DNA of 64,000 nucleotides, from the NCBI RefSeq assembly GCF_029846175.1, contig NZ_JARWAC010000009.1:372001-436000 (forward strand), in the 5' to 3' direction. The notes under the pieces were generated by a model. It had not been told where the DNA came from. It saw only the letters and a list, made by a program, of their open reading frames with translations, and searched no databases. The position numbers and the translations under genes were made by a program. The stretch comes from Sphaerisporangium sp. TRM90804 (GTDB taxonomy: Bacteria; Actinomycetota; Actinomycetes; Streptosporangiales; Streptosporangiaceae). The first letter of the stretch is position 1. The number at the start of each line of letters is the position of its first letter. Positions 1 through 64,000 of this stretch are shown here, piece by piece.

Positions 1-2
1 GC

Positions 3-803
3 TCGCTGCGCGCCGACCTCAGGACGGCCGAACGCGCCTGGGACCTCGCCCTGGCGGCCCACGAGCCGCCCTCCCCCGGCGAGCCGCACGACTCCCGGGC
101 CGGCGGCGGCGCGTCCGCACGCGGCCGGGGCGCCGGCCCGCCACCGGGGCGGGAGCCGGAGGCCGGCGGCGGCGCGGGGCCGATGCTGCCGGTGCGCGAG
201 CGGGTGCACCAGGCGCTCACCCTGCTGGGCGTGCCGTCGGCGGCCCGCATGCTCGTGGCGGTGCACGGGGCGCTGCGCGCCGGCCCGCTCAAGGGCACGC
301 AGCTCGCCAGCCTGCGCAGGGACGAGGAGCGCTCCTTCAGGTCCTCGCCGTTCGCCCGGCCGTACTACCTGTGCGCCGCGCTCACCGACCGGTTGTCCGC
401 CTCCCGGGGGCTGTTCGCCGTCAGCACCTGGCCGCTGGAGCGGCGGGTGGTCGGCCCGCTCAGCGCCCGCGTCGACTTCCTCACCTCGGCCGTGCGCGTC
501 GCCGAGCACGTCCAGCGGATCTCCGGCCCCGGGGGCGAGGCTCCCCCGGCGGCCCGGCGGCTGCTGGCGCGCATGGCCCAGAGCATCCCCGGCGCGGTCC
601 CGGCCGGTTCCGGCTTCCCGGGCGCGGAGGCGGTGGCGAGGGCGGCCAGAGCGGAGCTCGACGTGCACGCCGCCGACGACGCCGCGGCCCGCGCCGAGAT
701 CGCCCGCGCGTGCGAGCGGCTGACCGACGCCGAGCGGCTGTTCGGCGGCACGATCCTGAGCCTGGCCGCCGCGGGGCGGCCGGGCGCCGAGAGGGAGACC
801 TGA
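3..803 (+). CDS. Unknown helical protein, 5' end outside window
   Basis: The reading frame is open from the first base of the window to the TGA at 801-803, so the true start lies upstream; an internal ATG at 183 is possible but the preceding frame also reads like protein. After a Gly/Pro/Arg-rich linker (about residues 25-60 of the visible part), roughly 200 residues are mostly helical, with a segment around bases 183-350 that could be a winged-helix fold. I recognise no family. It ends one base before the nuclease ATG (TGAGATG), so it is the first visible gene of the nuclease-helicase operon and probably works with it. Confidence 0.7.
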   Translation, partial: SLRADLRTAERAWDLALAAHEPPSPGEPHDSRAGGGASARGRGAGPPPGREPEAGGGAGPMLPVRERVHQALTLLGVPSAARMLVAVHGALRAGPLKGTQLASLRRDEERSFRSSPFARPYYLCAALTDRLSASRGLFAVSTWPLERRVVGPLSARVDFLTSAVRVAEHVQRISGPGGEAPPAARRLLARMAQSIPGAVPAGSGFPGAEAVARAARAELDVHAADDAAARAEIARACERLTDAERLFGGTILSLAAAGRPGAERET

Positions 804-804
804 G

Positions 805-1914
805 ATGGACCGGCTCGACACGCTGCGCGGCCCGGTGCCGCCGCGCCCGCACGACGCGCGGGCCATCGCCGCGCTGGCCGCCAACCCCGGGTGCGAGCGC
901 CGCGCGGTGCTGGACGCCGCCGGCGTCGACAAGGACGCGACCGCGGCGCACCTGGGCTTCCCCGCGCCCTTCGGCCAGTCGGCCTTCGCCATCACGCGGG
1001 GCAACGCCTTCGAGGCGCTGGTGAAGGAGAACGGCTGCGCCGAGCTGCTGCGGCTGCTGCGCGACCTGCTCGGCCTGCCGGTCGAGAGCGCCGGGTACAC
1101 CGACCTCGGCGACATGGCCGGCGACCCGCCGGCCCACCGGCGGCACGAGCACACCCGGCGGCTCATCGACCGCTCCGCCGCCGAGGCCGACGACGACGGG
1201 ACGCTGTACGACCACCCGCTGCTGCGGCTGGAGATCGCCGGCCACACCGCCTACCTCGAACCCGACGTGGTCGCCTTCCGCCTGGGCGGCGCCTTCCACG
1301 TCGTGGAGGTCAAGTCCTTCGCCGTCGTCGACGGGCAGGCCGAGCCCGAGAAGGTCGCGGCGGCGGCCCGCCAGGCCGCCGTCTACGTGCTGGCGCTGCG
1401 CACCATGCTGGAGGAGCTCGGCCACGACCCGCTGCGGGTCTCGCACGAGATCGTGCTGGTGTGCCCGGAGAACTTCGCCAACCGGCCCGTCGCGACGCTG
1501 GTCGACGTGCGCAGGGAGCTGGCCGTCCTGCGGCGGCAGCTCGCCCGCATGACCCGCGTTGGCCGCATCGTCGACGCCCTGCCGCCCGGGCTCACGTTCG
1601 ACCTCGCGCCCGGCCCCGACGGCGCGCCCGCCCGGCCGGTGGCCGAGCTGCGCGACGCCGTTCGCCGGGTGGACGCCCGGTACGCGCCCGAGTGCCTGTC
1701 GACCTGCGACCTGTGCTTCTTCTGCCGCGACGAGGCCGCGGGCCGCGGCTCCACCGAGCTGCTCGGCCGGCAGGTCCGCGACGCGCTCGGCGGGGTGGCG
1801 ACCGTGGACGAGGCGCTCGGACTGGCCGACGGCTCCATCGCCCCGGGCGAGGGCCAGGAAGAGATCGCCCGACTCCTGCGGCTGGCCGGCCGCGTCTACG
1901 CGGAGGCCGGATGA
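805..1914 (+). CDS. PD-(D/E)XK nuclease with C-terminal cysteine cluster
   Basis: 369 residues. The catalytic signature is visible: Asp154 in a LEPD strand, then E168-V-K170, followed about 20 residues later by a QAAVY helix (Gln190), as in the RecB/Cas4-like branch of the PD-(D/E)XK fold. Four cysteines at 297, 301, 304 and 307 (CX3CX2CX2C) near the C terminus could hold an Fe-S cluster or zinc, as known for Cas4, AddB and Dna2 nucleases; Cys30 could be an extra ligand. The expected activity is metal-dependent DNA cleavage. A GGGAG site precedes the ATG. The helicase encoded downstream at 3543 is the obvious partner, making a split helicase-nuclease machine likely (inference). Confidence 0.85.
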   Translation: MDRLDTLRGPVPPRPHDARAIAALAANPGCERRAVLDAAGVDKDATAAHLGFPAPFGQSAFAITRGNAFEALVKENGCAELLRLLRDLLGLPVESAGYTDLGDMAGDPPAHRRHEHTRRLIDRSAAEADDDGTLYDHPLLRLEIAGHTAYLEPDVVAFRLGGAFHVVEVKSFAVVDGQAEPEKVAAAARQAAVYVLALRTMLEELGHDPLRVSHEIVLVCPENFANRPVATLVDVRRELAVLRRQLARMTRVGRIVDALPPGLTFDLAPGPDGAPARPVAELRDAVRRVDARYAPECLSTCDLCFFCRDEAAGRGSTELLGRQVRDALGGVATVDEALGLADGSIAPGEGQEEIARLLRLAGRVYAEAG

Positions 1915-1994
1915 GCACCCGCCCGGCCGGCCCGCGGGCGCGCCGCGCGGTGAGCGCGAAGCGCTCCGGACGGCTGCGCGCGGACGCCGCGTGA
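1911..1994 (+). CDS. Possible 27-residue coupling ORF
   Basis: A tiny ORF starting at an ATG that overlaps the nuclease stop (ATGA) and ending in a TGA that overlaps the GTG start of the next gene (GTGA). A GGAGG ribosome site lies at 1902-1906, four bases before its ATG, whereas the next gene at 1991 has no convincing site of its own. The product would be very basic (Arg/Lys/Ala rich) and resembles no known protein. It most likely serves to carry ribosomes to the next start, but a functional peptide is not excluded. Confidence 0.4.
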   Translation: MSTRPAGPRARRAVSAKRSGRLRADAA

Positions 1995-3460
1995 GCACGC
2001 TCGCGGCCCTGGCACGCCTGCGGGCGGTGCGCACGGGGACGGCGCAGCGGCTGGCCACCGTGCGCCACTGCCACCTGTCCGACCGGCCCATGGTGCTGAT
2101 CCCGCTGCGAATGGCCGGCGAGGCGGCGGCGCCGCTGGCGGTGATGGCCGGCACCGACCCGGCGCGTCCCCGGCTGCTGGTCGTCCCCCAGCCGCGCGAC
2201 CGCGACCTGCGGTTCGGCTTCGCCGCCGAGCTCGCCGGCGTCCTGCTGCCCTACATCGAGGGCATGCAGAAGGCGACCGAGACGGTCGAGCGGCGCGGCG
2301 CGGAGCCGTACGAGCGGTCGGTCGACGCCCCGCAGATCATCGTGCCGAACGCCGGCTCGGCCGCGTTCGTCCGCATGCTGGGGCGCTCCACCCGGTTCCG
2401 GCGCGCCGAGGGGCCCTACGCGGTGCACCCGTCGGTGCCGACCCTGGGCCGGTGGCTCACCTACCTCGGGCAGCGGGCGCAGCATCCCGGGTCGTCGCTG
2501 CTGCTGGCGGCCACCGAGGCGCTGTCCCTGCACTGGGCGACCGGGCAGAGCAGGCTGGAGGACGCCAACCTGGCGTCCCTGGTGGGCTGGATCGACCCGC
2601 CCGCGGGGATGAGCGGGGCGCAGGCGGCGCGGGAGGCGGAGGACCCGCTCGTCTGGCCGCCCGCCGGCCCGGCCACCGACCCCGGCTTCGACAACGAGGT
2701 GCTGGCGCCCGCGATCCGCGCCTACGAGGAGACGCGGAGCGAGCGTGCGGCCGCCCGGGTGCGCGAGGCGGTGCGCTCGCAGCTCGATCCGGTGTGGCGG
2801 CTGGTGTGGCGGGCCGTCGGCCTGCTGGAGGCCCTGCCCGCCGCGCCGGGCGTCGCGTCGCGGTGGGAGGCCGACCGCGGGTCGTTCTCCGCCTTCGCCG
2901 CCCAGCTCGCCGAGGGCGCGCCGCCGCAGCCCAAGCGGGACGGCGCGGTGGGCGCCGCCTCCCGCCTCGCCCGGATGGAGCGCGCGCGGTCCTCCTACGA
3001 CGCCCAGCGCGCCTACGACGACGCCCTGGTCATGGCCGAGTACCGCCTCACCGGCGAGGCCTTCGCCGGCACGGTCGTGGCCGCCGAGCCCGACCGCGCC
3101 GAGGGCGAGGGCCGGGGACGCAAGCTGCGTCCCCTGGTCACCGTGCGCACCGGCGACCCGGTGCGGGTGGCCCCCGGAACCAGGCTCGGCACGCCGCAGC
3201 GGCGCGGGCAGCAGGCGGAGGTGGTCTCCGTCGCCGGCGGCGAGGTCACGCTGAAGATCGTCAAGGGGATGGGCCGCGGCGCCTCGGCCACGCCCGGCGC
3301 CGTCCCGGAGGTCGGCGAGCCGGTCTGCTATGCGGCCCTGCTGGAGGAGTTCCAGCCCCCGCCCGCCCTGCCCGCCCCCGAGGACACCCCCTGGACCCAC
3401 GGCGGCCCCCCGCCGGAGAACCCGCCCGAGGCCGAGTCCTCCGAGGAGGAGTGGTCGTGA
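1991..3460 (+). CDS. Unknown protein of the nuclease-helicase operon
   Basis: 489 residues from GTG 1991, the only in-frame start after the nuclease; the frame is open further upstream but only inside the nuclease gene. I do not recognise the family. The first 300 residues are mixed alpha/beta and helical. Around residues 375-450 lies a strand-rich segment with VTVRTGDPVRVAPGT-like and GGEVTLKIVKG-like strands that looks like an SH3/KOW or OB-type barrel, which would suit nucleic-acid or partner binding. The tail is rich in Pro and Glu. It overlaps small ORFs at both ends, so its translation appears coupled to both neighbours. Likely a subunit of the same complex as the nuclease and helicase. 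Confidence 0.75.
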   Translation: MSTLAALARLRAVRTGTAQRLATVRHCHLSDRPMVLIPLRMAGEAAAPLAVMAGTDPARPRLLVVPQPRDRDLRFGFAAELAGVLLPYIEGMQKATETVERRGAEPYERSVDAPQIIVPNAGSAAFVRMLGRSTRFRRAEGPYAVHPSVPTLGRWLTYLGQRAQHPGSSLLLAATEALSLHWATGQSRLEDANLASLVGWIDPPAGMSGAQAAREAEDPLVWPPAGPATDPGFDNEVLAPAIRAYEETRSERAAARVREAVRSQLDPVWRLVWRAVGLLEALPAAPGVASRWEADRGSFSAFAAQLAEGAPPQPKRDGAVGAASRLARMERARSSYDAQRAYDDALVMAEYRLTGEAFAGTVVAAEPDRAEGEGRGRKLRPLVTVRTGDPVRVAPGTRLGTPQRRGQQAEVVSVAGGEVTLKIVKGMGRGASATPGAVPEVGEPVCYAALLEEFQPPPALPAPEDTPWTHGGPPPENPPEAESSEEEWS

Positions 3461-3546
3461 GCCCGACCATCCCCCGAGGCGTCGTCCACCGCGTCAACGG
3501 CGGGACGCGCCGCCCGGGTGGCGGCGGACGGGTGGGACGGCCGTGA
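3457..3546 (+). CDS. Possible 29-residue coupling ORF
   Basis: Second tiny ORF of the operon. Its GTG (3457) overlaps the preceding stop as GTGA, and its own TGA (3544-3546) overlaps the helicase GTG (3543) in the same way. A strong GAGGAGGAG ribosome site at 3443-3451 stands five bases before this GTG, while the helicase start has only a weak one. The peptide would be basic and Gly/Arg rich. The arrangement mirrors the ORF at 1911-1994 exactly, which argues for a shared role in translational coupling. Confidence 0.4.
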   Translation: MSPTIPRGVVHRVNGGTRRPGGGGRVGRP

Positions 3547-4856
3547 GCGCGCCCGGCGTGCCGGCGGCCGAGGAGGCGGGGGCGGTGGTGCGGGCGGTGC
3601 TGGACGATCTTCCGCGGCACCGCGGCGTCGTCGTGGACTCTCCTCCCGGCGCGGGGAAGTCGACCCTGGTGGTGCGCGCGGCGGGGCACCTGGCCGCGAC
3701 CGGCGAGCCACTGATGATCATCGCGCAGACCAACGAGCAGGTGGACGACCTGATCGTCCGGCTCGCGGCCGAGCAGCCCGGCCTGGCGATCGGCCGCCTG
3801 TCGGCGGGCGACTACTCCGCGCCGCCCCGGGTGGCGGGCAAGGCGGCCATCGCCTCCAAGCTGCCCGATCTGGGGGAACCGGCCGTGGTGCTGGCCACGG
3901 CCGACAAGTGGGCGTGGGCGGCGGGCGGCCGCACGTGGCCGTGGGCGATCGTCGACGAGGCCTACCAGATGCGCTCCGACAAGCTGCTGCGCATCGCGGG
4001 CATGTTCGAGCGGGCGCTGTTCGTGGGCGACCCGGGCCAGCTCGACCCGTTCTCCGTCGTGGACGGCGAGCGGTGGGCGGGCCTGTCGTGGGATCCGCTG
4101 CAGAGCGCCGTGGCGGTGCTGCTGCGCCACAACCCGGGGCTGCCGGTGCACCGGCTCCCGGTGTCGTGGCGGCTGCCGGCCTCGGCCGCGCCCGTGGTGT
4201 CGGCGGCCTTCTACCCGTTCACCGGCTTCCGGGCCGGAACCGGCCCCGGGGAGCGCCGCCTGCGGTTCACGGCCGGCGGGATGCGGACTGCCTACGACCG
4301 CGCGCTGGAGGAGGCGGCCGCGTCCGGCTGGGCGCTGTACGAGCTGCCCGAGCGGCACACGGTGCGCACCGACGCCGACGCGGTGCGCGCGGTGGCCGTG
4401 CTGGCGACGCGGCTGCTGCAGCTCGCGCCCGTCGCGCTGTCGGAGCGGGGCGAGCACGCGGTCGGCCCGGAGCGGGTGGCGATCGGCGCCGCCCACCGCG
4501 ACCAGGTGGCGGCCATCCTGGCCGCCGGCGTCCCCCCGGGGGTGACGGTGGACACCGCGAACCGGCTCCAGGGGCGCGAGTACGACGTCACGATCGTTCT
4601 GCACCCGCTGTCGGGGCGGCGGGACGCCACCGCCTTCCACCTGGAGTCCGGGCGGTTGTGCGTGCTGACGTCCCGGCACCGGCACGCCTGCGTCGTCGTG
4701 GCCCGCGCCGGCATCCCCGAGCTGCTCGACGCCCACCCGACGGCCGGAGGGGTCCAGCTCAACGTCCCGGTCAGGTTCCCCGACGGCTGGGAGGCCAACC
4801 AGGCCGTCCTGGCCCACCTCGCCGAGCACCGCGTCGCAGCCGCCCCCCTGAGCTGA
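3543..4856 (+). CDS. Compact SF1 helicase (AAA-type ATPase)
   Basis: 437 residues from GTG 3543. All superfamily 1 motifs are visible in order: Walker A PPGAGKST near residue 36, Walker B VDEAYQ near 140, motif III GDPGQLDP, motif IV SWRLP, motif V TANRLQGREYD and motif VI TSRHRHACVVV. It has almost no accessory domains, so it is close to a minimal Upf1/Dna2-like helicase core. Expected role: ATP-driven movement along or unwinding of nucleic acid, coupled to the nuclease at 805. It ends at a strong hairpin facing the convergent metE-like gene. Substrate and biological role (repair, recombination or defence) cannot be told from sequence. Confidence 0.85.
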   Translation: MSAPGVPAAEEAGAVVRAVLDDLPRHRGVVVDSPPGAGKSTLVVRAAGHLAATGEPLMIIAQTNEQVDDLIVRLAAEQPGLAIGRLSAGDYSAPPRVAGKAAIASKLPDLGEPAVVLATADKWAWAAGGRTWPWAIVDEAYQMRSDKLLRIAGMFERALFVGDPGQLDPFSVVDGERWAGLSWDPLQSAVAVLLRHNPGLPVHRLPVSWRLPASAAPVVSAAFYPFTGFRAGTGPGERRLRFTAGGMRTAYDRALEEAAASGWALYELPERHTVRTDADAVRAVAVLATRLLQLAPVALSERGEHAVGPERVAIGAAHRDQVAAILAAGVPPGVTVDTANRLQGREYDVTIVLHPLSGRRDATAFHLESGRLCVLTSRHRHACVVVARAGIPELLDAHPTAGGVQLNVPVRFPDGWEANQAVLAHLAEHRVAAAPLS

Positions 4857-4873
4857 CCCGCGGCCCCGGGCCG

Positions 4874-4904
4874 CCCCGCCGGGCCGGCCCGCGGCCCGGC
4901 GGGG
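4874..4904. terminator. Bidirectional hairpin terminator
   Basis: A perfect 13-bp inverted repeat (4874-4886 with 4892-4904) around a 5-base loop, in the 55-bp gap between two convergent genes. No U-run follows, as is common in high-GC actinomycetes. It probably ends transcription from both sides. Confidence 0.75.
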
Positions 4905-4911
4905 AGCCGGG

Positions 4912-6024
4912 TCAGCCCCAGATCTCCTCGGCGGTCTCCACGATCAGGCGGAGCTTGGCGAACTGCTGCTCGCGGGTGAGGGAGTTGCCCTCCACCGTGG
5001 AGGAGAAGCCGCACTGCGGCGACAGGCAGAGCTGGTCGGCGTCGACGTACTTGGCCGCCTCCTCGACCCGGCGCTTGAGGTCGTCCTTGGACTCCAGCTC
5101 GCCGCGCTTGGTGGTGACCAGGCCGAGCACGACGGCCTTGCCCTTGGGGACGAAGCGCAGCGGCTCGAAGCCACCCGAGCGCTCGTCGTCGAACTCCAGG
5201 AAGAAGCCGTCCACCGCCAACTCGGAGAACAGGGCCTCGGCCACGAAGTCGTACCCGCCCGAGGCCGCCCACGAGGAGCGGAAGTTGCCCCGGCACATGT
5301 GGGTGGTGACCGCCAGCCCCTCGGGACGGCCGGCGAGGGCGTCGTTGATCTGCCGGACGTACCGCAGGTGCAGGTTCTCGGCGTCGTCGCCGCGCCCGGC
5401 GATCTCGGCGCGCTGCTCGGGGTCGTTGAGGTAGGCCAGGCTGGTGTCGTCGAGCTGCAGGTAGGTGCAGCCAAGCGCGGCCAGGCGGCGCACCTGCTCG
5501 GCGTACGCGCTGCTGAGGTCGCTCCAGAACTCCTCCATGTCGGGGTAGACGCCCGGGTCGATGGAGGCCCGCCCGCCCCGGTAGTGGACCATGTTCGGCG
5601 AGGGGATCGTGAGCTTGGGGACCGCGGTGGTCACCTGGTCACGCAGGAACGTGAAGTCGTCGGCGAAGATCGTCTCGTCCAGGCGCACCCGGTCGTGCAC
5701 GCGCATGGCGGCGGGGGCGAACTCGATGTCCCCCTCCTCGTTGTGGAACTTGACCTTGATGCGCTCGTCGGCCTGGCCGATACCGCCGAGCCGGTAGATG
5801 AAGTCCATGTGCCAGGAGGCCCGGCGGAACTCCCCGTCGGTGGCCGATCGCAGGCCCGCCGCCTCCTGGGCGCGCACCACCTCCCGGATCGCCTGGTCCT
5901 CGATCTCGCGCAGCCGCTCGGCCGGCAGCGCCCCCTCGGCGAAGCGCCGGCGGGCGTCGGTCACCTCATCGGGGCGGAGCAGGCTGCCGACGTGGTCGGC
6001 CCGGAACGGGGGTGTGGTACGCAT
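4912..6024 (-). CDS. MetE C-terminal-like cobalamin-independent methyltransferase
   Basis: 370 residues, matching the YxjG/YxjH-type stand-alone form of the methionine synthase catalytic barrel rather than full MetE (about 750 residues). It starts RADHVGSLLRP, typical of the family. Likely zinc ligands are the His and Cys of THMCRGN and the Cys of SPQCGFSS; an LQLDD motif is also present. The family transfers a methyl group to a thiol such as homocysteine; the donor here is not certain. GGAGG lies five bases before the ATG. No SAM or B12 riboswitch is seen upstream. Confidence 0.85.
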   Translation of the reverse strand: MRTTPPFRADHVGSLLRPDEVTDARRRFAEGALPAERLREIEDQAIREVVRAQEAAGLRSATDGEFRRASWHMDFIYRLGGIGQADERIKVKFHNEEGDIEFAPAAMRVHDRVRLDETIFADDFTFLRDQVTTAVPKLTIPSPNMVHYRGGRASIDPGVYPDMEEFWSDLSSAYAEQVRRLAALGCTYLQLDDTSLAYLNDPEQRAEIAGRGDDAENLHLRYVRQINDALAGRPEGLAVTTHMCRGNFRSSWAASGGYDFVAEALFSELAVDGFFLEFDDERSGGFEPLRFVPKGKAVVLGLVTTKRGELESKDDLKRRVEEAAKYVDADQLCLSPQCGFSSTVEGNSLTREQQFAKLRLIVETAEEIWG

Positions 6025-6057
6025 GCGATCCTCCAGAAGATCGGAACGCCTACCGTC

Positions 6058-6447
6058 CTACCTCTCCCGCGAGCCCGCCGCAAGCGGGCTCCGGCCGCGC
6101 CGCCCGGGCTCGGGCACGGCGGCGGTGGCGCGAGCCGGCGCGGGTGATCCGTGCGAGACCTTCGCGGGCGTCCCGCGCGCCGGCGCGGGCGCCGGGGCGT
6201 CCGGGAGGGCGGGGGGCGTCGCGGGCACCGGCGCGGACAGCGGACCGCGTGAGCGGTCGCGGGCGGGGGGCGGGGCGGGTGAGCGGGTCTCCGGCCTGGC
6301 GTACGCGGCCGCCCTCGGCTCGGGGCTGGTGGTGGAGGCGAGCACCGCCAGGCAGATCAACGTGATCACCGAGATGCCCACCAGCGCGAGCCCCATGAGC
6401 GCCAGGACGGCCAGCAGGGTGCAGACCGTGCCGATGACCGCCATCAT
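6058..6447 (-). CDS. Small membrane-anchored Pro/Ala-rich protein
   Basis: 129 residues. A strongly hydrophobic stretch of about 35 residues at the N terminus (one long or two short membrane helices) is followed by a Pro/Ala/Arg-rich tail without recognisable domains. AAGGAGG stands seven bases before the ATG pair at 6447, which selects this frame over an overlapping one. No function can be assigned. Confidence 0.6.
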   Translation of the reverse strand: MMAVIGTVCTLLAVLALMGLALVGISVITLICLAVLASTTSPEPRAAAYARPETRSPAPPPARDRSRGPLSAPVPATPPALPDAPAPAPARGTPAKVSHGSPAPARATAAVPEPGRRGRSPLAAGSRER

Positions 6448-6613
6448 GGCGCGTCCTCCTTCGTGTCATGTCGCCGCGTGGTTCACGTGCCCGGGAGAGG
6501 CTTGATCACACCTGCGCGCCGGGTCGTCCGAGCAGGTGGAGCGCTGTTTCCCATGGGCCGGGCGGGGCTACGGAGGCCCATGGGGGCGCCCCGTGACCCG
6601 GGAGCGGGAGAGG

Positions 6614-7546
6614 TCACGAACCGGGCATGCCGTCCAGGCGGCGCAGGATGACGCCCTCGCGCAGCGCCCAGGGGCAGATCTCCAGCTCCTCCAGGTCGAA
6701 CAGGTCCATCGTGGCGTCGGCCACGATGGCCCCGGCGAGGAGCTGGGGCGCTCGGCCGGCCGACACGCCGGGCAGGGCGGCGCGGTCGGCGTTGCCCATC
6801 TTGGCCAGACGCTCGGTCCATCGTGACAGGTCGGCGCGGCGCAGCACGCGCCGGACGGACGCGCCCTCGGCGGACGGGGCCGCGCCGGCGATGCGCGCGA
6901 GCTGCCTGAAGGTCTTGGAGGTGGCCACGGCGTGGTCGGGGCGGCCGTACCTGACCACGTCGCCGACGATCCGGCCGATCCGCGCGCGCACCTCCTTGCG
7001 CAGGGCGCGGGCCTCCCTGCCGGGCGGCGGGTCGGCGGTGAACCACTCGCGGGTGAGGCGGCCGGCCCCCAGCGGCATGGACACCGCCACGTCCGGCGCC
7101 TCCTCCATGCCGGAGGCGATCTCCAGCGAGCCGCCGCCGATGTCGAGCACCAGCAGCCGTCCCGTGGACCAGCCGAACCAGCGGCGGACCGCGAGGAACG
7201 TCAGCCGGGCCTCGTCCTGCCCCGAGAGCACCTGGACGTCCACGCCGGTCGCCGACCTGGTGCGGGCCAGGATCTCCTCGCCGTTGACCGCCTCGCGGAC
7301 GGCGGAGGTGGCGAACGCCATGACGTCCTCCACCCCCTTGTCCTCGGCGATGCGCAGTGACTCCTCGATGAACCGGCGCAGCTCGTTCTCGCCCTTCTCC
7401 GACAGCCTCTCGCCGTCGTCGAGGTGCTCGGCGAGCCGCAGCTCGGCCTTGTGCGAGTACGCCGGCAGCGGCTGGGCGCCCCGGTGGGCATCGACCACGA
7501 GAAGGTGCACGGTGTTGGAGCCGATGTCCAGAACCCCTAGTCGCAT
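6614..7546 (-). CDS. Ppx/GppA family exopolyphosphatase
   Basis: 310 residues, the short actinobacterial form (Ppx1-like) consisting of the ASKHA core without the C-terminal HD domain. Visible motifs: phosphate loop 1 [11 protein letters not shown] at the N terminus, the [10 protein letters not shown] segment, phosphate loop 2 DIGGGSLEI and the MPLGAGRLT strand. The family hydrolyses terminal phosphate from polyphosphate or pppGpp; which is preferred here cannot be told. No ribosome site precedes the ATG, and a -10 element sits so close that the mRNA may be leaderless. Confidence 0.9.
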
Positions 7547-7552
7547 GTGCCG

Positions 7553-7558
7553 ACGCTA
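7553..7558 (-). promoter_or_regulatory. -10 element implying leaderless ppx mRNA
   Basis: TAGCGT on the minus strand lies six bases upstream of the ppx ATG, so transcription would start at or next to the A of the start codon. The lack of a ribosome site agrees. No convincing -35 box is seen. Confidence 0.35.
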
Positions 7559-7669
7559 CTACCTGGAGGGGGTTCGACCGGAATGATCCCGCCCCGAGCG
7601 CCGTCCTCGGCCGGCCGAACGGCGCGATGAGTGGGGCGCTCGCGGACGGGATCCTTCGCCGTCCCGCGG

Positions 7670-9280
7670 TCAGTCGATCGCCGCGACGACCGGGGGCCTG
7701 CGGGCCGGGTCGTCGTCCTGCCCGTCTCCGGCGGGGGCGACCGGGCCGCCGCGCAGCGGGATCTCCTTGACGAAGACGGCCAGCAGCGGCACCAGCGCCG
7801 CGAAGAAGATGGCCCACACGAACACGCTGGAGATCGAGGAGGCGAGCGCCTCCAGCAGGCCGGTGCGCATCTGGGCGGGAAGCTGGGCCAGCGAGGCCGG
7901 GTCCAGGCGGCCGCCGCCCCCCTCGGCCAGCGTGGCGCCCTCGGGCCCGAGCCGGCCGGTCAGGTCGGCGGTGAGGTTGTGGTTGAAGACCGCCCCGAAC
8001 AGCGAGACGCCGAACGAGCCTCCGATGGACCGGAAGAACGTGGAGGCGCTGCTGGCGACGCCGAGGTCCTTCTGCTCCACGCTGTTCTGCGCGATCAGCA
8101 TCGTGGTCTGCATGAGGAAGCCCATGCCGAGGCCGAGCACGGCGATGAACACCCCGGTCTGCCAGGGCCTGGTGTGGGCGTCCTGCAGCGAGAGCAGCCA
8201 CATTCCGGCGACCATGAACACGCCGCCGACCACCGGGAAGGCCTTGTACCTTCCCGTCCTGGTGATCGCCTGCCCGACGAAGAGCGAGACGACCATCATC
8301 GCGCCCATCATCGGCAGCAGCAGCAGGCCGGAGTTGGTGGCCGTGGCCCCCTGCACGGTCTGCTGGTACAGCGGCAGGAAGTTGATCGCGCCGAACATCG
8401 CGAACCCGAGCAGGAAGCCGATCAGCGAGATCAGGGTGAAGTTGCGGTCGGCGAACACGTGCAGCGGCATGATCGGCTCGGCGACCCGGCGCTGGACCGG
8501 GATGAAGATCGCCAGCGTCACCACCGCGACGACCGCGAGGCCGAGGATCTGCCAGGAGCCCCAGTCGTACTGGTTGCCGCCCCAGGTGGTGATGAGCACG
8601 AGGGCGGTGATGCCCACGGCCAGCAGGCCGGCGCCGAGCCAGTCGATGCGGTGCTCGGTGCGGTACTTCGGCAGGCGCAGGCGGACGGCGAGCCAGACGA
8701 AGGCGACGGCGCCGAGCGGCAGGTTGACGTAGAAGGCCCAGCGCCAGTTGAGGTGGTCGGTGATGAAGCCGCCCACCAGCGGGCCGGCGATCATGGCGAG
8801 CGACATCATCGCGGCCATGATGCCCTGGTAGCGGCCGCGCTCGCGGGGCGGCACGAGGTCGCCGATGATGGCCATGGCGTTGACCATGAGGCCGCCTGCG
8901 CCCAGGCCCTGGATGGCGCGGAAGGCGATGAGCTCGACCATGCCTCCGGAGGGGCCGCCGAGCAGGTCCATGCCTGCCATGCCGCAGAGCATCGAGCCGA
9001 ACATGAAGATCGCGATCGAGGCCAGGAAGATCGTCTTGCGGCCGTACAGGTCGCCGATCTTGCCCCAGATGGGGGTTGATACGGTGGTGCCGAGGATGTA
9101 CGCGGTGACCACCCACGACAGGTGGGAGAGCCCGCCCAGCTCGCCGACGATGCGCGGCATCGCGGTGCCGACGATCATGTTGTCGAGCATCGCCAGGATC
9201 ATGGCCAGCATGAGGCCCGGCAGGACGGCCATGACCTCCCGCCGCCGGCCGGGTATGGGCTCGGCCTCCGTCTGAGTCAT
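7670..9280 (-). CDS. DHA2-type MFS drug exporter
   Basis: 536 residues from ATG 9280, chosen because GGGAG precedes it; a longer reading to 9343 would run through the operator region. About 14 membrane helices are expected. The protein has the DHA2 (EmrB/QacA) hallmarks: an LDNMIVGTAMPRI segment in helix 1, a GKIGDLYGRK loop, and the antiporter motif C region with MIAGPLVGGFI. It should export a toxic compound or drug using the proton gradient. The divergent TetR gene and two operator copies in the shared promoter indicate substrate-induced derepression. Confidence 0.9.
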   Translation of the reverse strand: MTQTEAEPIPGRRREVMAVLPGLMLAMILAMLDNMIVGTAMPRIVGELGGLSHLSWVVTAYILGTTVSTPIWGKIGDLYGRKTIFLASIAIFMFGSMLCGMAGMDLLGGPSGGMVELIAFRAIQGLGAGGLMVNAMAIIGDLVPPRERGRYQGIMAAMMSLAMIAGPLVGGFITDHLNWRWAFYVNLPLGAVAFVWLAVRLRLPKYRTEHRIDWLGAGLLAVGITALVLITTWGGNQYDWGSWQILGLAVVAVVTLAIFIPVQRRVAEPIMPLHVFADRNFTLISLIGFLLGFAMFGAINFLPLYQQTVQGATATNSGLLLLPMMGAMMVVSLFVGQAITRTGRYKAFPVVGGVFMVAGMWLLSLQDAHTRPWQTGVFIAVLGLGMGFLMQTTMLIAQNSVEQKDLGVASSASTFFRSIGGSFGVSLFGAVFNHNLTADLTGRLGPEGATLAEGGGGRLDPASLAQLPAQMRTGLLEALASSISSVFVWAIFFAALVPLLAVFVKEIPLRGGPVAPAGDGQDDDPARRPPVVAAID

Positions 9281-9310
9281 TTCTTTACTCCCCCAGGGAA
9301 CGGCGCACTT

Positions 9311-9328
9311 ACTTGCCGACCGGCAAGT
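9311..9328. promoter_or_regulatory. TetR operator copy 1
   Basis: ACTTGCCG-AC-CGGCAAGT: two perfect 8-base arms around a 2-base spacer. It overlaps the presumed -35 region of the tetR gene (TTACTT 9309-9314, TATACT 9332-9337, 17-bp spacing) and lies downstream of the exporter start point. Confidence 0.75.
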
Positions 9329-9342
9329 GACTATACTGCCCA

Positions 9343-9371
9343 AAAGTAGGCTTCTACTTGCCGGTCGTCAA
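9343..9371 (-). promoter_or_regulatory. Promoter of the MFS exporter gene
   Basis: On the minus strand a TTGACG -35 box (9366-9371) and a TACTTT -10 box (9343-9348) are separated by exactly 17 bases. The -35 box lies inside operator copy 2, so bound repressor would block polymerase. Confidence 0.65.
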
Positions 9372-9373
9372 GT
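9356..9373. promoter_or_regulatory. TetR operator copy 2
   Basis: ACTTGCCG-GT-CGTCAAGT, the same element as copy 1 with one mismatch between the arms. It is centred 45 bp from copy 1 and covers the -35 box of the exporter promoter. Confidence 0.7.
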
Positions 9374-9404
9374 TGATTAAGGGTCCAAGGAGCGTCTGGG
9401 GAGA

Positions 9405-9971
9405 ATGAGGGAACAATCGGACACGCGGACCCGCATCCAGGAGATCGCGCTCAAGCTCTTCACCGAGCAGGGCTACGAGGCCACCTCGTTGCGCGAGATC
9501 GCCGAGGCCCTGGGGGTGACCAAGGCGGCGCTCTACTACCACTTCAAGACCAAGGACGACATCATCGCCAGCCTGGCCGAGGACCGGCGGGCCGGCATGG
9601 AGCGCCTGATCAAGTGGGCCCAGAACCAGCCGCGCACCATCGAGACCAGACGCGAGCTGGTGCGGCGCTACGCCGAGGACCTGTACGGCAGCCGCCACTC
9701 GGCGTTCATCAGGTTCATGGAGCGCAACCAGACCGCGCTGCGCGACGATCCCAAGGTCACCAAGATGCGCGACCTGATGACGACCATGATGAAGGTGCTG
9801 TGGGACGAGGGCGACTCGACGACCCAGCGCCTGCGCAGCTCGATGGCGCTGTTCACCCTGCACGCGAGCTGGTTCGTCCTGCAGGACGAGGGGATCCCCT
9901 ATGAGGAGCGCAAGGAGGCGGCGCTCAGGGTGGCCATGGAGCTGATCGACAGCGCCTCCCGCGACGACTGA
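9405..9971 (+). CDS. TetR family repressor
   Basis: 188 residues. The N-terminal helix-turn-helix is textbook TetR (ALKLFTEQGYEATSLREIAE, then GVTKAALYYHFKTKDD); the remaining helices form the ligand-binding and dimer domain. GGGGAG lies just before the ATG. It is divergent from the DHA2 exporter and the two palindromes between them are its likely operators, so it should repress both genes and be released by an exported compound. Confidence 0.93.
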   Translation: MREQSDTRTRIQEIALKLFTEQGYEATSLREIAEALGVTKAALYYHFKTKDDIIASLAEDRRAGMERLIKWAQNQPRTIETRRELVRRYAEDLYGSRHSAFIRFMERNQTALRDDPKVTKMRDLMTTMMKVLWDEGDSTTQRLRSSMALFTLHASWFVLQDEGIPYEERKEAALRVAMELIDSASRDD

Positions 9972-10226
9972 CCGCCCCGGCGGGCGGCGGGGAACGGCCG
10001 GCGCGGCTCAGCCGGGGGTCTCCGCTCCCCAGTTCAGCGCGCCCCCACTCCGTCGACGGCTCGGCATCACCCCGTTCAAGGCGTTTCGGGGCGGGGCTGC
10101 CGGGAAGCCGAGGTCCCGGGCGTCACGCTCCACGCCTGTCCGTCGCAGCGGCCGCGCGCCGATACGATCCCTTTCCGAAGGCCGCCGGTGACGCCACTGG
10201 GGCGCACGAAGAACTGGGAGGCGGGG

Positions 10227-11849
10227 GTGGGCACATCGGGGGCCGGTCGCACGGGGATGCCCCGGGTGAGCACGCGTTCGTGGTTCACCATGACCCTGGC
10301 GGCGCTGGGCCTGCTGGTGACGGTCTCAGCCGTGTTCGGAACCTGGGCGCTGATCGGCAGCACCAACGCCACCGACAAGCTGGTCGACCACATCACCCCG
10401 GCGCTGCTGAACTCCCAGCGGCTGCGCACCGCCCTGCTCGACCAGGAGGCGGGCGTCCACGGATACGTCCAGAGCGGGCGCAGGGATTTCCTGGCGCCCT
10501 ACGAGCAGGGCGCCGCCACCGAGCGTGAGGTCGTGGCCGCCCTGCGGCGCTCACCGGCCGGCGCCGACGTGCTCGCCCGCCTCGACGAGGTCGAGCGGCG
10601 GGCCGGCCTCTGGCGCGGCGGGTACGCGGCTCCGATGATCGAGGCGGTCCAGACCCGCGGGCCTGGCATGGTGACGCCCGCGGAGGCGCAGCGGGGCAAG
10701 GTCCTCTTCGACCACATGCGCGCCGCGCTGGCCGAGCAGGACCGCAGCCTGGCCCGCGAGCAGGCCGCGGCGACCGGCGAGCTCGCCCGGGCGCGCTTCT
10801 GGCGCGACCTCATCTTCGCCGCGATCCTCGTCATGTTCCTGCTCACCCTGGTGGCGGTCACCGTCCTGCTGCGGTACGCGGTGCTGCGCCCGCTCGACCG
10901 GCTCGGGTCGGTGTCGCGCCGGGTGGCCGGCGGCGAGTTCGACCTCGCCATCGACGCCGGGGGGCCGAAGGACGTCGCCGAGCTGGCCGCGGACGTCGAC
11001 GCCATGCGGCGGCGCATCTCCTCGGAGCTGGCCGTCTCGCGCGAGGCCCAGCGGCTCCTGCAGGAGCAGGCCGAGGAACTGCGCAGGTCGAACGCCGAGC
11101 TGGAGCAGTTCGCCTACGTGGCCTCGCACGACCTGCAGGAGCCCGTTCGCAAGGTCACGGCCTTCTGCCAACTCCTGCAGCGCCGCTACGCCGGCCGGCT
11201 GGACGAGCGCGCCGACGAGTACATCGCGTTCGCCGTCGACGGCGCCAAGCGCATGCAGACGCTGATCAGCGAGCTGCTCGCCTTCTCGCGCGTGGGTCGC
11301 ACCCAGGCCGAGCAGCACCTGCCCGTGCCGCTCGACCAGCCGCTGGAGCGGGCCCTGGCCAACCTGTCGACGATGCTCGACGAGAACGGCGCGGTCGTCG
11401 AACGCCCCGAGCTGCCGGAGGTGGTCGGCGACCCCCACCTGCTGACCATGCTGTGGCAGAACCTCATCGGCAACGCCGTCAAGTTCCGCGCCCCCGAGCG
11501 ACTGCCCGAGGTGACCATCACCGCGCGGCGGGACGGGGACTTCTGGGAGCTGTCGGTCGCCGACAACGGCATCGGCGTGGAGCCCCGCTTCGCCGACAAG
11601 ATCTTCGTCATCTTCCAGCGGCTGCACAACCGCGACGACTACGACGGGACGGGGATCGGCCTGGCCCTGTGCAAGAAGATCGTCGAGTACCACGGGGGCG
11701 GCATCCGGCTGGACACCGAGGTCACGCGGGGCAGCCGCTTCATCTTCACACTGCCCGCCGCCGGCGCGGGCCCGCGGCCGCACGAGGCGGCGCTGCCCGC
11801 GTCGCCGGCTCCGGCGGCCTTGCCGCCGCCGGCCGGCCCCGTCTCCTGA
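10227..11849 (+). CDS. Orphan sensor histidine kinase, CHASE3-HAMP type
   Basis: 540 residues from GTG 10227, chosen for the GGGAGG five bases upstream; GTG 10188 and ATG 10257 are alternatives. Order of parts: membrane helix near residue 25-45, an extracytoplasmic helical domain of CHASE3 type (DQEAGVHGYVQSG), a second membrane helix near 205-230, HAMP, a short coiled coil, a HisKA-like helix with the phosphorylated His in ASHDLQEPVRK, then the ATPase domain (N box WQNLIGNAVKF, G1 DNGIGVEP, G2 GTGIGLALCKKI). The tail is Pro/Ala rich. No response regulator gene is nearby, so the partner and signal are unknown. Confidence 0.88.
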   Translation: MGTSGAGRTGMPRVSTRSWFTMTLAALGLLVTVSAVFGTWALIGSTNATDKLVDHITPALLNSQRLRTALLDQEAGVHGYVQSGRRDFLAPYEQGAATEREVVAALRRSPAGADVLARLDEVERRAGLWRGGYAAPMIEAVQTRGPGMVTPAEAQRGKVLFDHMRAALAEQDRSLAREQAAATGELARARFWRDLIFAAILVMFLLTLVAVTVLLRYAVLRPLDRLGSVSRRVAGGEFDLAIDAGGPKDVAELAADVDAMRRRISSELAVSREAQRLLQEQAEELRRSNAELEQFAYVASHDLQEPVRKVTAFCQLLQRRYAGRLDERADEYIAFAVDGAKRMQTLISELLAFSRVGRTQAEQHLPVPLDQPLERALANLSTMLDENGAVVERPELPEVVGDPHLLTMLWQNLIGNAVKFRAPERLPEVTITARRDGDFWELSVADNGIGVEPRFADKIFVIFQRLHNRDDYDGTGIGLALCKKIVEYHGGGIRLDTEVTRGSRFIFTLPAAGAGPRPHEAALPASPAPAALPPPAGPVS

Positions 11850-11951
11850 CCGCCCGCCTCGTGGGGCTCGCGTGCCGCGGCTGACCGGCCCGCCGTGGAC
11901 GCGACCGCGCCGGGATCCCGGTGCGTCGCCCCCCGGCGGGCCCGCGGCCGC

Positions 11952-12485
11952 CTACTCGCCCGTCGCCCCGTCGACGAGCTCCCTGGCGATGTCGAGCTGG
12001 CCCACGTGCCGGGCGTACTCCTGGAGCAGGTGGAACAGGATGCGCCCGAGGCTGGGAGCCTGGGCGGGCGTGGCGAAGCGGCCGCCCACGCGGGCCTGGT
12101 CGGTCAGTGCGGCGCCCGCCGCCAGGGCGCGTGACCGTTCGACCTCGTACCGGTAGGCGGCGAATATGGCCTCGGTCGACGTCCCCGGGGCCACGATCCA
12201 CTCGGCCTCGATCTTGCCGGGCGGGAAGGGGACGACGTCCTCGGCGGCGAAGCCCCACCGCATCCAGCGTCGTTCCACCCATCCCAGGTGCTGGATCAGG
12301 CCCAGCGGCGCCCACCCGAGCGGGTCGATCTTGGCGCGGAGCAGTTCGTCGGGCAGCCCGGCGATCTTCCGCATCAGGGCGTCGCGGTACCAGTCGAGGT
12401 AGCCGAGGAGAAGCTCGTGCGGGTCGTCGACCTTGACCCCCGGGCCCTCTAGCAGGGCGGGAATCCGCTCCCGTGGCTTGCGCAT
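11952..12485 (-). CDS. DinB/DUF664 family protein
   Basis: 177 residues. The sequence has the DinB four-helix plan with conserved His positions in LIQHLGWVE and YARHVGQLD and an early Arg/His-rich helix. In actinobacteria this superfamily includes mycothiol-dependent S-transferases and metal-binding enzymes; the substrate of this member is unknown. It stands alone between convergent and divergent neighbours. Confidence 0.8.
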   Translation of the reverse strand: MRKPRERIPALLEGPGVKVDDPHELLLGYLDWYRDALMRKIAGLPDELLRAKIDPLGWAPLGLIQHLGWVERRWMRWGFAAEDVVPFPPGKIEAEWIVAPGTSTEAIFAAYRYEVERSRALAAGAALTDQARVGGRFATPAQAPSLGRILFHLLQEYARHVGQLDIARELVDGATGE

Positions 12486-12599
12486 GCCATCGACCGTAGC
12501 GTGCCCTCGGCGTCACGCGCCGTCAGTGGACGGTGCGACACGGGCGCGCCGCCCCCGCCGTCGCGGCAGGTCGGGCGGGCGCGCGCCGGGCGCCGGGCG

Positions 12600-12833
12600 T
12601 CAGAGGGACGCCGGCCGCCCGCCCGCGCCGAAGCGCGTGTGGTGGTCCCACAGGTGCGCGCAGGCCGGGCACTGCACGTGCAGGACGCCGCCGGTGGTGG
12701 CGAGGAGGTAGCGCCAGTGGTCGCGGCAGTTGCGTCCGGCGCCGCAGTCGGCGCATCCGTCGTGGTCGCGGCAGCGCGGGCAGGGCACCCAGGCGCGGCG
12801 GGCGATGTCGGCGTGCGGGTCAATCGGAAGCAC
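12600..12833 (-). CDS. Small double zinc-ribbon protein
   Basis: About 77 residues. Cysteine pairs CPRC, CADC and CPAC with further Cys/His make two knuckle-like zinc sites; the middle binds the pattern H-W-R-Y-L-L. The start is uncertain: GTG 12833 overlaps the upstream stop by 14 bases, and GTG 12839 or 12860 are possible. Probably translated with the upstream gene. Function unknown; zinc binding is inferred from the cysteines. Confidence 0.6.
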   Translation of the reverse strand: MLPIDPHADIARRAWVPCPRCRDHDGCADCGAGRNCRDHWRYLLATTGGVLHVQCPACAHLWDHHTRFGAGGRPASL

Positions 12834-13068
12834 GGCCACCGCCCCGGCGGAGGAGCACACCGGCCTCGGCCAGCATCTCGTAGGTCACGCGCTGCTCGGC
12901 GTCCAGGCCGGAGTACAGCAGGTCCAGGGCCTCCCGCTCCGACCGCATGACGGCCGGGGGGTCCCACTCGGGGCCGAGCGCGGCCATCACCTCGGCGCGG
13001 CGGCGGGTCTCGTGCGCCGACAGGTCCATCTCGAAGACGATCGGCTCGGGGTTGTCGTCGGGGCTCAT
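12820..13068 (-). CDS. Small conserved actinobacterial protein (DUF6400-like)
   Basis: 82 residues, acidic and helical, with the pattern LSAHETRRRAEVMAALGPEWDP and later ALDLLYSGLDAEQ. From memory this resembles a small Streptomyces-type family annotated DUF6400; I cannot verify the number. It lies between two other small genes in a group divergent from icmF. Function unknown. Confidence 0.65.
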   Translation of the reverse strand: MSPDDNPEPIVFEMDLSAHETRRRAEVMAALGPEWDPPAVMRSEREALDLLYSGLDAEQRVTYEMLAEAGVLLRRGGGRASD

Positions 13069-13080
13069 GGCGTGCTTTCC

Positions 13081-13215
13081 CTAGCTGGCGGGGACGGGCG
13101 GGCCGGGGGCGCCCACGGGGCCGCGGCCCGGCACGGCGCCGGAGCGGCACGTGCGCGGCCTCTGCCGGCCGTGGGGGAGGTGGAACGCGCACAGGGAGCA
13201 CACGTCCGACCGCAT
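13081..13215 (-). CDS. Possible 44-residue cysteine-containing protein
   Basis: From ATG 13215 the frame has strong G/C third positions and a CSLC...H...C pattern, followed by a Gly/Pro-rich tail. An upstream ATG (13269) is in frame, but the intervening sequence is AT-rich and looks like a promoter. No clear ribosome site precedes either start. It would be the first gene of the small-protein group divergent from icmF. Could be spurious. Confidence 0.4.
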   Translation of the reverse strand: MRSDVCSLCAFHLPHGRQRPRTCRSGAVPGRGPVGAPGPPVPAS

Positions 13216-13310
13216 CCTACTTATCCGGTTTGAGCCATCAAAACGTTGATTGATCGCATATGTCGCCAATGTCGGAAAGCGCGGCCGATCGGCGGGGCGC
13301 GCGCCGGGGC

Positions 13311-13339
13311 TTACAGCGGGAGCCGGGACCGCATACAGT
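13311..13339 (+). promoter_or_regulatory. Candidate icmF promoter
   Basis: TTACAG (13311-13316) and TACAGT (13334-13339) are 17 bases apart, placing the start point inside the palindrome at 13341-13358. Confidence 0.4.
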
Positions 13340-13340
13340 T

Positions 13341-13358
13341 TAGTAGGACGTCCTATTA
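13341..13358. promoter_or_regulatory. Palindromic operator upstream of icmF
   Basis: TAGTAGGACG-CGTCCTATTA is an 18-base inverted repeat with one mismatched pair, placed between the promoter and the ribosome site of icmF. Its size and position suit a TetR-type repressor. No candidate repressor gene is adjacent. Confidence 0.6.
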
Positions 13359-13376
13359 TCTTTCTGAGGAGCTGCG

Positions 13377-16300
13377 GTGCACGTGCCTGCCAACCCCGTG
13401 CGCGTCGTGACGGCGGCCGCCCTGTTCGACGGGCACGACGCCGCCATCAACATCATGCGGCGCATCCTGCAGACACAGGGCGCCGAAGTCGTGCACCTCG
13501 GCCACGACCGCTCGGTGGACGAGATCGTCACCGCCGCCGTCCAGGAGGACGCGCAGGCGGTGGCGATCAGCTCCTACCAGGGCGGTCACGTCGAGTTCTT
13601 CACCTACCTGGTCGACCTGCTGCGCGAGCGGGGCGCCGGGCACGTCAGGGTCTACGGGGGCGGCGGCGGCGTGATCGTCCCCGGCGAGGTGGCCCAGCTG
13701 GAGCGGCACGGGGTCGCCAAGATCTTCACCCCCGAGGACGGCCAGCGCCTCGGCCTGCCCGGCATGATCAACACGATCGTCGAGGCGTGCGACGCCGACC
13801 TGACCGCCGGCGCCGAGCCGCCGGCCGTCGACGGCGGCGACCAGCGGGCCGTGGCCAGGGCGATCACCTTCGTGGAGGCGGGCCGGGCCGGCGAAGAGTA
13901 CCTGCGCGCCCTGCGCGCGGCGGCCGGAGCGCGCCGGGTGCCGGTCCTCGGCATCACCGGCACCGGCGGGTCGGGCAAGTCCTCGCTCACCGACGAGCTC
14001 GTCCGCAGGCTGCGGCTGGACTACGAGGACAAGCTGCGCATCGCGGTGGTCGCGGTGGACCCGACCCGGCGGCGCGGCGGCGGGGCGCTGCTCGGCGACC
14101 GCATCCGCATGAACAGCCTCGGCCTCGGCGGCGACCGCGTGTTCTTCCGCTCGCTGGCCACCCGGGGCTCCCACCAGCTTCCCGAGCACCTGGCCGACGT
14201 GATCGCCGTCTGCCGGGCGGCCGGCAACGACCTGGTCATCGTGGAGACGCCCGGCATCGGGCAGGGCGACGCCGCCGTCGTCCCGTTCAGCGACGTGTCG
14301 CTGTACGTCATGACGCCGGAGTTCGGCGCCGGCTCCCAGCTCGAGAAGATCGACATGCTCGACTTCGCCGACGTGGTCGCGATCAACAAGTTCGACCGCA
14401 GGGGCGCGGAGGACGCGCTGCGCGACGTGCGGCGCCAGCTCGTGCGCAACCGCGAGGCCTTCGGCACCGCCCCGCACGACATGCCGGTGTACGGCACGGT
14501 GGCCGCGCGGTTCAACGACGACGGCGTCACCGCGCTCTACCACCGGCTGCGCGAGCTGCTGACCGAGCAGGGGCTGCCCGGCGGCGCCGGGCTGCTCCCC
14601 CGGGTGGACACCAAGACCTCCGGGCTGGGCACCGCGATCGTCCCGCCCTCCCGGGTGCGGTACCTGGCCGAGATCGCCGAGACCGTGCGCGGCTACCACC
14701 GGGCGACGGCCGAGCAGGCCGAGGCGGCGCGCCGCCTCCAGCGGGTGACCGAGGTCCAGGAGCTCCTGCGGCGGGACGGGGACGCCTCCGCGCTGGACGC
14801 GCTCGCCGAGCATGCCGGCGCCGGCCTGTCGCCCGGCAGCCGCGCGCTGCTGGACGCCTGGCCGGAGACGGTGGCCGCCTACGGCGCCGACGAGCTGGTG
14901 GTGCCGGTGCGCGGCAAGGAGCTGCGCACGCCGCTGTGGCGCACGTCCCTGGCCGGCAGCCGCGTCCCGCGCGTCGCCCTGCCCCGGTACACCGACCACG
15001 GCGACCTGCTGCGGTTCCTGCGCTCGGAGAACCTGCCCGGCCGGTTCCCGTTCACCGCCGGGGTCTTCCCCTTCAAGCGGGACGACGAGGACCCGATCCG
15101 GATGTTCGCCGGAGAGGGCGACCCCTTCCGCACCAACCGGCGCTTCAAGCTGCTGTCGGAGGGCCAGCCGGCCGTGCGCCTGTCGACGGCCTTCGACTCG
15201 GTCACCCTGTACGGCCACGACCCGGCCGAGCGGCCCGACGTCTACGGCAAGGTGGGCACCTCCGGCGTGTCGATCGCGACGCTCGACGACATGAAGGCGC
15301 TGTACGACGGCTTCGAGCTGACCTCCCCCAGCACCTCGGTGTCGATGACGATCAACGGCCCGGCCCCGACGATCCTGGCGTTCTTCCTGCACACCACGAT
15401 CGACCAGGCCCTCGCCCGCTTCCGCGCCGAGCGGGGACGCGAGCCGGACGCCGCCGAGGCCGCCGAGGTGCGCGCCACCGCGCTGGCGACCGTGCGCGGC
15501 ACGGTGCAGGCCGACATCCTCAAGGAGGACCAGGGGCAGAACACCTGCATCTTCTCGACGGACTTCTCTCTGCGCATGATGGCCGACGTCCAGGAGTGGT
15601 TCATCGCCAACGGGGTGCGCAACTTCTACTCGGTGTCGATCTCCGGCTACCACATCGCCGAGGCCGGGGCCAACCCGATCACACAGCTCGCCTTCACGCT
15701 GGCCAACGGCTTCACCTACGTCGAGGCGTACCTGGCCAGGGGGATGGACGTCGACGACTTCGCCCCCAGCCTGTCGTTCTTCTTCTCCAACGGCATGGAC
15801 CCGGAGTACACCGTGCTCGGCCGGGTGGCCCGGCGGGTGTGGGCGATCGCCATGCGCGAGCGGTACGGAGCCGGGGAGCGGTCGCAGAAGCTGAAGTACC
15901 ACATCCAGACCTCGGGGCGGTCGCTGCACGCCCAGGAGATGAACTTCAACGACATCCGCACCACGCTGCAGGCGCTGATCGCCGTCTACGACAACTGCAA
16001 CAGCCTGCACACCAACGCCTTCGACGAGGCGGTGACCACCCCCAGCGCCGACTCGGTGCGCCGGGCCGTGGCCATCCAGATGATCATCAACCGCGAGTGG
16101 GGCCTGGCGTCCAACGAGAACCCGCTGCAGGGCAGCTACGTCATCGACGACCTCACCGACCTGGTGGAGGAGGCCGTGCTCGCCGAGTTCGAGCGGTTGT
16201 CGGACCGCGGCGGCGTGCTCGGGGCGATGGAGACCGGCTACCAGCGCGGCCGCATCCAGGACGAGTCGATGCTGTACGAGACCCGCAAGCACGACGGGTC

Positions 16301-16595
16301 GCTGCCGATCATCGGGGTCAACACGTTCCGCAACCCCGCCGGGGAGGCCGAGCACGGCTCCCTGGAGCTGGCACGCGGCACCGAGGAGGAGAAGCGCGGC
16401 CAGCTGGAGCGGGTGCGCGCCTTCCAGCACGAGCACGCGGGCGAGGCGCCCGAGGCGCTGCGGCGGCTGAAGGAGGCGGCCATGTCGGACGGCAACGCCT
16501 TCGCCGCCCTCATGGACGCCGCCCGGGTGTGCTCGCTGGGCCAGATCACCGAGGCCCTCTTCGAGGCCGGGGGCCAGTACCGGCGCAACGTCTGA
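13377..16595 (+). CDS. icmF: Fused isobutyryl-CoA mutase IcmF
   Basis: 1072 residues, the full length for IcmF. The N-terminal coenzyme-B12 domain shows FDGHDAAIN with the cobalt-ligand His20; the middle domain is the MeaB-like GTPase chaperone with P-loop GTGGSGKSS (195-203), DPTRRRGGGALLGDR and NKFD; the C-terminal half is the acyl-CoA mutase barrel (GVFPFKR, NTCIFSTDFSLRM, YHIAEAGANPITQLAFTLANG). The enzyme interconverts isobutyryl-CoA and n-butyryl-CoA by a radical mechanism, linking valine breakdown with fatty-acid and polyketide precursor supply; some IcmF also use pivalyl- or isovaleryl-CoA. GAGGA precedes GTG 13377. An 18-bp palindrome suggests repressor control. Confidence 0.95.
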   Translation: MHVPANPVRVVTAAALFDGHDAAINIMRRILQTQGAEVVHLGHDRSVDEIVTAAVQEDAQAVAISSYQGGHVEFFTYLVDLLRERGAGHVRVYGGGGGVIVPGEVAQLERHGVAKIFTPEDGQRLGLPGMINTIVEACDADLTAGAEPPAVDGGDQRAVARAITFVEAGRAGEEYLRALRAAAGARRVPVLGITGTGGSGKSSLTDELVRRLRLDYEDKLRIAVVAVDPTRRRGGGALLGDRIRMNSLGLGGDRVFFRSLATRGSHQLPEHLADVIAVCRAAGNDLVIVETPGIGQGDAAVVPFSDVSLYVMTPEFGAGSQLEKIDMLDFADVVAINKFDRRGAEDALRDVRRQLVRNREAFGTAPHDMPVYGTVAARFNDDGVTALYHRLRELLTEQGLPGGAGLLPRVDTKTSGLGTAIVPPSRVRYLAEIAETVRGYHRATAEQAEAARRLQRVTEVQELLRRDGDASALDALAEHAGAGLSPGSRALLDAWPETVAAYGADELVVPVRGKELRTPLWRTSLAGSRVPRVALPRYTDHGDLLRFLRSENLPGRFPFTAGVFPFKRDDEDPIRMFAGEGDPFRTNRRFKLLSEGQPAVRLSTAFDSVTLYGHDPAERPDVYGKVGTSGVSIATLDDMKALYDGFELTSPSTSVSMTINGPAPTILAFFLHTTIDQALARFRAERGREPDAAEAAEVRATALATVRGTVQADILKEDQGQNTCIFSTDFSLRMMADVQEWFIANGVRNFYSVSISGYHIAEAGANPITQLAFTLANGFTYVEAYLARGMDVDDFAPSLSFFFSNGMDPEYTVLGRVARRVWAIAMRERYGAGERSQKLKYHIQTSGRSLHAQEMNFNDIRTTLQALIAVYDNCNSLHTNAFDEAVTTPSADSVRRAVAIQMIINREWGLASNENPLQGSYVIDDLTDLVEEAVLAEFERLSDRGGVLGAMETGYQRGRIQDESMLYETRKHDGSLPIIGVNTFRNPAGEAEHGSLELARGTEEEKRGQLERVRAFQHEHAGEAPEALRRLKEAAMSDGNAFAALMDAARVCSLGQITEALFEAGGQYRRNV

Positions 16596-16613
16596 CGGCG
16601 CCCGGACGACGAA

Positions 16614-16650
16614 CGGCGGGCCCGGGCGCGTGACGCGCCCGGGCCCGCCG
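16614..16650. terminator. Strong bidirectional hairpin terminator
   Basis: A perfect 17-bp stem (16614-16630 with 16634-16650) around a 3-base TGA loop, lying between the ends of convergent icmF and the DUF1206 gene. Confidence 0.85.
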
Positions 16651-16676
16651 GGGTGCGAAAGGATGCGGGCCGACGA

Positions 16677-17501
16677 TCAGGTCTTGCGCCAGCGGGCCTC
16701 GCAGAAGCAGTACGCGGCGAAGGTCAGCAGGCCCAGGGCGACCAGGACGAGCAGCCAGGGCCCGAACGGGGTGTCGGCGAACGACCGCAGCGTGGCGTCG
16801 ATGCCCTTGGCCTCGTCGGGGTCGAAGCTGATCGCGGCCGACACGGTGAACACGCCGACGCCGATGGCGACCACGCCGCGCGCCACGTAACCGGTCATGC
16901 CCAGCTTCTCCACGATGTTCCGGGTCTTCGGGTTCATCTCGCCGGTGCGCAGGTGCCGGCGGAACTTCTTCTTGACGCCCTCGTGGATCCAGTACAGGCC
17001 GATGCCGATGATGGCGAGCCCGACGAGCCCGACGATGAACTGCCCGCCGGGCCAGTCCATGACGGTCGCCGACAGGTCCTTGGACTTCTCGTCGGTCGAG
17101 GAGCCGGCGCCGCCGCCCGACAGCAGGCTGACGAGGGTGAAGACGAACAGGGCGTACACCACCACGTGCGCCCCGGCCTCGACGCGCTCCTTGACGTCCA
17201 GGACGCCGCCCATCAGCGCCTCGGAGAGCTGCCACAGCGCGAGGGCGGTGAACCCGATCGCGAGCAGCCACAGCACCACGGTGCCGAAGGGTTGCTCGGC
17301 GATCGTGCGGACGGCGCCGGTCTTGTCGGCCTCCTCGCCGCCGCCGCCGAGGGCGATCCGCATCGCGAGCAGACCGATCAACGCGTACACCAGGCCGCGA
17401 CACGCCATGCCGAACCGGGCGAGCCGGTCGAACGCCCGGCTTCTCGTCGCCTTCCCTGCGGCGCCCTTCGCTTGTTGCCCCGCCGATGCCACGGAGTTCA
17501 T
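16677..17501 (-). CDS. DUF1206 membrane protein
   Basis: 274 residues with six predicted membrane helices arranged as three two-helix repeats, each containing an LARFGMACRGLVYALIG-like or GYVARGVVAIGVG-like motif, which defines DUF1206. The first 25 residues are Ala/Lys rich and cytoplasmic. The function of the family is unknown. An AT-rich region upstream (about 17502-17580) probably holds its promoter. Confidence 0.88.
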   Translation of the reverse strand: MNSVASAGQQAKGAAGKATRSRAFDRLARFGMACRGLVYALIGLLAMRIALGGGGEEADKTGAVRTIAEQPFGTVVLWLLAIGFTALALWQLSEALMGGVLDVKERVEAGAHVVVYALFVFTLVSLLSGGGAGSSTDEKSKDLSATVMDWPGGQFIVGLVGLAIIGIGLYWIHEGVKKKFRRHLRTGEMNPKTRNIVEKLGMTGYVARGVVAIGVGVFTVSAAISFDPDEAKGIDATLRSFADTPFGPWLLVLVALGLLTFAAYCFCEARWRKT

Positions 17502-17664
17502 TAGACGGCTCCTTTCGATAGCCAGTGTTCTCTACACCTGGCAGCGAAAGGTAAACATTCCTTCTTGTACGCTGGTGACGCAGACGAGATGACATCTCGC
17601 CTGTTCCCCTCGCAGGTGCCTGCTCCGGCGCCTGTCCGAGCTCGACGGCGCGAGGACTCACTTC

Positions 17665-18090
17665 ATGGCCGCGACGGCGTTCCGCATCAGCGAGGCCGCC
17701 GGGCTGCTCGGCGTCAGCCCCGACACCGTCCGCCGCTGGGTGGACGCCGGGCGGCTGCCCGCGGTCCGCGACGAGCACGGGCACCGGCTGGTGGCCGGCG
17801 CCGACCTCGCCGCGTTCGCGCGCGCCCGGGTGGAGTCCGAGGACGGCTCGGGACTGTCCTCGGCGCGCAACCGCTTCCGGGGCATCGTCACCGAGGTGGT
17901 GCGGGACGCCGTGATGGCCCAGGTGGAGATCGCCGCCGGCCCGTTCCGCGTGGTGTCGCTGATGAGCCGCCAGGCGGCCGACGAGCTCGGGCTGGAGCCC
18001 GGCGTGCCGGCCGTCGCCGTGATCAAGTCGACCAACGTCGTGGTCGAGCTCTCTCCCGACCACACCCGCGCCCCCGCCGCCGACCGGTGA
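17665..18090 (+). CDS. Excisionase-like HTH plus TOBE molybdate-sensing regulator
   Basis: 141 residues. The N-terminal half is a MerR/excisionase-type helix-turn-helix (RISEAAGLLGVSPDTVRRWVDAGRLPAVR); residues about 70-130 form a TOBE/Mop domain (NRFRGIVTEVV, AGPFRVVSLMSR, KSTNVVVEL), the oxyanion-binding unit of molybdate proteins. It should sense molybdate or tungstate and regulate the modBC genes directly downstream. It is a common actinobacterial arrangement and functionally parallels ModE although the DNA-binding domain differs. Confidence 0.85.
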   Translation: MAATAFRISEAAGLLGVSPDTVRRWVDAGRLPAVRDEHGHRLVAGADLAAFARARVESEDGSGLSSARNRFRGIVTEVVRDAVMAQVEIAAGPFRVVSLMSRQAADELGLEPGVPAVAVIKSTNVVVELSPDHTRAPAADR

Positions 18091-18157
18091 CGGCACCCGC
18101 CCCCCGGGGCGGTGAGGCGGCCGCGTGACGGCGGGTGATCGAGGGGAGGAAGACGAC

Positions 18158-19003
18158 ATGAGGGCATCGACGACCGCGCCGCCCGGGCCGCGGCGGGCCG
18201 GGCGCCCCGGCCCGCCGTCCGGGCCTCGCGGCGTCCCGCTGGTCCTGCTGGTGCCCGCGCTTGCCGGCCTGGCCTTCCTGGTGCTGCCGCTGGCCGGGCT
18301 GCTGGTACGGGCCCCGTGGTCCACGCTCGCCGTCCGCCTGACCGAGCCGGGCGTGCTGGAGGCTCTGCGCCTGTCGCTGGTGACCTCGTCGGTCGCCACC
18401 GTGCTGTGCCTGCTGTTCGGTGTCCCGCTGGCCTGGATGCTGGCCCGCGTGCCGTTCCGCGGGCGCGGGTTCGTGCGCGCGCTGGTCACGGTGCCGCTGG
18501 TGCTGCCCCCCGTGGTCGGCGGCGTGGCCCTGCTGCTGGTGCTCGGGCGGCGCGGGCTGGTGGGGCAGTGGCTCGACTCGGCGTTCGGCCTCACGCTGCC
18601 CTTCACCACCGCGGCCGTCGTGCTCGCCGAGGCGTTCGTCGCCATGCCGTTCCTGATCATCAGCGTCGAGGGGGCCATCAGAGCGACCGACCTTCGCTTC
18701 GAGGAGGCCGCGGCCACGCTGGGCGCCTCGCGGTGGACGGTGTTCCGGCGGGTGACCCTGCCCCTGGTCGCGCCGGGGGTGGCCGCGGGGGCGGTGCTGT
18801 GCTGGGCCCGGGCGCTGGGCGAGTTCGGGGCCACGATCACCTTCGCCGGAAACTTCCCCGGGCGCACGCAGACCATGCCGCTCGCCGTCTACCTCGCCCT
18901 GGAGACCGACCCGGAGGCCGCCATCGTCCTCAGCCTCGTCCTGCTCGCGGTGTCGGTCGCCGTGCTGGCCTGCCTGCGCGACCGGTGGGTGAGCGCCGGA
19001 TGA
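18158..19003 (+). CDS. modB: Molybdate ABC transporter permease ModB
   Basis: 281 residues from ATG 18158, chosen for GGGGAGGA seven bases upstream; GTG 18125 is also in frame. About six membrane helices are predicted, and the permease signature that docks on the ATPase is visible (EEAATLGASRWTVFRRVTLPL). It forms the membrane channel for molybdate with ModC. The stop overlaps the modC start (ATGA). A substrate-binding ModA gene is absent here. Confidence 0.9.
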   Translation: MRASTTAPPGPRRAGRPGPPSGPRGVPLVLLVPALAGLAFLVLPLAGLLVRAPWSTLAVRLTEPGVLEALRLSLVTSSVATVLCLLFGVPLAWMLARVPFRGRGFVRALVTVPLVLPPVVGGVALLLVLGRRGLVGQWLDSAFGLTLPFTTAAVVLAEAFVAMPFLIISVEGAIRATDLRFEEAAATLGASRWTVFRRVTLPLVAPGVAAGAVLCWARALGEFGATITFAGNFPGRTQTMPLAVYLALETDPEAAIVLSLVLLAVSVAVLACLRDRWVSAG

Positions 19004-20070
19004 TCGACGCGCACCTGGTCGTGGAGCGCCCGCGCTTCCGGCTCGACGTCCGGCTCCGAGCCGAGCCCGGGGAGGTGGTCGCGCTGCTCGGGCCGAACGG
19101 CGCCGGCAAGACCACCGCGCTGCGCGTCCTGGCCGGGCTCACCGCGCCGTCGGGCGGCCACGTCACGATCGACGGGGTGCCGATGGGCGCCCGGCCGCCA
19201 GAGCGGCGCCCGATCGGCATGGTCTTCCAGGACTACCTGCTGTTCCCCCACATGAGCGCGCTGGAGAACGTCGCCTTCGGGCCCCGCTGCCACGGCTCCG
19301 GCCGGGCCGAGGCGCGGCGCGCCGCCGCCGCCTGGCTGGAGCGGGTCGGCCTGGCCGAGCACCGCGACGCCAGGCCGGGGAACCTGTCGGGGGGCCAGGC
19401 GCAACGCGTGGCGCTCGCCCGGGCGCTGGCCGTGCGGCCGCGGCTTCTGCTGCTGGACGAGCCGCTGGCCGCCCTGGACGCGCACACCCGCATGGAGGTG
19501 CGCGCCCGGCTCCGTCACCACCTGGAGGGCTTCACCGGCGCCTGCGTCCTGGTCACCCACGACCCGCTGGACGCCATGGTGCTGGCCGACCGGCTGGTGG
19601 TGATCGAGCACGGCGTCCTGGTGCAGGAGGGCACGCCGGCCGAGGTGGCCCGCCACCCGCGCACCGGGTACGTCGCCCGCCTGGTGGGGCTGAACCTCTA
19701 CCGCGGCGACGCCGAGGGCCACGAGGTGCGGGTGGAGCCCTCGGCCGCGAGCGGGACCGCGCCGGGGAAGGGCCTGGTCCTCAGCGTGAGCGAGGATCTC
19801 AAGGGCCCGGCGTTCGTCGCGTTCCCGCCCTCGGCCGTCGCGCTGTACCGGGCGCGGCCGGACGGCACGCCGCGCAACCTGTGGCCCGCCGTCATCGAGG
19901 GGGTCGAACGGCACGGCGACCGCGTGCGCGTGCACCTCGGCGGCCCGGTCGCCGCCGCGGCCGACATCACGCCCGCGGCCGTGGCCGAGCTGGGCCTGTC
20001 CCCCGGTCAGGAGGTCTGGGCGGCGGTCAAGGCCACCGAGACCCATGCCTACCCGGCCGGATCGGCCTAG
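19000..20070 (+). CDS. modC: Molybdate ABC transporter ATPase ModC
   Basis: 356 residues. ABC domain: Walker A GPNGAGKTT near residue 30, Q loop VFQDYLLFPHMS, signature LSGGQAQR, Walker B LLLLDEPLAALD, switch His THDPLD. The C-terminal 70 residues are a TOBE domain (LWPAVIEGVERHGDRVRVHLGG, VWAAVKATETHAYP), typical of ModC and able to bind molybdate. Powers molybdate uptake through ModB. Starts in the ATGA overlap with modB. Confidence 0.92.
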   Translation: MIDAHLVVERPRFRLDVRLRAEPGEVVALLGPNGAGKTTALRVLAGLTAPSGGHVTIDGVPMGARPPERRPIGMVFQDYLLFPHMSALENVAFGPRCHGSGRAEARRAAAAWLERVGLAEHRDARPGNLSGGQAQRVALARALAVRPRLLLLDEPLAALDAHTRMEVRARLRHHLEGFTGACVLVTHDPLDAMVLADRLVVIEHGVLVQEGTPAEVARHPRTGYVARLVGLNLYRGDAEGHEVRVEPSAASGTAPGKGLVLSVSEDLKGPAFVAFPPSAVALYRARPDGTPRNLWPAVIEGVERHGDRVRVHLGGPVAAAADITPAAVAELGLSPGQEVWAAVKATETHAYPAGSA

Positions 20071-20071
20071 C

Positions 20072-20130
20072 CGGCCTCAGACGGCGTCGCGGGGTGCCGT
20101 CGGCCTCGGACGGCGTCGCGGGGGTGCCGC
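20072..20130. repeat. Two-copy 29/30-bp tandem repeat after modC
   Basis: Units at 20072-20100 and 20101-20130 differ by one substitution, one inserted G and the last base. They lie just after the modC stop, in a non-coding gap. No function is evident. Confidence 0.8.
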
Positions 20131-20284
20131 CAGGGGCCTCCCGGCAAACTCACGGGCGGTAAATGAGTCGGATCGCGCTTGCCGGGCCTGTGGGTGGGCA
20201 GAGGTAAAGCGTCTGGGGCTCACGCGGAGATCCCCATGTCCCTTCACGCCCGCAGCCGACCACGAGGGAAGGGAGCGGTCGCCG

Positions 20285-20440
20285 ATGCCAAGGCAGATCG
20301 CCACATATCAGCCCGCCAGCGCCGTCGAACTCGAAGCCCGGGTCCATAATCTCGAGGTCCAGGTGGCCCATCTCACCGAGACGGTGCGCTCCCTGACCGC
20401 GGCGTCGGGTGAAGGCGGCGCCACCGGTCCCGCGGACTGA
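20285..20440 (+). CDS. Small 51-residue coiled-coil protein
   Basis: ATG 20285 has a purine-rich GAAGGGAG stretch about ten bases upstream. The peptide contains a regular heptad run (VELEARVHNLEVQVAHLTETVRSL) that should form a coiled coil, then a Gly-rich tail. The frame remains open upstream to 20045, but that part looks non-coding. No known family. The divergent 180 bp before the histidine kinase holds no other feature. Confidence 0.5.
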   Translation: MPRQIATYQPASAVELEARVHNLEVQVAHLTETVRSLTAASGEGGATGPAD

Positions 20441-20624
20441 CACCCCCGCCCACCGGTTCCTCCCGGTGAGCCGACCCGCCGCCGGGCGCCTCTGACCCCC
20501 ACCGCCCCGGCCCGCGGGGACACCGCTCCGCCTCCGGCCCCCCGATCCCCGCCCCCGCTGCCGACTCCTCCAGCCGATGTGGTCGACTGGTGGTGACAGT
20601 GAGTGTGTGGGGAGACGCGGCAGG

Positions 20625-22043
20625 GTGAGTTCCGAGCGGCGGTGGTCGGTCAGGACCCGCATCACGTTCTTCGCGGGCGTGGTCGCGGTCCTGCTGACGA
20701 CGCTGCTCGCGAGCATCCTGATGACCGCGATCCACCGTCTCGCCACCGAGTACCTCATCGACGAGGTCACCTCCGCCGGGGCGCGCGTCGCCTCGGAGAT
20801 CGAGCGTGGCCTGGTCAAGAATCCGCTCCCCCACGGGGAGATCGACTACATCCAGGTCGTCGACGCCGAGGGCCTGGTGGCCGCGTCCACGCCCGCCCTG
20901 GCGGGGCGGGAGCCGATCGCGCGGTTCGTCCCGGAGCCCGGCAGGCACATGGCGTCCTCGGTGGTGTGCGGCGGGGTCCTGCCGGGCGGCGTGTGCCACG
21001 TGGTGGTGGCCCAGCGTGTCTACTACGCCGGGCAGACGTGGATGGTCTACAGCGCCGCCCCGGGGCTGCCGCCGCTCGTCCACCCCCGGCTGGCCGCCCT
21101 GATGATCGGCGGCGTGCTGTTCCTCACGGCCGCGGTCACGTTCGGCAGCTACCGCGTCGTCACCAGGTCGCTGAAACCGGTCAACGCCATCAGGAACGAG
21201 CTGGAGACGATCAACGCCACGTGTCCCGACCGCCGCGTCCCGGTGCCGCCGAGCGAGGACGAGATCCACGACCTCGCCGAGAGCGTGAACCACACGCTCG
21301 ACCGGCTCCAGTCGGCCATGGAACAGCAACGCCAGTTCGCCTCCGACGCCTCCCACGACCTGCGCAGCCCCATCACGGCCATGCGGGCCCAGGTGGAGGA
21401 CGCCCTGCTGGCCCCGGAGGACACCAGCATCGACGTCATGGGCGACAGCCTGCTCGTCAGCCTCGACCGCCTGCAGGCCATCGTCTGCGACCTGCTGATG
21501 GTGGCGCGGCTGGACGCCGGGACGCCGGGCGCCGAGGAGCGGCTCGACCTGGCGGAGATGGTGGGCGCCGAGCTGAACGGCCGGCAGTGGACCCGGAAGA
21601 TCGTGCGCGACCTGGAGCCGCGCGTGGTGGTCGCCGCCGACCGCCTGCGGCTGGCCCGGCTCTTCACGAACCTGATCGACAACGCCGAACGGCACGCCCG
21701 GACGACGATCACCGTGGTGGTCCGCGCCGAGCCGCCCACGGGCGACCGCCGCTTCGGCCGGGGCACGGCGGTGCTGGAGGTGTGCGACGACGGCTCCGGC
21801 ATCGAGCCGGACAAGCGCGAGATCGTCTTCCAGCGGTTCACCCGGCTCGACGCGGCCCGCAACAAGGACGCCGGCGGCACCGGCCTCGGCCTGGCCATCG
21901 CCCGCCAGATCGCCCAGCTGAGCGGCGGCACGCTGGCGGTCGAGCCGAGCGACGAGGGGGCGCGCTTCGTGCTGCGGCTGCCGCTCTCGCCGTTCCCGGC
22001 CCCGGCGGCCGTCCCCCCGTGCGATGACGCCCGCTCGGCGTGA
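20625..22043 (+). CDS. Orphan two-component sensor histidine kinase
   Basis: 472 residues from GTG 20625 (GGGGAGA about ten bases upstream; in-frame GTG 20607 and the ATG at 20577 lack a site). Membrane helix at about residues 10-35, an extracellular domain of about 115 residues with a CGGVLPGGVC pair that may form a disulfide, a second membrane helix near 150-172, HAMP, HisKA with His in ASHDLRSPITAM, and an HATPase domain (TNLIDNAERHA, CDDGSGIEPDK, GTGLGLAIARQIA). This is the EnvZ/TcrY-like layout. No response regulator gene is present on either side. Confidence 0.88.
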   Translation: MSSERRWSVRTRITFFAGVVAVLLTTLLASILMTAIHRLATEYLIDEVTSAGARVASEIERGLVKNPLPHGEIDYIQVVDAEGLVAASTPALAGREPIARFVPEPGRHMASSVVCGGVLPGGVCHVVVAQRVYYAGQTWMVYSAAPGLPPLVHPRLAALMIGGVLFLTAAVTFGSYRVVTRSLKPVNAIRNELETINATCPDRRVPVPPSEDEIHDLAESVNHTLDRLQSAMEQQRQFASDASHDLRSPITAMRAQVEDALLAPEDTSIDVMGDSLLVSLDRLQAIVCDLLMVARLDAGTPGAEERLDLAEMVGAELNGRQWTRKIVRDLEPRVVVAADRLRLARLFTNLIDNAERHARTTITVVVRAEPPTGDRRFGRGTAVLEVCDDGSGIEPDKREIVFQRFTRLDAARNKDAGGTGLGLAIARQIAQLSGGTLAVEPSDEGARFVLRLPLSPFPAPAAVPPCDDARSA

Positions 22044-22064
22044 CGCCCGCCGGCCGGGAGCGGC

Positions 22065-23408
22065 TCAGGGAGAGCGGCGCAGGGCGGAGGCCGGCAGCGG
22101 GATGGCGGGGAACGGGTTGTCGGGGAGCAGGATGAGCCGGCGCGGCTCCCCCACCGCCGCGGCCACCTCGGCGCGCAGCAGCGCCGAGCCGATGCCGGCG
22201 GCGCCGATCATGTAGCCGGTGTCGGCGGTGACCTCCCAGGGCCGCAGGCGCCGGTAGGCCTGGTACCAGCGGTACCCGGTGTCGTCGTGGCCGGTGGCCC
22301 GGCCGATCAGGTTGTCGGCCAGGATGCCGGCGAAGTCGAGGTAGGGCTGGGCGCCGGTGGCGGCCCACAGGCCGATGAACAGCTCCAGCAGGCCGGCCGT
22401 CCCGCAGCACTGGCAGGCGACGTTCCAGAAGCCGGGCGTCTGGCGGTACGGGATGCCGCTGCACACGATGCCGCGGGCCAGGCGCTCGACCCATTCGAGG
22501 TCGCCGGGGTCGCCGGTGACGCGGTGCAGCTCGTAGAACATGCGCGCCACGCCGGCCGACCCCGAGCACAGCCCGAGGTAGTGCAGCTCGCGGCCCTGGG
22601 GCACGTGGTGCGGCACCAGGGCGTGGTCGTCGGTGACGGTGCTCACCGTGCGGACGAAGTCGGCCCCCCGCTGGGCGGCGTCGAGGAAGAGGCGGTCGCG
22701 GGTGACGCCGTAGAGGCGGGCCAGCAGGAAGGCGGTGCCGGCGGTGCCCGAAAGGAAGCCGGGGGTGACCGCGTCGATGGGCAACCCGGGGCAGCCTTCG
22801 GCGCCGAAGCGGTGGCCCGGGACCGCCCGGGCGGCGATCGCCGCGCCGGCCTCCACGGCGACGTCCTGGTAGGCCGGGACGCCGAGAATGCCGGAGGCGT
22901 GCAGCAGGCCCAGGATGATGCCGCCGTCGCCGCTCTGGGCGGGGTCGCCGGTCCACCCGGCACCGTCGCCGCTCCCGCGCATGCCGCGCACGATGCGGTC
23001 GGCGCCGGCCCTGGCGGCGGCGGCGAACCGCTCGTCGCCGGTGGCCCAGCTCGCCTCGGCCAGCGCGAAGACGACGCCCGCCAGGCCGTGGTACAGGGAG
23101 AAGTCGGTCTCCTCCTCCCAGGTGCTCGCGAGGAAGCGCGCGCCCTCCGCGGCGTCGTCGAGGTAGGCCTCGTGCCCGGTGACGGTGGCCAGCTCGATGA
23201 AGAACAGCACGATGCCGGCCGCCCCGGCGTAGAGCGACGAGGACCGGCCCGACCTGGCCGAGTCGCGCCGTGGGTCGGGATTGGCGCGCCAGTGCCGGCC
23301 CCGTTCGTCGTCGACCGCCGCGGTGCGGATCCACCGACCGGCCATGACCGCCGCCGTGAAGGGGGACTCCGCGCGCTGCCACGGCGCATGGTTCCCGTCA
23401 GAAGTCAT
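22065..23408 (-). CDS. Stand-alone LanC-like cyclase protein
   Basis: 447 residues with the repeating GxxG turns of the LanC alpha/alpha barrel (LYAGAAG, LYHGLAG, LSGTAG, LCSGSAG, CCGTAG, MIGAAG). Zinc ligands are visible: Cys281 in GLCSGSAG and Cys334-Cys335 in CCG, where classic LanC has Cys-His-Gly. LanC enzymes add cysteine thiols to dehydrated residues to make lanthionine rings; CCG-type sites are known in some relaxed-specificity cyclases. No dehydratase, kinase or clear precursor peptide gene is adjacent. AGGAGG lies six bases before the ATG. Alternative: a LanC-like protein with a non-lantibiotic thiol-addition role. Confidence 0.82.
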   Translation of the reverse strand: MTSDGNHAPWQRAESPFTAAVMAGRWIRTAAVDDERGRHWRANPDPRRDSARSGRSSSLYAGAAGIVLFFIELATVTGHEAYLDDAAEGARFLASTWEEETDFSLYHGLAGVVFALAEASWATGDERFAAAARAGADRIVRGMRGSGDGAGWTGDPAQSGDGGIILGLLHASGILGVPAYQDVAVEAGAAIAARAVPGHRFGAEGCPGLPIDAVTPGFLSGTAGTAFLLARLYGVTRDRLFLDAAQRGADFVRTVSTVTDDHALVPHHVPQGRELHYLGLCSGSAGVARMFYELHRVTGDPGDLEWVERLARGIVCSGIPYRQTPGFWNVACQCCGTAGLLELFIGLWAATGAQPYLDFAGILADNLIGRATGHDDTGYRWYQAYRRLRPWEVTADTGYMIGAAGIGSALLRAEVAAAVGEPRRLILLPDNPFPAIPLPASALRRSP

Positions 23409-23550
23409 GTCGCCTCCTGCGCGAGATCACAACCCACGTATTTGGTAGGAATACTAGGCAATAGCTCTGCGTGCGGACTTGGCATACGGCTGACTCCGTC
23501 GTCCGCCGTAGCTGAACTCTTTCACAAACCGGCTGTCCGTGGGAGAGCGC
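23409..23550. other. Divergent promoter region between LanC-like and isomerase genes
   Basis: The gap from the LanC-like start to the isomerase start is 360 bp; this left part is unusually AT-rich for the window (GTATTTGGTAGGAATACTAG near 23439-23458) and probably carries both promoters. I see no defined -35/-10 pair or strong palindrome. Confidence 0.4.
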
Positions 23551-23772
23551 ATGCGCATTCCGCTTGGCACAATCATGTACAACTTCCGACACCTACCGCA
23601 GACGGACAGTAACCGGCTGGCCGACGGCGCCTGGAAGCGGTTCAGTGGAGACGCGCGCCGGAGCGCGGACCGGCCCGCGAGGCCGTCCGCGCCCGCTCCG
23701 GCGCCCGGCCGGGACGCCCGCGCGGGGGCGCCGGTCCGCCCGCGCCCGCGCGGAGGGGGTATCCGGGAGTGA
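23551..23772 (+). CDS. Possible small ORF coupled to the isomerase gene
   Basis: ATG 23551 follows GGGAGA by about five bases, and the TGA (23770-23772) overlaps the isomerase GTG as GTGA. The predicted 73 residues begin MRIPLGTIMYNF and then become Arg/Pro/Ala rich; no family is recognised and there is no cysteine, so it is not an obvious lanthipeptide precursor. Codon usage is mixed in the first third. May be non-coding leader. Confidence 0.3.
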   Translation: MRIPLGTIMYNFRHLPQTDSNRLADGAWKRFSGDARRSADRPARPSAPAPAPGRDARAGAPVRPRPRGGGIRE

Positions 23773-24818
23773 CCGGCACCAGGAACGTCCCGTCGCTCGC
23801 CGACTCGGTGCGGACGGCGGACGACGGCTGGGTTGAGATCCTCGACCGTCGTGTCTACCCGTTCGAGCTGCGCTGGGAGCGGTGCGAGACGGTGGAACAG
23901 GTCGCGGTGGCCATCGAGCGCATGGTCACCCAGAGCCACGGGCCCCTGTTCGCCGCGACCGCCGGCATGGCGCTGGCGGCCAGGCAGGCGCGGGCCGCCG
24001 GGCCCGGCGACGCGGCCGCCCGCCTTCGGGCCGCCGGCCGCAGGCTGATCGCCACCCGGCCCACCAACCACCACATCCGCGACGCCGTGCACGCCGTCCT
24101 GGCCGCCACGGTGGACGGCCCGCTGGCGGACGCGCCGGGCGAGGAGCTGGCCGGGGCGGTGGCGAAGGCGGCGGCCGGGCACGACGCCGCCTACCGCGCC
24201 TCGACGCGGGAGCTGGGGCGGCACGCCGCGGCCCTGCTCCCGGACGGCGCCCGGGTGCTCACCCACTGCTGGGGGGACGCCTACCTGGTGGCCGCGGTCC
24301 AGGCGGCCGAGGAGGCGGGCAGGCGGCTGGAGTTCGTCTGCACCGAGACCCGGCCCTACCTGCAGGGCGCCCGGCTCACCGCCGCGACGCTCGTCGAGAT
24401 GGGGTACCGTCCGACCGTGATCACCGACGGCATGGTGCCCGCCGCGCTCGCCGACGGGCTGGCGGACGTGGCGCTGGTGGCCTCCGACCGGGTCACCATG
24501 GACGGCCACGTGGTCAACAAGGTGGGCACGCTGGCCGTCGCGCTGGCCGCGCAGGCGTTCGGCGTGCCGTTCTACGTGCTCGCCCACGCCCCCGACCCGC
24601 ACTCGCCGGGCATCGCGGACGTCGAGATCGAGCACCGCGACGGCGAGGAGGTGCTCCGGGTGCTCGGCACCCGCACCGCCGCCGAGGGCGCGCGCGGCTA
24701 CTACCCGGCGTTCGACGTGACGCCGCCCGGCCTGGTGACCCGCATCGTCACCGAGCGCGGCGCCTTCGCCCCCTCCCGCGTGTCCGACCACTTCGCCGGG
24801 GATGGGCCCCCGGCGTGA
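23769..24818 (+). CDS. eIF2B-type sugar-phosphate isomerase (MtnA-like)
   Basis: 349 residues of the eIF-2B alpha/MtnA family. Family motifs: LTHCWGDA with the catalytic Cys167, TETRPYLQGARLTA, and ASDRVTMDGHVVNKVGT with the catalytic Asp240. Members convert aldose-1-phosphates to ketose-1-phosphates: methylthioribose-1-phosphate (MtnA), 5-deoxyribose-1-phosphate, or ribose-1,5-bisphosphate. The neighbour, a nucleoside hydrolase overlapping by GTGA, points to nucleoside or 5'-deoxynucleoside salvage, so true MtnA function is not certain. GGAGGGGG precedes GTG 23769. Confidence 0.82.
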   Translation: MTGTRNVPSLADSVRTADDGWVEILDRRVYPFELRWERCETVEQVAVAIERMVTQSHGPLFAATAGMALAARQARAAGPGDAAARLRAAGRRLIATRPTNHHIRDAVHAVLAATVDGPLADAPGEELAGAVAKAAAGHDAAYRASTRELGRHAAALLPDGARVLTHCWGDAYLVAAVQAAEEAGRRLEFVCTETRPYLQGARLTAATLVEMGYRPTVITDGMVPAALADGLADVALVASDRVTMDGHVVNKVGTLAVALAAQAFGVPFYVLAHAPDPHSPGIADVEIEHRDGEEVLRVLGTRTAAEGARGYYPAFDVTPPGLVTRIVTERGAFAPSRVSDHFAGDGPPA

Positions 24819-25918
24819 GCGCGGTCCGGCGCGTGGTCGTCGACACCGACGCGGGGATCGACGACGCCCTCGCGCTGCTGTACCTGGCCGGGCACCCGCG
24901 GGCGGAGATCACGGCCGTCACCTCGGTGTTCGGCAACTGCGCGGAGGAGGACGCGCTGCGCAACGCCGCCTACGCCCTGCGCCTGGCCGGCGTCGCCGTC
25001 CCCATGGCGCGCGGCGCCGCCGGGCCGCTGGCGCCGACCGGGCCCATCGGCCCGCGGTCGCACGGCCGGGACGGCCTGGGCGACCGCGGCCACGCGCGCC
25101 CGCTCCCGCCCGTGGCGGGCGAGACGGCCGCCGCGCTGCTGGTCCGCCTGGGCGCCGAGCACCCGGGCGAGCTCGACCTGCTGACGCTCGGACCGCTCAC
25201 CAACCTGGCGCTGGCGCTGCGCGACGACCCGCTCCTGCTGACCAGGTACCGCTCGGTCGTGCTGATGGCCGGGTCGGGTCCCCGCCCGGCGCCCGGCGCG
25301 ACGCCGCTGCCGCGCGACACCAACGTCGCCGGCGACCCGGCGGCGGCGCGGGAGGTGCTCGGCGCGCCCGGCGCGCCGGTCTGGGTGGGAGTGCACGTCA
25401 CGGCCACGGCGACGCTTCCCGAGAGCGGCCTCCCGGCCCTGCGCGGGGCCGGCACGCCGGTGGCGCGATTCGCCGCCGAGCTCCTGGAGTCCTACCAGGG
25501 CTCGCGCGGGCGGGGCGGGCGCGCGGCCCTGCTGCACGATCCGCTGGCGGCCGGCGTCCTGCTCGACCCGTCCCTGGTGACTGCATGGGCCCGCGGCCCG
25601 GTCGACGTCGTCGGCACGGGGGCGTCGGCGCGTGCGGTCCTGGCCACCGCGGGCGAGCCGGCGGGCACGGACCCCCGGGGCCCGGCGGGCGCGGTGGACG
25701 AGCCGCCGGACGCGGGCACGAGGGCGCCGGCGGGCGGTCGGGAGATGCCGGCGGGCACCGGGGGCGGGCAGGCGGGCACCGGTGGCGAGCCGGCGGGCGC
25801 GAGCGGCGGGCCAGGGGGGCGTGGACGGGGCACGGCCGCGCGGGGGGCGCGGGTGGTGGCGAGCGTCGACGTCGCCAGGTTCGTCACGGGGTTCGTCGCC
25901 GGCCTCACGGGGCCGTGA
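24815..25918 (+). CDS. Inosine-uridine-type nucleoside hydrolase with low-complexity insert
   Basis: 367 residues; the family is usually near 310. The calcium and active-site signature DTDAGIDDA (10-18) is intact, along with LTLGPLTNLALAL, DTNVAGDP and the HDPLA motif (His241). It hydrolyses N-ribosidic bonds to give base and ribose. Residues about 280-343 are an insert rich in Gly, Ala, Thr and Pro, with recurring PAG and GTGG words, placed just before the last conserved helix (ASVDVARFVTGF). It looks like a surface-loop expansion. The start overlaps the isomerase stop (GTGA), so the two are co-translated. Confidence 0.85.
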   Translation: MSAVRRVVVDTDAGIDDALALLYLAGHPRAEITAVTSVFGNCAEEDALRNAAYALRLAGVAVPMARGAAGPLAPTGPIGPRSHGRDGLGDRGHARPLPPVAGETAAALLVRLGAEHPGELDLLTLGPLTNLALALRDDPLLLTRYRSVVLMAGSGPRPAPGATPLPRDTNVAGDPAAAREVLGAPGAPVWVGVHVTATATLPESGLPALRGAGTPVARFAAELLESYQGSRGRGGRAALLHDPLAAGVLLDPSLVTAWARGPVDVVGTGASARAVLATAGEPAGTDPRGPAGAVDEPPDAGTRAPAGGREMPAGTGGGQAGTGGEPAGASGGPGGRGRGTAARGARVVASVDVARFVTGFVAGLTGP

Positions 25919-25977
25919 GGCATCGCGGTCGCCGGACGCGCGAGGCGCACGGCGGCCGGGCGGCCGGGCGGCCCGGT

Positions 25978-26208
25978 CTAGCGGGCGGGCCCGGAGAGCC
26001 GGTCGAGCAGCTCGATCGCGGCCTGGCGCACGTCCTGGGGGGTCACGCCGTCGAGCACGGCGCGGGCCTCGGGCACATCCCTGGTGGTGGCGAGCGTGAT
26101 GGCGACCGATGTGGCGGCGGCGTGGCCGAGGGTCCCGGCCGGCTTGCCGTCGGCGATCGCGCGGGCGCTCGTGGCGAGGTCGAGGTTGTCGGTTCTGGGT
26201 GCGGTCAA
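25978..26208 (-). CDS. Small 76-residue protein of unknown function
   Basis: TTG 26208 is preceded by GAGGAG at a good distance, and the protein-like sequence begins there; the upstream frame looks non-coding. It is helical and Ala-rich with two possible amphipathic helices (DLATSARAIADGKPAGTLGHAA and DVRQAAIELLDRL). No family recognised. Its 5' leader contains a perfect hairpin (26256-26280). Confidence 0.5.
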   Translation of the reverse strand: MTAPRTDNLDLATSARAIADGKPAGTLGHAAATSVAITLATTRDVPEARAVLDGVTPQDVRQAAIELLDRLSGPAR

Positions 26209-26525
26209 GGGATTCTCCTCGCGGCTGGCATGTCGGTCGTGATGTCGCCGGCCGTCGCGACCGGGCTGAGACCGGTCGCGGCGACCGGGCCGTGCCTGCC
26301 GATGCCGCGGGCCGATATGACTGCCAAGGGTGGCAAATCCGGCGCGGCCCCGGCAACCGCACGGCACGGATGTGCCTCATCCTGCCCACGGAGCGGCAGC
26401 TCATGACTATCAGGCCGGACAAAGCCGTGTCGAGGCGCCCCCGGGCGCGGCCACCCAAGATCGTGGGCGGTTAGGGTGGCGCGAGTGATCGATGGTCCGC
26501 CCTTACCGCTCGGATGAGGATTCCC
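26209..26525. other. Divergent intergenic region with hairpin and palindrome
   Basis: This 317-bp gap separates the small minus-strand gene from the LLM oxidoreductase. It holds a perfect 9-bp stem with a 7-base loop at 26256-26280 in the leader of the minus-strand gene, and a TGCCA-AGGG-TGGCA inverted repeat at 26322-26335 that could be an operator. A TAGGGT element near 26473 might be the -10 for the LLM gene. Confidence 0.45.
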
Positions 26526-27440
26526 ATGGAACTCGGTGTCGCACTGCCCACGTCGGGCGCACTCGCCTCCCCCGCCAACATCGCCCGCGTCGCCCGGGAG
26601 GCCGAGAGCATCGGCTACGACGCGCTGTGGACCTATGAACGGCTGCTGAGGCCGATGGCCAAGCTCCCGCAGCCGCAGGGGCCGCCCGAGCGCATCCCGG
26701 AGATCTACCGGGAGACCTACGAGCCGCTGGAGACGCTCAGCTACGTGGCCGCGCTGACCGAGCGCGTCAAGCTGGGGACCAGCGTGGTGGACGCTCTGCT
26801 GCACCCTCCGGTGGTGCTGGCCCGCCGTTACGCGACTCTCGACCGGTTCAGCGGCGGCCGGGTGATCGCGGGCATCGGGCAGGGCTGGATGCCCCAGGAG
26901 TTCGAGACGGCCAACGTGCCGATGCGGCGCAAGGGCGCGGGCATGGACGAGGTGGTCGCGGCGATGCGCGCCTGCTGGGGTCCGGACCCGGTGGAGTACA
27001 AGGGGCGGTTCTACCGCATCGAGGCCTCGGAGGTGAACCCCAAGCCCGTCCAGGCGTCCATCCCCATCCTGTTCGGTTCGATGACCCCCGGCGGCGTCGA
27101 GCGCGCGGCGCGGATCGCCGACGGGCTCAACCCGGTCGCGCTGTCGGAGGAGTTGCTGCTCCAGCTCGCCGGCGGCTTCCGCGAGGCGGCCCGCGCCCAC
27201 GGGCGAGACGCCGACGCGCTTCCGGTGGTGGCGCGGGCGAACGTGCCGATCACCCGCGAGCCGCTGGGCGAGGGCCGCCCGTACCTGGGAGGGTCGCCCG
27301 CCGAGATCGCCGAGGACGTCGCCCGCCTGGCCGGGCGCGGCGTCGACCACGTGCTGTTCGCGAGCCTCGACGCCTCCGACGTCGAGGAGGAGGTCGGGCT
27401 GCTCGCCGAACTGAAGGCCGCCATCGACGCCCGCGCCTGA
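26526..27440 (+). CDS. F420-dependent LLM-class oxidoreductase
   Basis: 304 residues from ATG 26526, which has GAGG six bases upstream; ATG 26514 has none. The luciferase-like TIM barrel is clear: ESIGYDALWTYERLL, VKLGTSVVDALLHPPVVLARRYATLDRFS, GGRVIAGIGQGW, and PKPVQASIPILFG. In this actinobacterial subgroup the cofactor is usually F420 rather than FMN. The substrate is unknown. It faces the zinc dehydrogenase gene tail to tail, only 23 bp apart. Confidence 0.87.
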   Translation: MELGVALPTSGALASPANIARVAREAESIGYDALWTYERLLRPMAKLPQPQGPPERIPEIYRETYEPLETLSYVAALTERVKLGTSVVDALLHPPVVLARRYATLDRFSGGRVIAGIGQGWMPQEFETANVPMRRKGAGMDEVVAAMRACWGPDPVEYKGRFYRIEASEVNPKPVQASIPILFGSMTPGGVERAARIADGLNPVALSEELLLQLAGGFREAARAHGRDADALPVVARANVPITREPLGEGRPYLGGSPAEIAEDVARLAGRGVDHVLFASLDASDVEEEVGLLAELKAAIDARA

Positions 27441-27463
27441 ACCGCCCGTCCCGACGGCGGCGG

Positions 27464-28612
27464 TCAGCCGAGCCCGGGCTTGAGGGTGACCTTCGTCCAG
27501 CCGGGCTCGCGCTTGTCGAAGTGCGCGTAGGCGTCCGGGGCCTCGCTCAGCGGCAGCTCGTGCGACAGCAGGAAGGACGGCTCGACTCGGCCGGTGTGGA
27601 TCAGGTTGCGCAGGTGGCGGTCGTAGCGCTTGACCGGGCACTGGCCGCTGCCCATCGTCTGGCCCTTGAACCAGTGCAGCCCGTACTCCAGGGGCACCCG
27701 CCCCCGCGCGGACAGCTCGTCCGACGCGCCGGGGTCGTCCGGGATGAACACCCCGACGACGCCGATGCCGCCGGTGAACCGGACGCACTCCACCAGCTTG
27801 TTCAGGGTGTCGTCCGGATGCTCGCGCCCCTGCGGGTCATGGGCCTGGTAACCCACGCACTCGCAGCCGCGGTCGGCTCCCTCTCCTCCGGTGAGCTCCA
27901 GGACCTGCTCGACCGGCGAGCCTCGCGAGTCGTCGACGGCGATGGCGCCGATGCTCTCGGCCAGTCGCAGCCGGTCGGGATGGCGGTCGACGACCATGAC
28001 CTTGCTCGCGTTCTTGACCACGCACGAGAGCGCGGCCATCAGCCCCACCGGCCCGGCGCCCATGATGACGACCGACTCCCCCGGCCGCACGCCCGCCATC
28101 TCGGTGGCGTGGTAGCCGGTCGGGAAGATGTCCGCCAGCATGACGTAGTCGTTCTGCTTGTCGACGCCGTCCTCGGGCATCCTGCAGCAGTTGAAGTCGG
28201 CCCACGGCACGCGCAGGTACTCGGCCTGCCCGCCCTGATAGGGGCCCATGTCGGCGAACCCGTAGGCGGCGCCGGCCAGGCCGGGCTCGGGGTTGGCGCG
28301 TATGCAGTAGTTGGTGAGCCCGGCCCCGCAGTTCTTGCAGGTGCCGCAGGCGACGTTGAACGGCACGCTCACGATGTCGCCCACGGCGATCCGCTCCACG
28401 GCGTCGCCGACCTCCACGACCTCCCCGTAGTTCTCGTGCCCGAGCACGCGGCCCGGCTCCATGCTCGTGCGCCCCTCGTACATGTGCAGGTCGGACCCGC
28501 AGATGTTCGTGGTGATGATCTTGACGATCGCGTCACGCGGGGTCTCGATCCGCGGATCTGGAACGTCCTGCACGCTGACGTCCCGGGGTCCGTTGTACAC
28601 GACTGCCCTCAT
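27464..28612 (-). CDS. Zinc-dependent alcohol/formaldehyde dehydrogenase
   Basis: 382 residues from ATG 28612, where GGGGAGG lies five bases upstream; the frame is open further but reads as non-coding. Catalytic zinc ligands: Cys in ICGSD and GHE; structural zinc Cys cluster CGTCKNCGAGLTNYC; Rossmann GAGPVG near residue 180. The insertion and the YFADM/QAEYLRVP region match the glutathione-independent formaldehyde dehydrogenase (FdhA) subgroup of the medium-chain dehydrogenases. NAD is the likely cofactor. Substrate may be formaldehyde or another short aldehyde/alcohol. Confidence 0.88.
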   Translation of the reverse strand: MRAVVYNGPRDVSVQDVPDPRIETPRDAIVKIITTNICGSDLHMYEGRTSMEPGRVLGHENYGEVVEVGDAVERIAVGDIVSVPFNVACGTCKNCGAGLTNYCIRANPEPGLAGAAYGFADMGPYQGGQAEYLRVPWADFNCCRMPEDGVDKQNDYVMLADIFPTGYHATEMAGVRPGESVVIMGAGPVGLMAALSCVVKNASKVMVVDRHPDRLRLAESIGAIAVDDSRGSPVEQVLELTGGEGADRGCECVGYQAHDPQGREHPDDTLNKLVECVRFTGGIGVVGVFIPDDPGASDELSARGRVPLEYGLHWFKGQTMGSGQCPVKRYDRHLRNLIHTGRVEPSFLLSHELPLSEAPDAYAHFDKREPGWTKVTLKPGLG

Positions 28613-28793
28613 GCTCGCCTCCCCGGCCAGGGCGCGGGCGGTCCGCCCCTTTCCTCGACCCTCCCCCCGGCCCTCGTGCGCCACATCCCCCATCCGGCTA
28701 GTAGGGCGCGGCGCCGTCCGGGCGGTGCCGGTTGGGCGGCGGCGGGGCGGGGCGGCATCATGGCATGCGGTACCGACCAGCGAGGAGAGCCCC

Positions 28794-29300
28794 GTGACCA
28801 TGCGTCCCCTGGTGCTACTGGACGTGGACGGGGTGCTCAACCCGGCACGGCGGCACAGCCTGCGGCTACGGCGTTACGAGTGCGTGCTGGAGGGCCAGAC
28901 CTACCGGATCATGCTGAACGCCGGGCACGGGCGCGACCTGGCGCGGCTGGCCCGCGACACCGGGGCCGAGCTGGCCTGGGCCACCACCTGGGAGCAGCAC
29001 GCCAACGTCGAGATCGCGCCCCGCATCGGGCTGCCGCCGCTGCCCGTCATCGAGGTGAGCGGCGACCCGGGCACGCGGGCCGGCGAGCACTTCAAGACCC
29101 GGCACGTGGCCGAGTACGTCTCCAGGCGCCCGTTCGTGTGGTTCGACGACAGCCTCGGGCCCGCCGACTGGGAGTACCTCAAGGACCACCCGGGCGTCGG
29201 GGAGTTCCTGCTGGTCGAGGTGGACCCGCTGACCGGCCTGGGCGACGGCCACCTGGCCCGGGCGCGCGACTGGCTGGCGGGCCTCGGCCCGCGTCGCTGA
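28794..29300 (+). CDS. HAD-like domain protein
   Basis: 168 residues from GTG 28794, preceded by GAGGAG; ATG 28800 is two codons in. The HAD nucleophile motif VLLDVDGVLNP stands at the N terminus, with a second motif in AWATTWEQHAN and an acidic motif in FVWFDDSLGPADWEY. This is a small actinobacterial HAD-type protein, probably a phosphatase or hydrolase of unknown substrate. Confidence 0.8.
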   Translation: MTMRPLVLLDVDGVLNPARRHSLRLRRYECVLEGQTYRIMLNAGHGRDLARLARDTGAELAWATTWEQHANVEIAPRIGLPPLPVIEVSGDPGTRAGEHFKTRHVAEYVSRRPFVWFDDSLGPADWEYLKDHPGVGEFLLVEVDPLTGLGDGHLARARDWLAGLGPRR

Positions 29301-29460
29301 GGCGGGCGCGCGGGGCCGTCGCTCCCGCCGCCCCTTCCCTGGGCGGGCGGCGGCGCGCTCTGGCCGCGCGCCGACCTTTGATCGTTAACTGACTCGCCAC
29401 CGCGGGTACAGCTCCCGCCACTAGCGTGCCCCGCGAGACGAGAGAGTGGGGTGTGCCCAG

Positions 29461-30567
29461 ATGTCGCAGAAGACGCTGGCAGGTACGCTGGCCGTCCTGG
29501 CCGCGGGAACCGTGTTCGCGGCCGTCCAGCCCGCGACCGCCGACAGGAGCGGGCGTGACGACCAGGCGCCGATCATCGTCGGCCACCGGGGCGCCAGCGC
29601 CTACCGGCCGGAGCACACGCTGCTGTCCTACGAAGCGGCGATCAAGATGGGCGCCGACTACATCGAGCCCGACCTGGTCTCCACGAAGGACCATGTGCTC
29701 GTCGCCCGGCACGAGAACGAGATCTCCCAGACCACCGACGTGGAGAGCCACCCGGAGTTCGCCGCCCGCCGGACGACCAAGACCATCGACGGCGCCGCGG
29801 TGACCGGCTGGTTCACCGAGGACTTCACGCTGGCGGAGCTGCGCACGCTGCGGGCCGAGGAGCGCATCCCGGATCTGCGGCCGGACAACACGGCCTTCGA
29901 CGGCCTGGCGCAGATCCCCACGTTCGAGGAGGTCGTCGCGCTCGCCAAGAAGAAGGGCGTCGGCGTGTACCCCGAGACCAAGCACCCGACCTACTTCGAC
30001 TCCATCGGGCTGTCGCTGGAGGAGCCGCTGGTCGGCACGCTCAGGCGGTTCGGCTGGGACAGCTCCCGCGCCCCGGTGTTCATCCAGTCGTTCGAGACCG
30101 GGAACCTCAAGCAGCTGCGCTCGGCCACCCGGGCGCCGATCGCCCAGCTGATCAACGCCACCGGCGCCCCCTACGACCTGGTGGCGGCCGGTGACCCGCG
30201 CACGTACGGCGACCTGGTGACGCCCGAGGGCCTGCGCGAGATCGCCCGGTACGCCGACGGGGTGGGCGTTGCCACCCAGCGCATCGTGCCGACCGGCCCG
30301 GACGGCAGGCTGCTGGCGCCCACCACGCTGATCAGGGACGCGCACCGCAGGGGCCTGCTGGTGCACACCTGGACGATCCGGAACGAGAACTCCCAGCTCC
30401 CCGTGGACTACCGGCTGGGCAACCCCGCCGGCCCGGCCTACCCACGCGCCACCGGCGACGTGATGGGCTGGCTGGAGCGCCTGTTCGACCTCGGCGTGGA
30501 CGGCGTGTTCGCCGACGACCCCGGTCTCGCGCGCGCCACCCGCGAGCGGGTGCTCGACGGCCACTGA
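29461..30567 (+). CDS. Secreted glycerophosphodiester phosphodiesterase
   Basis: 368 residues from ATG 29461. A signal peptide is present (hydrophobic LAGTLAVLAAGTVFAA, cleavage after about residue 28). Catalytic motifs: VGHRGASAYRPEHT with the first His, the metal ligands YIEPDLVSTKD, and the second His in ARHEN. This is the GlpQ type that splits deacylated phospholipid diesters into glycerol-3-phosphate and an alcohol outside the cell. A TAGCGT element about 40 bases upstream may be its -10. Phosphate control is common in this family, but I see no clear PHO box. Confidence 0.9.
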   Translation: MSQKTLAGTLAVLAAGTVFAAVQPATADRSGRDDQAPIIVGHRGASAYRPEHTLLSYEAAIKMGADYIEPDLVSTKDHVLVARHENEISQTTDVESHPEFAARRTTKTIDGAAVTGWFTEDFTLAELRTLRAEERIPDLRPDNTAFDGLAQIPTFEEVVALAKKKGVGVYPETKHPTYFDSIGLSLEEPLVGTLRRFGWDSSRAPVFIQSFETGNLKQLRSATRAPIAQLINATGAPYDLVAAGDPRTYGDLVTPEGLREIARYADGVGVATQRIVPTGPDGRLLAPTTLIRDAHRRGLLVHTWTIRNENSQLPVDYRLGNPAGPAYPRATGDVMGWLERLFDLGVDGVFADDPGLARATRERVLDGH

Positions 30568-30805
30568 CGGTGGCCGGCCCGCGAGGCGGCCGGGGCGCCC
30601 TCGGCCTCGGCCGCCTTCGTCGTGTCGTCCGTGGCCGGCCCAGGCCGGGCCCACGCGTGCACGCCGCCTCCGCCCCCGGACGGGGCCGTGCGTCCCGCGG
30701 GACCCACGGGCGGGCGGCGGCGAGGTCGCGCTGGCCTCGCGTCCGCTCGACGCGGGTGACGTCACCTCGACGCAGGTCAGGTCGGTGCGACCACGCCAGG
30801 CCGGG

Positions 30806-31441
30806 TCAGGTCACGTCGGCGCAGACCACGAAGACGCTGATGCCGACGTCGCTGTAGTCGTTCTGGCGGCCCATGCCGACCCAGCCGGTGCCGTCGTCGG
30901 CGGGAAAGCTTCCGACGAGGATGGCGTCCTCGCCGCGGGCTTCGGCCCCGCCGGTGACGGCCCTCTTGCCCGAGGGGCACTCGGCCGTCCGGCGGGTGAA
31001 GTTCGGGACGGTGGTGTTCTCCAGCTCGACGACCTCGTACCCGGTGAGGGCCGCCGCCTTCCCGTCCTCCTCGGCCGGGGCCCCACGGCCCTTGGCCTCC
31101 CGCTCCGCGGCCGCCTCCGTGCGCGGCCTGGGCCCGTCCGCCGACACCGACCCGGGCGGCGGCACCGCGCCCACCTGCGCCATCGCCTCCACCTGGGAGG
31201 CGGACTCCGCCAGCGGCACGGACGCCAGGCGCGGCACGGGCACCTCACGCTCCGGCGAGGCCTGCCCGGCCCCGGGTGCGGCACGCGGCGGCGGCTTCTC
31301 CCCGGCCGGCGCGGCGGGCCCGGCCGTCGCCCACGGCGGCCTCGGCCGCCAGGCGCCGGACGCGTAGGCGACCGCGGCGGCCGTCAGGGCCGCGCAGGCG
31401 ACGGTGGCCAGCGCGACCGCGCACAGCTTCCTGGCGTGCAT
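30806..31441 (-). CDS. Secreted or anchored protein with C-terminal CPxGK domain
   Basis: 211 residues from ATG 31441, chosen for GGGGGAG just upstream. An N-terminal hydrophobic segment (signal peptide or anchor, about residues 5-28) is followed by a Pro/Ala/Glu-rich linker of about 110 residues. The last 60 residues (TAECPSGKRAVTGGAEA, PADDGTGWVGMG, VFVVCADVT) match a small beta domain frequent in secreted actinomycete proteins, with a probable disulfide between its two cysteines. Function unknown. Confidence 0.7.
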   Translation of the reverse strand: MHARKLCAVALATVACAALTAAAVAYASGAWRPRPPWATAGPAAPAGEKPPPRAAPGAGQASPEREVPVPRLASVPLAESASQVEAMAQVGAVPPPGSVSADGPRPRTEAAAEREAKGRGAPAEEDGKAAALTGYEVVELENTTVPNFTRRTAECPSGKRAVTGGAEARGEDAILVGSFPADDGTGWVGMGRQNDYSDVGISVFVVCADVT

Positions 31442-31941
31442 GGTGCTCCCCCTTGGAACCGTCCCGCCCGCCCCGCCGGCACGACCGGGCCCCTCCGTGA
31501 GGTGCGGCGAGCGGGCGCCGCCGGACGGCGCGGACGGGAAGCCGTCGGTCTCGTCACCCGAAGTATCCACGCAGTGACACGGTGTTCGCAACGCCGAATA
31601 CGGCCCCGTTGACGTGGCAGACAATCCCCTTAATGCGTACATCATCCTATTTGATCTGTACGTCCTATTTTGTGCTTCATGCGAGGTATTGCCGGGTAAG
31701 ACGCATTTAGCCGAAGCCACCTCGCTCGGCAGGCCCGCCGTTCCCCGGCGAACCGCCCTCGGCGGGTCCAGGACGACGACAACCCGGCCGGCGGGTGTGG
31801 ACGCCCGGTCCACCGCCCGCCGCCGCCCATCCGGCCCGTCGCGCCGGCACCACGGCTCCGTTCCCTTCACCCGACGCGCCCGCTTCCGCTCACAGGAGGT
31901 CCGCAAGGCAGTACCGGCCGTACACACCAGCGGAGGAACCC
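31442..31941 (+). other. Intergenic region upstream of egtA, no gene seen
   Basis: A 500-bp gap between divergent genes. Bases about 31600-31710 are clearly AT-richer than the surroundings and contain TTGACG at 31609-31614 with TAATGC about 16 bases later, a plausible promoter, and two TCCTATTT words 19 bp apart (near 31644 and 31663). The rest is GC-rich without coding signal. Confidence 0.45.
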
Positions 31942-33180
31942 ATGATCGGTTCGGAGAACGGCGACGGACGGGTGCGCCGCCAGGCGGACGTGGAGGCGTT
32001 CGCCCGCGGCTGCTTCCGGGGGACGCCGGGAGACAGGGTCGGCGTCGAGCTGGAGTTCCTCGTGTTCGACCTCGCCGACCTGTCCCGGCACGTGTCGGTG
32101 GCCGAGATCACCGACGCGCTCCCCGTGCCCGGCGGCGGCGCCACGGTGACGTTCGAGCCCGGCGGCCAGCTGGAGCTCGCGGGCCCGCCGGGCGAGCTGC
32201 CGGACGCCGTCTCCGCGCTGGCGGCCGACGTGGACGAGGTGCGCCGCGCCCTGCTCGACCGGGGCCTGGTGCTGGCCGGGATGGGGCTCGACCCGGTGCG
32301 GCCGCCGCTGCGCCAGCTGCGCCGCCCGCGCTACGAGGCGATGGCCGAGCTGCTGGGCGTCCCCTACGGGCCGCTCATGATGTGCCTGACCGCGTCCATC
32401 CAGGTCAACGTGGACCTCGGCGACCGCCCCGAGGTCCGGTGGCGGCGGGCCAACCTGCTCGGCCCCGTGCTCAGCGCCGCGTTCGCCAACTCCCCGCTGC
32501 TGCGCTCACGGCCCTGCGGGTGGACCTCCGGCCGTCAGGCGGTATGGCTGCACCTGGACCCGACGCGGACCCGCCCGCTGCCGTACGACGACGACGATCC
32601 GGCCGCGACCTGGGCCACGCGCCTGATGGACGCGCGGCTGATGCTGCCCCGCGGCAGCCGCGCCCGCCGGCCCAAGCCGAGCAGGTGCACCTTCGGCGAC
32701 TGGATGGACGCCCCCGGCCTGACCGGGCGCGCGCCCACCACGGCCGACCTGGCCTACCACGCGACCACCGTGTTCCCTCCGGTCAGGCCGCGCGGCTGGC
32801 TGGAGATCCGCTACCTCGACGCGCTGAGCCCGTCCTCGTGGCCGGCGTGCGTGGCGGTCACCTCGGCGCTGCTGCTGGACGACCGCGCCGCGGACGCCGC
32901 GACGGCCGCCGCGGAGCCGTTCGCCGACCGCTGGTGGCAGGCGGCGTACACGGGCCTTTCCGACCCGCGGCTGCGCCGGGCCGCCGACGACTGCTTCCGC
33001 GCCGCCATCGAGGCGCTGCCCCGCCTGGGCGCGCCGCCGAGCCTGGTGGCCGAGGCGAGCGCCTTCGCCGACCGCCACGTCACCCCGGGCAGCTCACCCG
33101 CCGCCGACGTGCTCCGCCGGGCGCGGGACCTCGGCGGCGGCCACCTGCCCGGCTGGCTCGCCGAGGAGGTGCCGGCATGA
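31942..33180 (+). CDS. egtA: Ergothioneine biosynthesis glutamate-cysteine ligase EgtA
   Basis: 412 residues from ATG 31942 (GGAGG six bases upstream). The glutamate-cysteine ligase core is visible: GVELEFLVFD, FEPGGQLELAGPP, LMMCLTASIQVNVDL and GWLEIRYLDALSP. It makes gamma-glutamylcysteine, the sulfur donor used by EgtB. First gene of the egtABC(D) block; its stop overlaps the egtB start (ATGA). Confidence 0.93.
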   Translation: MIGSENGDGRVRRQADVEAFARGCFRGTPGDRVGVELEFLVFDLADLSRHVSVAEITDALPVPGGGATVTFEPGGQLELAGPPGELPDAVSALAADVDEVRRALLDRGLVLAGMGLDPVRPPLRQLRRPRYEAMAELLGVPYGPLMMCLTASIQVNVDLGDRPEVRWRRANLLGPVLSAAFANSPLLRSRPCGWTSGRQAVWLHLDPTRTRPLPYDDDDPAATWATRLMDARLMLPRGSRARRPKPSRCTFGDWMDAPGLTGRAPTTADLAYHATTVFPPVRPRGWLEIRYLDALSPSSWPACVAVTSALLLDDRAADAATAAAEPFADRWWQAAYTGLSDPRLRRAADDCFRAAIEALPRLGAPPSLVAEASAFADRHVTPGSSPAADVLRRARDLGGGHLPGWLAEEVPA

Positions 33181-34622
33181 CGGCCGGCGAGGCCCGGGGC
33201 GCGCCGGACGGCGGCGCCCGCGCCGAAGGGCCCCACGCGCCCGGCACGGCCCGCGCGCCGCGGCCCCGCACGACGGGCTACGGGGCGTTCGCCCGGCGTC
33301 CCGGCGTGGTCCACCCCGAGTGGGACGGCCTGAAGGAGTGGATCGCGGCCGAGCTGGAGCTGGGACGCGACCGGTCCCTCGCCTACACCGACGTGGACGA
33401 CGAGACGCTGGTGCGCCAGCACTCCTCGCTGATGTCACCGCTGGTGTGGGACCTCGCGCACGTCGGCAACTACGAGGAGCTGTGGGTCCTGCGGGAGGCC
33501 GGCGGCATCGCGCCGCTGCGCCCGGAGATCGACACGCTGTACGACGCCTTCGCGCACCCGCGCGGCCGGCGCCCGGCGCTGCCGCTCCTGCCGCCCGACG
33601 AGGCCCGCCGCTACATCTCCGGCGTGCGCGGGCGCGTGCTGGACGTACTGGACGCGGCCGACCTGCGCGACCCGCACCCGCTGCGCTCGGGCGGGTTCGT
33701 CTTCGGCCTCGTCCTGCAGCACGAGCACCAGCACGACGAGACCATGCTGGCGACCCTGCAGCTCTCGGGCGAACCCGGGCTGGTGCCCGACGGGCCCCTG
33801 CCCCCCGGCCGGCCGTCCGGCGGCCGGGAGGTGCTCGTCCCCGGCGGCCCCTTCGTGGCCGGGACCGGCACCGACCCGTGGGCCTACGACAACGAGCGGC
33901 CCGCGCACCGCGTGGACCTGCCCGCGTACTGGATCGACCGGTACCCCGTGACCGCCGGGGCCTACATGGAGTTCGTCGACGACGGCGGATACGCCGACCC
34001 GCGCTGGTGGGACCCGCGCGGATGGCGCTGGCGGGCCGAGCACCGGGTGATGGCCCCGCTGTTCTGGACGCGGGACGCCGGCCGCTGGTGGCGCACCCGG
34101 TTCGGGCGCGCCGAGCCGGTGCCGCCGTCCGAACCCGTGCAGCACGTGAGCTGGTACGAGGCCGACGCCTACGCCCGCTGGGCGGGCAGGAGACTGCCCA
34201 GCGAGGCCGAGTGGGAGAAGGCCTGCGGCTGGGACCCGCGAGCGGAGCGGGCGCGCCGCTACCCGTGGGGGGACGACGGCCCCGGCGCGGAGCTGGCCAA
34301 CCTGGGGCACCGGGCGTCGCGACCGGCCCCGGTGGGCGCGTTCCCGGCCGGGGCGGCGGCCTGCGGGGCCGAGCAGATGATCGGGGACGTGTGGGAGTGG
34401 ACCGGTTCGCGGTTCCTGCCCTATCCGGGTTTCCGCAGCTTCCCCTACCGCGAGTACAGCGAGGTGTTCTTCGGCGGGGACTACCGGGTGCTGCGCGGCG
34501 GGTCGTGGGCGACGCACCCCACCGCGGCGCGCACCACGTTCCGCAACTGGGACCACCCGATCCGGCGGCAGATCTTCGCGGGGTTCCGCTGCGCCCGCGA
34601 CGCCGCGCGCGGGGAGGCGTAG
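33177..34622 (+). CDS. egtB: Hercynylcysteine sulfoxide synthase EgtB
   Basis: 481 residues. N-terminal DinB-like domain supplies the iron ligands: His95 in DLAHVGNYEE and His182/His186 in QHEHQHDET. The C-terminal half is a formylglycine-generating-enzyme-type (FGE-sulfatase) domain: VPGGPFVAGT, WIDRYPVTAGAYMEF, RLPSEAEWEKACGWDP, GDVWEWTGSRF, LRGGSWATHP and FRCARD. The iron enzyme joins gamma-glutamylcysteine to hercynine with oxygen. A Gly/Ala/Arg-rich N-terminal stretch of about 30 residues precedes the domain. ATGA overlap with egtA; egtC begins right after its stop. Confidence 0.95.
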   Translation: MTAGEARGAPDGGARAEGPHAPGTARAPRPRTTGYGAFARRPGVVHPEWDGLKEWIAAELELGRDRSLAYTDVDDETLVRQHSSLMSPLVWDLAHVGNYEELWVLREAGGIAPLRPEIDTLYDAFAHPRGRRPALPLLPPDEARRYISGVRGRVLDVLDAADLRDPHPLRSGGFVFGLVLQHEHQHDETMLATLQLSGEPGLVPDGPLPPGRPSGGREVLVPGGPFVAGTGTDPWAYDNERPAHRVDLPAYWIDRYPVTAGAYMEFVDDGGYADPRWWDPRGWRWRAEHRVMAPLFWTRDAGRWWRTRFGRAEPVPPSEPVQHVSWYEADAYARWAGRRLPSEAEWEKACGWDPRAERARRYPWGDDGPGAELANLGHRASRPAPVGAFPAGAAACGAEQMIGDVWEWTGSRFLPYPGFRSFPYREYSEVFFGGDYRVLRGGSWATHPTAARTTFRNWDHPIRRQIFAGFRCARDAARGEA

Positions 34623-35549
34623 ATGTGCCGCCACGCCGCGTGGCTGGGCGCGCCGCGCACCCTCGTGACGCTGCTGGGGGAGCCGCGCGGGCTGCTCGGC
34701 CAGTCCTACGCCCCGCGCCTGCAGCGCGGCGGCCGGGTCAACGCCGACGGGTTCGGCGCCGGCTGGTACGTCCCCGGGCGCCGCGCGCCGCTGCGGTACC
34801 GCCGGTCCGTCCCGATCTGGGCGGACGCGAACCTGCCGGGGATCGCGTCCGTCGCCCGGTCCGCCTGCCTGCTGGCGGCGGTGCGCTCGGCGACGCCGGG
34901 CATGCCGGTGGAGGAGTCGGCCACCGCGCCGTTCACCGACGGGCGGCGGCTGCTCAGCCACAACGGGCGGGTGGCGTTCAAGGCGGTGGAGCCGCTGCTG
35001 GACGGCCGCGTCCCCGAGAGCGCCTGCGACTCCGCCTGGCTGGCCGCCGCCGTCTTCGCCCGGCTGGCCGCCGGCGCGCCGCTCGGCGACGCGGTGGCCG
35101 ACGTCGTCGTGCGCGCCGGGACCGACGACCCCGGCGCCCGGCTCAACCTCCTGGTCGCGGACGGTCGCGGGCTCGCCGCCACCGCCTGGAACGAGACCCT
35201 CTTCCTGCACCTCGGCGAGTGGGGCGAGGACCACGACCCGAGCCCCGCCGAGGGGCACGGGGGCACGCCCTTCGCCGGCGAGCCGCCGGACGACGAGGAG
35301 AGCTGGACCAGGAACCACCACGCGAACCCCGCCGAGGGGCACGGGGACACGCCCTTCGCCGGCGAGCCGCCGGACGACGGGGCGGGCTGGAACGGGGACG
35401 GCGACATGAGTTCCGGCGAGCGGGGCGAGGGCGCACGCGGCACGCTGGTCGCCAGCGAGCCGCTGGACGACCGGCCGGGGTGGGACGCCGTCCCCGACCG
35501 GCACCTGGTCCTCGCCACACCCGCCGGCGTCCGCCTGCGCCCGCTCTGA
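34623..35549 (+). CDS. egtC: Gamma-glutamyl hercynylcysteine sulfoxide amidase EgtC, with repeat insert
   Basis: 308 residues against about 230-270 for the family. Ntn-hydrolase of the class II glutamine amidotransferase type: the nucleophile is Cys2 (MCRHAAWLG), with NADGFGAGWY, RSATPG and FSHNG-like LLSHNG motifs. It removes glutamate from the EgtB product. Residues about 200-272 are an insert made of two copies of a PAEGHG-TPFAGEPPDD unit spaced 28 residues; both resemble the genuine downstream segment TLVASEPLDDRPGW, so the tract seems to have grown from local duplication. ATG directly follows the egtB stop. Confidence 0.92.
   Translation: MCRHAAWLGAPRTLVTLLGEPRGLLGQSYAPRLQRGGRVNADGFGAGWYVPGRRAPLRYRRSVPIWADANLPGIASVARSACLLAAVRSATPGMPVEESATAPFTDGRRLLSHNGRVAFKAVEPLLDGRVPESACDSAWLAAAVFARLAAGAPLGDAVADVVVRAGTDDPGARLNLLVADGRGLAATAWNETLFLHLGEWGEDHDPSPAEGHGGTPFAGEPPDDEESWTRNHHANPAEGHGDTPFAGEPPDDGAGWNGDGDMSSGERGEGARGTLVASEPLDDRPGWDAVPDRHLVLATPAGVRLRPL
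35243..35379 (+). repeat. 84-bp period in-frame repeat inside egtC
   Basis: A 53-bp segment at 35243-35295 recurs almost unchanged at 35327-35379 (84 bp later, 28 codons, frame preserved). A third, diverged relative is the native coding sequence near 35447-35484. Confidence 0.85.
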
Positions 35550-35726
35550 CGGTCCCTCCGCCCGAGGCGACCACCCGCCGGCCCGCCGCCGGCCACCCTC
35601 ATCCACGACCGAGGACCGTCCACGATCCACCACCCGCCGGAGCCGGGGGCGGGCGGGGCAGACCGCCGACCCGAGCGCACGCGTGAACACACCGCTGCGA
35701 GACCACCGCCACACCAGGAGGCCCGC

Positions 35727-36797
35727 GTGTCCGTCACCCAGATTCCGCTGCCGTTCCTGTACACGGTCAACCACCTCGGCCCGGACCGCCTGCGCCAGGC
35801 ACTCGCGCAGGACGTCCGCACCGGCCTGACCTCGACGCCCAAGTGGCTGGCGTCCAAGTGGTTCTACGACGCCAGGGGCAGCGAGCTGTTCACGCAGATC
35901 ACCCGGCTGCCCGAGTACTACCCCACGCGGCGTGAGGCGGCGATCCTGCGCGAGCACGCCGCCGACATCGCCGCGCGGACCGGCGCGGAGACGCTGGTCG
36001 AGCTGGGCTCGGGCGTCAGCGAGAAGTCCGTCCTGCTCCTGGACGCGCTCGGCGCGGCCGGGACGCTCAAGACGTACTCGCCGGTGGACGTGGACGCGTC
36101 CACGCTGGACGCCGCCGCGCGGCAGATCGCGGCCGGCTATCCGGGGCTGGCCATCTGGGCGGTCTGCGCCGACTTCGAGCGGCACCTGGCCGTGCTGCCC
36201 CGCATCGGCAGGCGCCTGGTCGCCTTCCTCGGCGGCACCATCGGCAACCTGGACCAGGACGCCAGGACCGCCTTCCTGGAGGAGCTGCGCGCCGGCCTCG
36301 CCCCTGGCGACAGCGTGCTGATCGGCGCCGACCTGGTCAAGGACACCGGCCGGCTCGTCGCGGCCTACGACGACGCCGCCGGGGTGACGGCCGCCTTCAA
36401 CCGCAACGTGCTGAACGTGCTGAACCGCGAGCTGGGCGCGGACTTCATCCCCCAGGCGTTCGAGCACGTGGCGCTCTACGACGGCAAGCTGCACCGCATC
36501 GAGATGCGGCTGCGCGCCACCCGGCCGATGCGGGTGCGGTTCCGGGACCTCGACCTGTCGGTGTCGTTCCGGGCGGGCGAGGAGATGCGCACCGAGATCA
36601 GCGCGAAGTTCCACCGGTACCGGCTGGAGGGTGAACTGCTCAGGAGCGGCTTCGCCCTCAGCCGCTGGTACAGCGACCCGGGCCGGGACTTCGGCCTCGC
36701 GCTGGCGTACGTCCCCGAAAGACGGGGCGGCGACGCCGGCCGCCCGCGCGAGCCCCGCCCCCGCCGAGCCCCCGGGAACGGCGCCGACCCGGCGTGA
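35727..36797 (+). CDS. egtD: L-histidine N(alpha)-methyltransferase EgtD
   Basis: 356 residues, about 30 longer than usual because of a basic Pro/Arg-rich tail. Family motifs: WFYDARGSELFTQITRLPEYYPTRREAAIL, SAM-binding VELGSGVSEKSVLLLDAL, LGGTIGNLDQ, GADLVKDTGRLVAAYDDAAGVTAAFNRN. It trimethylates histidine to hercynine, the first ergothioneine step. AGGAGG precedes GTG 35727. The 177-bp gap after egtC holds no gene. No egtE gene for the final lyase step is present in the window. Confidence 0.95.
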   Translation: MSVTQIPLPFLYTVNHLGPDRLRQALAQDVRTGLTSTPKWLASKWFYDARGSELFTQITRLPEYYPTRREAAILREHAADIAARTGAETLVELGSGVSEKSVLLLDALGAAGTLKTYSPVDVDASTLDAAARQIAAGYPGLAIWAVCADFERHLAVLPRIGRRLVAFLGGTIGNLDQDARTAFLEELRAGLAPGDSVLIGADLVKDTGRLVAAYDDAAGVTAAFNRNVLNVLNRELGADFIPQAFEHVALYDGKLHRIEMRLRATRPMRVRFRDLDLSVSFRAGEEMRTEISAKFHRYRLEGELLRSGFALSRWYSDPGRDFGLALAYVPERRGGDAGRPREPRPRRAPGNGADPA

Positions 36798-36898
36798 CGA
36801 GGGCCGGTCGCGCGTGAACAGACAGGTCTGGCCGGGGCACGCGAACGCGCCGCGCGGGCCTGGGACACAGACGAGCCGGGGGCCACGAACGAGCCCGG

Positions 36899-36952
36899 GA
36901 CGCGGACAAGCCCGGTGACGCGGACAAGCCCGGTGACACGGACGAGCCCGGG
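36899..36952. repeat. 18-bp minisatellite after egtD
   Basis: Three tandem units (36899-36916, 36917-36934 identical, 36935-36952 diverged), with degenerate partial units upstream to about 36863. It sits in non-coding sequence downstream of egtD. In one frame it would encode a hexapeptide repeat, but no gene is convincing there. Confidence 0.75.
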
Positions 36953-37124
36953 AAACGGGCGGACCGGGGAACGGGCGGACCGGCCGGGGCGTGAAAGCCG
37001 GACGGATGCGAGGAGGGTGTACGAAGGCGAAGGGGCGGGATCCGATCGTCCGGGAGCTGACTCCACGCCTTCCCCTATACATCGGCGAAGACGGGATCTC
37101 GCATCGGCTGGTAGCACCTTATTC

Positions 37125-37702
37125 GTGATTCCGGTCTTTCGTTACGCCTCGCCCGAGCCGGACGGCGACTGGACGGCCGCCCCGGCCGGCTCCGTCCCGG
37201 GCGGGGCGAGCGTGCCGCCGTCCGTCTCGCGGACGCCCGCGAGCCGCTGGGCGAACGGGGCGGCCCGCGGATCCCGTTCACCGACGTTTCCGGGCCGCTG
37301 ACCGATCAACCCGGCGCACCGGGCTACCACGCACCGGCGCGCGAGGCACCTTCATCAGATGGACGCGCCGACCCACCCCCCGAGCCCCCCATCCCGTCCG
37401 CCGCGCCCGGCGGACGAGAGGGCGGCGAGGCCGCGCCGCCCGGTCTCGACCCCGTGCACCCGGTGCTGCCGCGCACGTCATGCGAGCAGGCGCCGCGTTT
37501 CGGCTCACGCGACCACGCGGGCTCACGCGACCACGAGGTGGTCGGCGCCCCGCCGCGACCATCGCTCTGCCGCACCCCCCCGGCACAAGGCCGCCGCTCC
37601 CTCCACGAGGGCCACCCCCTCCCCCGCGCGGCCCGCCGCCTGGCCGACCAGGCCGGCGTCCCCCACCCCTTGGAGGACACCCGAGCCCGGGAGGACCACT
37701 GA
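37125..37702 (+). pseudogene. Possible frameshifted gene remnant
   Basis: From GTG 37125 one frame reads protein-like (VIPVFRYASPEPDGDW) up to about 37230 and stops at 37301; a second frame becomes protein-like from about 37210 (EPLGERGGPRIPFTDVSGPLTDQPG) and stays open to a TGA at 37700-37702, without any ATG or GTG before 37454. High G/C third positions switch from one frame to the other, which suggests a frameshift in a former gene. I recognise no family. It may simply be GC-rich non-coding DNA. Confidence 0.25.
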
Positions 37703-38261
37703 CACAGGCCCGAACCCCCACCGGGCAACCCGCCGCACAACGGCGCCGCCCCGACCGCACCCCCTCCCGCCGACCCGGCGCCGGGGACGAACAGCGCGGC
37801 GGGCGCGAGGGAGCAGCCCTGGCGGCGCGGCCGCGAGGAGCGGCCACGCGGACGCCACCCACGCCGGCGCCCCCGCCCGCACGGCCAGAGGGGGCGGCTA
37901 CGTGGGCGCGGTGGAAGGGGGTGGTCATGTGGGCGAGGGGGGTGGCTGCGGCTTCGGGGGGGTGTGCATACATGGCCTCGGAGGGGCGTTTCGTATTTCG
38001 GGGGATTTGCGGCAAGGGCTTTATGCGGAACTCCTTGGCGTCCGGCTTGTTTCCACTAAGTGTTTCCCGACGTGTACCGATCGCTTTCCCGGGAGGGCGT
38101 AAACGGGTGCTGTCGACCCCGTTCTCGGCGGGTGGCGGCGGGGCGCGGAAGCCCAATGGAGCTAGGCATCTGTCTGAGATATATGCTTTGAGGAACAATG
38201 CGGCTTTTGTCGTTATAACTCACACCCGCGCACCGCATCAGTGAACGAGGAGGCCTCAAGG
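37703..38261. other. Gene-poor region upstream of the TPR regulator
   Basis: GC-rich sequence with Pro/Arg/Gly-coding open frames on both strands but no ribosome site or family resemblance. From about 37970 the DNA becomes AT-richer; TATAAC at 38214-38219 is a plausible -10 for the downstream gene, though no -35 at normal spacing is seen. Confidence 0.45.
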
Positions 38262-40421
38262 GTGTCGGCGCAGGAAAGACGGCTCTCGGCGATCGGAGAG
38301 GCCGCGGCAGAGGTCCTCCGCCACACCGACTACCACCTCGTCAGGGCCGAGGACGTGGCGGCGGCCGTACGGCTGTCCCGGGAGGGGCAGAGCGGGCGGC
38401 GCAGCGCGGTCTGGTTGTACAACGAGGTCAGGAGCCGGCGGGTCCTGGTCGCGCTCGCGCTGCACCACGCGTTTGTGGCCTTCACCGGACACGGCGCCGC
38501 GGACGAGCCGCCGGAGACGCCGGAGAGCCTCGTGGAGGCGCGCGACCTGGTGACCCAGGCGCTGCTCGTGGTGACCCGGTTCCACCGCGCCGAATCGTTC
38601 CTCACGCAGCAGGTGCAACTCGGCATCGGGGACATCGCCACCTCCGAGAAGCGCCAGTCCGCGCCGCAGGGGCCGCCGAGCTGGCCCGACAGCCCCATGG
38701 GCCGGGCCGCCTCCGCCGGGTGGGCGGGGCGGGTGGTCGCCTACGCCGACCATCTGGCCCCGGTCCTCACGGCGGCCGCCACCGCCGTGTGCCTGCCACC
38801 GCCCGGATGGGCGCGCGCCTGCGCCGAGAAACTGTCCGACCTGGCCTTCGACGCCCTCACCGACGACCCCGACGGGCCCGTCGACCGGCAGGCCGCCGCC
38901 CTGGGCGCCCACTGGTACGAGAGGCACCTGGTGCCGCTGGCCGGCACGTGGATCAACGACCTGGACGTGGCCGAACGGGGCCGGGACGTCGCGCGGCGCA
39001 CGGCGCCGGGCACCCGCGCCGAGTCGGGCGCGCAGGCCAACGTCCTGCGGTCCCTGCTGGACACCGGCGTCCTGCTGGAGCGGGCCGCCCGGGAGGCCGC
39101 GGAGCTGTCACGCCTGTTCTCCCTCCCCGAGGCCGGCGCGCACGCGGGCCCGCGCTCAGGGTGCGACGTGCAGAGCCGCCGGGGGCTGGCGCTGCTGCGG
39201 TACGGCGACCTGGACGCGGCGCGGCACGCGTTCGCCTCGGCCCTGGAGATCGCCGAGAGCCGCATCGGCCCGCTCGACGCCGCCGAGGCGGTCTCGTACG
39301 CGGCCCGGGCCCGGAACAACCTCGGCGAGGTCCTGGTGGAGGCAGGCCGCCCGGTGGAGGGCGCCCGGCTGATCGACCAGGCGCGCGCGGCGCGGGCCGA
39401 GGGCGCGGGCAAGGCCGCGGGCCTGTCGGCCTCGTGGCGCCGCTACACGCTGACCGCTCAGGCGGCGGCGCGGGCCGCCACCCGTGCCGGCCGGGTGGTG
39501 GAGGGCGTGCGGCTCGCGGAGGCCGTGGTCGTCGACCGCGAGGAGCGGCTCGGCGAGCTGGGCGACATCAACGTGGCGGCGGCCAGGGTCTCCCTGGGCG
39601 AGGCCCTGCTCGAAGCCGGGCAGCCGGTGGAGGCGCGCCACCTGCTGCAGGAGGCGGGCCGGCACCGCGCCGACCTGCTCCAGCCGATCGCCTACTGGCC
39701 CAACCACGACACGGTGCGCCTGGCCCAGACCGAGCTCGTCCTGCGCGACCCGGTCGCCGTGCTGCGTCTGCTGGAACGCTCTCCCGTGCTGGACGACTGG
39801 TTCGCCCGGCACGTCTCCTTCCGCCTGTGGGCCGAGGGCCGGGTGACGTACGCGCTGGCGACCGCCATGGGCGGCGACACCCGCACCGCGGTGGGCGCGC
39901 TGGAGGAGCTGTCCGGCCTGGTGTCGGCGGCCTCTCCCGACGGGCTGGTGCTGTCGGTGTGGCGGGCGCTGGCCGAGGCGCACCTGCTGGACGGGGACCC
40001 GGCGTCGGCCGTGGCCGTCCTGGGCAGGGTCCGGGCGGCCGAGCCCGCCGACGACGACCCCCCGGGCCGGGCGCGGACGCTGCTGCTGGGCGCCCGCTGC
40101 GCCGACGCCCAGGGCGACGGCGAGGCGGCGCGGCGGCACCGCGCCACGCTGGCCGGCCTCGGAGACAAGAGCCTGGACGCGGCCCACCCCCTCCTGCTGG
40201 AGGGCCGCTACGACGAGGCCGCCCGCCGGTTCGAGGCCGGCAGGTTCGACGGCCTGGAGGAGCTGCTCGCCCCCCTGCTGGACAGGACCCCGCTCCCCCA
40301 CGGCCGCCCCGCCCTGGGCGACGGCCATCCCCTGCTGTTCAAGTCCGTCACCCTGGCCGACCGCAGCGGCGCCGTCCACCTCCCTCCGGCCCCCCGCCAG
40401 GTCCTGTGGGAGGACGCCTGA
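38262..40421 (+). CDS. TetR-like DNA-binding protein with TPR-type repeats
   Basis: 719 residues from GTG 38262; GAGGAGG lies eight bases before it, inside an alternative start at 38241. Residues about 5-75 resemble a TetR-type helix-turn-helix (ERRLSAIGEAAAEVLRHTDYHLVRAEDVAAAVRLS, ...AVWLYNEVRSRRVLVALALHHAF). From about residue 290 onward the protein is helical repeats of TPR kind (RGLALLRYGDLDAARHAFASALEIAES, ...NLGEVLVEAGRPVEGARLIDQAR). No ATPase motif is present. It may be a large regulator that uses TPRs to bind a peptide or protein, but no target gene is apparent. Confidence 0.6.
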   Translation: MSAQERRLSAIGEAAAEVLRHTDYHLVRAEDVAAAVRLSREGQSGRRSAVWLYNEVRSRRVLVALALHHAFVAFTGHGAADEPPETPESLVEARDLVTQALLVVTRFHRAESFLTQQVQLGIGDIATSEKRQSAPQGPPSWPDSPMGRAASAGWAGRVVAYADHLAPVLTAAATAVCLPPPGWARACAEKLSDLAFDALTDDPDGPVDRQAAALGAHWYERHLVPLAGTWINDLDVAERGRDVARRTAPGTRAESGAQANVLRSLLDTGVLLERAAREAAELSRLFSLPEAGAHAGPRSGCDVQSRRGLALLRYGDLDAARHAFASALEIAESRIGPLDAAEAVSYAARARNNLGEVLVEAGRPVEGARLIDQARAARAEGAGKAAGLSASWRRYTLTAQAAARAATRAGRVVEGVRLAEAVVVDREERLGELGDINVAAARVSLGEALLEAGQPVEARHLLQEAGRHRADLLQPIAYWPNHDTVRLAQTELVLRDPVAVLRLLERSPVLDDWFARHVSFRLWAEGRVTYALATAMGGDTRTAVGALEELSGLVSAASPDGLVLSVWRALAEAHLLDGDPASAVAVLGRVRAAEPADDDPPGRARTLLLGARCADAQGDGEAARRHRATLAGLGDKSLDAAHPLLLEGRYDEAARRFEAGRFDGLEELLAPLLDRTPLPHGRPALGDGHPLLFKSVTLADRSGAVHLPPAPRQVLWEDA

Positions 40422-40608
40422 CACCCCCTTCCCGCGTCCCGCACGAGGCGCCCCCCGAGCGCCACCCCGGCACGCCACCGCCCCGCCGGACGTCAGGGCA
40501 AGCCGCACCCGCGCAACCGTGCGGCCCCGACCAGACACCCGGCTCCCCGCTACGGACGGACCCGGTGCGCGAGGCCCGCGCTTGGCGGGCGCCGTGGCCG
40601 GGTCCCGG

Positions 40609-41763
40609 TCACGAGGCGGGCTCCTCGGCTGCGGCGGGTGCGGGCGCCGGGTTTCGGGCTCGGTTGATGGCGGTGACGGCGGCGCCCGGGTCGTCCGCGT
40701 AGAAGCGCAGGACGCGGGCGGTGCCCTTCCGGCCGAGGGGGCGGGTCACGGTGACCGGTTCCGACAGCTCGACGACCACGTTGGTCTGCGAGGACACCGT
40801 CAGGGACATGGTGGTGCCGTCCAGTTCGAGCATGCCCTGGTGGTCGTGGCGCCAGTGCGCCCGGACGGCGGTGACCGTCGCCATCGGGACCCGCAGGTCG
40901 ATCAGGGCGCCCCAGCGCAGCCGCAGCTCACCCGGGCCGGCCACGTGGGGCCGGGTGAACCCGGCGGCGATCAGCGCCAGCACGAAGAGCACGGTGTACG
41001 CGTCCAGGACGAGCAGCACCAGGCGGACCGCCGGCCAGGGCAGCACCAGGTGCAGCACCCACGTCTCCAGGACGCAGGCCACCAGCAGGGCGGCCAGCAT
41101 GGGGGTCTGCTGGCGGGCGTAGCCGATCGGGACGGCGCCGTCGCGCACCCCGTGCCGCCGCCCGGCCAGCAGGTACCCGATGCTGGCCGTGGACTTCAGC
41201 TCGTGAGCCATCATGAGCAGGACGGGCTCGGGCACCAGCTCTCCCACCGCCGCCCGCGCCGCGGCCCGCGGCGCCAGCCCGCCGGCGCGGTGCCTGCGGT
41301 AGATGCGAGCGGCCAGGAACGCCTCGGCGACCACCAGCGCGAAGACCGCCACCTCGGCCGCCACGAGCGCCACCCACGGTATGGACACCCCCAGAACCAG
41401 GGACACGACGAGCAGGATCTCCGCCGGGAGCACCCCGTAGGCCACGCCGCGAAGCACCCGCTTCGCCCTGTCCTCACCGGCCCTCCGGAGCCCACCCGCC
41501 CCGTCATCGCTCACGCCCCGCAACGGGCTCGCTGCGTCATCCCCCACGCCCCTCAGGCCTCCAATGCCGTCGCCGCCGGCCTCCCGCCGCCGTCCCGCCC
41601 CGTTCCCGTCCGGGCCCCGGAGGCCGGGCGCCCCCTCATCGCTCACACCCCGGAGCGGGCTCGCTCCATCCTCACCGGCCTTCCGCGGCCGTCCCGCTCC
41701 GTTCTCGTCCGGGGTCGGGAGCCGCACCACCGCGTCCTTACCGGAGCCGCTGGGCCGGGTCAT
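40609..41763 (-). CDS. Membrane protein with repeat-rich N-terminal tail
   Basis: 384 residues. The first 95 are low-complexity (Gly, Asp, Arg) containing a 44-residue unit repeated about twice (ASPLRGVSD...GLRG). Four to five membrane helices follow (residues about 105-150 and 200-270), then a 100-residue cytoplasmic domain with several strands (VPMATVTAVRAHWRHD, NVVVELSEPVTVTRPLG). No known family. It starts in an ATGA overlap with the MerR gene, so its expression is tied to that regulator. Confidence 0.7.
   Translation of the reverse strand: MTRPSGSGKDAVVRLPTPDENGAGRPRKAGEDGASPLRGVSDEGAPGLRGPDGNGAGRRREAGGDGIGGLRGVGDDAASPLRGVSDDGAGGLRRAGEDRAKRVLRGVAYGVLPAEILLVVSLVLGVSIPWVALVAAEVAVFALVVAEAFLAARIYRRHRAGGLAPRAAARAAVGELVPEPVLLMMAHELKSTASIGYLLAGRRHGVRDGAVPIGYARQQTPMLAALLVACVLETWVLHLVLPWPAVRLVLLVLDAYTVLFVLALIAAGFTRPHVAGPGELRLRWGALIDLRVPMATVTAVRAHWRHDHQGMLELDGTTMSLTVSSQTNVVVELSEPVTVTRPLGRKGTARVLRFYADDPGAAVTAINRARNPAPAPAAAEEPAS
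41504..41720 (-). repeat. 132-bp in-frame repeat in the membrane protein tail
   Basis: The sequence beginning TCATCGCTCAC at 41504 recurs at 41636, 132 bp (44 codons) later, with moderate divergence and an intact frame. The second copy runs to about 41720. Confidence 0.65.
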
Positions 41764-42542
41764 GGGAGCCTCGCGGCGAGTTGGTCGATCGTCTGGCGGA
41801 CGACCTCGGCCTGGGCGGGGGCGAGGTCGTCCAGCAGGGGCACGCCCGCCGGGTCGGCGGCCGCCTGCGTCAGGCCGGGGGCGAGGACGGCGAGCAGGTC
41901 GTCCGGCAGGTAGGCGGCGAACGCGGCCGCCAGCGGGGCGACGCGGGGGTCGCCGGGGTCGGCCCCCGCCAGCTCGTCCAGCCTGCGGTAGAGGTCGTGG
42001 CCCTGGGCCATGACGGCCGGGTCGGCGGCCATGGGCGTCAGCGCGGCCATCAGGCGGCGCCGGTCCTCCTCGGTGGCCGTGGTGTCCATGAGGGCGAACA
42101 GCTCGCGGTCCCAGGCCGCGGCCGGCGACTTGCCGAGGTCGGTCGTGGAGGTGAAGACCGTCCCGAACAGCTCCGACAGCTCGGGGGAGACGACGTCGTC
42201 GGGCCTCAGCTCGGAGACGGCGGCCTTCTCCAGAAGCACCGCCAGGCGTTCCCTGCGCTCCCTGATCGCCCGCTCCTGACGGGCGAGGTCGGCGTCCAGT
42301 TCCAGCAGCACCTCGTGCAGGTCCCGGCCCATGTCGTCGGCCAGCACGTCGCGCACCTCGTCCAGGCTCAGCCCCAGCTCGGTGAGCCGGCGCACCCTGG
42401 CCAGCTCGACGGCGTCGCGCAGCGTGTACTCGCGGTATCCGTTGGCCCGGCGCGGTGGCTCGGGCAGCAGTCCCTGATGGTGGTAGTGGCGTACGGCACG
42501 GGTCGTCGTCCCCGCCATCGCCGCGATCTCTCCGATGCGCAT
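41760..42542 (-). CDS. MerR family transcriptional regulator
   Basis: 260 residues. N-terminal MerR domain is intact: MRIGEIAAMAGTTTRAVRHYHHQGLLPEPPR, ANGYREYTLRDAVELARVRRLTELGLSLDEV. A dimer helix and a roughly 150-residue C-terminal helical domain follow, as in drug- or stress-sensing TipA-like members. The promoter has the MerR-specific 19-bp spacer with a palindrome inside, so the gene is probably autoregulated. It likely controls the membrane protein encoded in the same transcript. Confidence 0.92.
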   Translation of the reverse strand: MRIGEIAAMAGTTTRAVRHYHHQGLLPEPPRRANGYREYTLRDAVELARVRRLTELGLSLDEVRDVLADDMGRDLHEVLLELDADLARQERAIRERRERLAVLLEKAAVSELRPDDVVSPELSELFGTVFTSTTDLGKSPAAAWDRELFALMDTTATEEDRRRLMAALTPMAADPAVMAQGHDLYRRLDELAGADPGDPRVAPLAAAFAAYLPDDLLAVLAPGLTQAAADPAGVPLLDDLAPAQAEVVRQTIDQLAARLP

Positions 42543-42548
42543 GCCTTC

Positions 42549-42579
42549 ATTACAGACGTTGACGCCGCGTCAAGGTCAA
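42549..42579 (-). promoter_or_regulatory. MerR-type promoter with 19-bp spacer; leaderless start
   Basis: Minus strand: TTGACC (-35, 42574-42579), 19-base spacer (42555-42573) containing the perfect palindrome TTGACG-CGG-CGTCAA (42559-42573), then TGTAAT (-10, 42549-42554). Only six bases separate the -10 from the merR ATG, so the message should be leaderless. Over-long spacing with a central palindrome is the hallmark of MerR activation. Confidence 0.75.
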
Positions 42580-42800
42580 GCGGCCCGACGGCCGGCAGGA
42601 GGGCAGGGGCGGAGGGCGCGCGTCAAGGTCAGCGAGCCCCAGGGCCGGCCAAGGCGGAAGCCCGCGTCGAGGTCAAGCGGGCCCGACGGCCGGCAGGAGC
42701 GGAGGGCGCGCGTCAAGGTCAGCGAGCCCCAGGGCCGGCCGAGGCGGAAGCCCGCGTCAAGGTCAAGCGGGCCCGACGGCCGGCCGGGGCGCAAGGCCCG
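42568..42800. repeat. Tandem repeats carrying promoter half-sites
   Basis: A 90-bp unit occurs twice (42621-42710 and 42711-42800) after a partial copy (42568-42620). Each unit contains two copies of CGTCAAGGTCA or a close variant, starting at 42568, 42621, 42665, 42711 and 42755. The first copy is the -35/half-palindrome part of the merR promoter. The array reaches into the 3' end of the neighbouring small gene. Confidence 0.8.
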
Positions 42801-43065
42801 GGTCGTCCTGGTCGCCGAAGGTGATCACCATGTACCTGCCGTTGGCGTAGCTGACCACGGGTCGCTGGAGCATCTCTCCGACTCTGTGCGCGACCGACTG
42901 GAACAGCTCCACCATGTCGGGGGTGTCGGCGCTGACCCGGAACCGCCCCTCGGTGGCGAGCGTCTGGGCGACGTAAGGGGCGAAGGCCGCCTCGCTCCGG
43001 ATGCGCTCCTCCGCGCTGAGCGGGGTGCGGCGGGGCGCGGGACGGGGGTCGAGGGGGTGGGTCAT
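42763..43065 (-). CDS. Small 100-residue protein of unknown function
   Basis: ATG 43065 with AGGGAGA upstream, overlapping the stop of the oxidoreductase gene (ATGA). After a Pro/Arg-rich start comes a compact region (AEERIRSEAAFAPYVAQTLATEGRFRVSADTPDMVELFQSVAHRVGEMLQRPVVSYANGRYMVITFGD, broken here only by description) that alternates helices and strands. No known family is recognised. Its last 12 codons run into the tandem-repeat array. Confidence 0.6.
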   Translation of the reverse strand: MTHPLDPRPAPRRTPLSAEERIRSEAAFAPYVAQTLATEGRFRVSADTPDMVELFQSVAHRVGEMLQRPVVSYANGRYMVITFGDQDDPGLAPRPAVGPA

Positions 43066-44066
43066 CGCTGGTCTCCCTGTGATCGCCAGCCTCCCATCAT
43101 GCCATCCACGCCTCCAGCGCCCGGCCCACGTCCACCGCATGGCCCGCGTCCAACATCCGACCCGCGCCCGGTGTCCGGCGACCACGCGAGTGGTGACGTG
43201 GCCGGCGGGCGGCCGGTGAAGGCGGCGCGCGTGCCGGCGAGCCACTCGGCCATGGACACCGGCTCCCGGCCGGTGGCCTGGGGGACATCGTCGGTCACGG
43301 TGGCGCAGCCACCGCGGCGCACCCAGTCGAACAGCTCAAGCATGCCGTCGGCGTGCCAGGCGGACAGTCCCGCGGCGAGCATGCCACGCCGCGCCTCCGC
43401 CGGGGAGACCTCGGCGTACCGCACCGGCCGGGCGCAGGCGTCCGAAAGGCGGCGGGCCACGTCGGCGAGGCCGAGCGACTCAGGGCCGGTGGGGAGGTGG
43501 ACCTGGCCCACCTCCTCCTCGCCGGACAGCGCGCGGACGGCGACCGCGGCCACGTCCGCCGCCGCCACGAAGCCGACCGCGCCGTCCCCCGCCGGGGCGA
43601 GCAGCGCGCCGCGCGAGCGTACGGTCGCCGCCGCCGCCAGCAGGTCCTCCATGTACAGGTTCGGGGCCAGGTAGGTGACGGGCAGGCCGGTGCGTGCCAG
43701 GTGGGCAGCGATCCGCCGGTGGCCGCGCATGAAGCGGACCTCGCAACAGGGCTCCTGGAAGCCGTCGGCGGCGACCTTCACGACGTGCGGGCGGTGCCCG
43801 GCGGCGGCCAGCGCGTCGGCGAAGACGATCTCGGCCGCCGCCTGCCCGGGCCCGGTGGGCGACAGCAGGAAGACCCGGTCGAAGCGCCGCAGCACGTCGG
43901 GCGGCGGCGGCGCCTCGAGCGCGGCGACGAGGTGCGGCATCCCCGCCGGCAACCTCCCCGCCCGCGTCTTCGCGCGCACCATGGCGGTCGCCGGGACGCC
44001 CGCCCCGGCGAGCAGGCGGGCCAAGCGCAGGCCGACCCGCCCCGTGGCGCCCGTCACCAGGATCAC
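43062..44066 (-). CDS. NmrA-type NAD(P)-binding oxidoreductase
   Basis: 334 residues from GTG 44066 (GGAGG upstream); the frame stays open through the repeat tract, but that part is not protein-like. The N terminus is the dinucleotide-binding ILVTGATGRVGLRLARLL, followed by the NmrA/TMR-like plan (VFLLSPTGPGQ, FMRGHRRIAAHLARTGLPVTYLAPNLYMEDLL). The usual SDR catalytic Tyr-Lys pair is absent, as in NmrA proteins, which may act as NADP sensors or quinone reductases. The C terminus has a Gly/Arg-rich tail. Confidence 0.85.
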   Translation of the reverse strand: MILVTGATGRVGLRLARLLAGAGVPATAMVRAKTRAGRLPAGMPHLVAALEAPPPPDVLRRFDRVFLLSPTGPGQAAAEIVFADALAAAGHRPHVVKVAADGFQEPCCEVRFMRGHRRIAAHLARTGLPVTYLAPNLYMEDLLAAAATVRSRGALLAPAGDGAVGFVAAADVAAVAVRALSGEEEVGQVHLPTGPESLGLADVARRLSDACARPVRYAEVSPAEARRGMLAAGLSAWHADGMLELFDWVRRGGCATVTDDVPQATGREPVSMAEWLAGTRAAFTGRPPATSPLAWSPDTGRGSDVGRGPCGGRGPGAGGVDGMMGGWRSQGDQR

Positions 44067-44170
44067 CCCGCCTCCTCCCCCCGGGCGGCCCCGGCGCCGC
44101 GATCCCGACCGCACTCCTTCCGCCGCCACGACCGGCGGAAACCCGTGATGACCTGCGCTTTCCCACGCGT

Positions 44171-44480
44171 CAGCGGGAGGAACCGTCGCCGAGCATCCCG
44201 CACAGACCCCGAACCGCACGGCCCACCCGGGCCACGCCATCACCACCACGACCGCAGAAACCCCTGACGACCCGCGCTCCCCACGAACGTCAGCGGGAGG
44301 AACCGTCGCCGAGCATCCCGCACAGACCCGAACCGCACGGCCCACCTGGGCCACGCCGCCACCACCACGACCGGCAGAAACCCCTGACGACCCGCGCTCC
44401 CCACGAACGTCAGCGGGAGGAGCCGTCGCCGAGGGTCGCGCGCAGGCTTCGGACGGCGCGGCCCACCTGGGCCATGGCGC
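44171..44480. repeat. 120-bp tandem repeat at the 3' end of the FUSC gene
   Basis: Units begin with CAGCGGGAGG at 44171, 44291 and 44411, exactly 120 bp apart. The unit at 44411 includes the last codons and stop of the FUSC-type gene (minus strand); the other two are copies of that gene end lying in the intergenic space up to the NmrA gene start. The 343-bp gap between the two genes holds nothing else. Confidence 0.85.
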
Positions 44481-46737
44481 CGTCGCCGCCGGCGGACTCG
44501 CCGCAGTCGGGCGCGAGGGTGACGCGGGGCGCTCTGCCGCTGCGGATGCCGTCGGCGATGTCGTCCAGGCACGTCACCACCTCGCGCACCGCCTCCTCGG
44601 AGGGCGAGGGCGCCCCGTGCTCGGTGCGGGCGGCGGTGGCGGCGGTGGCGTCGGCCACCTGCTCCAGCGCCGTCATCGCGGGCATCCACGTGGTGACCCG
44701 CCTGCTGATCACGGCGGGTTCGGTGACCGCGCGCTGGAAGACCGTGCGCAGGTCGGCGAGGGCGTCGTAGGCCTGGCGGTGCAGCAGCGCCCGCCGCGGG
44801 TCGCCGGGGTCGAACGCGCGGCCGAGGTAACGCGACGTGGCCGACACCGCGTCGGCGAAGCGCGGCCCGACCGGCGCCTGCCAGCTCCCCGGCCACGGCA
44901 GGTATCCGAGCACCAGCACGATGGCGCAGCCGACCAGGGTGTCCACCAGCCGGATCTCCGCCAGTCTGGGCCCGGCCCCGCTGACCAGGTCGACCAGCAG
45001 CACCACCAGCGGCGCCTGGAACATCGCCATCATCCCCCAGTTGCGCTGCTGTCCGTACGGCAGGAGCGCGGAGAAGATCGCGACGGGGATCAGGATCCCG
45101 GGGCCGTACGGCACCACGGAGAGGATCACGGTGCCGATGAGGGCGCCGGCGACGGTGCCGAGGCCGCGCTGGACGGCCCGCGCGAACACCGAGCCGAAGT
45201 CCGGCTTGAGCACCAGGGCGACGGTCAGCATGATCCAGTAGGACCGTTCGATCGTGTGCACGCGGCTGAGGACTGCCGCCGCCCCCATGCACAGCGCCAG
45301 CCTGACGATGTACACGCGGGTGAGGTGGCCGTACAACATGCGCGTCCAGACGGCGTTCAGCCGCGCGGCGCGCCCGACGCGCTCGTACGGCACCTGGGCG
45401 GCGTCGATGTCGCCTCCCGACACCAGGTCGACGGCCCCCTCGACGCCCGAGCACAGGGCCCGCATGGCGGGCGTGCCGCCGTCGCACACGGGCGGGCGCG
45501 GAGGCGGCCGCCCTCCGGCCAGCGTGGCACCCACCTCCCGCACGGTCCCGGCGAGCCCTGGCGGCGGGCGGCTAGCGGGCTCCCCGGCACCGGCCGCCGC
45601 CGGCTCGGCGGGCCGCGCGGTGACACCGTCCGGGTCGGCGCCATGCGGGGCGGAGCCCCGTGCCCCTGCGCCGTGTGGGCGGGCGCCGTCCGGGTCGAAG
45701 CCCCGTACCTCCGCGCCGTCCAGGCGAGCGCTGTCCGGGTCGGAGCGCCGTGCTTCCGCGCCGTCCAGCTCGGCACCGTCCGGGTCGGAGCCCCGTACCC
45801 CTGCGCCGTGCGGGTCGGCGCCGTCCCGGTCGGAGCCCCGTACCCCTGCGCCGTGCGGGTCGGCGCCGTCCCGGGCGGAGCCCCGTACCTCCGCGCCGTC
45901 CAGGTGAGCGCCGTCCCGGTCGGAGCCCCGTGCCTCCGCGCCGGGCGGGGGCGGGGCCTCCTGGGCGAGGGACAGGAGGGCGTTGCGGATCTGGAAGGCC
46001 TGGTTGAGCAGGGCGATCAGGCGGGTGCGTTCGCGGTCGGGGCCGGCCGAGGAGGATCGGGCGCCGAAGACGGTGTCGTACCCGCTCTTGAGCGCGGTGT
46101 CGAACGCGCCGGCGTCGGTGCCGGGCGGGCCCTCCAGGAGCGTGCCGAGCGAGTCGTACGCCTTCGCCACGGCGGCCACCTCCCCGGCTCGGGGGTGCAG
46201 CGGCCAGCCGGCCAGCACCAGGAGCACCGCCCACAGCGCCCCCGCCAGGTACAGCAGGGCCCCGGGGAGCGCGGACGAGGGCAGCGGCGAGCCGACGCCG
46301 AGGACGGTCATCACCAGGAGCTGCAGCCCGCCGAGCGAGCCGGCCGCCCCGGCCGTGCTGACCAGCGCCGACAGCACGGCCATGGCGACGACGATCGGCA
46401 CCGTCCACCAGCCCAGCCCCCGGGCCGCGTGCCCGGCCGCGTACCCCGCGGCGCCACCGAGCGCCGCCGCCCCCATGCGGATGGCCCTGGCCCGGTAGGA
46501 GCCTCCCCTGTCGGCCAGCGAGGACGACATCGCCCCCATGGCGGGCAGCACGGCGTGGGCGACCAGGCCGGTGGCGAGCCCGATGATCAGCGGGGTGGTG
46601 ACCGCGACGGCCGTGCGCGCCATCGCCCCCCGCCGGGGCCGTCCCGGCGCCGGCCGCACGGTCTCCACCAGCCACCCGGGCGCGACGTCCGCCAGCCGGT
46701 GGCCGTCCGGACGGCGGAACGGGCGGGGCGAGGGCAC
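44410..46737 (-). CDS. FUSC-type membrane transporter with pentapeptide-like insert
   Basis: 775 residues. Two membrane blocks (about residues 40-180 and 475-625), each with five to six helices, flank and precede cytoplasmic helical regions, the layout of FUSC/YccS/AaeB aromatic-acid exporter-like proteins; SYWIMLTVALVLKPDFGSVFARAVQRGLGTVAGALIG-like sequence in the second block is characteristic. Residues 266-372, in the cytoplasmic part, are repeats of five residues (GAEVR GSDRD GADPH type) in 15-residue groups. Probable role: efflux of organic acids or similar compounds. The 3' end has been copied twice downstream. Confidence 0.8.
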   Translation of the reverse strand: MPSPRPFRRPDGHRLADVAPGWLVETVRPAPGRPRRGAMARTAVAVTTPLIIGLATGLVAHAVLPAMGAMSSSLADRGGSYRARAIRMGAAALGGAAGYAAGHAARGLGWWTVPIVVAMAVLSALVSTAGAAGSLGGLQLLVMTVLGVGSPLPSSALPGALLYLAGALWAVLLVLAGWPLHPRAGEVAAVAKAYDSLGTLLEGPPGTDAGAFDTALKSGYDTVFGARSSSAGPDRERTRLIALLNQAFQIRNALLSLAQEAPPPPGAEARGSDRDGAHLDGAEVRGSARDGADPHGAGVRGSDRDGADPHGAGVRGSDPDGAELDGAEARRSDPDSARLDGAEVRGFDPDGARPHGAGARGSAPHGADPDGVTARPAEPAAAGAGEPASRPPPGLAGTVREVGATLAGGRPPPRPPVCDGGTPAMRALCSGVEGAVDLVSGGDIDAAQVPYERVGRAARLNAVWTRMLYGHLTRVYIVRLALCMGAAAVLSRVHTIERSYWIMLTVALVLKPDFGSVFARAVQRGLGTVAGALIGTVILSVVPYGPGILIPVAIFSALLPYGQQRNWGMMAMFQAPLVVLLVDLVSGAGPRLAEIRLVDTLVGCAIVLVLGYLPWPGSWQAPVGPRFADAVSATSRYLGRAFDPGDPRRALLHRQAYDALADLRTVFQRAVTEPAVISRRVTTWMPAMTALEQVADATAATAARTEHGAPSPSEEAVREVVTCLDDIADGIRSGRAPRVTLAPDCGESAGGDGAMAQVGRAVRSLRATLGDGSSR
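45622..45942 (-). repeat. 45-bp in-frame minisatellite in the FUSC gene
   Basis: About seven tandem units of 45 bp (15 codons), some nearly identical, encode the pentapeptide-like insert. Length is a multiple of three throughout, so the frame is kept. Confidence 0.85.
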
Positions 46738-46752
46738 GCGCTCACGCCTCGC

Positions 46753-48843
46753 TCAGCCGACCAGTTTGTCCAGCCGTATCGGCAGGTCGCGCACCCGCAC
46801 GCCGGTGGCGTGGTGGACGGCGGAGGCGATCGCGGCCGCCGTGCCGACGATGCCGATCTCCCCGATGCCCTTGGAGCCCATCGGGTTCAGGTCGGGGTCG
46901 TCCTCCTCCACCCAGGCCGCCTCGATGTCCCGGACGTCCGCGCAGGTCGCGAGGTGGTACTGGGCGAGGTCGTGGTTGAGGTAGTCGCCGAACTCGCGGT
47001 CCAGGACGCTCTCCTCCAGCAGCGCCATCGACATGCCCATGGTCATGCCGCCGATGAACTGCGAGCGCGCCGTCTTGGGGTTGAGGATGCGCCCGGCCGC
47101 GAACACGCCGAGCAGCCTCAGCACGCGCACCTCGCCGGTGTCGACGTCCACGCCGACCTCGGCGAACTGGGCGCCGTAGGCGTGCCGGGCGAGCTTGCGC
47201 TGCCCGCGCACCTCCTGGGCGGTGTCGGCCTCGGCCGACAGGCCGGGCGGCGGCACCGCGCCGCCGTGCCGGGCCAGCTCGTCCATCAGCGCCTCGCAGG
47301 CGCGGACCACGGCCGTGCCCCACGAGGCGGTGCCCATCGACCCGCCCGCGGTCGAGGCCTTGGGCAGCGCGCTGTCGCCGACCTCCACGCGCACCCGCTC
47401 GGGCGGCACGGCGAGCGCGTCGGCCGCGAGCTGCGTCAGCACCGTCCGGGCGCCGGTGCCGATGTCGGCGGCGGCGATGCGCACCGTGAAGCGGCCGTCG
47501 GGCTCGGCACGGGCGGACGCCCGGGACGCCACGCGGTAGGCGGGGTAGGTGGAGGACGCCACGCCGGTCCCGACCAGGACACGGCCCCTGCGCCGGATCC
47601 CCGGGCGGGGGTCGCGCTCGTGCCAGCCGAACCGGCGGGCCCCCTCGCGCAGGCAGGCGACCAGGTTGCGGGAGCTGAACGGCAGCCCGCTCTCGGGGTC
47701 GCGCTCGGGGTCGTTGCGCACCCGCAGCTCCACCGGGTCGACGCCGCACGCGACGGCCAGCTCGTCCATCGCCGACTCCAGCGCGAACATGCCGGGCGCC
47801 TCGCCCGGGGCGCGCATCCACGTCGGGGTGGGCACGTCCAGCCGCACCAGGCGGTGGCTGGTGTGCCGGTGCGGGGCCGCGTACATCATCCGGGTGGCCA
47901 CGGTGGTCTGCTCGGCGAACTCGCTGATGGTCGAGGTCTGCTCGAAGGCCTCGTGGGTGATCGCCACGAGCCGCCCGTCGCCGTCGGCGCCGAGCCTGAC
48001 CCGCTGGACCGTCGGGGTGCGGTAGCCGGTGACGGCGAACATCTGCTGCCGGGTCACCGCCAGCTTGACCGGCCGCCCGACCTGCTTGGCCGCGAGCGCG
48101 GCGAGCACCACGTGCGGGTGGGCCTTGCCCTTGGAGCCGAACCCGCCGCCGACGTACGGCGAGACGATCCGCACGCGGTCGGGCGGCATGCCGAACAGCG
48201 GCGCGATCGTGGCCCGCAGGCCCGAGGCGCCCTGCGTGGAGTCGTGGACGGTGAGCCCGCCTTCCTCCCAGACGGCGACTGCCGCGTGCGGCTCCATCGG
48301 GTTGTGGTGCTCGGCGGGCGTGGCGTAGGTCGCGTCGACCACGACGGCGGCCGAGGCGAGCGCGGCCTCGGGGTCCCCGAGCGAGCTGTCGGTGGGATAG
48401 TCCGGGTTGACGTGGTCGGGCCGGTACATGCCCGGGTGGTCCACCCGCAGGGCGACGTCGTGCGGCCGCTCCTCGTACTGGACGCGCAGCAGCCGCGCCG
48501 CCTCGCAGGCCTGCTCGTAGGTCTCGGCGACCACCACGGCGACGTACTGGCCGCGGTAGGCCACCTGCCTGGACTGCAGCACGGCGAGCTCGGCGGCGGC
48601 CGACGGCGCGAGCCGGGGCGCGTTGCCGTGCCACATGGCCGCGATGACGCCCGGCCACTGCAGGACGGCGTCGACGTCCACGTCGACGACCTCGCCCCGC
48701 GCGATGGCAGCCTGGACGGGGACGGCGTAGGCCACGTCGCGCGGGCGGTGCTCGTAGGCGTACCGGGCCCGCCCGGTGACCTTCTCGGGGCCGTCGACGC
48801 GGTCGAGCGCCGAGCCGGTTACCCGCGCGCCTGTGACGGTCAT
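46753..48843 (-). CDS. Molybdopterin subunit of aldehyde/xanthine-type oxidoreductase (PaoC-like)
   Basis: 696 residues from ATG 48843. Molybdenum cofactor motifs: YVGGGFGSKG, MRAPGEAPGMFALE, ADIGTGARTVLTQ and the catalytic base Glu in GIGEIGIVGTA. Its closest layout is the YagR/PaoC large subunit of the three-subunit aldehyde oxidoreductases in the xanthine oxidase family, rather than a true xanthine dehydrogenase. It carries out hydroxylation of an aldehyde or heterocycle. Third gene of the operon, ATGA-overlapping the FAD subunit. No XdhC-type maturation gene is nearby. Confidence 0.9.
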   Translation of the reverse strand: MTVTGARVTGSALDRVDGPEKVTGRARYAYEHRPRDVAYAVPVQAAIARGEVVDVDVDAVLQWPGVIAAMWHGNAPRLAPSAAAELAVLQSRQVAYRGQYVAVVVAETYEQACEAARLLRVQYEERPHDVALRVDHPGMYRPDHVNPDYPTDSSLGDPEAALASAAVVVDATYATPAEHHNPMEPHAAVAVWEEGGLTVHDSTQGASGLRATIAPLFGMPPDRVRIVSPYVGGGFGSKGKAHPHVVLAALAAKQVGRPVKLAVTRQQMFAVTGYRTPTVQRVRLGADGDGRLVAITHEAFEQTSTISEFAEQTTVATRMMYAAPHRHTSHRLVRLDVPTPTWMRAPGEAPGMFALESAMDELAVACGVDPVELRVRNDPERDPESGLPFSSRNLVACLREGARRFGWHERDPRPGIRRRGRVLVGTGVASSTYPAYRVASRASARAEPDGRFTVRIAAADIGTGARTVLTQLAADALAVPPERVRVEVGDSALPKASTAGGSMGTASWGTAVVRACEALMDELARHGGAVPPPGLSAEADTAQEVRGQRKLARHAYGAQFAEVGVDVDTGEVRVLRLLGVFAAGRILNPKTARSQFIGGMTMGMSMALLEESVLDREFGDYLNHDLAQYHLATCADVRDIEAAWVEEDDPDLNPMGSKGIGEIGIVGTAAAIASAVHHATGVRVRDLPIRLDKLVG

Positions 48844-49826
48844 GGTGCCTCCGCGAGGTCGGTGAGCACGCGGACCAGCAGGTTGCGGGCCAGCGGCACC
48901 TTGTAGGCGTTCCCCGGCAGGGGACGGGCCCCCGCCAGCTCCAGCTCGGCGGCTCGGGTGAACTCCGCCTCGGTCGCCTCGGCCCCGCGCAGGGCGGCCT
49001 CGGCCGTCTCCGCGCGCCACGGCACGTGCGCGACCGCGCCGAGCGCGATGCGGCAGTCGCGGACGACGCCGCCCGCGACCTCCAGGGCCGCGGCCACCGA
49101 CACCACCGCGAAGGAGAACGACGCCCGGTCGCGCACCTTGCGGTAGCGGGACCGGGCGGCGAGCGGCAGCGGCGGCAGCTCCACCGCCGTGATCAGGTCG
49201 CCGGGGCCGAGCACGGTGTCCCGCTGCGGCTGGTCGCCGGGGAGGCGGTGCAGCCCGGGCATCGGCACGGCGCGCGGGCCGCCGGGGCCCTCGACGTGGA
49301 CCGTGGCGCCCAGCGCGGCCAGGGCCACCGCCATGTCGGACGGCTGGGTGGCGACGCAGCTCTCGGAGTGGCCGATGATCGCCAGGTTGCGGTGGTCGCC
49401 TTCGCGCGCCGGGCAGCCGGAGCCGGGCTGCCGCTTGTTGCAGGGCTTGGTGACGTCCTGGAAGTAGGAGCAGCGGGTGCGCTGGAGGAGGTTGCCCCCG
49501 ACCGTGGCCATGTTGCGGATCTGGCCGGAGGCGCCGGCCAGCACGGCCTGCGACAGCACCGGGTAGCGGCGCCGCACCAGGGGGTGGGCGGCCAGCTCGC
49601 CGTTGCGCACCCCGCCGCCGACGAGCAGGCCGCCGCCGGCGGTCTCCTCGATGGTGGCCGGGGCGATGCGGGTGACGTCCACGAGCGTGTGCGGCGTGGC
49701 GACGCCGAGGCGCATCAGGTCGACGAGGTTGGTGCCGCCGCCGAGGAACACCGCGCCGTCGCCCGCGCCGACGGCCTCCACCGCCGCACGGGTGCTGGCG
49801 GCGCGCTGGTAGCCGAACGGCCTCAC
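48840..49826 (-). CDS. FAD subunit of aldehyde/xanthine-type oxidoreductase (PaoB-like)
   Basis: 328 residues from GTG 49826. FAD-binding motifs FLGGGTNLVDLM and IRNMATVGGNLLQRTRC are present. The segment RCSYFQDVTKPCNKRQPGSGCPA supplies the extra cysteines that bind a [4Fe-4S] cluster in E. coli PaoB (YagS), so this subunit probably has that additional cluster. It passes electrons from the molybdenum site through Fe-S centres to FAD. Overlaps both neighbours by four bases. Confidence 0.9.
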   Translation of the reverse strand: MRPFGYQRAASTRAAVEAVGAGDGAVFLGGGTNLVDLMRLGVATPHTLVDVTRIAPATIEETAGGGLLVGGGVRNGELAAHPLVRRRYPVLSQAVLAGASGQIRNMATVGGNLLQRTRCSYFQDVTKPCNKRQPGSGCPAREGDHRNLAIIGHSESCVATQPSDMAVALAALGATVHVEGPGGPRAVPMPGLHRLPGDQPQRDTVLGPGDLITAVELPPLPLAARSRYRKVRDRASFSFAVVSVAAALEVAGGVVRDCRIALGAVAHVPWRAETAEAALRGAEATEAEFTRAAELELAGARPLPGNAYKVPLARNLLVRVLTDLAEAP

Positions 49827-50374
49827 GGCGCCACCCGCCTGATCGCCTCGACGATGTTGGGGTAGGCGCCGCAGCGGCACAGGTTGCCGCTCATCCGCTC
49901 GCGGATCTCCTCCTCGTCCAGCACGACCGGGCCGTCGCCTTCGCTGACCGCGCTGGGCCACCCGTCCTGCGCCTCGGCGAGCATGCCGACCGCCGAGCAG
50001 AGCTGGCCGGGCGTGCAGTAGCCGCACTGGAAGGCGTCGTACTCGATGAACGCCTCCTGCAGCGGGTGCGGGCTGTCGCCGCCCGCCAGGCCCTCGATGG
50101 TCGTGATCTCCCGGTCGTCGACGGTGACCGTGAGCGTCAGGCACGACTTGACGCGCCGGCCGTCGACCAGGACCGTGCACGCCCCGCACTGGCCGTGGTC
50201 GCAGCCCTTCTTGGAGCCGGTCAGGTCGAGGCGCTCCCGCAGCGTGTCCAGGAGCGTCTCCCGGGTGTCCACGGTGATGGGATGGACGTCCTTGTTGACC
50301 GACAGCCGCAGGTCGCTGGTGATCGGGGCCGGGGCGGCGGCGTCACCTCGGATCGTGTTCGCTTCGCCGTTCAC
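49823..50374 (-). CDS. [2Fe-2S] subunit of aldehyde/xanthine-type oxidoreductase (PaoA-like)
   Basis: 183 residues from GTG 50374, chosen because AAGGAAG precedes it; ATG 50425 is also in frame. Two 2Fe-2S clusters are encoded: plant-ferredoxin type (GCDHGQCGACTV...C) and the alpha-helical type (CGYCTPGQ ... GNLCRCGAYPNI). E. coli PaoA carries a Tat signal; none is seen here, so the enzyme is probably cytoplasmic. First gene of the operon, 82 bp downstream of the tryptophan dioxygenase stop. Confidence 0.9.
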   Translation of the reverse strand: MNGEANTIRGDAAAPAPITSDLRLSVNKDVHPITVDTRETLLDTLRERLDLTGSKKGCDHGQCGACTVLVDGRRVKSCLTLTVTVDDREITTIEGLAGGDSPHPLQEAFIEYDAFQCGYCTPGQLCSAVGMLAEAQDGWPSAVSEGDGPVVLDEEEIRERMSGNLCRCGAYPNIVEAIRRVAP

Positions 50375-50455
50375 CCGCGCTTCCTTACCCGGGCCCGGCC
50401 ATGCTTTATCCCACCGGAGGTTCATCTCTCGGCAGCGGACGCTCCAAGGCGCCGC

Positions 50456-51337
50456 TCAGACGACGGTGCGCGCCGACCACAGCTCCGGGAAGACGTCGCG
50501 GCTGAGGCTGCGCTGGAGCCATCCGACGCCGCCCGACCCGCCCGATCCCATCTTGGCGCCCATGGACCGGCGCACCGCCATCAGGTGGCGGTAGCGCCAG
50601 TCGGAGAACCGCTCCGACAGGTCGGTCAGGGTCTCGGCGAGCTCCCACAGCTCGTCGCCGGGCGCGCGCTCGCTGTAGATCGTCACCCATGCGGCCTCCA
50701 CGGCCGGGCTCGGGACGTACTCGGCCGTGAGGTCGCGCCCCTCCGGGACGGCGAACCCGCGTCTGGCCAGCACGTCGAGCACGCTGTCGTACAGGCTCGG
50801 CGCGCGCAGGGCGGCGAGCAGTTCGGCGTACACCGCGGGGCTGCGCCGGTGCGGGCGGGTGAGCGGCTCGGACTTGTTGCCCAGCAGGAACTCCAGGTGC
50901 CGGTACATGGCGGACTGGAAGCCGGAGGCCTCGCCGAGCGCCTCGCGGAAGGCGTTGAACCGCACCGGGGTGAGCCAGCTCAGCGCGGCCCAGGAGGCGT
51001 TCAGCGCCTCGAAGTAGCGGACGGTGCGCGCGAGCACCGCGGTGGCCTCGGCGATCTCGTCGTCGTCGAGCAGCCGCTGCGCGAGCCGCCACTCGGTGCG
51101 CACCAGCCCGAAGTACAGCTCCATGACCTGGGTGGTGACCAGGAACGGCAGTTCTTCCGGCACGTCGGTGATCGTGTGCTGGAGGCCGTGCAGGGTCTCG
51201 GCCTCCACGTAATCGTCGTACGGCGTGCCCGCCGCGAACTCCAGGGTCGGCGCGGCCTCGCCCGGCCCCTCGGAGGGCGCGCCGGGCGCGCCGACCGGCC
51301 TCTCCGTGATGGCCCCGTCTCTCGGCCTGCTCGTCAT
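50456..51337 (-). CDS. kynA: Tryptophan 2,3-dioxygenase
   Basis: 293 residues from ATG 51337 (GGGAGG upstream); GTG 51367 is in frame but lies within the promoter. Family features: YDDYVEAETLHGLQ near the N terminus, ELPFLVTTQVMELYFGLVRTEWR with the substrate-region residues, SGFQSAMYRHLEFLLGNKS, and the heme-ligand His region SDWRYRHLMAVRRSMGAKMGSGGSGGVGWL. It is a heme enzyme that opens the indole ring to make N-formylkynurenine. It is divergent from an Lrp regulator and close to a formamidase-like hydrolase. Confidence 0.94.
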   Translation of the reverse strand: MTSRPRDGAITERPVGAPGAPSEGPGEAAPTLEFAAGTPYDDYVEAETLHGLQHTITDVPEELPFLVTTQVMELYFGLVRTEWRLAQRLLDDDEIAEATAVLARTVRYFEALNASWAALSWLTPVRFNAFREALGEASGFQSAMYRHLEFLLGNKSEPLTRPHRRSPAVYAELLAALRAPSLYDSVLDVLARRGFAVPEGRDLTAEYVPSPAVEAAWVTIYSERAPGDELWELAETLTDLSERFSDWRYRHLMAVRRSMGAKMGSGGSGGVGWLQRSLSRDVFPELWSARTVV

Positions 51338-51368
51338 CACGCCTCCCTCGCTTCCCTCTATGGTCACG

Positions 51369-51389
51369 TCTATAGGATTTCAGGGAAAT
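51369..51389. promoter_or_regulatory. kynA promoter -10 and overlapping palindrome
   Basis: Minus strand TATAGA (51369-51374) is a good -10 for kynA. Next to it ATTTC-AGG-GAAAT (51377-51389) is a perfect 13-base inverted repeat within the promoter spacer, a plausible operator for the divergent Lrp-type regulator. Confidence 0.45.
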
Positions 51390-51468
51390 GGTGAGTCTGA
51401 GGTCGTTCGTCCCTTTCACCTGCGGGTTGAAAGGTCTCGGAGGGCTTTCGGGTTGTGAGTGACGGGGC

Positions 51469-51918
51469 GTGACCGTGGACACGATGGACTGGGCTCTGCT
51501 GGCTGAACTCCAGGCGGACGCGCGACTGTCGTTCAGCGAGCTGTCCCGGCGGGTCCACCTGTCGGCGCCGGCCGTGGCCGAGCGGGTCAGGAGACTGGAG
51601 CAGACCGGGGTGATCACCGGGTACCACGCGCGGGTCGACCTGTCGCGCGCCGGGCACACGGTGAGCGCGCTGGTGCGCATGGCGTGTTACGGCCCCCGCT
51701 GCCTGCTCCGCGACGAGGCGGCGCTGGCCTGGCCCGAGATCGTCGAGGTGCACCGCGTGACCGGGGACACCTGCTGCCTGCTCCGGGTCGCCACCACCTC
51801 GATGGGCGCCTTCGAGGAGCTGATCGACCGCCTGGCCCCCTACGGCCAGCCGTCGAGCATGATGATGCTCTCCAGCCCCCTCCCCTGGCGCCCCCTGACC
51901 CGCCCCGCCGGCGGCTGA
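51469..51918 (+). CDS. Lrp/AsnC family regulator
   Basis: 149 residues from GTG 51469. N-terminal AsnC helix-turn-helix (DWALLAELQADARLSFSELSRRVHLSAPAVAERVRRLEQTGVITGYHARV) and C-terminal RAM domain (HTVSALVRM, VEVHRVTGDTCCLLRVATTSM). It senses an amino acid or derivative; being divergent from kynA, tryptophan or kynurenine pathway compounds are the likely ligand and kynA the likely target. Confidence 0.92.
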   Translation: MTVDTMDWALLAELQADARLSFSELSRRVHLSAPAVAERVRRLEQTGVITGYHARVDLSRAGHTVSALVRMACYGPRCLLRDEAALAWPEIVEVHRVTGDTCCLLRVATTSMGAFEELIDRLAPYGQPSSMMMLSSPLPWRPLTRPAGG

Positions 51919-51956
51919 GCCCTGCCGGGCGGGGACGCCGGGCGGGAGGCGCGGGG

Positions 51957-53237
51957 TCAGCGCGTGAGGCGGGCGGCCAGCTCGGCGGCGGTGGCGTGCC
52001 AGATCGCGGACGCCGGGTCGACGACCGCGAAGTGGTCGCCGGGCAGCTCCAGGTAGACGGCCTCCTCGCCCGCGGCCCGGGCGTACCGCCGGTTGACGTC
52101 GACCAGGTCGGGGTCGTCCGAGGCGCCCTGCACGACGAGCTGCGGGACGCCCAGGGGGAGCCGCTCCAGGGGACTTGAGGCGGCGTACACCTCGGGGATC
52201 TCGTCCGCGCCGCCGCCCAGCGCGCCCGCGACCGCCCCCGCGCTCACGTGACGCCGGTCCGCTGCCACGAGGTCGAGCACCCCGGCCAGCGACACCGCGA
52301 GCGTCACGACCGGCGACCCCTCCCCGGAACCCGCAGAAGGCGCGGCCGGAGACGGCGCGGCTCGGCGGGCGTCCGCCGCGGCGCCCGGGCGATCCCCTCC
52401 CCCGCGGGCGCGGTCGGCCGCGGCGCGCAGGGCGAGCTGGCCGCCCGCCGAGTGGCCCGCCACCGCCACCCGGGCCAGGTCGAGGGGCGTGCCGGCCGAG
52501 GCGAGCGCCTCGACGCCGGCGGCCACGTCGGCGGTGGTGGCGGCCCAGCCGTGCAGGTCGGGGCGCCGATACTCCAGGTTCCACGACGCGAAGCCGCGGT
52601 CGGCCAGGTCGATGGCGAGGGCGTCCATCAGGTCGGCCGCCCAGACCGACCGCCAGTAGCCGCCGTGCACGAGCACCACGACCGGCGGTGCCACGCTCCC
52701 CACGGCGGGCGTCCGGGGCTCGACCGGGCCCGGACGCGGATCAGGCGTGGTCGGGGATGGATCCGACGCGGGCGTCTTCGGAGCAGGCGCGGGCAGGCGC
52801 GCGCCGGCGGCCGGCAGGCGCAGGTCGGCCCACTGGTCGGGGTGGGGGCCGTAGGGGATCCGGCGCGCGGGGCGGCGCAGGCGGTGCACGGCGTGGCGGA
52901 CGGCCCATCCCAGGCCCGCGACCCCGCGTCCCCGCACGTGCGCCGCGCCCCCGGCGACCGTTCGCGGCCCGGTGCGGTCCAGGTCGAGCCACACCGTGCG
53001 GGGCGCGTGGCCGGAGGCGACGTCCATGAGCCGCCTCGCCTCGGGGTCGGGCCCCGGCAGCGCGACCAGGGCGCACCCCTCCCCGGCCCGCTCCAGCTCG
53101 GCGGCGAGCGCGGCCACGTCCGCCACGGCGGCGAACCGGCCCTGGACGCCGAGCGCGGCCCACTCGGCCGCCGCCGTCTCCTCCAGCAGCCCGGCGTCGG
53201 CCACCACCCCGGGCCCCGCGACGACCAGCACCTCCAC
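51957..53237 (-). CDS. Kynurenine-formamidase-like hydrolase fused to degenerate dehydroquinase-like domain
   Basis: 426 residues from GTG 53237 (GGGGAGG seven bases upstream). Residues about 180-426 are an alpha/beta hydrolase: oxyanion motif HGGYW (191-195), nucleophile Ser263 in GHSAGG, acid near 374 (GASDDPDLVD) and His402 (PGDHFAVVD). HGGxW is the known signature of kynurenine formamidase, which suits the nearby kynA. Residues 1-120 resemble a type II dehydroquinase fold (VLVVAGPG at the start, VAGLGWAVRHAVHRL at the end) without its catalytic Tyr and His. Pro/Ala-rich linkers occupy 145-180 and 280-307. Converts N-formylkynurenine to kynurenine if the assignment holds. Confidence 0.75.
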   Translation of the reverse strand: MEVLVVAGPGVVADAGLLEETAAAEWAALGVQGRFAAVADVAALAAELERAGEGCALVALPGPDPEARRLMDVASGHAPRTVWLDLDRTGPRTVAGGAAHVRGRGVAGLGWAVRHAVHRLRRPARRIPYGPHPDQWADLRLPAAGARLPAPAPKTPASDPSPTTPDPRPGPVEPRTPAVGSVAPPVVVLVHGGYWRSVWAADLMDALAIDLADRGFASWNLEYRRPDLHGWAATTADVAAGVEALASAGTPLDLARVAVAGHSAGGQLALRAAADRARGGGDRPGAAADARRAAPSPAAPSAGSGEGSPVVTLAVSLAGVLDLVAADRRHVSAGAVAGALGGGADEIPEVYAASSPLERLPLGVPQLVVQGASDDPDLVDVNRRYARAAGEEAVYLELPGDHFAVVDPASAIWHATAAELAARLTR

Positions 53238-53518
53238 CCCGCCCACCTCCCCGAAGGCGCCGCGAAGCCGGGCTCCGGGACGCGCCGCGGCACCGCGCCA
53301 CGTCGCGGGCCGGCACAGACGGTACCGCCGTCCCCGCCCGCGCCGCGAGCCGGGCGGACCGGCGCGCGAACGCGACGGCCCGGCGCGCGAACCCGGCCGC
53401 GCCCCGAGGGGGAGGCCAGGGCCGCAAGCCCGGATGGGCCCTGGCGGAACCCGGGGCGTACAGGCCCGGGCGAGACCGGGCGGGCTCGTCCGGGGCCCGC
53501 CGGGTGGGCGGGGATGGG

Positions 53519-54349
53519 TCAGCCGCAGCCCTCGAACTGGGGGACGGTGAAGCTGAGGGCCAGGCCGGACTTGGCGAACCACTTCTGCAGCAGCTTCTTG
53601 GCGGTCCCGTCCTGGTACATCTCGGTGATCGCCTTGTTGACCGCCTCGCAGCCGTCCAGGTCGCCGATGCGGATGCCCACGCCGTACCGCTCGTCGCTGA
53701 AGGGGGCGTTGACGATGCGGGTGCTGGAGGTGGCGAAGCCGGCCAGGATGAGGTCGTCGGTCGAGACGGCGTCCACCTCGCCCGCCAGCAGCTGCGAGAC
53801 GCACTGGCTGTACGACGGGGAGCTCACCAGGCTGACCGCCACCTTGCGCTCCTCCTTCACCCGGCGCCAGGAGTTCGACCCGGTCACCTGGCACAGCTTG
53901 CGCCCGCTCAGGTCGCGCACGCCGGCGACGGCGCCGTCGTCCGCGCGCACGAGCGTGTCCTGGTGGGCCACGTAGTAGGGCCCGCCGAACGACACCTTGG
54001 TCTTGCGCTCGGCGGTGATCGAGTAGGTGGCGAAGATCAGGTCGACCGTGCCCCGGGCGAGCATCTTCTCGCGCGCCGAGGACGGCGCGTCGACGAAGCG
54101 CGCCGTCTTGCCCAGCTTGCGGGCGACATAGGTGGCGACGTCGACGTCGAAGCCGGTGTACTTGCCGTCCTTCTTCACCCCGAGCCCGGGCTGGTCGGGT
54201 TTGACCCCGATGACCAGGGACTCCTTGTCGAGCAGCGAGGTCCCGGCGGCGCACCCCGCCGCGAGCGGGAGCGCGGCGAGCAGCGCCGCCGCCGGCAGGA
54301 TCCGCGCGAGCGCGCGGATCCCGCGGCCGTTGCCAGTGAGCGTGAGCAT
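53519..54349 (-). CDS. glnH: GlnH-like amino-acid-binding lipoprotein
   Basis: 276 residues. Lipobox LAAGC near residue 32 after a hydrophobic signal segment, so the protein is tethered to the outer face of the membrane. The rest is a periplasmic-binding-protein type II fold of the glutamate/glutamine class (SLVIGVKPDQPGLG, TGFDVDVATYVARKLG, DLIFATYSITAERK, FGGPYYVAHQD, CQVTGSNSW). In mycobacteria GlnH binds aspartate and glutamate and signals through GlnX to PknG rather than feeding a transporter; no ABC permease or ATPase is adjacent here either, supporting the same role. Confidence 0.85.
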   Translation of the reverse strand: MLTLTGNGRGIRALARILPAAALLAALPLAAGCAAGTSLLDKESLVIGVKPDQPGLGVKKDGKYTGFDVDVATYVARKLGKTARFVDAPSSAREKMLARGTVDLIFATYSITAERKTKVSFGGPYYVAHQDTLVRADDGAVAGVRDLSGRKLCQVTGSNSWRRVKEERKVAVSLVSSPSYSQCVSQLLAGEVDAVSTDDLILAGFATSSTRIVNAPFSDERYGVGIRIGDLDGCEAVNKAITEMYQDGTAKKLLQKWFAKSGLALSFTVPQFEGCG

Positions 54350-54364
54350 CGCGACTCCTGCCTT

Positions 54365-55753
54365 TCAGCGGTACTCGGCGAGCCGGGGCCGGACACCGAC
54401 GAGGATCAGCAGGATGGCGGCGAGCGCCGCCGCCGGCGGCCCCACGTCCCATCCGGTGAGCGCGCCGTCGCCGTCGCGGACGGCGGAGTCGAACTCCCGG
54501 CGGTGCAGGGCGATCAGTTCGACCAGGGCCTCGTCGTACTCGCCGAACGCGGGGCCGAGCGCCAGGCGCACGGCGTCCCTGGGGCTGCCGCCGGCGGCGG
54601 CCTGGCGCATCCGCCGGTCGTTGTCCTGGAACTCCCCGTAGCGCCTCAGCACCTCCTCGAAGGCCGCCCGCTGCCCGGTCAGGGTGAGCCGGGAGGCCTC
54701 CGAGCCGAAGAACCCGAGGAAGTCGCCCTCGCCGGAGGACCGCGAGTCCAGCGCGGCCTGGTACTTGTCGAGGCTGCCGGCCGGGACGTACATGACCGCC
54801 TGCGACTTGTCGAGGTAGACCTGCTCGTAGGTGTCGGCACGCTGCGGGTCCAGCAGGTACCTGATCTCGTCGCCGTGCAGGGTGTTGCCGATGGCGCGGG
54901 CCCGCGACAGGGCGAGGACGGAGTCGAACCCGTCCTCCTTGGCGTGGGTCAGCACCTCGGTCTCCCGCTGGAGCACCAGCACCCCGCCGAGGGCGAGCAC
55001 GGCGGCCAGGACGGTCGCCGCGAGCAGCGAGAGGTTGATCGTCCGCCGGAAACCCCTGCTGAGGTAGATCTGCAGGGTCAGCAGGACGGCGAGCGCGAGC
55101 GCGCAGGCGACCCCGGTCCAGATGCCGCCCATCCGCATGGCCGACAGCTCGGCGATGGAGGCGCGCCGGACGATGGTGCCGCTGTCGAGGGTCAGGTTGT
55201 AGGCCTTGGGCAGCAGGTCCAGGCGCATGAGGTCGGTGGCCTGGCGGTAGACCGCCAGCGCCTGTGAGGAGGGCGGCCCGGCGGCGTGCCCGGCGCGCTC
55301 GTCCAGCACCAGGGCGCGGGAGGCGAGCCGCTCGTAGCGGCCGAGGCCGTCCAGCAGCGCGCGGACGGTGGCCTGCGCCGTGGCGTCGTCCCCGGCGAGG
55401 TCGGCGGCCTGGAGCACCGCGCGGTCGGCCTGCGACCTGCGCTGGTCGTAGAGGGCGAGCATGGCCTGGCGCCCCGGCCCGAGCCCGGTCTCCTGCCCGG
55501 CGAGCAGGACGGTGGCCACCTGGGCGTCCATGTCGCTGAGCGCGAAGTACAGGTCGGCGGTGGCCACCACCTGCGGGCCGGCGGTGTGGCCGATGACACG
55601 CAGGCCGTCCCTGGCGTGCGCGACGGCCATGGCGACCGCGCCGGCCAGCAGCAGGACGGCGGCCACGGCCAGCGCGGTGAGCAGCCGGATGCGTCCCGGC
55701 ACGGTGCGGGCCCTGCCGGCTCGGCGGGGCGGCGCGGGCCGCACTAACGTCAT
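54365..55753 (-). CDS. glnX: GlnX-like four-helix transmembrane sensor
   Basis: 462 residues with four membrane helices (about 24-48, 205-228, 237-260 and 438-457) and two extracytoplasmic helical domains between them, the first like a four-helix-bundle ligand sensor. Mycobacterial GlnX has the same number of helices and a similar length and links GlnH to PknG. No kinase or methyl-accepting domain is attached. It lies 15 bp upstream of glnH and directly after the FHA gene in the operon. Confidence 0.8.
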   Translation of the reverse strand: MTLVRPAPPRRAGRARTVPGRIRLLTALAVAAVLLLAGAVAMAVAHARDGLRVIGHTAGPQVVATADLYFALSDMDAQVATVLLAGQETGLGPGRQAMLALYDQRRSQADRAVLQAADLAGDDATAQATVRALLDGLGRYERLASRALVLDERAGHAAGPPSSQALAVYRQATDLMRLDLLPKAYNLTLDSGTIVRRASIAELSAMRMGGIWTGVACALALAVLLTLQIYLSRGFRRTINLSLLAATVLAAVLALGGVLVLQRETEVLTHAKEDGFDSVLALSRARAIGNTLHGDEIRYLLDPQRADTYEQVYLDKSQAVMYVPAGSLDKYQAALDSRSSGEGDFLGFFGSEASRLTLTGQRAAFEEVLRRYGEFQDNDRRMRQAAAGGSPRDAVRLALGPAFGEYDEALVELIALHRREFDSAVRDGDGALTGWDVGPPAAALAAILLILVGVRPRLAEYR

Positions 55754-55754
55754 C

Positions 55755-56633
55755 TCAGCCTCTCCGCAGGGTGATGACGGTCCACGCGCCCACGTTGACG
55801 CGGTCGCCGTCGCCGACCGGTACCGGCACGTTGACCTCCACGCTCTTTCCGTTCAGCAGGGTGCCGTTGGCCGAGCCGGGGTCGACCAGCCGCCAGCCGC
55901 CGTCGGGCTCGGCCAGCAGCACGGCGTGCAGGTGGGAGACGCCGGGATCCTCCGGGGGGCCCGACAGGTCGATCTCCGGCTCCAGCGAGCGCGTCCGGCT
56001 GCGCCGCCCGATGCGCATCTCGCGCCCGGCCAGCGGGATCCGCCGCTCGGGGCAGTAGGGCGGGAACGCCACCCGGGCCGCGTCGGGGCCGCCGAGGGCG
56101 ATCATCGCCTCGTAGTGGCCGCGGTCGGCCGCGACGACCGCCAGCCAGCCGCTCCCGGCGGGCCCGCCCCGCGACCCGGGATCGCCCGTCGTCTGAGGCC
56201 GCCCGGACTGCGGGCCGGCGCCCTCGTGCCATCCCTGGGAGTGCGGGGCGCCCTCGTGCCGTCCCTGCGTGGGCGCGGGGCCGGCCGGGTCGGGCCGGGG
56301 CTGCGACGAGCCCGGGCGGACGATCTGCGCGGGCCGCCACGCCTGCGCCGGCTGCGCCGGTTGGGCGGGCGCCCCGGGGTCCGCTGCCGGGCGCGAGGGC
56401 GGCGGGGCGAACGCCTGGGAGGAGCCGCCGAGCACGAAGTCGTAGCCGCAGCTCTCGCAGAAGCGGCCGCCGCGGGGCGCGCCGCAGTCGGGGCAGGGCC
56501 CCTCGCCCCGCGGCGCGCCGGAGGAGGCGGGCGGCGCGGGCGCCGCCTGGCCGGGGGCGCCGGTCATCAGCGCGCCGCAGACGTCGCAGTACTCCTCGTC
56601 GGCGGAGTCGTGCCCTGCCGGGCAGGTGGCCAT
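55755..56633 (-). CDS. FHA-domain protein with N-terminal zinc ribbons
   Basis: 292 residues. Two zinc-ribbon modules lead (Cys4/Cys16/Cys19 and Cys47/Cys50/Cys59/Cys62), then a Pro/Gln/Gly-rich linker to about residue 165, a strand-rich segment, and a C-terminal FHA domain (about 200-292) with MRIGRRSRTR, DPGVSHLHA and DPGSANGTLLNG, the residues that read phosphothreonine. In mycobacteria the FHA protein GarA is the PknG substrate; this protein is larger and lacks GarA's N-terminal ETTS motif, so it is a functional analogue at most. Its ATG follows the VWA stop by two bases. Confidence 0.85.
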   Translation of the reverse strand: MATCPAGHDSADEEYCDVCGALMTGAPGQAAPAPPASSGAPRGEGPCPDCGAPRGGRFCESCGYDFVLGGSSQAFAPPPSRPAADPGAPAQPAQPAQAWRPAQIVRPGSSQPRPDPAGPAPTQGRHEGAPHSQGWHEGAGPQSGRPQTTGDPGSRGGPAGSGWLAVVAADRGHYEAMIALGGPDAARVAFPPYCPERRIPLAGREMRIGRRSRTRSLEPEIDLSGPPEDPGVSHLHAVLLAEPDGGWRLVDPGSANGTLLNGKSVEVNVPVPVGDGDRVNVGAWTVITLRRG

Positions 56634-56635
56634 CC

Positions 56636-57925
56636 TCAGCCCTCCGGGTCCTTGCGCATGCGGACGGTGCGGACAGAACGGGTGTCCAGCGCGATCTCGT
56701 CGGCCTTGTCGACGCCCCGCCTCAGGCGTGCGGTGCCGGTCTCGGGGTCGATGTCCACGACCTTGTCCAGCAGCTTGGCGGTCTCGTCGTTGCCCGCGCG
56801 CTCGGCGATGCCGCGCGCCTTGCCGAGCCGGGCCGTGGCGGTCTCCAGGTCGCCGTCGTTGCGCGCCTGCAGGCCCTCCTGGATGAGGGACGCGAGCTCC
56901 TGCTGGCCGGTGTAGTGGGCGACCCGGGGGTTGATGCGGGTGGACAGCGCGGGGTCGTCGCTCCACTGGGCGAGCACGTTCCCGCTGGCCAGCACCTCCC
57001 CGGTGGCGGGGACGACCAGCTTGACCAGGCCGGCGCGCATCTCCTGGCCAACGCCGCCCGGGGGCACCTTCACGCTGACGTGGTACTCGCGCGACTCCCC
57101 GCCCCACGCGCCGGTCGGGTAGTCGCCGGTCTGCGCGTCGACCGGGGAGCGGCGCCCGGTCAGATCCTCCAGGGCCGGGGAGACCTGCTTGACGAAGTTC
57201 AGCGTCGCGGCCCGGGGCGTCCACACGCGCAGCGCGACGTCGGCGACGGTCTTGCCCATGGCCGCCTCGGTCATGGCGCGGAAGTCGTCCTCCAGCTCCT
57301 CGGGCCTGCGGACGTCCATCGCGCTGCCGAGCAGGGTGGAGCCGATCCTGCGCAGCTCGGCGACCACCCAGTCGGTGCCCACGCCCCGGGCGTCGCAGAC
57401 GAACTTGCCCGAGCAGTAGGCCAGGTTGGCGTCGAACTCCGGCGCGGGCTCGTGCTCGTTCTTGCCGTCGGTGAGCAGGATGGCGTGCCTGATCGCGCCG
57501 GGGTGCTCCATGAGGTGGGCGCTGAACAGGTCGGCGGCGCGGCGCAGCCACCGGCCCATCGCGGTGCCGCCGTCGGCGCGCAGGCGGGAGACGGCCTCCT
57601 TGGCCTCGTCCCTGCTGCGCGCGTCCGCCGGCGTCAGGCGGCCGTTGCCCGGGTAGATCACCTCGGCCTGGTGGTTGCCCGCGATGACGGCGAAGTACAC
57701 GCCGTCGCGCAGCGTGTCGACGGCGGCCTGCGCGGCCTTGCGCGCCTCGGCGATCTTGCCGTACGACATGGAGCCCGAGGTGTCGACGATGATCACCTCG
57801 GCGGCGTCGGTGGCCCGGGAGGTCCCGACCGGCCCGCTGGCCTCGACGGTGATGATGCCGTGGACCTCCTGGCTCCCCGCGGGCAGGTACTTGTTCTGGT
57901 CCACGCGCATGGTGAAGTCAGTCAC
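56636..57925 (-). CDS. von Willebrand factor A domain protein
   Basis: 429 residues from GTG 57925 (AAGGAGAG upstream). The VWA domain (about 40-210) has a complete metal site: DTSGSMS near 49, the Thr of DGGTAMGRW and the Asp of LLTDGKNEHE. The second half is a beta-rich region and a C-terminal helical tail. VWA proteins bind protein partners through the metal; here it sits between a phosphatase and an FHA protein, so it is probably an effector or scaffold of the phospho-signalling pathway. Overlaps the phosphatase gene by eight bases. Confidence 0.88.
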   Translation of the reverse strand: MTDFTMRVDQNKYLPAGSQEVHGIITVEASGPVGTSRATDAAEVIIVDTSGSMSYGKIAEARKAAQAAVDTLRDGVYFAVIAGNHQAEVIYPGNGRLTPADARSRDEAKEAVSRLRADGGTAMGRWLRRAADLFSAHLMEHPGAIRHAILLTDGKNEHEPAPEFDANLAYCSGKFVCDARGVGTDWVVAELRRIGSTLLGSAMDVRRPEELEDDFRAMTEAAMGKTVADVALRVWTPRAATLNFVKQVSPALEDLTGRRSPVDAQTGDYPTGAWGGESREYHVSVKVPPGGVGQEMRAGLVKLVVPATGEVLASGNVLAQWSDDPALSTRINPRVAHYTGQQELASLIQEGLQARNDGDLETATARLGKARGIAERAGNDETAKLLDKVVDIDPETGTARLRRGVDKADEIALDTRSVRTVRMRKDPEG

Positions 57926-58829
57926 TTCTCTCCTTCGGGAAGGCCACCGTGGTATCGGCCCGGTCCCCCTGGCCGAACGGGATGACCACGACGGTGATGT
58001 TGTCGTGTCCCCCCGCCTGGTTCGCCAGGCGCACGAGCCTGCGCGCCGTCGCGAGGGGGGCGTCCTGCGGGGCCGCGGCGGCGAGGTCCTCCGGCTCCGG
58101 GTAGTAGTTCCACAGGCCGTCGCTGCACAGCAGCACGATGCCGGGCCCGTCGGTGGTGAAGGTCGTGACGTGCGGGACGACCTCGCCGGCGTCGGCGCCC
58201 AGCCACGCGGTCAGCATGTGCGTGCCGGGCGTCGCGTCGTCGCGGGTCAGCAGGGCCGACTGCGCGCCGAGCCAGTACGCCCGGCTGTCCCCCACCCAGC
58301 CGACCGTGACCTGCCGGGCCGAGACGACGGCGGACACGTACGTGCAGGCGGGGGCGTCCTCGCCGGCGCGGGCGGCGGCGGCGACCGCCGCGGCGGCGAG
58401 CCGCACGCCCTCGCGGGTGGCCGCCTCCGCCCCCTCGCCCTCGGCGAGCCGCTTGGCGATCGCGGCGGCGGCCACGTCGGCCGCCGCCTGGGACGCCTCG
58501 TCCGGGCGCGGGGAGGTGGAGACCCCGTCGCAGACGACGCCCACCACCGTCCCGGGCCCCGCGGCGGTCAGGGCCATGGCGTCCTCGTTACGGCTGTGCC
58601 GGCGGCCGCGGTCGCTGGCGCCGGCCGAGCCGTCCAGCTCCACCTCGACGTGGTCGCGCCCGGTGGGCTGGAGCATGCCGCAGTTCTCGCAGTACCCGTC
58701 GGCGCCGACGCGCGCCGCCCCGCAGGCGGTGCACGGGGTGGGCCCGGGCGCTGCGAGGTCGTGGCCGCACTGCTCGCAGAACGCCTCGCCGGCCAGGACG
58801 CGGGTGCCGCACACGGGGCAGGCGCTCAC
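57918..58829 (-). CDS. PP2C-type protein phosphatase with zinc ribbons
   Basis: 303 residues from GTG 58829, in a GTGA overlap with the kinase stop. Two zinc ribbons open the protein (CPVC/CEQC at 4-21 and CTAC/CENC at 33-50). The PP2C metal-binding motifs follow: HSRNEDAMAL, VCDGVST, VGWVGDSRAYW, LCSDGLWNY and GGHDNITVVV. It removes phosphate from Ser/Thr, and its position makes it the natural counter-enzyme to the PknG-like kinase. Confidence 0.92.
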   Translation of the reverse strand: MSACPVCGTRVLAGEAFCEQCGHDLAAPGPTPCTACGAARVGADGYCENCGMLQPTGRDHVEVELDGSAGASDRGRRHSRNEDAMALTAAGPGTVVGVVCDGVSTSPRPDEASQAAADVAAAAIAKRLAEGEGAEAATREGVRLAAAAVAAAARAGEDAPACTYVSAVVSARQVTVGWVGDSRAYWLGAQSALLTRDDATPGTHMLTAWLGADAGEVVPHVTTFTTDGPGIVLLCSDGLWNYYPEPEDLAAAAPQDAPLATARRLVRLANQAGGHDNITVVVIPFGQGDRADTTVAFPKERSD

Positions 58830-61435
58830 CACAGCGTCCTCGGGCGGACGGCGTTGGCGCGGCCGATGAGGGCGTGCCGGTCCTCGGTCGTGCCGGCCGA
58901 CCTGGCCAGGGCCCGGTAGACCCGCTCCAGCTCGCCGCGCACGCCGCGCTCGCTGAGCGGGGTGCCGAGCAGCGTGCCGCCGTTCCCCTGCGCCGCCTGG
59001 CCGGTGACGAACCTGGCCAGCGCGCTCTCCAGCACCTCCGAGGCCAGGCCGTCGCGGTCGCGGGAGTCCAGCCTCAGGCCGCGCAGCCGCTCGCCGGCGG
59101 CGATCAGCTCCGGCTCGGCGGGCGCCTGCCCGCGCACGGTGACCGCTACGGCGGCGACCTGCGCGGCGGTGCGGTGGATGGAGGTGGGCGGCACCTCGTC
59201 CAGGGCGCGGACGGCGCCGGCCCGCTCGCCCTGGGCCAGCAGGATGCGCGCCAGGCCGAAGCAGGCGCCGGCGTAGGAGCGGTCGGTCTGCCAGATGGCC
59301 GCGTAGTGCCGCGCGGCCTCGGGACCGGCACCGGCCGCCTCCAGCGCGAACGCCAGCGCGAGCCGGGGCGCGGCCTCGCCGGGGAACCAGGAGTAGAGCC
59401 CGTCGAAGAAGCGCACGGCCATGCCGGCGTCCCCGGAGGCCAGTTCGGCGACGCCGCGGTACCACCACAGCCGCCAGTCGCCCGGCAGGTCCCTGGCCGC
59501 GGCGGCGTACAGCTCGTCGGGGACGGGGCGGCCCAGCTCGCTCAGCACGCGGATGCGGGCCAGGAGCGTCTCGGGCGTGGACGGCGCCGACTCCAGCACC
59601 GCGATCAGCTCGTCGGGGCTGCCGGAGGTGAGCCCGGCCAGGAAGCCGGCGGCCGGGTCGAGCGGGTCGACCAGCGGTACCGGCAGCGCCGAGGCGGCGT
59701 CCAGGCGCTCCAGGGGCCCGAACACCTGGCCGCTGGTGAGGGGTGCCAGCTCGGTGCCCACCGCCGCCCTCTCAGGCCCGAACACCCCCGACTGCGCGGG
59801 GTGAGGCGCGGCCTCCTCCTGGGCCCTGGTCTCCCGCAGGACGCCGACGAGCTGCTCGGACATCTCCGAGGCGCTCTGGAAGCGCCGCGTGGGGTCGGCG
59901 TCGGTCGCGCGCTGCAGGAACCGGTGGAAGGACTCCAACGCCGGCCCGGGGTCGGGCAGCGGGGCGGCGGCGCCGCCCGCGGACGGGCTGAAGGGGAAGG
60001 CGAGCACCGCGAGCGTGCGCCCGACGGTGTACAGGTCGGAGGCGATCGAGGTGCCGTGGGTGGCGATCTCGGGCGCCTGGTAGCCGATGGTGCCGTAGAT
60101 CGCGCTGTCGTTGTCGTCGAGCCGGCGCACCGCGCCCAGGTCGATCAGCTTGAGCTGCTCCTCCACCTGGATCACGTTGGCGGGCTTGAGGTCGCAGTAG
60201 AGCATGCCGCGGTCGTGCAGGTAGCCGAAGGCGCTGAGGATCTCCAGCCCGTACGCCATCACCTGGGACGGCGGGAGCGCCTGGCGGTTGTCGCTCTCGC
60301 GGAGGCGGTGGCGCACCAGGTCCTGCAGGGACTGGCCGCCGACGTACTCCATGACGATGTAGCCGACCAGCGTCCCGGTGACCGGGTCGGGGTGGTTCAC
60401 GAAGTTGAAGATCTTGACGATGTTGGGGTGGTCCATCGCCGTGAGGAACCGGCGCTCGGCCTCGGCGGCGGCGAGCGCCTCGGTGTCGCCGGTGTCCAGC
60501 AGGCCCTTCATGACCACCCAGCGGCCGTCGAGGTTGCGGTCGGCGGCCAGGTAGATCCAGCCCAGGCCGCCGTGCGCGAGGCAGCCCTTGACCTCGTACT
60601 GCCGCGCGACCAGGTCGCCCGCGCCGAGCTTGGGGGTGAAGGAGAACCGGTGGGCGCAGTGCGGGCAGAAGCCCTCGGCGCGGCCGGGGTTGCCGTCGCG
60701 ACGGCGGCCGACCGGCTTGCCGCAGTCGGGGTTGCCGCAGAAGCGCCGCTCCTCGGGCACCACGGGGTCGCGCAGGACGACCGCCGAGGGGTCGCGGTAG
60801 GGCACCGGGGGGACCTCGACCAGGCCCATGCCGAGCATGCCCCGGCGCGAGCGGCTGCTGGTGCGCCGCGACCCGGTCATCTGGCTCGGGGTGGAGCCGG
60901 TGGAGCCGGTGGGGGCGGTGCCCGGGACGCCGATGGACGGCCGGGTCATCCCGCCGGGCGGCGGCGCCCACCCGGACGCCTGCGGGGGCGGGGCCGCCGA
61001 GCCGGAGGGCCACGCCGTCCCGGGGCGGCCGGCGGACTGCGGCGGCGCGGCGCCGGGGGGCGGCGGGGAGCCGCCCGCGGCCGAGGGCCAGGCGGTGACC
61101 GGCCGTCCGGAGGCGCCCGTGCCCACGCGGTTGCCGGGCGCGCCGGGCGGTACCGCGCCGGGGTCGCCGGGCCGCACGGCGCCGGGCGGCGCGATCGGCG
61201 GCGCGGCCGGGAACGCGTGGGCGGGCGCGGCGCCGCCCGAGGCGCCCGGCCCGTACGGGGACGGCGCCCCGTGCGGGGACGGCGGACCGTGCGGAGACGG
61301 CGGACCGGACGGCGGCGGCGCGCCGGGCCCACCGGACGGCACCGGGGAGGGCCGGGACACCGGCGCCATCCCGCAGGCGTCGCAGTATCCGTCCACGACG
61401 GTCCCGGTGCACCCGGGCTGGTCGCATCTGGTCAT
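58826..61435 (-). CDS. pknG: PknG-type serine/threonine protein kinase
   Basis: 869 residues (mycobacterial PknG about 750). Residues 1-22 hold an extra zinc ribbon (Cys4, 9, 18, 21), then a Pro/Gly-rich linker to about 190. The PknG rubredoxin-like site follows (Cys233, 238, 257, 260; CGKPVGRR), and the kinase domain begins QYEVKGCLAHGGLGWIYLA with Lys310 (VVMKGL), catalytic YCDLKPAN with Asp415 and the PknG-specific LIDLGAV. TPR-like repeats fill the C-terminal 270 residues. Soluble kinase known to control glutamate metabolism and redox balance. ATGA overlap with the coiled-coil gene and GTGA overlap with the phosphatase. Confidence 0.95.
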   Translation of the reverse strand: MTRCDQPGCTGTVVDGYCDACGMAPVSRPSPVPSGGPGAPPPSGPPSPHGPPSPHGAPSPYGPGASGGAAPAHAFPAAPPIAPPGAVRPGDPGAVPPGAPGNRVGTGASGRPVTAWPSAAGGSPPPPGAAPPQSAGRPGTAWPSGSAAPPPQASGWAPPPGGMTRPSIGVPGTAPTGSTGSTPSQMTGSRRTSSRSRRGMLGMGLVEVPPVPYRDPSAVVLRDPVVPEERRFCGNPDCGKPVGRRRDGNPGRAEGFCPHCAHRFSFTPKLGAGDLVARQYEVKGCLAHGGLGWIYLAADRNLDGRWVVMKGLLDTGDTEALAAAEAERRFLTAMDHPNIVKIFNFVNHPDPVTGTLVGYIVMEYVGGQSLQDLVRHRLRESDNRQALPPSQVMAYGLEILSAFGYLHDRGMLYCDLKPANVIQVEEQLKLIDLGAVRRLDDNDSAIYGTIGYQAPEIATHGTSIASDLYTVGRTLAVLAFPFSPSAGGAAAPLPDPGPALESFHRFLQRATDADPTRRFQSASEMSEQLVGVLRETRAQEEAAPHPAQSGVFGPERAAVGTELAPLTSGQVFGPLERLDAASALPVPLVDPLDPAAGFLAGLTSGSPDELIAVLESAPSTPETLLARIRVLSELGRPVPDELYAAAARDLPGDWRLWWYRGVAELASGDAGMAVRFFDGLYSWFPGEAAPRLALAFALEAAGAGPEAARHYAAIWQTDRSYAGACFGLARILLAQGERAGAVRALDEVPPTSIHRTAAQVAAVAVTVRGQAPAEPELIAAGERLRGLRLDSRDRDGLASEVLESALARFVTGQAAQGNGGTLLGTPLSERGVRGELERVYRALARSAGTTEDRHALIGRANAVRPRTLW

Positions 61436-62598
61436 CCGGCCGCTCCGATCCGAGTGATGGCCCGCTGGTACTCGGCGACGGCGACGGTCGCCCGCCGCAG
61501 GTCGCACGGCGCGGTCCACAGCAGGTCGCGGGCCGTGCCGTAGAGGCCGGCGAGCGCGACGTCCTCCGCGTGGCCCAGGCGGACGGCCTTGGCCTGGTAG
61601 GCCGACAGCCGCCCGCGAAGCTCGTCGCGCCGGTCGATGAGGCCGCCGATCGACCCGGTGACGCCGTCGGCGCGCGACAGCGCGTCCAGCACGGCGCGTT
61701 CGAGCTCCGCCAGGCGCTCGGCCAGCTCCAGCCAGCGGCCCTCCGCCGAGCCGAGCGCGGCGAGCCGGTCGCGCAGCGCGGCGGCCTGGTCGGGCAGGCG
61801 GGGCAGCGACGGCGAGGCGATCTTGGCCAGGACGACGTCCCGGACGCGTCGCGCCTCCTCCTCGGCGGCGGCGACCTCGGCGACGCGCTCGCCGAGCAGG
61901 CGGGCGCGCTCGGCGTACTCCTCACGCAACCGGGCGGCCCGCTCAAGCGCGCCGAGGCGGGCGGCCAGGGCCGAGGCGGCGGCGTCCAGTTCCTCCCCCA
62001 GCCCGGGGGCGCCGAGCGGGTCGGAGGTGGCGGCGGCGCGCAGCCGGTCGAGCCGTTCGCCGAGGCGGTCGAGCTCGGCGTCGGCGGCGCCGAGGTCGTC
62101 GGCCAGGACGCGGGCCGCGCGGCGGGCGGCGTCGGCCTCCTCCAGCCGGGGCAGCAGGGTGCCCCAGGCGGCGTCCACGGCGGCGACGGTCTCGGCGACC
62201 TCGCGGTAGGCCCGGTCCATGCGGGCCATGACGGTGTCCAGGGTGATCCACTCGCCGGGCGTGCGCAGCAGGGAGCGTTTCTCCACGGGCACGTCCCCGG
62301 GCTCCAGCTCCACCGAGGAGCCGGCGAGCAGGTCGCTCAGCGCGGCCAGGTCGGGCTTGGACGCGGCGCGCAGCTCCAGGGCGCGGTCGAGCACCCGGCG
62401 GTAGGCGTCGAACAGCCACCACAGGGTGACGGAGGTGGCCTCGGCGCGCGCCCAGCGTCGCCCGGTCTCGCCCGCGGGCGTCATCCCGGCCAGCAGGCGG
62501 CGGCTCGGGTGGTCGTCGAGGTCGAGCAGGTCGCCGGCGATGCGGTCGCGTTCGGCAACGCGCCGGCTCAGGGCGTGGTCGATCCCCTCCAGGCTCAT
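61432..62598 (-). CDS. Coiled-coil protein of the PknG operon
   Basis: 388 residues from ATG 62598; the frame is open upstream but that part is AT-richer and not protein-like. Nearly all helical with long heptad stretches (ADAELDRLGERLDRLRAA, AEVAAAEEEARRVRDVV, LELAERLAELERAVLDALSRADG). No known domain. It starts the operon and overlaps pknG by ATGA, suggesting a scaffold or partner of the kinase. Confidence 0.75.
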   Translation of the reverse strand: MSLEGIDHALSRRVAERDRIAGDLLDLDDHPSRRLLAGMTPAGETGRRWARAEATSVTLWWLFDAYRRVLDRALELRAASKPDLAALSDLLAGSSVELEPGDVPVEKRSLLRTPGEWITLDTVMARMDRAYREVAETVAAVDAAWGTLLPRLEEADAARRAARVLADDLGAADAELDRLGERLDRLRAAATSDPLGAPGLGEELDAAASALAARLGALERAARLREEYAERARLLGERVAEVAAAEEEARRVRDVVLAKIASPSLPRLPDQAAALRDRLAALGSAEGRWLELAERLAELERAVLDALSRADGVTGSIGGLIDRRDELRGRLSAYQAKAVRLGHAEDVALAGLYGTARDLLWTAPCDLRRATVAVAEYQRAITRIGAAG

Positions 62599-62827
62599 GG
62601 GCGGCCCCGGGGCCCCGCGCGTGTTCAACGCTCCCCGCCTCCCCCGGCATGGAACGACCTGTCCCTCTCCATACTCATTCTTTCCATAATTCGGGCAGAC
62701 GCGTGCCCAGAGAGGAACCGGCGAAGGCGGGTATTCGATCACATGACGATCACGCCGCAGTCACGGCGTGGCCCCCGGGGCCCGTGAGCGGCCGGGGGCG
62801 GGGGTGCCAGGCGCGGCGCCGGCGCGG

Positions 62828-63040
62828 TCAGCGGGTGACGAGCCAGTTCCAGATGCTCCTCACGACGTCGAAGCCGACCTCGCCCACGACGCCGAGGACG
62901 CGCGCCACCGCGGCCCTGATCAGGTGTTCGATGGCGGTCTCGTCGCGGTACTGCACCGCGTAGTCGAATCGGGTGAGGTACTCGGCGGTTCCCCGCCGCG
63001 CGGCCTCGACCGCGCGGCGGATGTCCTCGTCCTCGATCAT
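62828..63040 (-). CDS. Small 70-residue protein next to GTPase
   Basis: ATG 63040 preceded by GAGGA; the upstream frame is not protein-like. The sequence (MIEDEDIRRAVEAARRGTAEYL ... GFDVVRSIWNWLV) is helical with an aromatic C-terminal helix. No family known. It lies 66 bp after the GTPase stop and is probably co-transcribed with it. The 229-bp gap to the coiled-coil gene contains an AT-rich patch near 62665-62700 that may hold the pknG operon promoter. Confidence 0.55.
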   Translation of the reverse strand: MIEDEDIRRAVEAARRGTAEYLTRFDYAVQYRDETAIEHLIRAAVARVLGVVGEVGFDVVRSIWNWLVTR

Positions 63041-63105
63041 GGTGGGGTCCTCGCATCCGGGGGTTCGTCGGTACCCGAGGTGTCGGCGGCCGGGCCGCGG
63101 CCGGT

Positions 63106-64000
63106 TCAGAAGGGGAAGCGGGTGAGGTCGAAGGCGTTCACCCCGCGCACGCCGTCCCACACCACGAAGTTGCCGTACTCGCGCATGGTCTCGACCGGGA
63201 CGCCGCCGAGCCCGGCGACGTCGTCCAGGAGCCGCTCGAACCGGAAGATCGCCGTGGGCCCCAGCTTGTTCACCACGCTGAGCATCAGCGGCACGAGGTT
63301 GAAGCGGAACAGCGCCGAGCAGGGCAGGACACGGTGGTTGTCGCGCAGCCGGGAGAACACCTCGGCGTGCTCGGGGTGGGCCGCGGAGTAGGCGTCACAG
63401 GCCTCCTGGGAGAAGTGGCCCCGGTAGCGGACCGTGTGCGCGTCGCAGTCGAGCCGGTCGTCGCGGAGCGTGAACTCCCCGCTGTTGTAGGTGGCGGCGC
63501 CGAGCAGGTCGCCCCAGGGCCGGACGAAGACCTGCTCGAAGTGGACGGCCTTGCGCTCCAGCCGGGCGGCCAGCGGCGCGCTGGGCACGAACGAGCCGCG
63601 CGGGCCGCGCATGTCGTAGATCCACGGGGGCGGGGTGAGGGTGTCGGCCTTGGTGAGGACGACGGTGAGCCTGCCCAGCACCTGGGCCCGCGCCCGTGGC
63701 CCTGCCTGCGCGAGCAGCCGGTCCAGGCACGCGGCGTCGTAGGCGACCGAGCGGCTGTCGGCGTGGATGGCCCAGATGACGACGTCGCACTCGGCGAGCT
63801 TCTCCAGGTAAACGGCCGAGTGCTCCAGGTCCGCGGCGGCGGATTCCCCTATTCCGGGCATATCCCAAAATGTCACTAAATGGTCGGAGTTACCGGGCAC
63901 AGTGATGGCCCGGGGTTCACGCGTGACCGGTTTCCCGTCCCCCACGGGCAGCCGCGTGCCGAACAGAACGTTGAGCAACGAGGACTTTCCCACCCCCGTC
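63106..64000 (-). CDS. P-loop GTPase, 5' end outside window
   Basis: The frame runs off the right end of the window; 298 codons are visible. It begins in the P-loop (TGVGKSS, bases 63999 downward), then the G3 motif DMPGIGES and the G4 motif TKAD, as in Era/dynamin-like and HSR1-related 50S ribosome-binding GTPases. The C-terminal 150 residues are unfamiliar, with strands and helices and no membrane segment. Its role is unknown; it could belong to the same transcription unit as the PknG genes further downstream. Confidence 0.8.
   Translation of the reverse strand, partial: TGVGKSSLLNVLFGTRLPVGDGKPVTREPRAITVPGNSDHLVTFWDMPGIGESAAADLEHSAVYLEKLAECDVVIWAIHADSRSVAYDAACLDRLLAQAGPRARAQVLGRLTVVLTKADTLTPPPWIYDMRGPRGSFVPSAPLAARLERKAVHFEQVFVRPWGDLLGAATYNSGEFTLRDDRLDCDAHTVRYRGHFSQEACDAYSAAHPEHAEVFSRLRDNHRVLPCSALFRFNLVPLMLSVVNKLGPTAIFRFERLLDDVAGLGGVPVETMREYGNFVVWDGVRGVNAFDLTRFPF

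Follow-up and report, generated by a model that had tools for sequence, protein, structure and literature searches.

In a 64,000-nt stretch of the Sphaerisporangium sp. TRM90804 genome (hereafter the window), seven genes form a widely conserved operon in which a known kinase system for amino-acid sensing is combined with a pair of proteins resembling a zinc-ribbon/scaffold pair of archaea. The seven ORFs occupy positions 53519-62598 of the minus strand and are arranged in the order of transcription C-K-P-V-F-X-H. These genes and two of their conserved segments are as follows:

61432..62598, minus strand: C, coiled-coil protein of 388 aa, all-helical, first gene of the operon (ORF and AlphaFold model)
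58826..61435, minus strand: K, PknG with zinc ribbon, Pro-rich linker, rubredoxin, Hanks kinase and TPR (Pfam, 2PZI)
61370..61426, minus strand: zinc ribbon at the N-terminus of PknG, aa 4-22, CDQPGCTGTVVDGYCDACG (ORF and survey)
57918..58829, minus strand: P, PP2C phosphatase with a double zinc ribbon at the N-terminus (PP2C_2, Zn_Ribbon_1, DZR)
56636..57925, minus strand: V, VWA protein, 4FX5 / ArnB-fold family, MIDAS DTSGS at aa 48-52 (Pfam, profile, fold)
56660..56710, minus strand: conserved Ser/Thr tail at the C-terminus of V, aa 406-422, DKADEIALDTRSVRTVR (alignment)
55755..56633, minus strand: F, zinc-ribbon and FHA protein whose domain order is ArnA-like, distinct from GarA (Pfam, OdhI score)
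54365..55753, minus strand: X, transmembrane transducer of the GlnX family (NF058618)
53519..54349, minus strand: H, amino-acid-binding protein of the GlnH type, with LAAGC as a lipobox-like motif (Pfam, 6H1U)

The genes are tightly packed, with gaps of -4 (C-K), -4 (K-P), -8 (P-V), +2 (V-F), +1 (F-X) and +15 (X-H) bases, in agreement with an earlier note on this DNA. That note had named the seven products as coiled coil, PknG, PP2C, VWA, FHA, GlnX-like and GlnH-like and had linked the locus to the GlnH-GlnX-PknG sensor system. The identities were borne out by domain searches, NCBIfam and the model of C, and the link and the tight packing were right as well. Not mentioned in that note were the zinc ribbons of three proteins (K, P and F), the C-terminal tail conserved in V and a separate GarA outside the window. 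No sigma-70-type promoter was found at the operon, and the single terminator-like site was at chance level, both of which carry little weight in an actinomycete. In addition, an ORF for a dynamin/MMR_HSR1-type GTPase is located 0.5 kb upstream of C.

K contains the Pfam domains PknG_rubred (89.5 bits), Pkinase (100.3 bits) and PknG_TPR (275.6 bits) and matches the PknG structure 2PZI over aa 200-867 (E 8.5e-157); matches of this kinase to the PD-T4-6 and MADS models were taken as generic kinase similarity. X scored 291.8 bits against NF058618 (GlnX family signal transduction membrane protein, cut-off 250) and did not reach the cut-off of 780 for the narrower equivalog NF041460 (51.5 bits). H has an SBP_bac_3 domain (108.2 bits) and aligns with Mycobacterium tuberculosis GlnH (6H1U, E 3.1e-30). 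By eye on this alignment, H retains Thr162, Ser164, Arg169 and Asp250 of the mycobacterial ligand pocket, the residue roles being those given in the available part of PMC6069109, while Trp232 is changed to Tyr and Lys161 to Ala; the Arg147 position is ambiguous, with Lys in the HMMER alignment and Arg if read ungapped. C was predicted by AlphaFold to be almost wholly helical (mean pLDDT 93.7). No Pfam family exceeded its cut-off in C, the best fold match was weak (EzrA, 4UXV; E 0.26, TM 0.39), and its profile matches resemble generic coiled coils in sequence.

The survey of pknG neighborhoods that the earlier note had called for was carried out on 167 loci, comprising 86 regions picked from profile matches, the best 80 loci of one genome scan (all Actinomycetota) and the window. 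All seven families were found near pknG on one strand in 91 of the 167 loci, and therefore the grouping is far beyond chance and no peculiarity of the window. Most loci have X and H together with pknG, and a C orthologue is present near pknG in 115 of 167. Moreover, the seven-gene form is commoner in this sample than the form with X, H and K only (X-H-K). Among 394 genomes of the class, PknG_TPR (E <= 1e-20) was detected in 140, and PknG is present in 94 of the 97 genomes that have VWA_3_C, a domain found in one copy only in the genome of the window. The statement that mycobacteria have only pknG-glnX-glnH agrees with the literature and with most loci coded f4 (a family inferred to be Mycobacteriaceae); two f4 genomes are exceptions, each with several PknG genes of which one belongs to a complete set of seven (L083 and L089). 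No prior description of the seven-gene locus was found in the literature searched, and a set of ribbon-bearing kinase, PP2C and vWA has already been published for another system (in the accessible portion of PMC7159879).

V, whose role the earlier note had given as unknown, now has a lead in a solved family structure and an archaeal fold. It contains VWA_3 (51.6 bits) and VWA_3_C (68.4 bits) domains and belongs to the family of PDB 4FX5 (profile E 8.9e-177; Foldseek TM 0.93), the structure of Catenulispora acidiphila caci_2163, which was deposited under the title "von Willebrand factor type A" and matches the V family across its full length, STKTVR tail included. The next-best folds in Foldseek were ArnB of the ArnAB complex (8S05, E 4.9e-22, TM 0.67/0.74), with which V shares 17-18% sequence identity, and then ArnE (5A8J, E 8.2e-19). 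The V profile also matched the chain named "Conserved protein" in 8S05 (E 3.3e-07), within the VWA domain only. The model of V shows a split beta-sandwich, a C-terminal helical domain and an intact MIDAS (DTSGS, GGTA, TDG). In an alignment of 26 sequences, S417, T420 and R422 of the tail are invariant and T415 is nearly so. Of 115 V ORFs, 91 carry the tail pattern and 10 others a version in which the first Thr is substituted; the pattern was found in neither form in 14, including one that is cut (L121) and one that looks frameshifted (L163). It is kept in three loci that lack F (L026, L097 and L146, the PknG of L026 and L146 being identical). V and F are fused as one ORF in L040, and at three loci that lack F (L031, L033 and L045) a ribbon is present at the C-terminus of V itself.

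Zinc ribbons recur on the partners of V. P has a PP2C_2 domain (48.1 bits) together with its ribbons, and the ribbon pattern precedes the PP2C domain in 116 of 121 orthologous P ORFs. F has an FHA domain (45.1 bits), and the pattern lies ahead of it in 105 of 111 orthologous F ORFs, a count from stop-to-stop ORFs that could include patterns upstream of the true start; the linker between ribbon and FHA is long. In K, the N-terminus differs between the seven-gene and X-H-K operon types, and the PknG ribbon tracks V as a trend: by the strict pattern it was found at 105 of 115 loci with V versus 6 of 43 without it, and seven of the ten misses among V loci show a ribbon whose last Cys is changed. 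Where P, V and F are all present, the ribbon was seen in 90 of 99 loci (lenient pattern, 97 of 99), compared with 3 of 34 (lenient, 4 of 34) where they are absent. Once relatedness is counted, the association with V is not significant (median p 0.0625): among nine independent pairs scored with the lenient pattern, five agree in 178 of 200 pairings and four in the other 22, and none opposes. The raw association with P, V and F is strong, but there were only five independent pairs, of which one to three agree and none opposes, and a strict dependence is therefore reduced to a trend.

Taken together, these features are consistent with an Asp/Glu-responsive phosphorylation circuit built around V as an ArnB-like scaffold and wired to GlnH-GlnX-PknG, a reading whose chances we put just short of even. 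The analysis itself shows the anatomy of the locus and its conservation, the co-occurrence of the genes, the fold of V and the motifs of FHA, MIDAS and phosphatase. In this circuit, whose ligand and physiological output we infer, H would bind acidic amino acids outside the cell, and X would pass the ligand state across the membrane to PknG, at its TPR domain. The phosphorylation of V would be set by PknG and P, most likely on the tail L[DE]TRSTKTVR, and the ribbons on K and P may draw kinase and phosphatase to the scaffold. Contact between F and V would resemble that of ArnA with ArnB: loose by way of the ribbon of F, and tight by way of its FHA domain after a threonine of the V tail has been phosphorylated. 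C may be a helical partner or a membrane tether, and GarA, encoded elsewhere, is still a likely additional substrate of PknG.

GarA bears directly on the main alternatives. The earlier note had set mycobacteria, with GarA elsewhere, against this operon, in which a phosphorylation reader is encoded with the sensor, but F is no substitute for GarA: with the OdhI model, whose cut-off is 200 bits, F scored 18.5, and a GarA orthologue is encoded 74 kb away on the same contig, outside the window, so F was ruled out as GarA. This orthologue carries a DTTS motif and matches the model over positions 1-129 of 130 with 189.1 bits, just below the equivalog cut-off, a level surpassed in only 44 of the 394 class genomes. 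The known output of the pathway is thus encoded outside the operon, as in mycobacteria. The system might work much as it does there, with PknG phosphorylating GarA, P reversing this, F, V and C tuning or localizing the kinase, and the V tail being no PknG site. We consider this somewhat unlikely. A GarA with an ETTS-type motif is indeed present in the genome of the window, GarA of Saccharopolyspora is phosphorylated at ETTS (according to the part of PMC12321487 at hand), X and H travel with pknG at most loci, and the model shows part of the V tail as a helix (407-416), all of which fit such a pathway. However, GarA (E <= 1e-35) is present in 342 of the 394 class genomes and PknG in 140, so that GarA is independent of PknG, and this alternative gives no account of a conserved Ser/Thr tail on an ArnB-fold protein adjoining an FHA protein.

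The distribution of GarA would also fit a separate pathway, in which the seven-gene GlnH-GlnX-PknG system acts via F on outputs other than GarA, PknB-type kinases handle GarA, and the mycobacterial GarA link is a later rewiring; we judge this improbable. In its favor, GarA persists in genomes without PknG, the PknG N-terminus is unlike between the two operon types, and a zinc ribbon is present on GarA in none of the 12 genomes sampled from the X-H-K class but in 45 of the 48 sampled from elsewhere. In this comparison, the 25 genomes classed as extended include two with X-H-K-P only (G493 and G469), one truncated where its contig stops (G426) and another five assigned by VWA_3_C alone (G720, G592, G750, G736 and G651), and the 12 X-H-K genomes include two classed only by family and absence of VWA_3_C, whose GarA sequence is a second paralogue rather than the best one (G096 and G377), and one with a weak VWA_3_C elsewhere in the genome (G607). 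The site differs as well, being ETTSVFR in the eight GarA of the X-H-K class with a pattern match and [ED][TS]TSTIS in many ribbon-bearing GarA. Nevertheless, an ETTS-type core is present in both GarA types, and all GarA sampled in the X-H-K class belong to just two family codes (f4 and f113), so the change may be a single event. The idea that GarA owes its ribbon to PknG or V is unsupported, as all but one of the 23 PknG-less genomes sampled keep the ribbon (22 of 23). Because of this, and because six V-less loci retain the PknG ribbon (L014, L015, L037, L130, L157 and L160), the ribbons must have further uses.

A conflict or stress-defense cassette, of the TerY-P type or a GTPase-associated kinase/PP2C/VWA set, is very improbable. 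The adjacency of kinase, PP2C and VWA genes, a weak PADLOC match of V to TerY (E 0.0015), the GTPase gene upstream of C and the ribbon-kinase/PP2C/vWA set of actinobacterial GTPase systems (PMC7159879, in part) would suit it. Against it, K has the complete PknG architecture, rubredoxin and TPR included, the sensor is encoded by genes for GlnX and GlnH, the word PknG is absent from PMC7159879, and the TerY match is limited to 39 residues (aa 36-74) at 16.1 bits, by which V was rejected as a TerY-family VWA.

The phylogeny also bears on the direction of change. The mycobacterial-type X-H-K arrangement falls into two separate main clades of the tree, and a single X-H-K clade was rejected by the AU test (p 0.0018; 55 chosen rows out of 158, grouped by operon type after the first tree had been seen). 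The three-gene form therefore most likely reflects repeated reduction, which suggests that the mycobacterial operon is a reduced remnant of the seven-gene form. This polarity is supported on a tree without an outgroup from beyond Actinomycetota. The word "extended" in the earlier note thus probably reverses the polarity, given also that the seven-gene form is the commoner one among the loci sampled. The scaffold module would have been lost in the X-H-K lineages (the main copy of mycobacterial type and most Pseudonocardiaceae sampled). Tentatively, and with more doubt than confidence, we propose that the operon represents ArnAB in bacterial form, equipped with a membrane sensor, in which the ribbons of K, P, F and perhaps GarA may be a docking tag for V, LDTRSTKTVR may mimic the [ED]TTST-type site of GarA and serve as a built-in PknG substrate, and the mycobacterial form would be twice derived, without scaffold, reader, eraser or tag.

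The control of PknG by GlnX, and the role of PknG beyond mycobacteria and corynebacteria, are questions on which this operon bears; GlnH-GlnX and GlnX-PknG interactions had not yet been demonstrated according to the available part of PMC9769921. If the seven-gene form is ancestral, missing parts of the pathway may be encoded here, in tractable soil actinomycetes. An antibiotic producer, Saccharopolyspora erythraea, makes more erythromycin when its GarA is engineered (PMC12321487, in part). The operon would also connect the ArnAB and PknG literatures, which show no link in the texts searched: 4FX5 serves as a structural comparison in the ArnAB paper of 2019, which does not use the word PknG, and "von Willebrand" is absent from the PknG papers checked.

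Compared with the pknG-glnX-glnH and GarA/OdhI system of Mycobacterium and Corynebacterium, the operon shares the PknG kinase and TPR, the GlnX family, a GlnH-type protein and a GarA encoded elsewhere, and, outside Corynebacterium only, the rubredoxin of PknG; it differs in the extra C, P, V and F, the N-terminal ribbon of PknG and the ribbon that occurs on GarA too. The TerY-P triad likewise brings kinase, PP2C and VWA together, whereas here genes for FHA, GlnX and GlnH are additional and V is not TerY by score. The actinobacterial GAP1-N2 GTPase-centric systems, in the accessible portion of PMC7159879, also have a ribbon-bearing active kinase beside PP2C and vWA genes, and are set apart by their description there, with a standalone vWA and GTPase/GAP1-N2 neighborhoods without PknG, GlnX or GlnH. 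In the archaellum regulatory network of Sulfolobus, the zinc finger of ArnA binds ArnB, a phosphothreonine of the C-terminal domain of ArnB binds the FHA domain of ArnA, and the kinase ArnC has a TPR-like stretch, with reversal by PP2A and nutrient control (available parts of PMC12852372 and PMC6509490). The ArnA-ArnB-ArnC-PP2A module and the operon both have a tripartite VWA protein of the ArnB fold as scaffold (putative in the operon), a neighboring zinc-finger/ribbon and FHA protein, a TPR-like Ser/Thr kinase, a phosphatase and nutrient input (predicted for the operon), the likeness of F, which adjoins V, to ArnA being one of domain order (ribbon, then FHA). In contrast, the present system is bacterial, with PP2C in place of PP2A, ribbons on both kinase and phosphatase, an operon-encoded GlnX/GlnH sensor and a V phosphorylation that is predicted from its conserved Ser/Thr tail.

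The operon is a head-to-tail row of seven minus-strand genes with successive gaps of -4, -4, -8, 2, 1 and 15 nts. Its gene calls and neighbours in the window are as follows.

62598-61432, minus strand: coiled-coil protein (C)
61435-58826, minus strand: PknG (K)
58829-57918, minus strand: PP2C (P)
57925-56636, minus strand: VWA protein (V)
56633-55755, minus strand: FHA protein (F)
55753-54365, minus strand: GlnX (X)
54349-53519, minus strand: GlnH (H)
63109-63993, same strand as C, ~0.5 kb upstream of it: GTPase ORF (MMR_HSR1/Dynamin_N similarity)
within 48843-52706, downstream of the operon: tryptophan 2,3-dioxygenase
within 48843-52706, downstream of the operon: alpha/beta hydrolase of BD-FAE type, possible kynurenine formamidase
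within 48843-52706, downstream of the operon: molybdenum-hydroxylase-type Fer2 and FAD-binding subunits

Domain searches bore out the gene names proposed in the earlier note, with no family assigned to C and a double zinc ribbon detected in P. Similar ribbons (C-x2-4-C...C-x2-C) are present in the sequence at the N-termini of K and F. The GTPase ORF extends nearly to the end of the window.

As that note had suggested, pknG neighbourhoods were surveyed, using iterated profiles of the seven proteins. The 167 loci comprise 86 regions around PknG hits picked for family spread, 80 named loci (the best 80 of 597 from one scan) and the window, a non-random sample whose counts do not equal natural frequencies. 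All seven families occur together in 91 of these loci. Two gene orders dominate: X-H-C-K-P-V-F (49 loci and three close to contig ends, in Streptomyces, Kitasatospora, Actinoplanes, Cellulomonas, Kineosporia, Terrabacter, Nocardia and others) and C-K-P-V-F-X-H (32 loci and the window, in Actinomadura and genomes sharing the window's family code). Since they differ in the place of X-H, this pair seems to have been relocated as one block. The mycobacterial-type arrangement, X-H-K alone, was observed in 29 loci, and partial sets include X-H-K-P in Lentzea and C-K-V-X-H in Actinomadura pelletieri and Spirillospora albida. Five loci (L017, L031, L033, L045 and L050) represent another, divergent type of operon that has K and V without P, F or H; this type contains X in four of the five and has its own zinc-ribbon PknG. 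Two Kitasatospora loci (L134 and L140) carry an extra, codirectional PP2C gene ~1.5-1.8 kb upstream of X.

Within the available parts of open-access journal papers, our literature search found none describing C, P, V or F alongside pknG, nor any prior description of the seven-gene locus, which the earlier note had named as a refutation. In the portions available, three papers treat pknG, glnX and glnH (PMC6069109, PMC8546545, PMC9769921); "von Willebrand" occurs in none of them, nor "phosphatase" in the first two, and a STRING figure in PMC6069109 may display pknG neighbours. Likewise, from the text available, PMC2784874 covers the C. glutamicum three-gene cluster, PMC1262709 reports a Pseudomonas kinase-vWA fusion and mentions PknG solely in its reference list, and PMC7159879, on a ribbon-kinase/PP2C/vWA set in actinobacterial GTPase systems, leaves PknG unnamed.

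V belongs to the VWA_3_C family (PF18571), with a single copy in the window's genome. This family is found in 97 of 394 genomes of the class, and PknG accompanies it in 94 of them; of the three exceptions, G369 has a PknG_TPR match that is weaker (E 1.2e-12) and lies 2.7 kb from its VWA_3_C. Among the matches listed, 78 of 111 VWA places lie at most 6 kb from a PknG place and three lie far from PknG on the same contig, while for the remaining 30 PknG is on another contig or not among the matches listed. Several genomes of one family code, f90 (e.g. G427, G591 and G469), have second VWA_3_C genes millions of bases from any listed PknG. A crystal structure is available for the family (4FX5 from Catenulispora acidiphila, E 8.9e-177), and it is the top match (TM 0.93) of our V model (mean pLDDT 90.6). 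It is followed by ArnB in the archaeal ArnAB complex (8S05, E 4.9e-22, TM 0.67/0.74), ArnE (5A8J, E 8.2e-19) and inter-alpha-inhibitor, with Sec23/24 lower. Hoffmann et al. (2019) compared 4FX5 with vWA2/ArnE (3.75 Å over 264 CA), and the word PknG is absent from the parts of that paper available (PMC6509490). The typical C-terminus of V is DEMxL[DE]TRSTKTVRVxK; across 26 sequences, S417, T420 and R422 never vary, and T415 is almost constant. The tail pattern L[DEN]TxSx[KRTVL][TS] was detected in 91 of 115 V ORFs; a further 10 have the first tail Thr replaced, and 14 lack the pattern, five of which are divergent K-V-type paralogues. A stricter pattern, [DE]TxS[TV]x[ST][VIAK], which ribbon-type GarA sites like ETTSTISI match as well, has a single occurrence in ~374,000 residues made up of the six remaining families plus residues 1-300 of V.

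By a strict pattern, PknG carries the N-terminal ribbon in 105 of the 115 V-bearing loci versus 6 of the 43 that lack V (nine V-less loci near contig ends excluded). Among the ten loci that have V but miss the pattern, seven carry a ribbon whose final Cys is altered; the others are L056 (cut), L170 (apparently frameshifted) and L095. With a lenient pattern, the ribbon occurs in 97 of 99 loci where P, V and F are all present and in 4 of 34 that lack them. When relatedness is taken into account, V differs within nine independent pairs. None of these opposes the link, and the number in agreement is five for 178 of 200 pairings and four for the other 22 (median p 0.0625). In a genome with four PknG loci (G719), ribbons are found only on the copy beside C-P-V-F. 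These loci (L080-L083) are one X-H-K, one complete seven-gene set and two PknG genes alone. Ribbons also occur in 105 of 111 F ORFs and 116 of 121 P ORFs.

The earlier note had placed the phosphorylation reader in the operon. An FHA gene is indeed there; its identity with GarA was ruled out, since the OdhI model gives F just 18.5 bits and the GarA/OdhI orthologue lies 74 kb away on the same contig (C77), so that the operon reader would be another protein.

C77:425519-434598: operon
C77:351122-351514 (L090): GarA/OdhI orthologue, 189.1 bits over positions 1-129 of 130 (equivalog cut-off 200 bits)

This GarA also bears a zinc ribbon at its N-terminus (YCTQCG...FCSRCG), together with a DTTSTIS motif. 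GarA (E <= 1e-35) was found in 342 of the 394 genomes versus 140 for PknG_TPR (E <= 1e-20), and is therefore independent of PknG. Among sampled genomes (loci L171-L230), its ribbon is present in 45 of 48 outside the X-H-K class, that is, 23 of 25 "extended" genomes (some classed by VWA_3_C alone) and 22 of 23 without PknG, and in 0 of 12 classed X-H-K. The two ribbonless "extended" cases are the two genomes of family code f4 (presumably Mycobacteriaceae) with a seven-gene copy. These counts indicate that the ribbon is absent in the sampled f4 and f113 genomes, yet does not need PknG elsewhere. Many ribbon-bearing GarA proteins have sites such as ETTSTISI; in the X-H-K class a site was found in 8 of 12 genomes, always ETTSVFR.

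In a kinase plus TPR tree of 158 rows (nine loci without the anchor motif left out), most X-H-K rows fall in two places. The first is a clade of f4 rows whose sister group consists of three copies with all seven genes, namely L083, L089 and that of Nocardia colli (L119), the union of both having support 100; the second is a group of 22 rows, the named ones being Pseudonocardiaceae. The state lacking P, V and F requires seven changes across the tree, implying further single cases, e.g. L015. An AU test on 55 chosen rows rejected a single X-H-K clade (p 0.0018); it used a quick LG+G4 tree rooted at the midpoint, and its groups were named once the first tree had been seen. Moreover, C-K-P-V-F occurs in a genome of another class (L060) and in an Acidimicrobiaceae MAG (L091). 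Taken together, these results favour the seven-gene operon as the ancestral form, with two or more later reductions, the root being inferred from within the phylum.

On the input side, H resembles Mycobacterium tuberculosis GlnH (6H1U, E 3.1e-30). In our alignment it keeps Thr162, Ser164, Arg169 and Asp250, whereas Trp232 is replaced by Tyr and Lys161 by Ala, the Arg147 position being ambiguous (for the roles of these residues, see the available text of PMC6069109). Its ligand is likely an acidic amino acid.

In Sulfolobus, according to the parts of three papers available (PMC12852372, PMC6509490, PMC7472852), ArnA (zinc finger plus FHA) binds loosely through its zinc finger to ArnB, a VWA protein with a split beta-sandwich and a C-terminal helical domain. 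ArnC, a kinase with a TPR-like stretch, phosphorylates Thr in that domain (e.g. IETTRR), leading to tight FHA binding; PP2A reverses this, and nutrient state is the control. The best reading of our operon is an ArnAB-like phospho-scaffold inserted in the GlnH-GlnX-PknG line; this scaffold was probably ancestral in Actinomycetota and, in mycobacteria, probably lost from around their main PknG copy. The analysis establishes the gene anatomy, the fold of V, the conservation and the distribution across the sampled loci, while docking through the zinc ribbons, phosphorylation of the V tail, FHA binding, the ligand and the output are predictions. V and F are fused as one ORF in L040, and also in L163, apparently frameshifted there; in three F-less loci (L031, L033 and L045), V has its own C-terminal zinc ribbon in place of the Ser/Thr tail. 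Each ArnAB part has a counterpart in the operon, known here from genes and a model: V for ArnB by the tested fold, F for ArnA by the tested domain order, the TPR kinase K for ArnC, and P for PP2A, although P is a PP2C.
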